From the NCBI RefSeq assembly GCF_000003605.2, contig NW_003136835.1, forward strand, positions 139,266 to 178,937: a stretch of 39,672 nt of DNA. The letters run 5' to 3'. The translations under genes were made by a program, and so were the position numbers. The DNA comes from Saccoglossus kowalevskii. Lineage: Eukaryota > Hemichordata > Enteropneusta > Harrimaniidae. This document shows, piece by piece, positions 1 through 39,672 of the stretch (within the stretch, counting starts at the first letter, position 1; each line of letters opens with the position of its first letter). The notes beneath the pieces were generated by a model. It saw only the letters and a list, made by a program, of their open reading frames with translations. It was not told where the DNA came from and did not search any database.

Positions 1-1296
1 GGGTTAGGGCTTTTACTGTTGGTACATTCATGACATGTATAGTTTTATTAGGCTGTACGTTGTACTAAAGTTCATGCAGAATTTTATTGAGTTGTTGTAC
101 CAGTTAACTGTTGTTGTATTTATCAAACGAGATTTGTTCATACTACTATAGTTATTGTTGTGTTTACGCTACATGTATATTGTTGGACATTGTGTATTTC
201 ACTATTGAGTTATACAACTTTAGTAATTATTGTGATGAACATTGCTGTTAATTCTGTCAACCGGAAGTAATTATTATTGTGCGTATCACTGCCGATTCAT
301 GCATTTGTAGTGTTTATTATCATACTATTGTTAGTTTATACTCCAGTGAGCGAGGTGCCAATTATTGTGTTATGTACAAATAATTATATTTGCCCACTGT
401 TGACCTTGGTTCACCTTTATGAATATTGAATAGAAGTTGTTGTTTACTTGTCCTGTCTGCGTCGTTAATTAATGGTGTGAATGTCTCCTTGATTATAATA
501 TTCGATGTACGTTGTTACCTCGATTTACCACTGGACTGTCGAATTGTCTCGACCGGAGTAAGAGATCCCTGGTTGTTATTGCAGAGATACCAGTTAGTTG
601 CCCTTCATATAAATTTTCCCTATCTGTCCACCTGTGATTTGAGCTTATCTAGTTTTAGGCAACTTATGGGTGTGACACATATATGCTACATGCCAAATAT
701 CCAGTTGGTCGGTTGAACCACTCCCAAGAAACAAATGCCATACATTTTTGCCTTTTGGGGGAAAATCAAAGATGGCCACAAAACCACGTGACTGGTCCGA
801 TTTATGTGTTTACTGTCAGAAAGAGTTGATGCAACATGGCAATCTCAAAATAATAAATGAATATCATTATACATAGATGCAAACAACATTCAAATTTCAG
901 ATTAATGTGTTTTGTGGTTCTGAAGAAAAAGAATTTATGTGATTTTTGATTTTCTCCTGAATGCCGATTTACCGATTAACTTGCTATTTTGCATACATCA
1001 TGTAGGACCAAAGCATTCTCTGAGAAAAAAATAACATATTTAAAAGGTATGTTCAGCCTTAGTCCTGACAAAACCGCTCTGCAGTTTTAACTGTGTTTTT
1101 TTAACTGGTGGGCATATTAGACAAATGTACAGGATAGGGCACATGCAGCGGAGCAAAACAACAGCTATATTGAAAGAAGGAAACGATGGAAATTAAGCAA
1201 ATATAGTATTCACACTGAAATCGATAGTTTATTATCGATAGTTCTCAGCTGTGGTATGATTATGTTTACAGTTTTAATTTGTGTTTATTATTATAG
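1..1296 (+). other. Upstream non-coding or first-intron sequence
   Basis: No exon is recognisable. The missing ITPR first coding exon (start codon, phase-2 end) should lie here or before the window. I looked for a GD-hydrophobic-SLY-like stretch before a GT donor and found none. An ATG at 771-773 opens a 31-codon frame with no family resemblance, and an open frame at 426-716 lacks convincing composition. The window opens with GGGTTAGGG, too short to be called telomeric. Confidence 0.5.
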
Positions 1297-4223
1297 CCAT
1301 GCACATAATATACTTCATGTGTACCCGGAAAAAGACAACAAGGAGCACAAAGGAAATAAACGAACATTTCTAAACCCACAAGGTAAGACTTATTTGTTTG
1401 TAATAAGTTAATAGGACGTGTCAATGACCTGACCTGAATGTCCGGTTAAAAAATAATTCGCTGGCGTCGGCAATTAGTCGCATATGAATAGATTGGAACG
1501 CCGGGTTAACCAGTCACTACATAATTTAAAATAGGTCATAACATATGCGCACACTTATTCTAAAATTGTACGTGCCGTGACTATAACTTTTCAGGTATTT
1601 TTCATAAAGTCTGGGAACATGTATAATAATAACACAACTGCGTGTGGTTCCTATGCACATGCTAGGGTAATACATTGGCAACACAATGAATTGTCCATAC
1701 AAAAAGACAATAATTAATATGTGTTACTAGCATTTTGAAAAAGGTTGACCTGTGTCAATTTCCCTTTTATATAATGCAACATTAGGTTTATTCATATAAT
1801 GCAAAGTTTATTCAATGAGAACTATCGAACTTCTTTCTTGTGCTATTTAACAGCTGCATTGTAAACATTCGGTATTTGTGTGTATATACTTACAGTTGCA
1901 ACTTTCCAAGTATGTGTACAACACAGATACCAAGCTCAGAAGAAGTACAGGGATCAGGCCAGCAAGTTCCTCGGATACCTCCTAAAGTGTGTATAGTTGA
2001 TTGATTGAACGAATAATACAGAATGCATTTTCAAACCGTCTGCATCGGGTGTTCAAATGAAGACACGCGCATACATTTAATGTGATGGACATAAAACTAG
2101 ATAATTTACTGTCAAATGTTGGTTTGCGAAACGATATGGACAATTGCCATTATTTTCTATATGCCTGTTAAGTGACATAAATTAGGGTAAACAGTTTCGA
2201 TATCACCACACTATGTAACAGCACTCCCAGTAATCTTATTTAGATTGAATCATGAAATATGCAAATATCTCAATATCATAGTGACTGTACTGTATCTATT
2301 GAATGATCATTAATGTTTATTCTAGTGTTTGATTGTTTAAGATATTAACTCAAATGCAAGTTGCAATTTCTAATTTTCTAATTAAAAATACCCTGCAAGC
2401 TTTCACGCATGATTGTTAACACCACGAATTGAGTTGAATTCACAATTAGTAAATGTACCTTGAAGCAATATACTGATAGCTCCTTAAACGAACTTATTTC
2501 CTAATCAAATGGTGGTGAAACCGTAAATTCATGTTCATGTTAGGCGATCTTTTAAACAACTGCGACAGTAGGTTATACAGAGTCTTATATTCCCGCAAAT
2601 TAGTATTGTTATGGGTCAGTCATAACTCTATATTTCACTATTGCTTAACAAAATAATATTTTTTTGTCAACCAGGAAAAAAGGTGAACAGGTTGAAAATT
2701 TGCCGGAACTCAAGGTACGAAAATCTGTGTCGAAATTTCCAGTTTAATTCTTTAATTTAAAATAAATGTTGATATTTTGTTTTGCGATCACCAATGTGGC
2801 TATATTGTACCGTAGGCATATCGGACTTCAAAACTACCACTCAACCCTCCAAACAAGTCACACTTACTAATTACCAGTCAAGTCTTTGTGTTGCTGTAAT
2901 TTCAGAACAAGGAAATTTTCAAACGAATTACATTTTTCAGCATGTTTGAATACTGGCAACATTTAGCCTGATATCGGCGAGGATGCAATAACTCTAGCCG
3001 ACCATGTCAGGCTCGGCAACTTTGAATTCATTGAATTTTGGTATATACATGTTGTTTATACATTTAAATGTCTAAAAATAAACAATAACACTTATTAACT
3101 AATTCAATATTATTTCTGTTATATTTTAACAACGTTCCGAAATCAATTTTGCAGTTGTAGTCTCAAAAGATTACAATTATTTTACATTTAGATAAGCAAA
3201 TTTGTACTGTAATAAGGTTCCTTTTCTACTGTAATACACTGAGTGAGACCTTGGCTGCGAGGTCTGGGTACACCTGGCTGTGAGATCCCTGCCACACCTA
3301 AGCACTAATCGTCATATCATTGTCTTGTTTTTATGAATATACTTATATAGAGATTGTCAGAAAAAGAAATGAGTGAAAACGAAAAAGAACAGGCAAGACA
3401 GCTACACACACCTGTCAAATATGGCCAGATTATACAGGTAGAACCAATGATTCTATGTTATACACGTTCTTTATTAATACAGATTGCACTAGTATTACTG
3501 GTAATATATGTAATCCAATTCATGGCAATTGTACTTGATATCCATTGCAACACGATAATGCCACATATCTCTCATTTCAGCTCAAGCACGTATTTACCAA
3601 GAAATACATCCATGTCAGTACTACACATACATCCAATACAGAGCACAGTAATATGCGTGTAAGTACTGAATTTAATGTATATCGATATGCATGTAACTGT
3701 TGCTATATAACTGTATCAATTGCCACGTGTACTATGTAGCCCCAGTAGTATCACGCCAGCGTGATGTAAATACAAGGAATTAATCATATTTATTTATTGA
3801 AGGTGGAGTTACTTGATCATCATGCTAAGAAGGCACAGTTTCGAATCATGCCAAGATATAAAGTGAAATCAGAAGGAGACACAGTGAGTATATGAAACAA
3901 TATTTAAACACTCTAGCGTCTTAATTATATCCTCGGGATGAAGGTCTAGTTTATGTAGCAGCTCAACAAAACCATTGTGTAAACAGTTTTTATTGACGAA
4001 CTATGAATATAAATTGCGGTCAAACAATTTTAAATTATGTTTAAATCATTATATGACACGATCATTTGGTTAATTGGTATGTAATAAAATCATTAACATT
4101 ACAATTATTTTTCACTTAGGTACAAGTGGATGATCAAATAATTCTAGTGAGCGTCAAAACAGCTGGTCACCATCTACATGTCAGTAATGCGAGATTGGGT
4201 CAAGATTTTATTAATTCTGATTC
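1297..4223 (+). CDS. ITPR: ITPR exons: N-terminal suppressor domain (beta-trefoil)
   Basis: Exons 1297-1382, 1896-1986, 2675-2714, 3351-3437, 3581-3658, 3803-3883, 4120-4223. In IP3R this domain lowers IP3 affinity and couples ligand binding to the pore. The second exon reads VATFQVCVQHRYQAQKKYRD, matching the family stretch around RDCLFKLCPMNRYSAQKQ. The fourth ends HTPVKYGQIIQ (family: VIQYGNVIQLLH), the fifth LKHVFTKKYIHVS (family: LKSNKYLTVN), the sixth QFRIMPRYKVKSEGD (family: FYIQPFYKLRSIGD), the seventh VDDQIILVSVKTAGHHLHVS (family: IGDKVVLNPVNAGQPLHAS). The first exon starts with the third base of a codon, so at least one upstream coding exon with a phase-2 end is needed; it should hold the start codon and the first strands (family: GDICSLYAEG). 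It was not found in the window. Donor 1987 (GTGTGT) is weaker than the rest. Confidence 0.85.
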
Positions 4224-7200
4224 GTAAGTGATTATTGTTATGTGATAATGCATGCGTTTGTTAACTATCCACTATGTCTAGTATACCAGTATGTCTCGGA
4301 ATGAGATTTTGTATTATCAATATGCATATTTCAGGTTCGAGTTGAACTTGTCTGTAAGAATGTCTGGATTCTCCATACAAAGATACTATAAACCAAATGT
4401 TCACCATGAAAATATTGTCAAGGTATGTATATTATATTACAATTTAGTGTACTCCATCGTATTTTATAGTCAGCGATACTTAATATGTAAAGATCGTTCA
4501 AATAACACAGCTATTATGATTTTATTCACGTTCCGAAATCTTACGTCGTAGACTACAATTGCACTAACCCCAAATAGTTGATTTCTTTTTTCTTAAGCAT
4601 ACTGCTGCAGGTATTTTAACTTTTTTTGACATTTAAAAGTGTATGCTATTTTGTAATATAAAGGGAGGCACTGTGTTCAGATTGTTCCACAAAGAGTTGG
4701 AAGCTTATCTAACAGCCGGCGAAGTAGATGAAGATGGTAAGAGAGCACGTTTTGTTACTATATTAATTTTATTGTTATTAACGTAATTTCTGATACAACT
4801 AATGTGCATTGTGACGATTACATATTCTTTACTTTTGTTATAAGAAGAAATTTTATAACGACGAAGCGATTTAATGACAGACATCAAAATAATGTAAATG
4901 GTTGAAAGGAACTAGCTAAAATGATGATAGTGATTAGTCGTGCAGTCATTCGTAATTGTGACTACAGATAGTTCAAATAGTAGGTCACATAAATGAGACT
5001 GCCTTGAGTTGTGCTGATGGATATTTGTTCATGGAAATCTGCCAACTTTATTATGTGTGATATGTATATGTTTATACCACAACAACTGTGTCTGAACTAA
5101 TTACAACAGTTGGCTAAATGTTTAACTTGTTTTCGAGAGTAGTAGGCTTGAACATGCAGTATTTAACGTGTGAATTAAACAAACAATTGAATGGAGTTCA
5201 AATTTTCCGCCCACTTGATCCCCCTTTGAGGTCGCCCATTCATTTTCGGCCCTCGGCTGACTGGCATTTACATGACTTCACTAACAATAACCTATTTTTA
5301 TGATTTTAGTGTCATTTTAGTTTTACATAATACTGGTTCCATTCATTTCTTTATTAAAGTGATCAACTTGAAATGGCTTTAATTGAATTGCAGTCATTTT
5401 TATATTTTGTTCAGGCATAGGAACCCATGTGTATAATACGATAACTTCATTAATTCATTTATTTATTAATTAATTAATTCATTCATTCATTCATTCATTC
5501 ATTCATTCATTCATTCATTCATCAAAATGAGACAATTTTACATATATCCATTTTATTAATAAATGTAATAAATTTGGCCTAATCTGAAATAACTTTGCAA
5601 TTATGTTTTAGATTACTTTGTTTCACAGAAACACTGTGTTTGTTTACAAGATTTGTTTGCTCAGCATTATGATTATTTTATAGTTCTCTTGAGAGTGAGG
5701 GTAACTGATCCCAGACGACCCAGAACGTTATCTCCTTCCACGTCAGCAATAACATACTGGCAGATAGAAGCCGCTGAAGGAATAATGACAGGTGACGTAT
5801 TTTCATATATAACGTTATCACAAGAATACTGCAAAATATGCTGCGTAGCGTGAGTATATGCGACCCGTACTGCCTGAGTACATACAATGCGGGGAAGTGT
5901 TCTATGTTCTTCGTGTGATTAGGTGTTCGTATGCAAGGGATTTTCCACACAAAACGACGTATTTGGTCGACTTTTGTTAGCGGCTGTCTCAATATTACCC
6001 CAACCCCTGATTTGTAAATCTGCAGAAACTTGTCTATTTATGTAGTTTCATGCCGTATTCAAGATGGCGGCCCCCATATAATAAATATCGCACTTGCGCC
6101 AGCTCAATGACTTGGAACACATCGATGTTTGTGACTTAGTTACTTGAATAAGTGCAGAAATGCTTTGGAACGTGTGCTGATACGACTTTTTCATAGAACG
6201 GCAAATTATATTGTTTTTGGTGCTAGATGTATAATAATTATTCTTATTAATGATAAACATTGTAATGAACTGGATTATGATTTTTTTATTTTGTATATAT
6301 CTCAAAATTAGGTGAAGTAATGAGATGGAAGCAACCGTGTCGTCTTAGACATTTAACTACACACAAGTATTTAAGTCTAGTGGTTAAAGGAAGTGGAGTT
6401 GAGGTAAAGTCTCATGTTAGTGTGATTGTCAATTAATATGATATTACACAATATAAATACGATATTTTTTCTGTTTTAATGTTATGTACATATAATGTTG
6501 GGATGTCTTGTTCATGTCTCTACTGAGGATAGGGAAGTTGGTTTCATTTGCATAAGTTTGTCCCAAACACATTAGTAGTGTCTACGCGGACATATTCTTT
6601 GGTTCGATATGTCAATGGGTTGAGTTTTTTTTTATTTTTTCCATAAAATTTATCTTTTTATTTCAAACCTTCGTCTCCCTGCTCTATTGATACATACACT
6701 ACTTCTGCAGTTTTTAGATTTTTATTTATACCAATCACAAGGCTGTATACATCCAATTCAGGTGAATTTGATAATTTATTATTATTGATATGTGATTTCT
6801 CGTCAGTTTTACAATGCTCAATGGCGCATCAAGAAAGTGATTTTCTTGCCTCGAAGAATGCTTGTAGTCATGTAATTAGCACCAATGTTATTTTCAAAGA
6901 TATATAAAACAAGATAGTGTTATGCTTGTTTCTAGATGACAGGCTATTTTGACTTATGTTGATACAAATATTTTTAGAAGCAATGCTTGTAGTACATGCA
7001 CAGAAATTGTTTATCAGTCACACAGGGTGAATTAGTCTATCTCTGCATAGCCCCATACAGTTACATTCCAATTGAAAATCGTGATTTCTTTCTAGATACA
7101 AGAGTAATGATATAACTGAACAAATGCCCATAACATTCAACTGACTTAGACATAGATAATAAGACAGTGAGTCGTTTTATTATTTTCCTGTTTTCTAGCT

Positions 7201-10200
7201 AGGTCCAGTAATAAGTTTTCCGAGACAAAAACAATCCTTCTTTCAATGAATCTAACACTATAAACTATGGCCACGGTGATGATTGATTCGTAACTGGCAT
7301 GACAACTCTCTATTTTATCATTTATTATTGCAGCAAAATTATATAAATGTGGTATCTAGACTATTATAAGTTGCATGGTACAATTTTGTATTCATTGTAT
7401 AGGTTACAGTGACCGACGACGCATCTGGACCAGATACTATATTTAAATTTCACCCCGTTGTTCATGATACGGAAGAAATAAAAGAAGTAAAAGGGATACA
7501 GTTTGAAAGTTATGCAAGCATTGAACATGTTTCTACCAAAAAATGGTTACATGGAGATTGTGGTGAGACATGATATTTCTTGTTCTACAGAAACTATAAC
7601 TGGTTGTGTTATTCACAGTCATAATGCATTTATTGATAAATGATTTCTTCTTACTGATCATATATGTAAGCATAGCATGAGTCGAGAACATGGCACTTTT
7701 TATAATATAAATCTGTCATATACTCATTCAACAATTGTCTTTGAAAAAAATAGCTTAGGTTTCATTATCAAGTAGTCGACGCATCTATCGATATAGTATT
7801 TGTAGTTTTTTATTGAAGCATTCATTTTACTTGTTCCCTGGATGCAATGGTTTATATCATGTTTAATTTTGTTTGTATTAGGTATTCGTCAATATAATAA
7901 AGTGGAAAAGGGTGACTCGGATTCAATGAGTAATTTACAGTGGAGTAAGGCTACACTAAGGAAAATCACTGCAAGGGAAAACAAGTTACAATTTGATGAT
8001 GCATTCACTATTCAAAAGGTATGACAATTTTACTGTTTGAAATATTACAGCTGCGAGCAACGTCACAGGGGCCCAAAAGAAAGCACACGTCAACACATAA
8101 CTTCAAATTTGATAACTTTGTTGGACACTGTATATTATTATACATTTACGTTTTGATTATCAAATTTTAAGTTACATTAGATTGCCCCTAAATTGTCAAT
8201 TTTGGTAAACACGTGACTCGAACAGTGAATTGTCAATTAGATTTGGAATATGTTTGAAATCCACCTGACGTTTAATCACACTTTGAAAATCGTAAAAAAA
8301 AATATTTATGTATATTTGAAAAGGCAATTATTTAAATCATTTTGATGATGTGCTCTTGACTATACCTTGAAATATCACGACATAATTTATTCAGATAGAT
8401 CATTGTTATTTGATGATTATTATGATATTTAGATGTATAAATAAAGTTTTGTCCTTCTGAAGAGGCTATGATTCACTATTCTGGACTCTTAATATTTGAC
8501 CTGGACTTGTATTTGACAATTTTAGGACAATAGTTTGATTTTGATGTTACCTTTATGGTCAATATGTTTCCCTAACAATGAAATAATTCTACACTGCTAG
8601 TTGAGGTTTGTCCTTAATATGGTCCACGTTTTGGAGACAAAATTTGGCACAACAAGATATTCCTGGAAAAGTGTGTTCATTTTATTCTTAATATCATATA
8701 TGCTTGTACATTTCACCATGGATATATAGTTATATTATTTGCCAGAATTTAATATAAACTTCAGAATTATGAATGAAAATATAGACGATTGAAATTAATG
8801 CTTGTGAACAAGAAATGGACAAGACCATAACTGGGCGAACAAACCAAGCGTCAGAATCTGAATGTATATATTTCCTTTTATACATGAAATAAACTTGTGT
8901 TCCAGGTGGATACTGATTTGATTGAAATCTTCAATTTCGTTGCTGGTATGGTGCCTGTTTTACAGAAAATTGTTAAGGATGTAAGTGCACTTGTTTTATA
9001 GCTTCAAAAATTCAGGACCAGTGACAATATATACATAGTGACGTAATTGAGGGTCAATGACCATGTATACATAGTGACGTAATTGAGGATCAGTGACCAA
9101 GTATACACAGTGACGTAATTGAGGGTCCGTGATCATGTATACATAGTGACGTAATTGAGGGTCAATGACCATGTATACAAAGTGACGTAATTGAGGGTCA
9201 GTGACCATGTATACATAGTGACGTAATTGAGGGTCAATGACCATGTATACATAGTGACGTAATTGAGGATTAGTGACCATGTATACATAGTGACGTAACT
9301 GTGGGTCAGTGACCATGTATACATAGTGACGTAATTGAGGATCAGTGACCATGTATACATAGTGACGTAATTGAGGGTCAGCGACCATGTATACATAGTG
9401 ACGTAATTGAAGGTCAGTGACCATGTATACATAGTGACGTAATTGAGGATCAGTGACCATGTATACACTTCGCAAACATAACCCAAACATGTTCAGCAAG
9501 TTATTTTAGAATTTTCCTCCTTAGAATAAAATACCTAATAAAAAACAGGCCAAGAAGATCACAGATGCCTTACAAGAATTGAATCGTTTTATGAATGTGA
9601 ATGGTGAATATATAAAAGATAGACAGAAATTACTGAGAAACCTGAAAGTCGTTGATTTACTTGTGGACGTAACTAAATTATCTTACAAGAAGGAGAACGA
9701 GAAACATAAAAGGTGAGCAAGATTTTGTTTACAATCAAATGTTTCCCAATATTATGCTATATCTGAAATTGATGACTGGTTAGTAAATAAATGCATGATT
9801 CGCGAATGAATGGGAGGGGGGTAATTTTTCTTATTTTGAATTATTTAAAAAAAGCTGATTTAAAGCTGAAGGGTCGTCACCTGCGCACGCGCGGGAATTG
9901 AGTCACATGCGATGATAACAACACATGCTAAGAACGCAAAGGCTCATAGGTGGACGCTTGTTTGTAAACAATGACACGCTATGGCAACCTGGGGCATACA
10001 TAGGTAACAACTCCCTCCCCCGCTTTAAAAATAAAATGACTTTCATCTTATCTGTATCATCGTAATCGATATTGTACTGACCAATTTGGCATCTCGACCG
10101 GCTTTTGTCCTATGTACATCTTTTGGGATATTTGTTAAATTTCTCTTAATAAATAAATAAAGTATTATAAATGTTGAATTATTCTATATGATGAATACGG

Positions 10201-13200
10201 CACGTGCTGAAGAATATTAATTGTATTGTAATTATGATGATAACTGACTGGTTGACCTCGATTGTTTATTTTTGTAGAATGGCTGATATTATTATAATGT
10301 GTTACGAAGTCTTATATACATATGTCTGTGGTGACAGTAGAAAGAATGAACTATACCTTGCAAGATTTATTGATTACTTTCAAGGTCAATTGAAACAGGT
10401 TAGTTAACACTATCAACAGATGGCATATTCAATTAAAAAAAATAACCAGTAACCACGGTTATCGCATCAACACTTCTGGTTATAAACAAACAAAAACAAG
10501 ATTGTGTCCACTGTCCATTATCAGCTGATGCCACAATCTATAGTATATTTAGTCTTTCAAGAAACATCGTGTAGGATATGCAAAATAACAATTTCACAAC
10601 GATTGAATTACTGCCTGATATAAACTGTATTTGATACCTCCACATATTGAATTAACATAAGTTTTATTTATTTCTAGACAAGTGTAGGTAATGTTTTTAC
10701 AGAACAAAATGTTGGACATGTTGTTACACGTATGCTGATGGAGTTGTTTCGTGATAATCGGAAGATTGTTGACAGAATAACGAAGCAACATATTACGCAA
10801 TACATAGATTTACTTGAGGAAAGCAAGGTGAGATAATAATTTGAAAATAAATCAAAAGCAATAAAGATCGATTAGTATATGTATACAAATTTGAAGTTGG
10901 AAATATTAGTATTTAAAAACCAGGTCACACATTAGTTAAAGGGAGCTACTCGTAACTTGTATGTAGTTTCTATTAAAATACTGTACAGAGAAAGGTGACT
11001 GTAGAATCGGTTTGTTGGAATTTTGTGGGAGTTCAAGTTGTCATATTGTGATTTTATTCAGACATAATGGGACATGAAATCCAGTTACGAGCGTTTGTAA
11101 ACAAACTCCAACATTTCTATATATAGACAATGGTATATCACAACAAGTGATAGTACCTCAAAGCAGCCAATGGGGATAGACAATGTCATTTTTTGAAAGG
11201 GGATATATCGGTGGGTGCAGCTTGTATGATCTGCATTCATCTCCATTCTTCAATATATGTGATTGTCTTGCATAAAATCGACATGTATTGATGAGTGAAT
11301 TTCATATATGTAGTTGCTTTTTTACATGAATCTGTCATATTATCTCTCTAATATGTGTATGTAGAACTATAATTATTTGGATCTACTGGGCGTGCTGTGT
11401 GTTTGTAATGGTGTAGCCATTCCCGGGAACCAAAGTAAGTTAAATCATTGGAATAATTTTTATTTTTATATTGTTCACAATACCATAATCTGATTCATCA
11501 AACTGAATCATGTCCACACGTTTTCTTCTCTTCAAAGACGTCATCGCTGGAGCCTGGTCCAAGGAAAGGAAACCAGGTACTAATGTAGGTATCACGTGAC
11601 AAGTCAGTTATAATTTGATTGATTTTGTGATTGCAAGAAGTTTGGATTCTACTTCAGGAACTGTACACGATATATACAGTTAGTCAGTTTTTTACTTGCG
11701 TTTGTTAAACTATCAATGCAAATAAAAATTCTTTATTTATTTGTTTTCATGACCAGTCATGTTTGTATTTTACTGAAGTTGGATCAGCAATAGGCAAAAC
11801 AGATGATGATATGTATATATCTACTGATAATGGTAAAACGTGGATCCCTTTAAGTGGTGATTCAAAAGAACATCACATATTCCTCGAACATCAGCTGGAT
11901 TTATTTGGTAAACTGTCCCAGGTGAGTGACGTGGCATCGTGTTTTACAGTTCTTCGTGGAGATCTGCGTAGTCTATGCAGATATATTAATTTTAAAGTTT
12001 AAGCAATGTATGTGATATTCAGTTGCAAAAATGCAGCAAATACTGTATTTTGATACTCAAACTCATAGATCCCGTTAAACACATGAAATAAACTTAAAAT
12101 AATTATAATCAGAAACTCGATTAATCTCTAAAAATTTCAATTACACTTCAAAAAAACCTGAAACCCAGAAACCCTGGTCGTATACGAGTAAAATGCATTA
12201 TATTTTAATGTAAATACCTGGATAAAAAACTCTCACACTTGAATCACTTCTGGGCTACATGCGATACATTCCATGATGTTATACCCGAGATGTTTAACTG
12301 GTTTCAAACAAACTTTCAAACATGATTAATTATTGAATATCCCCTTTGAAAGGGGAAAGTTCCACTGAAGTGAGTTATGAGTATGTTCCTGGAATATATG
12401 AGAATACTGAATATGCTTAGCAGACGTGAAATGGAAATGATACATTATATTATAGTGTACTTTCACATAAAAAAATATTAATGTATTATTATTAATCTTT
12501 GTTTTCAGGGTCGCAATGAAAATGTGATTGAAAAGATTACCGACAAGTTTACTTTTCAGAAAGCCTATCTTTCTTTAAAGAATGACAAGTTACCAGCAAC
12601 ACTTCGAGCCAAGTATTGTGAGCTAATAAAGAGTAAGTTCAGTATGTTCATCTGCAGTCAGAGTGGCGTTCTGAAAACTGAAATATCATATCTATATAAC
12701 ATATAAGACCAAAGAGAAATATAATTAGTCACATGGTTTCATTTATTGTTTGTACCCAAGAGAACGACTTTGCATGGAGACGGTCAAACCCTGGTGGCAG
12801 CCATGTTTGTTTTTAGCTCCCGTGATGCGGAGCTTATGTGTTATCGGTGTCTGTGACGCTGTGACTTTGTGACTAAAATTTGTTCCTCTGATAACTTAAG
12901 ATCTACAATTTCAATTCAAATGAAATTTGGCACACGACTATAATATATGATGAGTAGATGTGCTAATTTAATTGTGGTGCAATTCCATGCATTTTAATTA
13001 GCTAATTATTGCATTAATTAATTTATAACTTAGTGGTCTTGGAAATTTCTAAACAAATATTTAACTTGGGTGAGTAGCCTAATTTGCATATTGCGATAAC
13101 GTATTCTGTCGCAAAAATACTTGTAATATTTTATTGGAAGGTCTGAAATTTGCGAGTTTTAGTATATAATGATTAAATGTGTCATCATGGATGTTATTTG

Positions 13201-16200
13201 AGCAGATACAGCGACTAAACACATCAAATGTATGCGGTTTTATCAGTATGGCGAGTATGTATGCGCAGTTACAGCCATTTTTTCAGTTTGCAGGACCCTT
13301 TCTGATTTTCATAAACGCAAGTTCAATTTCACTTTGTGCATCATATTCATCAATAGACAAAATCGAAGGCAGAATCGCGTACAAGTTCCTGCCAATCATG
13401 ATTCGCAAATGTGCTGGTTTGTTAAAATATGAGTGAACCTGGTGGAATCACAGGTGCTGGTCAGACCTGGGATCGCCGGTTTTCTGCCAAAATATAAGAA
13501 ATGCATTCATATTTGCAAAACCAACCATGTGGTGTCACAATATCACAAAATACTAGATGTAGCCCAAATCTCTGGAAAAATTAACTTGAAATGAATAAAT
13601 TTTTATATTTTTTCATAAAAAAATTACAAGAGTACCAGTATATCTTCACATGCTGCTTTTTTTTACAGTAATAGCGCCCTCACATGTTTAATATTTTTGT
13701 TCTTTTTAAAGTGATCTTTTAAAGTTAACTTTCACAGTGCCCTATATAAGTATAGTAATCTCACATGTTTTTCAAAATGCCCATATCAAAATCTAGTGTT
13801 TCCATATATGTCATAGTTTCTCGGACATCAATTTTATTAATATTTGGTAAAAGTATGGATCGACCTACATGCAATTACATTCACTTATTATACAAAGCCT
13901 ATAGCTTCATAATACTTGCTCTGATCACACGGGAGCTATTTACAGTTTAACTTTGATTATTATTAGAGAATGATTACGCGCATAATCATTCTATATTTGG
14001 AATTCGCATTTCCATATTGAGGATCCTGCAAAATTACAGTAAGCTGTAACTTATGGCGTTACGGTGACAGATGTATAATAATAATACTTATTATACCATT
14101 TACAAAAATGACAGATTTTCCGAAATTGCAAAGAAACTGACTGGTGGTTAACCTTCTAAGCAGCATAAACCACGTCACCACACATTGACCTGGATGTGTT
14201 GTGTTATAGAATATTGTGATTGTGTTTTGCAGTTGTCGCTAGTATCAACTGTCTTAATATTTCTCTACAGATCTCTTCATTGATGTTGGTCAAAATGTTC
14301 CTGTATTCGACAGACCGAAATTATTATTTGTATGGGATGAGTTAAAGAAAAGCTGTTCCAGTGTGGTAAATTTGGCAAATAATATTTGATGTTATCTTAA
14401 ATATACTGGAAAACTAATTATGTAGTTTTGAAGCTATAACAAATGGACAATGTAATATGATTAATCTTTAAGCACATTTACAATAATACGTAAAATAACA
14501 TATTGCCTGTATCAAAATGTTCCTCACTAACTTACCAGGCTGAATCACATCGAATCCAGTTCAAAGATCTGGCTGTTCTGATTAATGCCATTTTGAAAGA
14601 GAAATCCGACCATAGAGTGTTGCAATTGCAGGTAAGTGCAGATTTATACAAGTTCAAATCTAGCTATATATAAAGGTGAATGGGCACTAGTGTGACACAA
14701 TTATGTTTGTTTTTTCACATTTACACGTAGAGATACCAGATTGATTCGACCCAAATGTATACACATTAGTTCATTACAGATAGTCCGGCTTCATTCACAC
14801 AAGCAGTCAGCTGGGGAAACCCCTCGCTGCACTTTTCTCTTCCGCTTCTCCTTCTCTCTTCCCTTATAAAAGGTTACAAAGTCAAATCACTGAGGCGTGG
14901 CGGAGTAAACATGCGATCAGCCAATCGCTGCAGTCGTTGGCACGATCACGTGATTACCAGGAATGTGTTTTACGGCCTCGCCTTGCAAAGTTGCCACTAC
15001 ACAATACAATAAGTAAACAATCTATTTATCAAATTCCTGAAATATATGTTTATAATCTCCACCCTAAACGTGCAAGTAGTTGATTCTGAACAATAGTCTA
15101 ACGGCGTGTGATGGGAATGTGCGATCGTGAAGACTTAATAGCTCCAATACTATTTAAAAGATTGACATGTGTTATCACTCGAGAAAAAAATGCATGGTGT
15201 TTATGTGTTATGTGTTTCCCTGCGAACTACTCCAGTATGCGCAATTATTTGGCTGACGATGTGTTTATAACTGTTTGGAACATTTTCACAAGATAACAAA
15301 ACTCATATAGATTATTTTGTAAATTGACAAGCCACCAATATTTTGTGAAAGTTTCACATGAAAAAAACACACAAATACCCAAGGATTTCCTTGAGTGTAA
15401 CATTTGGTGGCCAACTGTATAACCCATGTTGTGAGAATGACAAATATTGCAAATGTCGCATCAAAAGACCGACAGTAAAATGCAATGACCGAATGGTAAT
15501 TCGCCTTTGTTAGCAATAGAAACATAACAATAAGTTAGAAGTATTCAAGGAGTTTCAAAGTGCTTCAGGGACAATGGTCTGGAAATCCAATTGTATATTG
15601 GCAACAAAAAACAAATTCCAAATAAAGAGGCATCACGAGGAATACTGCTGTAAATCAAAACAAGTTTTTATCGGCTACAGACGGCCCATGAAATAAAATA
15701 AAGCCTGTCCTCTGGAAATGCCTCATTCATAAAGTGTTTAGTACTGCAGATTGACGACCATGTCCATACAACGCACTATGTGATATCACTTTTGAAATTC
15801 TGTCGCCCCTCCCCCCAAAACGTAGTGGGAAAATGTTTTCTATTACCATTTACAATGCGGCAAAAACAATGAAATCAAAAGAAATAGTGCTGTATGGCCT
15901 TCAATTCCCAATACGCGAAAATAATGTATTTTACAGTATATTAAATTATAGGCATACATTTGAAAACTTACAAAAGCAATTTAGGCGTTCTTTTTTTAGT
16001 ATGTTAGAGTTCCGAGGAAAACTAGCAAAATTTACGTTAAATATTGAACAGGTATGTTATTATATAATATTTCAATACATTGTGCTATTATATCACTTTA
16101 CAGGTGCTTAGACTTGTATATACACTGGTGAAGTTTGGATATTACACAGATAAAGACGATATTAAAGATTTTGTCGAGTCTCTTAAGATAGTGGTGAACA

Positions 16201-19145
16201 CAAACGACGACAGTGAAGTATTTGAAAAAAGCTTTAAAACAAAGTCCTTAGTAGATGTTAAACATATGTAAGTGTCTATATATGTATTCATGTATTCATG
16301 GTATGATGATATGCGGTTCGAGACTATATCGCCAAATTTGATTAAGTCTAAACATTTTTATATTTCAATTATTTTTATTAAGTATTTTTTTTTTAATTTG
16401 TAATAATTATTTCTCCATTTTTTTGTAAATGCTTGAACAACTGATCAACTTTCCTATCGGAAGAGGGCTTTATTTACAGTTGTGCTTGTTTGGCGTCACA
16501 CGAAGGAGGTTGTCAATGGAAGCTGTTAAATTTTTAAGGCGTTAACAGTCAACAAAATAAATAATATATATAAAAAAACACAGAAGAAAAAAAGCAATAA
16601 ACGATCCATATATTGTTGTTCTGTAATAGCCTGGCAACAACAGTTTTTTTTTTTTTAAATTGCTACCTTCTAAATAACTTGTACATTTTTACATTGTTTA
16701 CATTCATTTGCGCTATTTTGTCGTCACAGAAATAAACTTTTTGTCACTGGAAGGTGTGACTTATCGTAAAAGTGTATTTTTTTTACAGGGCAATGAAAGT
16801 GTTTAGCTTGATCTTGAATTTTCGTTCAAATGAAAGACTAAGGGAATTTATCTCACTATATATAAATGTGTATCAGGTAAGTAGTTATATTAGGTAATAT
16901 TTAAATATATTTTGAAAACATCATCCACTTATACCGTACCCTGATATAATAACCACGCATTTACTAGTGTGTAACTATGATGTTGTATATTACAACATAG
17001 AGTAACTTCAATATGTCGTCTGCTACCCAATTATAAACGGTCGATTACGTTTGAAATCAGAAGAACTGAAAATAATACACAAACATGAACCAACAAGAAA
17101 AAAATATATATCTAAAGTTTGCCATAGACGTTTTTTACAACGTTCTTCTATGGAAATCGGGACTATGTCTCTCACAATTGTTCTTTGTTTGTCGTTCCTA
17201 TTAAACCTCTCATCTTCGCATCGATTCTAAGTTTTCCTAGAAATCGGGAAATTGTTTTCAAAAATAAAATGTCATGTATTTCTTTCATTTGTCCAACCCA
17301 ATTCTGTAATGAAATAATGACTTTAGGGTTTCTCCGTTTTTGTTCGACTGTCATTACTTAGAAGCAAGACTACTGGAATTTAGTTTCGTACTTTAGTATT
17401 CATTTAAATATGGATGAGACGTTCATCTGAGTAACTTTAAACATAAACAGTCAACATTTACTTATAATAATCTTAATCCGATAATGCCTCGTAATCCAAT
17501 CGGTGCGTTGCTTCATGAATTGGCTCGTATAACACGGTCTGTGGAGGGAATGTCGGTTCCAATCTACCTCTATACCCAAGCAACGTTTCGCTCAATTGTC
17601 TGAAATGTGCTTGCTTTTTTGTGATTTTATAAAATCGTCTACAACTTCTAAATTCTATTTCACGACACTTTCGACTTTATCTTCACCAAATAATAGTAAG
17701 TCCATCTGGTCGTTGGTATATTTTCTATTCACTAAAAAAACATCGCGCGTTTTTTGTAAACTGAAACTACTTCCTAGAAATATACGCGTTCTCCAAAATA
17801 TGGTTGAACAGAACCCGGATACTGCATGGTGTATTGCATTTGTATAAAGTCTTGGGAAGATGTATGGGAACTGCGCATGCATGGGTGTCTTAAATGTGCT
17901 CCAAGTTTTACATTTACGCATGATTTCACTCCATTTGGTTCGAATAAAGGTAATATAAGTTATTGATAGTTTATATTGTTATCAAGACTGAGTTGTGGAA
18001 GGCGGGACGGAATAGAATTTCAACAAAAATTTTCGGCCAATTTCGATGTCCTTGCGGAAAAGTGGGTAGGCGAGTGTACCGTCACTATTCTCAATCACTA
18101 TTCTCAGAAGGATTTAATAATCGTCATATCATGTGTGTTAGTCGACATCGTAATGAAGGTAGCATCAGTAGTTACGTGTGCGACACATCAATTCAACAAA
18201 TGACAAAGACATTAGCTTCTGCAACAACAACGGCCACATCAAGCGCTATTACCATAGGTTTTACAGATGCCCTTAACCAATCCGCGATAGAAAACCCCAC
18301 CATAGTCGAAAAACTGAGAAACTTACAGTTAACCAGACACCTCACAGGGGAAATAGAGGTTTACTAGTATATCATGACATGATGTGTGCCCTCTATGTTG
18401 TAGTACCATTTTACGCAGTTTTATGTTTCGTGTTAATCTATATGCTCGTTTAAATAAAATATTGGTATTTGACCAACACAGAACACGTATTAAATTACGA
18501 TATATGCACACTTTCTTTATTTACTAGGAGAATAGCCATGAATTGCAGCCACTGTTGAACGAAGACTTTAAAAAAAAGTACAGAGAAGACAGTGATAAAA
18601 ACGAAATAATTTCAAAAGCCAAAAGGTTAACATACATTTTGTCTAGTTAAGGTGTATTCATCAAACGAGTTGTGAATATTTTTCATGTAGAAATTCTTGA
18701 CTTTACACTGATAAAGTTTTAAAACTCTACCACTAGTGCAATCAATATAATAGAAATCATGATTGTAGTGAGTCATTGTCCTTTCGGGTTAGTGCACACC
18801 CCTAAAACAATGTCCAGATCTAAACTGGTAATTTCATGTGTGAGCATAAATAAAATCATAATTAATCAACATTGTGTGGTAGTTAACTCATCAAATTTAC
18901 CTCTCGTTCCAGGAAAACATATACAACAAATCGGAAAAAAGACTACATAAAAGTACAAACTAATTCAATCTGCAAAAATATCAATGACGGGCCACTGTTT
19001 TATTTTATTTTATTGAAGAAAGATAATACACATAAAATTAAATAATTAAGTAATAAGTAATTAGTTTGGGCCACACTCGGCCCTGAAATCAGACTATATT
19101 TATATAAATTTATAATATATATATATATATATATGGTACACAAAT

Positions 19146-19204
<59 letters not shown>

Positions 19205-22200
19205 TTTTCTAATTATTTATATTGCAGCACGGCAGTCGAGAAATTGCGAGAAATATTTAAAGACACTTCATATTTTAAGGAAGATGTCCTATCCAAGACT
19301 CTAATGGTAAGTATACTTACAAGTAAGTTATGTTTCATTGGTTGGTTAACGTGTAACTAATTATGAGTGTCTTTTGCAGACATTGTCAAACTACAAATAT
19401 GACAAGATGCTACAAATGTCCATGCACCTGTTATACATACAGTATTCATCATATTCAAGGCTTTTCAGTCGCGCTATCGAGACACAGGTACGTGTACAGC
19501 ATTCATCATTTTCAATTATAGTTATATGAATAATATAATATTAATTGTCCTGAACGGATTGTTCTCTGTATGCGTGTTCACGATTAGGTGTTGCTGAAGG
19601 GCACATCGGTCAGTGTTTTTAGGGAATGTGAAAACAAGATGCCTGTATTGAGAAGATTATCTGCTACAAAAATGAACACCAATCAATTCAAAGAGTTGGA
19701 AGATATACTAGACACATTTACTGGGTAGGTTTATTGTCATTCCCACTACAAATCCCTAAATTGTTGCTTACATAACTTTTTTTCATTTTGGTAGAATATT
19801 ATCCACAGCTTTCATAGACTCGAACAATAAATTATTCTAGTTTGTGATTTTTCATAGTTTGTTTTTTTCCATTCATTAATCGTAGATCATCTAACTTAAT
19901 TAATGCACAATAGTTGTTTTGCAATGTAATACAATTGGTGCAAGACAACTTTTGTAAATATGAGATCAGATTATGTCAAACAAAATTTGACATCATATTA
20001 TTTCCAGGATATCCTCTGCCATATATGCCTTGTCACTGTACAAAATTATAATAACAAGATAATTGAACAAATAGTGTCCTATCATATCATCGTTATATAG
20101 CATTAGTATGTTTCAGACTAACAGTTGAAAATTTCAAGTGCACATTTACTCCCATCTTAGCATCTACTAATCAATTTGAATAAATGAATAAATACATTTA
20201 TTCATGTAACTATTTTAATTGTTAGCCCAATCAACAGGTAAATATAAATAACAACAGACCGTACGTATCATTAATTCTGGCAATATAATTATCATGTCAA
20301 ATTTAGTGAATATAACCGGCAGCGATTAGTTACGAAGTCAGTAAATCGTGACCGCGTTCTGCACAGTGTGGAACGTTCTAAAACATGTCAGAACATGTCA
20401 CTGCATCACGGTATATGGCACTGCCCATCATTTCTGGCTGCAATGTTACTAATAACTTATTTAGGTATTTATTTTCACCGCAGTCCTAGCATGGAGGGGT
20501 GTGATGACCAAACTTGGTCAAAACTATCAACGTGACTTAAGACGATTTTCTACAATAACTTGATTTTTGTAGTGTTTGGAGAACACGTAACAATACTAAT
20601 TAATATGAATTAATATATGAACATTGCCAACAGTTGTGTAAAACGAAGTACCAAATATACACATTTCATCCCAATTTACCGACACATCATCAATTTTCAT
20701 CTTGATTCAACAACGCACTTATGTGCACGTTTTGAGAATGCTTTGTCTGTATTCATTTTTATGCACTGTATTGCATAAGGCAAAAAAATGTTTTGTTGCC
20801 TTCAGCGACCAACCGGAAAATATGAAATATCGGCTGGTGGTTATTTTTTATTTTAATAGGCCCAAAAAACTCACCATTTTAAGCAGTAAAAAAGTGTTTC
20901 CTCTAAAAATTAACGATCCCTGACCGTTGTTTGATCCCCAGATAAGAGACTGAAAGAAACACTTTGATTTTTGTATTTAATATCTAGGATGCGTTTGATT
21001 GATTCCCATATACCTCGGCTATTTACGATACCCTTTGTTTTCACGAGTTTAAAAGAAATCCAACCGACCGACCCAATTTTTCAATTTTCCGACTTGAGGG
21101 CAACATATTTTTTTGTCCTAATTTTATGTTAAACCAATCTCCTGTTATATCAACTTCAGCTGATGAAACCTTTGTGTATCTTCACAGATTTTGCTCATTG
21201 GAAGATGAACCAGAAGAGCGCCATCCTATGAATCAAATTATCTTGTATAATTGTGGTATACTATCCGACATATTCGAAATATTTTCTCAAGAGACTAATG
21301 ATAAACTAAAGTCTGTAAGTCTCTACTACTTCAACCACCCCCACACACGCACAACCTTTCACACCTTACTCTGTGCCTGAGTACAATTTAGCCATAAATT
21401 AGAAGTAGCCAGATGTACGAGATTCCACGGATTTAGTGTGAATTGACTGTAGCACACTTTGATCCAGTTAACAACGTTGATTGTAGAGACATCTGTCCGT
21501 CTTTTAAAAATCAAGTGCACCAGACCACATGGTCGTCTATTCTCAGCCTGTACAACTGTGTAATATCAGGATATGGGCTTATGACGACGAAGTTGTGATG
21601 CATGCAAATATTGGTCACAGGAGGGCTCGAATTTGGATATCCAACATCACCATATCTTGACAATCCTCAGTGTCAATCTAAACTAATGAGCTAATGAGCA
21701 TATTACCCTACTTCCGATGTGACCATGTCTAATCATAGCCGACTATCGTCGATCAGGTTTTGACCTACAAACTGTTTACTCTCATTCAAACTGACAACAA
21801 TCTATACTCGTGTCTCTAGTTTGAAGCATGATCAGTGATGGCCATCTACTTTGCCTTTGTTCCTGATTCCTATACCCTCGGCGGACCAATCATTTCAATG
21901 ACTTGATGACATACTTAATTAATATATAATTAATATAGACCATTAATATACCTGGATTTCAACCAAAATATACCAAGTTTCATTTTAATCCGAACTAAGC
22001 TTCTAGAGATACTGGTGGATCAGACAGACAAGTGCACGTACACGCTGCTAAAATGTCTGATAGAGGCAATAACATGGCCATTGGTAGTGACGGACCCACA
22101 ATGGGTACATATGCACTACATCAGAGGAAAAGCCAGTCTGTCTTTCCTGGGCGTTGATCTGCTAGGCTACTTATGAAATTTGGCCTTGACAGACGACTGT

Positions 22201-25200
22201 CACCAGGTTCCGACGTCAAATATTTTTCAAGTCACTTTCATGGTGGTAAACTCACACACAGTTTGGTTCAGATAACGAATGGAGCTGCTTGTTTTAGTCA
22301 AAAAACGTCACCGCTAGCTTATATGTTAATTACCTTTCCAGCCCAGTAAATTTCCCTGATCTGTTTCTCACAGTATTAATTCAAATTCATAATTTTAAAA
22401 GCAAAATACGCAAATTGAAATACACAGAGAAGAACTCGACACGAAGTGCCACAGGGAGTTGGAATAAAGTTGAAATTTTGATAAAAGAAAAAAGTATTTG
22501 CATTTTTCCATTCCTTGCAAACTCTTATCACAAGATCCCTTCCTGCTGTGTAACCGATGGGTCAACAGTTAAATATGGTGGCTACGTTATAGATTTATTC
22601 CAACTCCCTATATAAATAATATGATTCAACATTAAAACAAATTATTCCAACATATAAATTGTTTTTGTTTACTTCTTCCGATTAGGCAAATGGATACAAA
22701 GAGTCTTTACAACAAATATTCAAGAAATGTTTTATTTTGCTTCGAGTTTTAGCAAGGTAATTGTTTTCAAATATTGTAAGCATATTCAGTACAAATATTG
22801 AGCACAATATTACAATATATCTCTGGAAGATACTAAGTTTCGTGTATGTGCGTTTATATTTACAGGGGTAACACAGACGTGCAAATGAGATTGTTCGAGA
22901 GATTAGACATTTTGCTTAATTTAAATTGTGCTGGAGAAGAAATGGCTAAGGCTATTAAGGAGGTAAACTAATTGAACACTTCTTCCGCTATCACCTGTGA
23001 AGTTATTTGTGTGAGAAGGAGATATTTCTAGACATAATTGAATGATTGGTGGTTTGGTTCGCATTTAATGAAACGTGTATCGCTAGGATATGCAATGCAA
23101 TATCCTCTTTTTATTTAAGTTTACTAACAGTATTTTGAATTATCCAATACATTGTATTTGACATAGGGTTTACCCTGCCAATTGTTTGGTGTCATTTACT
23201 TGCTTTACATTATATTTAAATTGTATGTACATGTGCATACACATATTTATAGCTATTGACTTTGAATTCAGATTGTTTGTGTCTGCTTTTTTGTTTGATA
23301 TTGATTGATTTTATTTGTTTCCATCTTAGATATTTACAAATAAAGAAGCATGTTTTAAAATCAAAGATGACAAAGTGCAGAAAATAATGGATCTTGCATC
23401 TCAACATAAAATTCCAGAGTTCCTTGAGTCGTTAAACGCTATTATAACAGTATGCAATTGTTTATTTACTATATTTGTTTCATGACTTTGTATTTTTGTA
23501 TGTATTTTTCATCACACATAACAGTGGTGCATTGTATAATTATTAGCAAAATAAAGTTAAACAACAAGAATGTTTAGCAATAAATTCGCATATTAAAAAT
23601 GTATAAACTATGTTGTGAGCAAGTATCGTTCCATTCAGTCCTGTATATTTTTGCAAAACTTCATTCACATGAATACGTTTCTTTGCGATTGTATTAAGTG
23701 ACGGTTTATTTTTGGTCAATCCTCTCAATGTCAAATTGTCTGTTCTGTGTATTGATTCAATCATGTTAATTTGGTAATATCAAGTTCTTCATGCGTTTCT
23801 TTGAAAATTCTTTACATATTGCCAATATAACTTTGTTAATTTACATGAGCCACAACTTGAAGATAATTAATGGAATTATTGTCATTGACGCTGTTAATTT
23901 AGAGCTATATAAATATAATGTGATAATGTTAGAGTCTAATGATGCTTTAATGTGTTTTACTGCAGGTTGAAGAGCATGATCTAACAATAAAACGTAACCA
24001 GATATGTGTAATGAAAGTATTTATGCAGTCAGAAAATGTACCTATCATAAAAGATGAAACAAGCAGGTTTGGATGATATAAGTATACTTTCGGTATATGT
24101 AAATGAATGTTAATATCAGTGAATATTTAATTAACAATGAAATCCTTTTTTTATTTTATAGAAATAAATTGCTAGATACTAAAGAAAATAATCCTGATTT
24201 GTACATGATATCATTGGTGGATCTATTAGCTACATGTGCAGAGGTTGTTACATTTACATGTTATTGTATATTTAGTATATATATTGATTGGTTCGTTAAC
24301 GTTTGCCGTGAATCTTATTGTACTTCATGACATGCATGTGACTCGCTAAAAAATCACGTACATCCTCAAATGAAGAGGACAATAGATATTATATTTACTA
24401 TTTCAGGGTGAGAATACATACATTGAATCGATTTGTCAAAAGTTTTTTTCTCTGGATGACTTATTATCTATATTGACAAAGCAAAACAATTATAAGATTA
24501 AGAGAGCATTTGCACGGTTTATGGTATGGGTATACATGAACACAGCCAGTAGTAGCGATGCAGAATGTTTTCTTCACAATGAGTAAGTATTATTACCAAT
24601 AACTTGCCATGCTAACGTGTTCGTTTGTGCAAAATTTGCCACCTCTTTCATGCTCTTCGTTTTATGTCCTACCAGGCATCTTACGTAGAGGACTTTTGAA
24701 TTAAGAAATGATCAGCAGTTTCTAGATGTATGTCGCTTTTCAATAATACTTTCATTAAATCTGACATTGTCAGTTTTCTAAATAGTTTTATTTTAACAGT
24801 AAAGTAGTTTTTTTTATTAATGTCTGCTGAAATAAATATGCAGATGTATTTGATGAATAATGTATTATGCGTTCAGTATAGATTCAAAACTTTATATCTG
24901 AAAACATGATAATTTATTATCAATATTATTATTTAACCAACATGTGTATTTACCAATAATGGAGGGCAATGTGGGAGTAAAAATACTTCATTGACGATTA
25001 TCTATTTTCATTAAACAAGGTCTAATAAAATAAATAAAATCCCAGTGGTTTATCCAAATTGCATGAGCTTTGATTGTTCCACTCTTAGCTCAATTTGCAA
25101 CATTGAAAATTTGCCATTTTTGATTTAAATAAGTTTGTGTTTGGGTGTTTATATCCATTGTCTACTATACGTCTACTACGTCTACTATACGCTACAGCAT

Positions 25201-28200
25201 ATCATTCCAAGATTTTGTATTTCAGAGATTTCTGGAAGTTACTAGAAACCACAATCGACGAAATAGATGAGCTCACTAAATACATGAAAGAAAATGAAAC
25301 CAAAGTTAAACGGCAATTAAAGAAATTGCCAGCCAAGGTAGATACAACAGAAGATGGCAGGAACCATGCTTTGTTACACTACTTAATTGACGGAATATTT
25401 CCAATGATTCAGGTGAGATTTCTCTTGGTGAATATTTCAGGTTAGGTTATGCTGCACTTATAGCAATATTTACTTTCCACAGAATGCCACAAAATATGAA
25501 TCAGAACTAACAGTAAACATGCTTAGTAATCTTCATGATATATTATACATACCTTGCAGTGATTTAAAAAATAGGAAAAGTGGGCGACATTTTCGAGAAT
25601 GACCACGTATTGGGCGATATTTTGAAGAAGATCGATATCTTGCATGGATAGGATATCGACTCCCCCCGTTCTGATATCCTGAATCGAATTATCACTCCGT
25701 CGGTGCAGTCGTAATATAATTTCGCGGCGAAGCCTAGGAATGATATCGCGACCTACCTGCGAATAAACATGCAAACAAAAACATTCATGAATATTTATTA
25801 CATCATGGCTGATCATAATTATTACATATATTTGAAACGAACTTTGAAATCAATCGATTTTATATAGTAATATTAAAAACACAGTTGTTGTAAACATTCG
25901 ATGCTTCATCCTATTTGTGTCGGTTTTCAAATTTTAATCTGGTGTTATATATTCATATGTACGTATGTGCTTTCTATTTCCTTAATACAGCCAAACTTAT
26001 GGAAAGATCTTTTCCTCCATTGTTATCGTAACTGGGGAAGTCGTTTTGGCCATGATTATACTAGGCTTTATCCGAGCGAAGCATTTCATTCTTCATGTTA
26101 TTGGGGGGGGGGGGTCGAATTGCGCATATTCATCGAGTCATAGGAAGGTTTTATTCACTACACGCTGTTTTAAGTTGTCTTTTTTCCAAGACTGTGTATT
26201 GTGGCGTAACGGAGAGCTTAACGGCGCTTACAGTGGAGACGAACATTTGCCAGTTCGAATTTCACGAATAATGTGTATATGTTTGTATATGTGACAAATT
26301 TCGATCACACATGTACCTATTATACACACTATATACTAAACAACAAAGTTGTAGCATTTGATGAATTAATTGGATAACTCATGTGACATTTGTTTTTTCT
26401 TCAGGTATTTTTCGGGCAGTTTTATAACGACGACACCAACAAAGTGTGCTACCTAAAGGAACATGGTGTTGTAGACAAACTGGTCAAATCTGTTATGGTG
26501 AGTTCCGACATCAGTATACAGTTTCCGATGTGATACAACGTATTAACAACACTGTAATGTATTTTGCTTATGTGAATACTTTTGTTTTTACAGGAATTTG
26601 TGAAAATTATTGATACACTATCAACAAATGCAACACAGATAAAGAAACTAAATTCTGCATGTAATAGTTTGATAAATAACTCATTGAATCGCAAGGTTTG
26701 TGTATCAAACTTTACTATTTTCTCTGAATGATTCTTTATCATTTGTGCGTCAAAATAGCATGACGTTATCAACATTAGAGTGAGGGCATTGGCAAGAACG
26801 ACACGACAGCTAACGGAAAATATAACTCATAACTGCCTAAAGATCGAACAGTTTTACGAATATTGATGAATAATTAGTGAATAATAATACTCTAAAAACA
26901 CGTTTTCTTTATGCTAACTTGGCATTTACAATTTTGATTGCAAATGAAATGAATGTTTATAGTAAAATTGAAATAGTTAAGTTACCGTGTTTGTGAGTAG
27001 TGGCTGTTTTTTTTGTGTTTTTTTTTAATTGACCCAGTGGCTTACTGATCTGATGTGTATTCACTTGTTCACATATATTGTAGGACGTCGAAGAATTTAA
27101 AGCTAAACAAAAAGCGAGAGCCACGGATAATAAAAGTGAAGCACAAAAGGTAATTCATATTTGATTGTATATCATTTGGTATACATAGCATTGTAGAAAA
27201 ATAGATAAAATCAAAGAGAGGAAAACATGGACATAAATATCGTATGTCACTATTGAAACACAAAAAGAGCATTATACGGTTTATGTTACCAGGGGCTTAT
27301 TATATTTCAAATTATAAATGTCTGAGTGATAACCAGGCCATTCTAATTAACTTAAGTCAGTATGACAGTTGATTTACGATGATCTAAAGAAGCAAGAAAC
27401 GGCATTTGCATTAAAATTGTTAAAACAAAAGCGGTAATATTTATTCTGATTTGACATTGTATTTACAAAGCCCTTTATTCGGTTATATAAAGCTACTACT
27501 AGTGTTTACTTGATTTTTTTTACAATTAACAATCTTAGAATACGCCCACCAATCAGCATCAAGTCAATGCTCGTGGTGATCGCTCACATACAGAGAAAAC
27601 CCTTCAAACGTGTCCCAATCCTGGAAATGGTTAATATTTGGGTTATTTGACCACGAAACACTTATTGGTACATCTAAAAACGTGTCTAATAATGTAATTC
27701 CACTTTAGAATTATATCGAAGAGCACGAGAATGAAGAAACGCGCAATATTGGATTGAATCGTTTTGCCAACAATTATATGTTCTGTTATACTGGTGAAAA
27801 TACAGTACGAGCGCAGTTGAGTGACGATCTGCCAAAGTCAAAGATAGGGAGTGCCAAACGAGGTGAGTGAAGAATAAATAAATATACCCGGTAAACAGTA
27901 ATTAAATAAATTAATTAATCACAATAACACTTCAATTAATCCACTACTATATGCTATATTCATAGTGCCGGCTTGTACTCCGACAATAATATCTATTGCA
28001 TTGTTCATCTTGTATTATGTTAAATGTTCATACCAAGTGTTGATATCACGTATATATATTTTTATATTCGGAACTGATGTTTGACAAAATAGTTATAATG
28101 TGCCAGTCTGATCTATAAATAAATAAATAGTTGTATTTTTGTTGTGTGTATTGTAGAATACGACCTTGGAGGCATTGAAAAACTTCCTCTTGGAAACGAA

Positions 28201-31200
28201 TTCCAAGAACATATTAGGTGCTTCAAAGATCCAAAAAAGAAGGGTACGAAGGAAAAGAATGATGAGCAGACCTATGGCCTAGCATTCAAACTGGTCGAAC
28301 AACTTTTGTAAGAGTAATTTCTTTACAGATTTAGTTTGAATTTAGTACGAGGCAAGACACAATTGGCTATTGTCTTCTTTGTAAAACTAGAACACAGACA
28401 TGTCATCTCAGGCAAATTTGAACACCACCCGGTTACAGGTGCATGTCAGTTTGGTTTGATTCAACGTCGTTGACTGGTGGCTTCGTTGGTGTCATTTCTA
28501 TGTGTCCTTTTAAGTTATATCTCTATCCCAGAATACAAAACATGATATAATAGGTATAACGACCCCCAGAGTCGGAGTATATCACTCTATTTACTTGTAT
28601 GCACATTCGATATCGTTCGTGTGTGTATGTAATGAAACTAGTCGAAATGTCCTGGTATATTCTCCTCGGAAGATGGTAGTCATTAATTTAAGACATTGGT
28701 TTAATTTAATACCGTTCACCGTGCTACTCAGTTATCAGACAATAACATATTTTGATATTTTGGAGTATTATAAGTGAAATGAATATATCCGCTGTGCAAA
28801 TGTGATCATCACACAGCATTGTTTTCTGATGCATGATAGTCTTGTATGTGGTTTGATTGCAAACCGCCCACTAATGTCTTCCCTGGTGTTGATTCCAGGT
28901 GTCCTTAACCATTTCTAAAACTAGCTTTGACTGATTTATTTAAAAGTAGGTTCAAAGTCATAATTCTGCTTTGATGAGATTTAACAAACTGGTGACTGAT
29001 TTCAGACAAACATTGTATGAACAAAATACACAATGTTGTGTAATAATTTTAAATTTTTAGCAGGTTTATTTGTGGTTTATACGGGAATGTATTTTTTGGA
29101 TGTGTCTACATTTATTGTAAATGAAACAGTCCTTAAAAAACTGCTGGAGACGACATGTTCAAACGTTGTCCAAGTCTGAATAGATTCCACTAAACCTGCC
29201 CATATCTTTACTCTTCATAAGAATCTCCTGTCAAAACCCAAAAGTTGGAGAAAGTGAAAAAGAGGAACAAGAAGCCTTGGATATCAGGTGTTTACAGGTA
29301 TATTATAAATATATTTGATATCTCAATATATTTTGCAATAATATACATGTTTGGTATTATTAATCAACGTTGCAATATAAACGCGATATATTCCATTTTT
29401 TGCAGTTACTGAGAGCAATGATACACAACGAAGAACGCCGTTTACCAGAAAACTGGAAAAGTGATTCTAAAATACACCAAGGGTAATGATACACACATAC
29501 ACACCAACGTATTGGTATATATTCAGTAGTGTAGGCTAGATGGGATACTAAACTGTGACAAATAACTGAGTATGGAAATTTCTGATTCGCCACTGCAAAT
29601 GACAAGTATACACGCTTGACAAAATTGATTACTGTGTCGTGGAAACTTGTACAACCTGGCACATAAACCGAACTAGTGTAACACTATGGTGTGAGGAAAT
29701 ATTGCTTAATAGCTGTCAAAAACTGTTAATTTAAATACCTCTTTTGTAGATGTACCATTGCCATAACTCTGTTCTGTGTGAGTGTCGTACGTGTGCACAC
29801 AGTTACGCATGTGCGTGTGTGTGGGCGTAACTGTGTACCAAAGAGAGAAACTTGGTAAATAGATGCTCAGGGTTAATTAGTTTTGGGTTGGAACCCGTGC
29901 ATATTAATGACCTAATTTACATAATATTTAGCCAATTTTAAGCATTTCCACTTGTTTCACAAATACCATTTAATGAAACCGGTATATAGATAATGTGTAA
30001 TAACGTGCAGACCTTATTAGTTTATGACTGTAATCTGTGCATATTAACCATCTAATCTGCATATTACTGTAATCTGTAATTCTTAGCCCTTTAACAATAT
30101 CTTAAACACTCATCACATTTCTATGAAAGGGACACATACTTTCTCTGGAATTAGCCATATACATGTTTAGTTTAGGGTTAAATTTTTTGATTACCAATTA
30201 CCTAATTTGCACAATTTACCCAATTTATGAGTATTTCACAGATACCACTCATCACATTTCAATGGATAATACACAGATCTGATTACTGCAATGCATATTA
30301 AATATCTTCTTTGTGAGTTCACGTGGTCACATAAACATGCATAACTGTAATATCTCAAGCACTGCTGCAGATAGCGGCATTCAACCAGTTATATACGTAC
30401 TGTTGAAGACGGGGCCATGAAAATAGTGTAGTGTAATCGTGTTGTCAGACAAAATATATGACCGAATCATCAGGCTATCGTATATGGTCCATGATTTCAT
30501 TACTTTTTATAGTTGTTATGCCATAGCCACTTAGTACCACTCACAGTATGCCATATTTATGCGTATTGCAGATGTGCTACCAGTTTAGTAAATACAGTAT
30601 TCCTTATTTATACTTAAAGTTTTAAATACCGTTTTCACTAAGCTTTCCTTGATTGGAATTGTAATTTGTACCAGGCCACGGCTTAGAGAATGGCAACTCA
30701 GTCACTTTTAATGTCACAATTAATGCATCACGTTTTCTAAGCTTTGTGTGTCAGTATCAGTTTTGCATATTTTTTGCCACAATATCTTTTACAATATAAA
30801 TTTGTTTTGTTGTTTTTTTGATTAACAGTCAACTTGAAAGTATTGAATCCATTCAAAACGAATTAGATGAACATGGTGCAATGTTGAAAATTCTGCCATT
30901 AGCGGGAAGAACAAGTGTGAAATTAGCAAGTGAGCTGTTAGTATTTATATCTGCTATGCTGTTTAATGGGAACCAGTCAGTACAGGTAAGTTGTTTTTAT
31001 TATCACGCTTTACGCGGTAATAAGAGATTATATCTGTCGTTTTTATTGTCATTGAAGTCTCGAAGGGCATCAAAATGGTTTCACTCGTTTAGAAAATCTC
31101 ACTCATGAAATATCTTCAAGGTATTTTATTGAAAATAGAATGTCAAACAAAAGCGGCTCTTTCTTGGTTGTTAAGTCGTAATGACTGATTGACCTTTTTA

Positions 31201-34200
31201 TTTGAACTGTGTACCCACAGACTGGCAGACATATATGCATATTAATTTCCCTAATTTGCATATTAATTAATGTTCAGCTTTATTACTGATATTTCGTGAA
31301 CTATTTATCAGCTTTGCATATTGATGCTCTGAGATAATAATGTATTCCTGTTTGAGGGTTTGGTTGTATATACTCTGGTGCAATCTAAACACGTGATTGG
31401 AATTTGCGGATAATTGTCACATTATTTATATAATATACATTGATACAAAACCTCATCCATGAAGTTAACATATTTTACGATTTATTACTAGTCATTCACA
31501 GCATTACGCTTGAAATCTATTAGGATGAATATATGCAAGAGGGCAACGTTTAATTTATATTTGACTTTGCAGACTAAATAAACTAAGTAATATCGTACTT
31601 ATTAATATCTTTACAGTCCAGTCTGATGAAATATTTCCTGGATTCCAAAGAAGAACACTTTTTCATGGTGGTCAAAAATCGCATAAATACATCCGCGCTA
31701 GAACTTAAAGAAAAGTAAGTATGCTAAGACGGTTCCAAGCAATGCCTTTAGTAAAATTGTATTATCTTTCATTTGTCATATTATATACGTATTATATTTT
31801 AGAAACAAGCGGTCAAAATAGCTCCGCTGTCCTCCAAGAACATCCAGTAATGCACTCTCATACGAGAAATGGCAATTGTTAACAATAAATATTTACATCT
31901 CAAGTATCAAAGTGATCGGACTCGTAGTTTTAAGAAGGATGCGAATATATCATTTGTGATATCCATGGAGAATCAAAGATGTCTTCACAACATGAAATTT
32001 GATAGAGGTTTATCCGAAGTAGTTACATATAACCTATCAAGGCAATCGGGCTGCTAGTTTTCACGAAAAAGTTGAAAATATCATTTTTCACCTTAAGTTT
32101 CACACGTATTTGCCAAAATTAGAGAACTGAAGATTTGCAACGTATAGCACCGGAATATCATAAGTCTCATCAACGGCGACATAACGCGTTGGATCCTGTT
32201 TGATGTGCATATATTGATTTTCTTTGTTCACTTCAAAATTCTATTATTAAAAGGGAGCATTTACACTTTAAATCGAGATTGTTTACTGCCAATCAATTGA
32301 AATTACGAGGAAAAATGTTAGATTCTATAAAATATTAGAAATTCACTTGGTCATTAGACACGAACCGTATACAGACTTAATTACAATATAGTATGTAACC
32401 TGTTTTAAATTATAACAAGTGTCTCCATTCGGGACACACATATCAGACACCGGGAATGAGCTATACATATTTGTTATATTTCAAATGTTATATCTTTTTT
32501 CAGGCGTGCACTTCTAGCTCAACATAGAGGCAAAATTGAGGAAGAAAATAAAGAACCATCCCCACTTGTTTCAAAGGTGAAACATTACAATATCCATAAC
32601 ATATCATTTTGTCTGCCACTTGTTGTTTCCCTGTACAAATTGTGTTTTAGTTATCTGTGTTCATTAAATGTATTTTCACTATCACTAATCAAAATTATAC
32701 TATGACCTCGTCTACATATATTGGTTTGATATTTATGCTGTTTAAAAAAAAATGGTGATTTTTTTTATTAGAATAATACCAAAGAAAATGATAATGTACC
32801 AATTCATAACCAATCAAACACTGATCAACTGTCTACACAAGTGAGTTGCGTAGACATTTGCTAGATATAGTAAACATATCGTAATTACATGAAGAAAGTT
32901 AACATGCCTGTTGTGCTTGGAGTTTGCTTGATTATGAATTAGAATTTCGATTGGACATTACATAAATCCTACATTCGTTTCACTGGTATTAGTACACCCT
33001 AAGTGTATTCTTTCCATTACAAATTCCAGCAATCAAGAACTTCTAATGGGATGTTTCGATCAGAATATTTTAAATATCCTTGTTGCCAAAACAAAGTGAA
33101 TGACAGTGAATGTATACAAATGATTGGTACCAACAAAGATGAAGAAGAGCAGAATACGCGTAAAATGTCTAAACACGGGGAACTACAGTTAAAAAAAGAT
33201 GAACATATTAATGTTCTGTTAAGAATATTAGGAGGAATGTGTGATGGACAACACACAGACTTACAGGTAGAGTTGTTTAATGTTTGTTATTACCTTGATG
33301 AAAGTGATGTATACTGTAGGAGATATCCCGTTTTCTGTGTTAGGACAAAACTTGTAGACGCTGCCTTTCATATATTTAACCAATCACATTTTTTGTTGAA
33401 TTTATGCCTAGCAACTAATAATGCCAGGCTGTCACCTAAATTAGTTTAATGATTTGTATAATTATTACTGCGCTGACAACAAACTATTTCGATGAGTATC
33501 CCACATATTCACTGTTTAATTTTGGAAATGTTTTTGTACACAACCAGTGTATCATACTATTCATTATTATGTTTATATTTGTTCTTTTGTTCAAGGGCAT
33601 ATTAATTATTCATCAGTTGAGCATTTATTTCTCTCTCATTATGATTTTATTTATTTTATTCAGAATTACCTACGAGACCAACACAACAATAGTAGAATTG
33701 TTAATATAGTGGCAGAAACAGCTAAATTTCTTCAAATAATGTATTCCAATATTAACGACAACAACGTTGAACTTGCTATAGAAGTAGTTATAACACTAAA
33801 TGAGTTTGTATCGGTGAGTTACGTCAATATATTTGAATTACGTGCTATATTTTTTTGTTATAATTTTGTAGTTATATTTATGTTTCTGTATTGTATAGGG
33901 TAACCATGAAAATGCCATGGTGTTATTTAATAACAACGTTATAGAATACGTGAACTACATATTACAGGATACTATGGAAAAGAATAACGAAAAACAAAAA
34001 AGTGTAAGTACAATTACATTTAAATTTAAAACTCATTTCATGCATATTGATGACCTAGTATGAATCTGTATATAACAAACGTTTACAACTCAAAATGTTT
34101 GGTTAGACATGATATATCACCAATTATACAAGCGAAGTAATGTTAATCAGAGTAGGGCAGGGCTGCAAGTTTGGCATCATTGTTATTCTTTTTATCTAGT

Positions 34201-36489
34201 ATATATAGATGCAAGTTAATAGTTTAATCTCTAAAACCCAATTGATACAACGTGGGCTAGCACATAAGTTTTGTTAACAATGTAGGCATTGTTGTTCTAT
34301 AAACAGTTCGATCAGCTGAGATTAGTCATGGCTTATCTCATAATGTCGATAATAGAAGAAAATGTTCCTGGAGGTTCAAAATTGGAAGACGAAGTCAAAG
34401 GAACAATAGATAAAGAGCAAATATATCTCATGATGCTACATTATTATTGTAAAGTAAGTCTCGGTGATTCAATAATATATTTTAGAACAAATAATACTCG
34501 AGAAATACCAATACTTACAATGATTCTATAGATCTGATTAATTAAGTACTACTATGAATAATGTTTTAATCCAATTATTCATAAACATATATAAACAAAT
34601 CAAATAAACAGTTTTTTTAATTCAAATTTTAGGAACCACACAATGAACTTGATACAGATATTGGCTTTGCGTACTATCATATTTTAATGCGACTGCAGGA
34701 TATTGGTGTTCCTATCATAAGAAACAGTAAGGATTTATTGTTTGCATTAAATAACATATATTAATTTAGTTTTACTTCTTGCGATTACAAATAAAATAAA
34801 ATAAGTGCGATGTAATGGTGTTTTTGAATCATGCAGTAAGCATAAATACAGTAGCTCATATGATATATACAAGAAATACAAATTTTCTTTGAATATGGAA
34901 AAATCACAAACACGTCACTAATTATTACTCAATTCAAATTACACAAGTTACAGTTATTATATGACTCCAATAGTGAGCAATTGGTCATATACTCACTTTT
35001 TTCAGTGTCGGGTGTAACAGCTGTGTGCAGCCAATGAAACTTCGGTATTTCTGAATTTCATGGATCTCTGTCCAACACTTATACGATTGTTATTAATTTT
35101 AGGTTTCTCAACAGTTAGAGAAAATTATTTTAAACGTAAGAGTACAAGTGGAAACGACATAAAAAGTGAAGAGGACAACTGCAATGAATGGACCTTCTAC
35201 GCAGATAACTCGAAGTCAGTTGAATTACTTAAAAATGGTGAAGTACAGAAACTTCATTTTCGAGTTAAAAATACTGTAAGTATAGTACAAACTGCGAGAC
35301 ATGTATGCGTGTGAGAATGTACATGAACAACTACAATCAGAAGTGGTGACACAGATAAATAAGGAGTTACATTTTGGGGCATAAAGAGTGAAGAAAAACA
35401 TATACCCTAATTCAGTATGCTTTGAACAGGTTAGCCCTATTTGTATATTTTGAAAAATCCATTGCCAAGGTATGCATCAACCATTTTTTCAATCTTGATA
35501 GAAATACTAACGTGTAACGAATGTATATTAATGTTGTTTTTCAATTCGATAAAATATGGTCGAGTAGCAGACATTTCAGACGCAAAATTGCCATCACTTC
35601 TGTTTTCTGAGATGACTGAACCATTTTCACAGCAGGTGACCGACTTTTTTGTTTTTATCTCTTTTTTTTTCTATTTTGATCCCAGTGGCATCATGCAATT
35701 AAAATGGTAAGTCGTATCATATTTTATGTTTCTTGTATTTGATAATGTATTTATAAACATTTTATGTGTTCTTGTATGTCAATATTTAGCATGCCCTTAG
35801 AGAGGAAGTCAAGGAGAAATTGAAATGGAACATTAAACGAGAGTCACAAGGTGACAAAATAAACGATTTAGTCATGTGGTCAGACGATATCAAGAGTGAC
35901 ATCAAATACGAAACCAAAATGTTATCATATAAACCAACGAAGTTTTTTATTACTTTAACGTGAGTAAAATTAAATTTATTGAGAACAGCATCTCATTTCA
36001 ACATCTCTAACACAAGTTAATGTTGTTGTTGAAGTTGTAGAATGTCTGTGTATAGCACATGATGCAGACGACCATTTACTTGAAAAATGTTCCCATCAAC
36101 ATATTTTACAACATATCACATTAGAGTGTGGCACTGGGCTCGTATTATTACTGTCATATCATGATCAATATGATTTGTATGTAATACGAAAGAACACCGG
36201 ATGCTGTGTCTTGTTTTGGTTCAAAACATTCTGGATGTTAGTAGCGTGCCCATGGAAACTGCACACGCAAATGTCTAATGTTACATTCTTCTTGCGTAGT
36301 GTTGTATATTAGTGTGTATATTAGTATTATGACTGTGTCCACATATTATAATACATATTAATCTAAAATGCGTCCTCGCATCAAATGTTTAATTTACAGG
36401 CCTTACTGGAACTGGGCTTTATTAATATTATCTTTTGCTATTAATGTTATCATACTTGCAACGTGGGTGGCTCCAGATGACCATGACGT
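1297..36489 (+). CDS. ITPR: Divergent IP3 receptor-like gene, 56 exons, incomplete at both ends
   Basis: IP3 receptors are tetrameric ER calcium-release channels opened by inositol 1,4,5-trisphosphate and calcium. I assembled 56 GT-AG exons with fully compatible phases, giving about 2,090 codons without a stop. The best landmarks against vertebrate ITPR are: YLLK..VKYGQIIQ-like suppressor strands, GGTVFRLFHKELEAYLT (MIR), KDRQKLLR and DSRKNE (ligand-core helices), NYNYLDLLGVLCVCNG, LYMISLVDLLATCAEGENTY, HTDLQ-NYLRDQ (RIH-associated), and QGDKINDLV..SDDIKSDI leading into one hydrophobic helix. Domain order and intron density fit ITPR, and no SPRY or RyR repeats are seen, so a ryanodine receptor is unlikely. 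Vertebrate ITPRs have about 2,700 residues; here the N-terminal ~25-40 residues and everything after S1 are missing. Identity is low, so this may be a paralogue rather than the orthodox receptor. Exon coordinates are given in the domain entries. Confidence 0.9.
4335..8018 (+). CDS. ITPR: ITPR exons: MIR/beta-trefoil half of ligand core, P4 loop replaced
   Basis: Exons 4335-4422, 4664-4736, 5684-5791, 6312-6403, 7403-7562, 7882-8018. This is the beta-domain of the IP3-binding core, a MIR-type trefoil. GGTVFRLFHKELEAYLT aligns without gaps to GGDVVRLFHAEQEKFLT of IP3R1, keeping R241 (codon 4679-4681) but changing K249 to Ala (4703-4705). The next exon gives LLR for the family FLR, keeping R265 (5692-5694), but the following T266-T267-G268-R269 is V-R-V-T, then a proline/arginine stretch DPRRPR, before SPSTSAITYWQIE rejoins the family SATSSKALWEVE. 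RLRHLTTHKYLSL matches FKHLATGHYLAA. The 7403 exon (SGPDTIFKFHPV .. IEHVSTKKWLHGDC) matches NDISSIFELDP .. LRHLCTNTWVHST. The fold is clearly kept; ligand binding is doubtful on the beta side. Confidence 0.85.
5449..5522. repeat. Compound microsatellite (TTAA)n(TTCA)n
   Basis: A short TTAA/TTTA run passes into about eleven TTCA units. It sits in the 4737-5683 intron of the ITPR gene. No other feature was seen in that intron. Confidence 0.95.
6404..7402 (+). other. Intron without recognised content
   Basis: AT-rich intron between the MIR exons ending 6403 and starting 7403. I see no exon, ORF of note or clear repeat. Confidence 0.6.
8019..8905 (+). other. Intron without recognised content
   Basis: AT-rich intron between exons ending 8018 and starting 8906. 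An E-box ACACGTGA (8210-8217 region) was noted but is not meaningful alone. Confidence 0.6.
8906..11434 (+). CDS. ITPR: ITPR exons: RIH/armadillo half of the IP3-binding core
   Basis: Exons 8906-8980, 9549-9712, 10278-10398, 10678-10827, 11365-11434. This is the alpha-helical domain (Pfam RYDR_ITPR) which supplies most 5-phosphate contacts. KDRQKLLRNLKVVDLL aligns with RERQKLMREQNILKQI: R504 is Lys (9615-9617), K508 (9627-9629) and R511 (9636-9638) are kept. In CGDSRKNELYLARF (family QDYRKNQEYIAKQF) Y567 is Ser (10336-10338) while R568 and K569 are kept (10339-10344). Exon 10678 (RMLMELFRDNRKIVDRITKQ) matches ITALLHNNRKLLEKHITA, and exon 11365 (YNYLDLLGVLCVCNGVAIP) matches PRFLDYLSDLCVSMNKSIP. 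The first two exons flank a 36-bp minisatellite in their shared intron. All phases agree. Confidence 0.9.
9019..9470. repeat. 36-bp minisatellite, ~12.5 copies
   Basis: Twelve TGACGTAA octamers start exactly every 36 bp (9039, 9075, 9111 ... 9435). Each unit also holds the self-complementary decamer ATGTATACAT or a close variant. Copies differ at only a few sites, so the array is young or homogenised. It lies in the intron 8981-9548, starting about 40 bp after the donor. Because 36 is a multiple of three, long open frames run through it on the minus strand; these are artefacts, not genes. Confidence 0.97.
11538..16876 (+). CDS. ITPR: ITPR exons: helical region after the ligand core
   Basis: Exons 11538-11584, 11757-11921, 12509-12632, 14271-14365, 14539-14631, 16104-16267, 16789-16876. 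These code for the helical (ARM2-like) regulatory scaffold. MYISTDNGKTW fits the family VWLTWTD-type strand, and the next exons (ENVIEKITDKFTFQKAYLSL .. LPATLRAKYCELI) fit [20 protein letters not shown] .. LPYDLRASFCRLM. DRPKLLFVWDEL fits the VKYARLWSEIP position. VLRLVYTLVKFGYYT fits VVNLARNLIYFGFYN, and FSLILNFRSNERLREFIS fits LQFILNVRLDYRISCLLC. The 11538 exon must end at 11584 (AAT before GTAGGT) for the frame to stay open; the better-looking donor at 11573 gives a stop. The exon ending at 14631 joins directly in phase to 16104. A 1.1-kb repeat element lies in the 12633-14270 intron. Confidence 0.8.
12815..13937. mobile_element. Interspersed repeat element with inverted termini
   Basis: The left end AGCTCCCGTG (12815-12824) is the inverse of the right end CACGGGAGCT (13928-13937). 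The left end itself folds: AGCTCC at 12815-12820 pairs with GGAGCT at 12829-12834. After it comes a GTGTCTGTGACG stretch and TGAAATTTGG (12921-12930), a motif I also see near 21973 and 36881. No transposase frame is visible, so it is non-autonomous or decayed. It is inserted in the ITPR intron 12633-14270. Target-site duplications could not be settled by eye. Confidence 0.5.
14632..16103 (+). other. Large intron with a GC-richer block
   Basis: Around 14770-15000 the composition becomes richer in G+C and CpG, with a TATA-like TTATAAAAGG (14864-14873) and the E-box TCACGTGA (14946-14953). This may be an old repeat or a regulatory island; nothing in it is diagnostic. The frame 15977-16051 before a GTATGT donor is discussed as a doubtful alternative exon. 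The remainder is AT-rich. Confidence 0.4.
17100..18370. other. Intronic block with divergent unexplained open frames
   Basis: On the minus strand, 17655-17921 and 17172-17354 are open, and a third open stretch ends near 17482; read in order they look like pieces of one frame broken by shifts and stops. On the plus strand, 17963-18367 is open for 134 codons (for example TLASATTTATSS, NPTIVEKLRNLQLTRHL). The two directions diverge from about 17,940. No domain or family was recognised. The composition is less AT-rich than flanking intron. It could be a decayed mobile or captured element; it could also be chance. It lies in the intron 16877-18527. Confidence 0.25.
18528..22962 (+). CDS. ITPR: ITPR exons: second RIH-like domain
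   Basis: Exons 18528-18625, 19228-19306, 19380-19487, 19588-19724, 21188-21314, 22686-22756, 22866-22962. This block matches the central RIH domain of the family. MLQMSMHLLYIQYSSYSRLF corresponds to [37 protein letters not shown] to VVKEILIRLSKLCVQES; NQIILYNCGILSDIFEIF to QQRLLRNMGAHAVVLELL; GNTDVQMRLFERLDILL to GNQQNQALLHKHINLFL. The 19228 exon is short, and its acceptor lies 20 nt after a TTTA microsatellite. The 18528 exon encodes a Lys/Glu-rich linker (LNEDFKKKYREDSDKNE) with no detailed counterpart, so that join rests mainly on splice phase. The vertebrate modulatory inserts in this region are not seen. Confidence 0.8.
19115..19207. repeat. (AT)n and (TTTA)n microsatellites at a splice acceptor
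   Basis: An AT dinucleotide run (19115-19134) is followed by about sixteen TTTA units (19144-19207). The acceptor AG of the 19228 ITPR exon is 20 nt downstream, so the T-rich repeat forms much of the region that normally holds the branch point and pyrimidine tract. Confidence 0.95.
19725..21187 (+). other. Large intron, no clear content
   Basis: AT-rich intron between ITPR exons ending 19724 and starting 21188. An open stretch at 20702-20923 has no recognisable relatives or splice context. I see nothing else. Confidence 0.5.
21940..22040 (-). repeat. Dispersed repeat module, minus orientation
   Basis: CCAAGTTTCA (21973-21982) followed by CGAACTAAGC and, after a gap, CAGACAGACA (22021-22030). 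On the minus strand this reads TGTCTGTCTG .. TTAGTTCG .. TGAAACTTGG, the same order as the module near 36820-36890 (plus) and, with a T for C, near 12845-12930 (plus). It lies in the ITPR intron 21315-22685, which otherwise shows nothing coding. Confidence 0.5.
23330..27149 (+). CDS. ITPR: ITPR exons: central helical domain (ISLVDLLATCAEG block)
   Basis: Exons 23330-23449, 23966-24066, 24162-24243, 24407-24582, 25226-25412, 26405-26497, 26594-26695, 27084-27149. The clearest match in the gene is across exons 24162 and 24407: PDLYMISLVDLLATCAE then GENTYIESICQKFFSLDDLL, equal to the family [53 protein letters not shown] fits NVQYIKFLQTIVKAE. DFWKLLETTIDEI fits the NHMWKLFENFLVDI site. LKEHGVVDKLVKSV fits CESGGFICKLIKHT, and EFVKIIDTLST fits EKLCIKVLQTL. 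The donor at 24244 (GTTGTT) is weak but required. Exon 27084 is a charged linker (EEFKAKQKARATDNKSEAQK). Confidence 0.85.
24583..25225 (+). other. Intron without recognised content
   Basis: AT-rich intron between exons ending 24582 and starting 25226; a CTACTATACG-type short direct repeat occurs near 25160-25190. Confidence 0.5.
25580..25760. repeat. GATATC-rich intronic block
   Basis: Four GATATC hexamers and further CGATAT variants occur within about 180 bp, several flanked so that TCGATATC and GATATCGA face each other. CpG is locally frequent. An open minus-strand frame (25523-25816) runs through but its residues follow from the repeated hexamer. Located in the ITPR intron 25413-26404, which also holds a 12-G homopolymer at 26103-26114. 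Confidence 0.4.
27369..27433 (+). CDS. ITPR: Possible optional ITPR exon A
   Basis: Reads LIYDDLKKQETAFALKLLKQ plus two residues between ACAG and GTAATA; starts in phase 0 and ends in phase 2. It can only be used together with exon B (27539-27629). The pyrimidine tract is poor. The charged sequence suits this variable linker, but no family match supports it. Confidence 0.3.
27539..27629 (+). CDS. ITPR: Possible optional ITPR exon B
   Basis: Reads IRPPISIKSMLVVIAHIQRK then PFKRVPILEM between CTTAG and GTTAAT; it takes the phase-2 end of exon A back to phase 0, which is what the next exon at 27709 needs. It is more GC-rich than the intron around it. A second frame is also open, so chance or a repeat (CCAATCAGC-like) is a real alternative. 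Confidence 0.3.
27709..32840 (+). CDS. ITPR: ITPR exons: regulatory linker with conserved helical core
   Basis: Exons 27709-27862, 28157-28307, 29222-29297, 29406-29482, 30829-30985, 31617-31714, 32504-32576, 32772-32840. The stretch IQNELDEHGAMLKILPLAG .. LLVFISAMLFNGNQSVQSSL followed by MKYFLDSKEEHFFMVVKNRI corresponds to the family VQCHLDKEGASNLVIDLI .. [20 protein letters not shown] then [39 protein letters not shown] recalls a motif shared by IP3R and RyR. The flanking exons are hydrophilic (KKGTKEKNDEQ, EEENKEPSP, NNTKENDN), the place where vertebrate IP3Rs hold phosphorylation and splice-variant segments. An extra exon pair at 27369-27433/27539-27629 may insert before this block. Confidence 0.8.
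28308..29221 (+). other. Intron without recognised content
   Basis: AT-rich intron between ITPR exons ending 28307 and starting 29222. No exon or repeat was recognised. Confidence 0.5.
29797..29836. repeat. 12-bp perfect inverted repeat
   Basis: ACACAGTTACGC (29797-29808) pairs with GCGTAACTGTGT (29825-29836) across a 16-nt GT-rich loop. It lies in the ITPR intron 29483-30828. Confidence 0.85.
29870..30340. repeat. Degraded interspersed repeat relics
   Basis: The strings GCATATTAA, CCTAATTT, ACACTCATCACATTTC and CACTCATCACATTTC recur with drift at 29900-30110 and 30190-30300. Similar GCATATTAATT text appears near 31238-31270. These look like old copies of one AT-rich repeat, not genes. Confidence 0.4.
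31715..32503 (+). other. Intron without recognised content
   Basis: Intron between ITPR exons ending 31714 and starting 32504. A 62-codon open stretch at 31869-32057 has no family resemblance and no usable splice context. Confidence 0.5.
33030..34726 (+). CDS. ITPR: ITPR exons: RIH-associated domain
   Basis: Exons 33030-33266, 33664-33813, 33899-34003, 34286-34453, 34633-34726. Pfam RIH_assoc region, which links the cytosolic helices to the channel. LLRILGGMCDGQHTDLQ joined to NYLRDQHNNSRIVNIVAETA corresponds to [55 protein letters not shown] to [40 protein letters not shown] to [20 protein letters not shown], where the family Cys of PCHEN is absent. QLRLVMAYLIMSIIEE fits NNASKLLLAIMESRHD, and DIGFAYYHILMRLQDI fits NVGHNIYILAHQLARH. 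Exon 33030 is the longest of the gene (79 codons); its first half (MFRSEYFKYPCCQNKVNDSE) is not conserved. Confidence 0.9.
35103..36489 (+). CDS. ITPR: ITPR exons: pre-channel linker and first membrane helix (S1)
   Basis: Exons 35103-35275, 35790-35959, 36400-36489. EWTFYADNSKSVELLKNGEV then QKLHFRV corresponds to the family [25 protein letters not shown]. Joining 35275 straight to 35790 gives a stretch up to GDKIN almost the same length as the vertebrate FPVPS-to-GSKIN stretch. QGDKINDLVMWSDDIKSDI fits QGSKINDFFLRSEDLFNEM. The last exon encodes YWNWALLILSFAINVIILAT, one clear ~20-residue hydrophobic helix aligned with S1 (ISFNLAVLMNLLVAFF), followed by the acidic turn APDDHDV. It ends in phase 2 at a good donor (GTAAGT, 36490). 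No exon for S2-S6, selectivity filter or C-terminal coiled coil was recognised downstream. Confidence 0.85.
35612..35635 (+). CDS. ITPR: Candidate 24-nt symmetric microexon
   Basis: ATG ACT .. CAG CAG (MTEPFSQQ) between a pyrimidine-rich CTTCTGTTTTCTGAG and GTGACC. It starts and ends in phase 0, so it can be included or skipped. Skipping it gives the family-like length, so inclusion would be an insertion just before the S1 linker. Confidence 0.25.
35686..35706 (+). CDS. ITPR: Candidate 21-nt symmetric microexon
   Basis: Encodes WHHAIKM between a very strong pyrimidine tract ending CCCAG and a consensus GTAAGT donor, phase 0 to phase 0. Splice signals are better than those of the 24-nt candidate. 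The family-like join is 35275 to 35790, so this would be a cassette insertion. Confidence 0.35.
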
Positions 36490-36560
36490 GTAAGTGTACT
36501 TAACATATTTTGCCTGAAAAATATTCAACTTAAACATTACTATAAATTAATGTATATTTG

Positions 36561-36643
36561 TTTAGGTTTGCGTTAGGTTAGATCAGGTTTGGGTCGGGTT
36601 GTTTGGGTTAGATCTAGTGAGTTGAGATTCGATTAGGTTAAGT
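36561..36643. repeat. Degenerate TTAGG(T)-like tract
   Basis: Repeated GGTTAG, GGTTTGGG, GGGTTAGATC and TTAGGTTAAG words, resembling drifted telomere-type repeats. It lies just after the S1 exon. Confidence 0.5.
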
Positions 36644-36780
36644 TTTGTTCTATTACTGGTTCACCAAACTTGGATATATTTCTTCTCTATAACTAATCAA
36701 TATAATTAGTCAATTTATTCATTGTTGTTTGAGTTCTAAATGCTTTCGTTTGTTCACTTTGATATACCAATTGTTTTTTA

Positions 36781-37012
36781 GTCCCCGTTCAGGCGCAGCC
36801 TGAAAAGGGGACTTTATAATTCAGGTTTTGTCCGTTTTCCGTCTCCAACATTTTCTCAGAAATTCTACAGCAGGTATCAGTGAAACTTGGCAGATTGATG
36901 AACAAGTGTCTTCCGAGTATGCACATATTTTTTTTTTCCAGATCTGAAAATCCCAAGTGGGTCTTTTTCACGATTTTTATCAAAAATTACCTCTCCCGGC
37001 AACATTGACAGA
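36781..37012 (+). repeat. Dispersed repeat module with terminal hairpin
   Basis: GTCCCC (36781-36786) pairs with GGGGAC (36807-36812), enclosing CAGGC/GCCTG. Then come TTTTGTCCGTTTTCC and TGAAACTTGG (36881-36890). The hairpin-then-GTCCGT-then-TGAAACTTGG order parallels the element at 12815, suggesting one superfamily of repeats. No coding content. Confidence 0.5.
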
Positions 37013-37040
37013 AGGTCTGCGCATGCTCAGAATAAATTAA

Positions 37041-37256
37041 TTACTGTGAAATACTTTATTTTTGCTTGCAACATTTTTTTGCTATTTTCGCTGAAGGAAT
37101 GTTTGTTAAAATAAAATCCAGCGAATATTCCCTTTTTCCTATATTTTACAGTCAAACTTGTCAAAAATCAATGAAAATAAATTCAATACAAAAAACAGCC
37201 AGAAAAAGTCTTTTCAGCGAATGATAATTCCAGCTGAAATAAAATATTTTACAGTA
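37041..37256. mobile_element. Probable MITE, about 216 bp
   Basis: The left end TACTGTGAAATACTTTATTT is near-inverse to the right end AAATAAAATATTTTACAGTA, and an inner pair TTCGCTGAA / TTCAGCGAA (about 37087-37095 / 37213-37221) is perfect. AT-rich inside, without ORFs. Target duplication not resolved. Confidence 0.55.
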
Positions 37257-38200
37257 GATTAGATCTGTGAGTAACGCGTCAGCACGTGATATCTCCATTG
37301 CGTGCAATTTATTATAGTACTGTTTATACATGTGTTCGGCTCAGTGGTCTCATTCACTAGTTACTAGAAGAACTAGTAACCTTATTTGATTTCAAGAACT
37401 TCAAGAAGGCGGCATAAGAGACGTGTTTGCAAAGGTAAGTTCTCCAGTTTCAGCAAAATTGAATGTATTTTGGGGTACGATTGGTGTACATTCCGTGACC
37501 TACGTACGACGTGAATATATGATGATTGCCAGCTTATATTTTTGTGAAAAGCCAAAAAAGCAAACAATGTCTCAATCTACGAAACTAGTTTGTAAATTGT
37601 ATACCCTGTCAAATTATTGTACACGGACGATTAATTCATGGGGACATAGTTTCAAGTAAATCGTTATCCGGTCTTTTGCTTGTGTCGCGATTTCCGAAAT
37701 ATCACAACTCGGGGGGGGGATGTCCCTGTGTCGATCAACTTATTCATTATATAATAGTAGGTTGCCTATGATTATATTCGTATTTTTATGTTGTGAGCAT
37801 TAAAATGTTAGTTGTAATGAAGATTTTGCCGATCTCGTGCGATTCAACATGGCCGATGTGCAGTGACAACACGTGTATGGACGGTTAGTCGAGTAGTCTG
37901 CAACGGACCATGAAATCGCCCGGCGTTTTTTCGTGGTTTTTTTTTTACTTTTTTTTTTTAATATTTTAGATATTTCATTCACTCCTGGTGCCTAAAAGAG
38001 TCTAATTTATATTTTACCATAGTCATTGACACCTATTGTGAATAGCCCGAATGGGTAAGCTTCGTTTCGACAATGAGCTGTTATTTCTGCGAACAATGTT
38101 AAATTATTCTTTGAAGGCTCAGTTTATATTTTGAAAACAACTAATTTTTTGATTAAAAAAAAATCATGCCGTTTTCTCTGTCAAAATCAAAGCATAAAGA
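37257..38200 (+). other. Non-coding stretch with weak exon-like donor
   Basis: GTTACTAG and CTAGTAAC form an 8-bp inverted repeat with a 5-nt loop near 37360-37382. A purine-rich piece ending TTTGCAAAG before GTAAGT (donor 37436) could be a 5'-UTR exon of another gene, but there is no coding support. A G9 run occurs near 37711. No S2-S6 coding was seen. Confidence 0.35.
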
Positions 38201-38209
38201 TCTTGCTAG

Positions 38210-38590
38210 AACTATCAGGGGGGAATTCTTCTCCACGGGGGTCTCCACACTTGTCAGGGGGGAATCTCGTCTCGTCTCTATATCTTGTCCCCTTGAGGTG
38301 TGGGATCGGGAAAGTCACTTATACTTTACAGTCAAATAAGACACACACAACGAAATATGGTTCAACTCACGTCTGTCTGTGGAGCACTCTATAAGACACA
38401 GCGCTCTGGGGAAAAGTCTCCAAGGCTATTGCAAGGCTGACCCAAGACTCTTTTAGACTGCGTCAACACTCGCCCCAAGGCTCTCCAGGACTGGACTCTC
38501 GACTGCGTCTGTCTGCTGTACTCCCCAAAACCAACTAAAACAACTTTATTCATTTTCAAAACTCTAACCAATTACAAAGCAGTAAAAAGA
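38210..38590 (-). repeat. GC-richer repeat, possibly LTR-like, minus strand
   Basis: TCAGGGGGGAAT occurs at 38215-38226 and again at 38254-38265. On the minus strand an AATAAA signal (38545-38550) is followed by a CTGGAGAG/CTTGGGG-rich stretch, as in the R-U5 part of some LTRs. No flanking internal coding region is present, so at most this is a solo LTR. Confidence 0.25.
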
Positions 38591-39309
38591 CTCTAGGGCG
38601 TAACCTTCAATCATAAAGCCAATCACACTAAGTACTGAATATGTCATATCTTTTGATTAATCGTTCACTACATTAATAATTACAAATACCAACTGTCAGA
38701 ATGAGTAGTCTAAATAGCGACGGTTATCTCGTAATAAGTTCCAAATCACTGAGCCAAGTTCCGTCCAAAACTTCAAATCGGCCTAAACGATGACAGACAT
38801 AATACAGCAATTCGCTCGTAATCAGCTAATTAAGTCGGTCAACAGATACGCAAAAACAAATTCATGACAGAACATCGGTAAATCTACTACTGCGTTGCGT
38901 TCCCCGCGAGGTCACTGAATCGTCATTAACATATTTAAATGAGCCACGTGTAAATGAGAGCATGGCGGATATCTTATCGCTTCGAGCATTTACATTCGAC
39001 CGAAATCATTCGTTTACGATGAAACTAAGTTGAATATTACTTCCAATTTATAAAAATTCAACGAATTAAATTTTTGTGCGTTATTATAATCATTACTGAA
39101 TAATAATCAACAATTGCAATACTTCTAAAACAAGTAAGTTATTCACTTGCGAAACACAGAATGACCAGATTGTGCTACAGTGATCATTCGCTACCAGTAC
39201 TAACCACTAAGCAATGTATTCGTGTTTGTATTTATTCGAAACCTTTATTTAGAACATACTTTACTTTTCGTTATCAACAAGATTATAAAAAGAATAATGC
39301 ATGTTACAG

Positions 39310-39460
39310 TATGTGCATTTTTTGGGGGGATTCAATTCCAACATTTCGCGATGCCTATGAACCAAAGGCCTTTCACTCTTCTCTGAGTGTGACACCTAAA
39401 CAAGAGGAGTATAAACTGGCACTAAATGAAAAGGCTGTTGAACCTTATTCAAACTTATAA
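39310..39460 (+). CDS. Terminal open frame with stop, possible last exon
   Basis: After ACAG at 39309 the frame reads MCIFWGDSIPTFRDAYEPKA, then FHSSLSVTPKQEEYKLALNE, then KAVEPYSNL and stops at 39458-39460. The frame is also open upstream to 39161, and an alternative acceptor TTTATTTAG (exon from 39253) keeps the same phase. Both accept a phase-2 donor, as left by the ITPR S1 exon at 36489. The sequence looks like a hydrophilic C-terminal tail, but matches no ITPR segment I know. It may end the ITPR transcript, end another gene, or be chance. Open frames of similar length occur elsewhere in the window without support. Confidence 0.35.
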
Positions 39461-39653
39461 GTACATGTTATTATGCATTTCATTATGAAAACTGATCTTA
39501 TTTTTAATTATGATTATGATTTATATCGGTAATGACGTTTTCATCCAATATGAATTGTGCAATTATTAAAATGCCTACCTACACATTTATTGTTTTTGTT
39601 TCTGTTGCCCTGAAATAGACATTTGTAAAAAAAAATTAAAAAAATCATGCTTG

Positions 39654-39672
39654 ATTAAAATTCAAAAAAAAA
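39654..39672 (+). promoter_or_regulatory. Possible poly(A) signal and A-run at window edge
   Basis: ATTAAA followed by TTC and nine A residues at the last bases, about 195 bp after the stop at 39460. This would fit a transcript end, or the edge of an assembly broken at an A-run. Confidence 0.3.

Follow-up and report, generated by a model that had tools for sequence, protein, structure and literature searches.

An apparently intact IP3-receptor-like channel gene of Saccoglossus kowalevskii, probably of the IP3RB subfamily, with a rebuilt loop in its predicted ligand pocket

What kind of channel is encoded by a gene that resembles the IP3 receptor (IP3R) and differs from it at part of the IP3-contact residues, and does such a protein still hold a ligand? 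This question is raised by a locus of the hemichordate Saccoglossus kowalevskii, analysed here in a window of 39,672 nucleotides (the whole stretch of DNA under study; contig NW_003136835.1, positions 139,266 to 178,937 of the forward strand). Exons of an IP3R-like channel span most of the window, as far as the first membrane helix (Table 1). They are predicted from sequence, and parts of the model of this gene, L1, are approximate. The contig stops at the window's end, 39672, before the L1 pore is reached, and no channel exon after TM1 was recognized in the last 3.2 kb of the window by splice scores and open frames. The tail of the window has a repeat-like look.

Table 1. Features of the window (positions within the window)
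Feature	Position	Strand	Basis and remarks
Possible upstream exon	1249..1382	+	Open frame, splice sites; borders and frame uncertain; excluded from all counts
Probable exon, suppressor domain (VCVQHRYQAQKKYRDQASKF..), weak donor	1896..1986	+	Similar frame in L3 by eye; excluded from all counts
Short exon KKGEQVENLPELK	2675..2714	+	Exon chain, splice sites
Exon, suppressor domain	3351..3437	+	Splice sites, phmmer to IP3R1; donor hand-set (script's choice 3500)
Exon, suppressor domain	3581..3658	+	Splice sites, phmmer to IP3R1; same-phase exon in L2 and L3
Exon, suppressor domain	3803..3883	+	Splice sites, phmmer to IP3R1; same-phase exon in L2 and L3
Exon, suppressor domain (IILVSV..LHVS)	4120..4223	+	Splice sites, phmmer to IP3R1; same-phase exon in L2 and L3
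Exon, end of suppressor domain	4335..4422	+	Splice sites, phmmer to IP3R1; same-phase exon in L2 and L3
Exon with R241 (FRLFH), Ala at K249	4664..4736	+	Residue alignment, splice sites
Exon with R265 and rebuilt P4 loop LRVRVTDPRRPRTLSPSTS	5684..5791	+	Alignment, splice sites, sister exons
Exon, MIR/beta-trefoil 2 (RWKQPCRLRHLTTHKYL)	6312..6403	+	Splice sites, Pfam
Exon, MIR/beta-trefoil 2	7403..7562	+	Splice sites, Pfam
Exon, end of beta domain	7882..8018	+	Splice sites
Exon, start of alpha domain	8906..8980	+	Splice sites
36-bp minisatellite, 12.5 copies, intronic	9019..9467	no strand	
Exon with K504 (for R504), R506, K508, R511 (IKDRQKLLR)	9549..9712	+	Alignment, splice sites; acceptor hand-set
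Exon with Ser at Y567, R568, K569 (GDSRKNELYL)	10278..10398	+	Alignment, splice sites
Exon, RIH domain	10678..10827	+	Splice sites, Pfam
Exon with RyR-like stretch LCVCNGVAIPGNQ	11365..11434	+	Splice sites, alignment
Exon (SCLYFTEVG..LDLFGKLSQ)	11757..11921	+	Splice scores, open frame; similar frame in L3 by eye
Exon (GRNENVIEKITDKF..)	12509..12632	+	Splice scores, open frame; similar frame in L3 by eye
Candidate exons, approximate borders	14271-14365 (similar frame in L3), 14539-14631, 16104-16267, 19228-19306, 21188-21314	+	Splice scores, open frames; model incomplete here
ARM2-region exons, approximate borders	22866-22962, 23330-23449, 23966-24066, 24162-~24240 (script: 24290), 24407-24582	+	Splice scores, phmmer
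Candidate exons, approximate borders	25226-25412, 26405-26497, 26594-26695, 27709-27862	+	Splice scores, open frames
Candidate exons, approximate borders	28157-28307, 30829-30985, 31622-31714, 32504-32576	+	Splice scores, open frames
RIH-associated domain exons	33030-33266, 33664-33813, 33899-34003	+	Splice scores, Pfam; carry ARM3 calcium-site acids
Exons from ARM3 to juxtamembrane part, approximate borders	34286-34453, 34633-34726, 35103-35275, 35790-35959	+	Relatives in L2 and L3
Transmembrane helix 1 exon (NWALLILSFAINVIILATW), intact donor	36400..36489	+	Last coding exon recognized in the window

The predicted L1 protein matches IP3R1 by phmmer with an E value of 5.5e-29, which excludes chance. 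All four domains of the IP3R/RyR superfamily are present, each above its curated Pfam cutoff: Ins145_P3_rec (2.8e-20), MIR (5.3e-20), RIH (4.1e-23), and the RIH-associated domain, the exons of which supply the ARM3 acids of the calcium site, with Asp at E1882 and Glu at E1946. The joined candidate ARM2 exons (22866-24582 region) match residues 1232-1431 of IP3R3 (phmmer, E 1.4e-13), with 14/14 matches being IP3 receptors, and phmmer also scores higher for IP3R than for the ryanodine receptor (RyR) in three further parts compared, one of them from a second gene copy, L2. No SPRY or RyR repeats were found in the parts of the gene scanned by Pfam, the model being incomplete from 12.6 to 33 kb. 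N-terminal identity (MAFFT localpair) is 135/488 (28%) between L1 and IP3R1, 122/464 between L1 and RyR1, and 111/504 between IP3R1 and RyR1. Frames and splice sites are intact in the 16 curated L1 exons, and purifying selection is indicated by dN/dS values of 0.25 (L1-L2), 0.21 (L1-L3), and 0.16 (L2-L3). It is probable, in our view, that the window encodes the larger part of an intracellular tetrameric cation channel of the IP3R/RyR superfamily, in a gene that looks intact. The subfamily is most likely IP3RB (IP3R-B), an assignment made from published descriptions of IP3RB.

That this gene is a paralogue, as an earlier note on this DNA had suggested, is borne out by the rest of the genome, where both an ordinary ITPR and two sister copies of L1 are found. 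The canonical ITPR, which that note had left to be looked for, is represented on C300 by 447 residues from the N-terminal region of an ordinary IP3 receptor (E = 5.8e-218 to IP3R1). The sister copies, L2 and L3, are on C4564; they match L1 in their exon phases, and their loop is rebuilt in a similar way. RyR exons, named by eye against RyR1, are located on C1938; C1938:482889, which resembles an ordinary ITPR at first sight, reads as RyR. A RIH match on C4175 (Pfam, E 0.21), the reading frames of which look unrelated, was dropped. Alongside IP3RA and RyR, L1-L3 form a third lineage in the same genome. The N-terminal genome search, taken to an E value of 1, listed neither the ordinary ITPR nor RyR. 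Its counts are minimum figures: the genome contains at least three copies of the L1-type gene, and more are possible.

Contact residues were numbered after rat IP3R1 in PDB chain 5xa0, where all 13 were verified. In all six MAFFT alignments L1 is identical at R241, R265, K508, R511, R568, and K569 and has Lys for R504, Ala for K249, and Ser for Y567, in agreement with the earlier note, which had also described the phosphate grip of the alpha domain as largely kept; with K508, R511, R568, and K569 identical and R504 replaced by Lys, this description holds. Its further claim that the beta-domain side is lost stands only for the loop, which is altered; R241 and R265 are present, and the loop is longer, not missing. 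Identical contacts number 6/13 in four alignments and 7/13 in the two that keep T267, and the window copy lacks the full or nearly full set of IP3-contact residues that characterizes IP3RA. Taken jointly, identity at the 13 contacts is not above background (L1, 6/13, P = 0.083; L2, 0.095; L3, 0.088).

Of 46 aligned Arg/Lys (IP3R1 residues 224-604), eight are invariant across rat IP3R1 and L1-L3, R241 and R265 among them, and seven of these eight belong to the ten residues that we take to be the basic IP3 contacts (P = 1.7e-5); most other Arg/Lys of the core are free to change among copies. This pattern argues for a retained inositol-phosphate site. In the RyR1 control, eight of the ten basic residues could be aligned, R265 and R269 falling in a gap. 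RyR1 keeps R241, R504, and R506, plus R568 in two of three alignments, supporting a structural role for R241, R506, and R568. R265, K508, R511, and K569 persist in L1-L3 but not in RyR1 (P = 1.6e-4 in two of three alignments and 2.8e-5 in the third). Judged by its residues, the pocket looks remodelled rather than decayed, with the phosphate grip conserved and the P4 loop rebuilt.

The loop after R265 is longer in L1 than in IP3R1 (LRVRVTDPRRPRTLSPSTS), and the claim that T266, T267, G268, and R269 all differ turns on its register, which is ambiguous. T267 is identical in two of six MAFFT runs and R269 in none; phmmer, with a query in which one residue was misread at the exon junction (Gly for Val), pairs RVTD-P-RR with RTTG-RQ, keeping R265, T267, and R269. 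The ordinary receptor on C300 has Val at T266 and Ala at G268, so changes at these two positions are no mark of lost binding. The sister-copy loops are similarly rebuilt (RITDPSHPKT and RKPDPNRPKT), and even the register kindest to normal binding gives L3 a Pro at T267 and leaves L2 without Arg at R269, indicating that the P4-binding positions are not maintained. All three copies also have other residues at K249 and Y567. In L2 and L3 the counterparts of the 108-nt L1 exon carrying the loop are 108 and 105 nt long and agree with it in phase; acceptor 5684 was chosen from them, the scoring script's own preference being 5612. Between 4740 and 6300 this L1 exon, starting at acceptor 5612, 5684, or 5747, is the sole phase-compatible candidate above the splice-score limits used. 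In the window's three plus-strand frames, a pattern search revealed no TTGR-like loop and no alternative TTGR exon.

In the sister copies, S5-S6 is present, and the Phe gate of S6 and the zinc-finger linker (C-x2-C..H..H) are kept. Unexpectedly, the GGGxGD selectivity filter, described as conserved in parts of the literature, is absent from both, suggesting that ion selectivity may differ too. The L2 pore shows no preference for IP3R over RyR (identity of 54/139 to IP3R3 and 52/137 to RyR1). A genome search with this pore matched the L2 and L3 pores only. When the IP3R3 and RyR1 pores served as queries, intended as GGGxGD controls from the same genome, L2 and L3 came back instead of ordinary ITPR or RyR pores, and RyR1 gave a single further match, a weak one on C4784 (E 0.12). 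Ordinary pores may have been missed owing to unassembled stretches, and the lack of an L1 pore match is uninformative because the same kind of search misses them too.

The IP3R-B protein tested for IP3 binding was reportedly that of Capsaspora, a member of the IP3RB subfamily, which is said to have been defined in Alzayady 2015. Like the ordinary IP3 receptor (IP3RA; ITPR1-3), L1 has the same domain order and the phosphate grip of K508, R511, R568, K569, and R265, and in the sister copies the S6 gate is likewise Phe and the linker C-x2-C..H..H; unlike it, L1 shows 28% N-terminal identity with changes at K249, Y567, and the P4 loop, and GGGVGD is absent from the sister copies. Like RyR, L1 contains the LCVCNGVA stretch and the MIR segment RW.QP.R.RH.TT, and the sister copies have ELRD after S6 and the EDM.T.CFICG linker, L2 also DITF; unlike RyR, no SPRY/RyR repeats appear in the parts scanned, and IP3-specific basic residues absent from RyR1 are kept. 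Features common to IP3R and RyR both are a likeness of L1-L3 to IP3RB, compared here by description only. Passages of one paper report IP3RB from leeches, infer it for the bilaterian ancestor, and regard it as lost in vertebrates; in the leech Hirudo, touch neurons express one copy, and IP3RB physiology is described there as mostly still to be worked out (PMC7992859). Like leech ip3rb2 in those passages, L1-L3 are a third IP3R/RyR lineage beside ordinary IP3R and RyR, duplicated as in the leech. A passage of another paper, which gives invertebrates a single RyR gene and a single IP3R gene, counts against the IP3RB reading (PMC9113742). IP3RB is an already known subfamily, of which the window gene and its sisters are probably further members.

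In the mechanism we propose, alpha-domain K504, R506, K508, R511, R568, and K569 together with R265 would grip an inositol phosphate at P1 and P5, in the space between the binding core's two lobes, and the lengthened loop after R265 would make a different P4 pocket, predicting an affinity or specificity unlike that of the ordinary IP3 receptor; the closing lobes would act on the S6 gate by way of ARM1-ARM3 and the calcium site. The ligand step has, in our estimate, about an even chance of being right. A bolder version, in which the channel is gated by an inositol phosphate other than Ins(1,4,5)P3, with P1/P5 held, the P4 pocket replaced, and a filter other than GGGxGD, is offered tentatively as a rather unlikely case. 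Alternatively, L1-L3 might be IP3RB proteins that have wholly lost ligand binding and act as regulatory or calcium-gated subunits, their basic residues serving folding or subunit contacts. This is possible, if doubtful: IP3R-B is reported to be unable to bind IP3 in part of PMC9113742, K249, Y567, and the P4 loop are altered in all three copies, and R241, R506, and R568 (two of three alignments) occur in RyR1 as well, but L1-L3 invariantly keep R265, K508, R511, and K569, the four missing from RyR1. It is quite unlikely that IP3 binding is ordinary and the loop difference a matter of alignment, with equivalents of T267 and R269 present; the phmmer pairing, the two MAFFT runs keeping T267, and the Val and Ala of the same genome's ordinary ITPR would fit, yet the most favourable register fails at 267 in L3 and at 269 in L2, and K249 and Y567 are changed as well.

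The missing pore allows the window copy to be seen as a decaying or truncated gene ending after TM1, a pseudogene or the source of a soluble fragment, in line with the last 3.2 kb, where no further channel exon was recognized, the repeat-like tail, and the L2-pore search that matched L2 and L3 pores only. We hold this to be very improbable, as the contig itself ends at the window's end, the IP3R3 and RyR1 pore searches also miss ordinary pores, and the 16 curated exons are intact, with dN/dS of 0.21-0.25 versus the sisters. It is extremely improbable that the gene is a relative of RyR instead of IP3R: the stretches LCVCNGVA..NQ and RW.QP.R.RH.TT..YL and the nearly equal identities of the L2 pore point that way, against the lack of SPRY/RyR repeats in the parts scanned, the ARM2 matches and the phmmer scores of three other parts, all favouring IP3R, and the retention of IP3-specific basic residues.

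The three copies yield predictions for this lineage, namely, an inositol-phosphate grip under selection, an unusual P4 pocket, and, in two of them, a filter that is not GGGxGD. Should the ligand be something other than Ins(1,4,5)P3 and conduction pass through a filter other than GGGxGD, one animal lineage would have altered the superfamily's chemical trigger along with its ion selectivity.

The window coincides with C2854:139266-178937 and ends where its contig ends, in a genome of 572 Mb and 4830 contigs. AG/GT-bordered exons on its + strand encode an IP3-receptor-like protein, and 16 of them, chained by script and then curated by hand, join to 542 stop-free residues that match Pfam Ins145_P3_rec, MIR and RIH. 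By phmmer, a first version of this N-terminal part, with 507 residues, matched rat IP3R1 (E 5.5e-29) better than RyR1 (best E 3.4e-19). Further downstream, where the model is incomplete and exon borders are approximate, ARM2 candidate exons matched IP3R3 (E 1.4e-13; IP3 receptors made up 14 of 14 hits), a RIH-associated domain was recognized (3.8e-20), and other candidate exons matched segments of the IP3R3 stretch that runs from ARM3 through TM1 (E 1.1e-10). No SPRY or RyR repeats were found in the parts of the gene scanned, and no channel exons were recognized 3' of the TM1 exon in the remaining 3.2 kb of the window. A repeat-like stretch, SGGNSSPRGSPHLSGGNLVSSLYLVPLRCGIGKVT and its relatives, lies in the window near the contig end, with a similar one near the end of contig C4564 in the neighbourhood of Gypsy-like Pol reading frames; such stretches may be the reason why the two contigs break at these places.

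Features of the IP3-receptor-like copies and of the ordinary receptor
Feature	Location	Strand	Remark
Window copy (L1), 16 exons	window 2675 to 11434	+	
L1 candidate exons	window beyond 11434, up to 36489	+	
Minisatellite	window 9019-9467		36-bp unit, 12.5 copies, within binding-core-region intron
Repeat-like stretch	window about 38080-38450		
Sister copy L2	C4564 about 246 kb to 303 kb	+	extent of exons seen
Sister copy L3	C4564 about 344 kb to 315 kb, perhaps further	-	extent of exons seen
Ordinary ITPR, P4 loop	C300:93976-94122		

When the genome was searched with the N-terminal residues of L1, at least 37 matches were obtained (E up to 1; counts are lower bounds); they fell on the exons of the window itself and on two sets in C4564, and the ordinary ITPR and RyR were not among the matches listed. 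These sets, L2 and L3, stand tail to tail on opposite strands, their last exons seen roughly 11 to 13 kb apart. N-terminal identity is 0.65 for L1-L2, 0.62 for L1-L3 and 0.66 for L2-L3. In the same order, dS (0.94, 1.3 and 1.4) and dN/dS (0.25, 0.21 and 0.16), obtained by the Nei-Gojobori method with our own script, indicate that the three are old copies on which purifying selection acts. The exon carrying the loop after R265 measures 108, 108 and 105 nt in L1, L2 and L3, in identical phases, and reads LRVRVTDPRRPRT, LRVRITDPSHPKT and LRVRKPDPNRPKT.

The canonical ITPR that the earlier note had suggested seeking in the same genome was found on contig C300: 447 N-terminal residues match IP3R1 at E 5.8e-218, with 272 of 368 binding-core positions identical to rat IP3R1. 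Its P4 loop reads LRVTARQS, versus LRTTGRQS in the rat protein. Contig C1938 carries RyR exons, named by eye, for example from a 36-residue stretch against RyR1. When the pores of IP3R3 and RyR1 served as whole-genome queries, those of the ordinary ITPR and RyR were not found, although N-terminal exons of both are present.

At the 13 classical IP3-contact residues, for all of which the rat IP3R1 numbering was verified, six alignments agree with the earlier note outside the loop: R241, R265, K508, R511, R568 and K569 are identical in L1, R504 is Lys, and K249 and Y567 are Ala and Ser. The claim that loop positions 266 to 269 all differ fared less well, since the register is not firm there; T267 is identical in 2 of 6 MAFFT runs and also in phmmer, and R269 in the phmmer alignment only. 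The ordinary receptor of the same genome carries Val and Ala at positions 266 and 268, respectively. Cryo-EM of IP3R1, in an excerpt of PMC9663519, assigns T267, R269 and S274 to phosphate P4, K508, R511, Y567 and K569 to P5, and R504 and R568 to P1. Read against these assignments, the residues of L1 point to P1 and P5 sites that are largely kept, apart from Y567 and with R504 replaced by Lys, and to a remodelled P4 site. Taken over contacts of any kind, the 6 of 13 kept by the window copy are not above background (P = 0.083).

Among the 46 Arg/Lys positions of IP3R1 224-604 that align in each of the three copies, eight are invariant across L1-L3 (R241, R265, R304, R506, K508, R511, R568 and K569), and seven of these eight belong to the ten basic residues named for IP3 binding (P = 1.7e-5). 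RyR1 was the control for pocket conservation: it retains R241, R504 and R506, and R568 in two of three alignments, lacks K508, R511 and K569, and has a gap at the positions of R265 and R269. Once the sites shared with RyR1 are removed, all remaining invariant Arg/Lys are contacts: two alignments give 4/4 (P = 1.6e-4 over 40 sites with 6 contacts) and the other one 5/5 (P = 2.8e-5 over 41 sites with 7 contacts). Because L1-L3 belong to one lineage, this test counts as a single observation across sites rather than three. Ten basic residues for IP3 binding are mentioned in an excerpt of PMC3194816.

S5, the pore helix and S6 (GLNIIFGIIVDTFSELR and GLNIVFGIIVDTFSELR) are present in L2 and L3, as is the zinc-finger linker CFICG..H..H, and L2 matches IP3R3 at E 1.7e-39. 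The filter stretch reads HGLRNGGGVGDILRKP in IP3R3 versus FGLIDGLQEYLAIP in L2 and YGLLESFHESIGIP in L3, exact pairing within the filter being ambiguous, and a six-frame pattern search found no GGGxGD in C4564:296501-306500 (10,000 bases) or C4564:313001-322000 (9,000 bases, 564 of them N). Even the two sisters are unlike here (DGLQEYL versus ESFHESI). Excerpts of the literature describe GGGxGD as conserved in parasite homologues (PMC3194816) and oomycete versions as GGGIGD or GGGLG(G/S) (PMC7399828). At the calcium site, the alignment gives L1 an Asp at E1882 and a retained E1946 (residue names from an excerpt of PMC8930994), and the residues of L2 and L3 are the same by eye.

The paper that defined IP3R-B, Alzayady 2015, reportedly makes it the sister group of RyR and includes Capsaspora. 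N-terminal alignment (MAFFT localpair) gave identities of 135/488 for L1-IP3R1, 122/464 for L1-RyR1 and 111/504 for IP3R1-RyR1, and L1 has RyR-like stretches, LCVCNGVAIPGNQ versus LCVCNGVAVRSNQ in RyR1. Since L1 is in this part nearer to both channels than they are to each other, and given these stretches, L1-L3 are consistent with IP3RB, on identities not drawn from a rooted tree. The intermediate position does not hold in the pore (L2-IP3R3 54/139, L2-RyR1 52/137, IP3R3-RyR1 62/138). A leech study, in excerpt (PMC7992859), credits the bilaterian ancestor with IP3RA (the ordinary IP3 receptor), IP3RB and RyR, and describes IP3RB as lost in vertebrates, absent in fly and worm, present as two genes in Helobdella and of mostly undetermined physiology. 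An excerpt of PMC9113742 calls IP3R-B incapable of IP3 binding and gives invertebrates a single gene each for RyR and IP3R. A literature search that covered only a minority of subscription journals turned up no account of an IP3RB with a filter or a pocket like those of L1-L3.

The predicted exons, the selection and the residues kept and changed are evident from the sequence. As the most likely working mode, the alpha domain and R265 would grip an inositol phosphate, with a P4 pocket that differs from the usual one, calcium would act at the D/E site, and S6 would open through an IP3R-type Phe gate.
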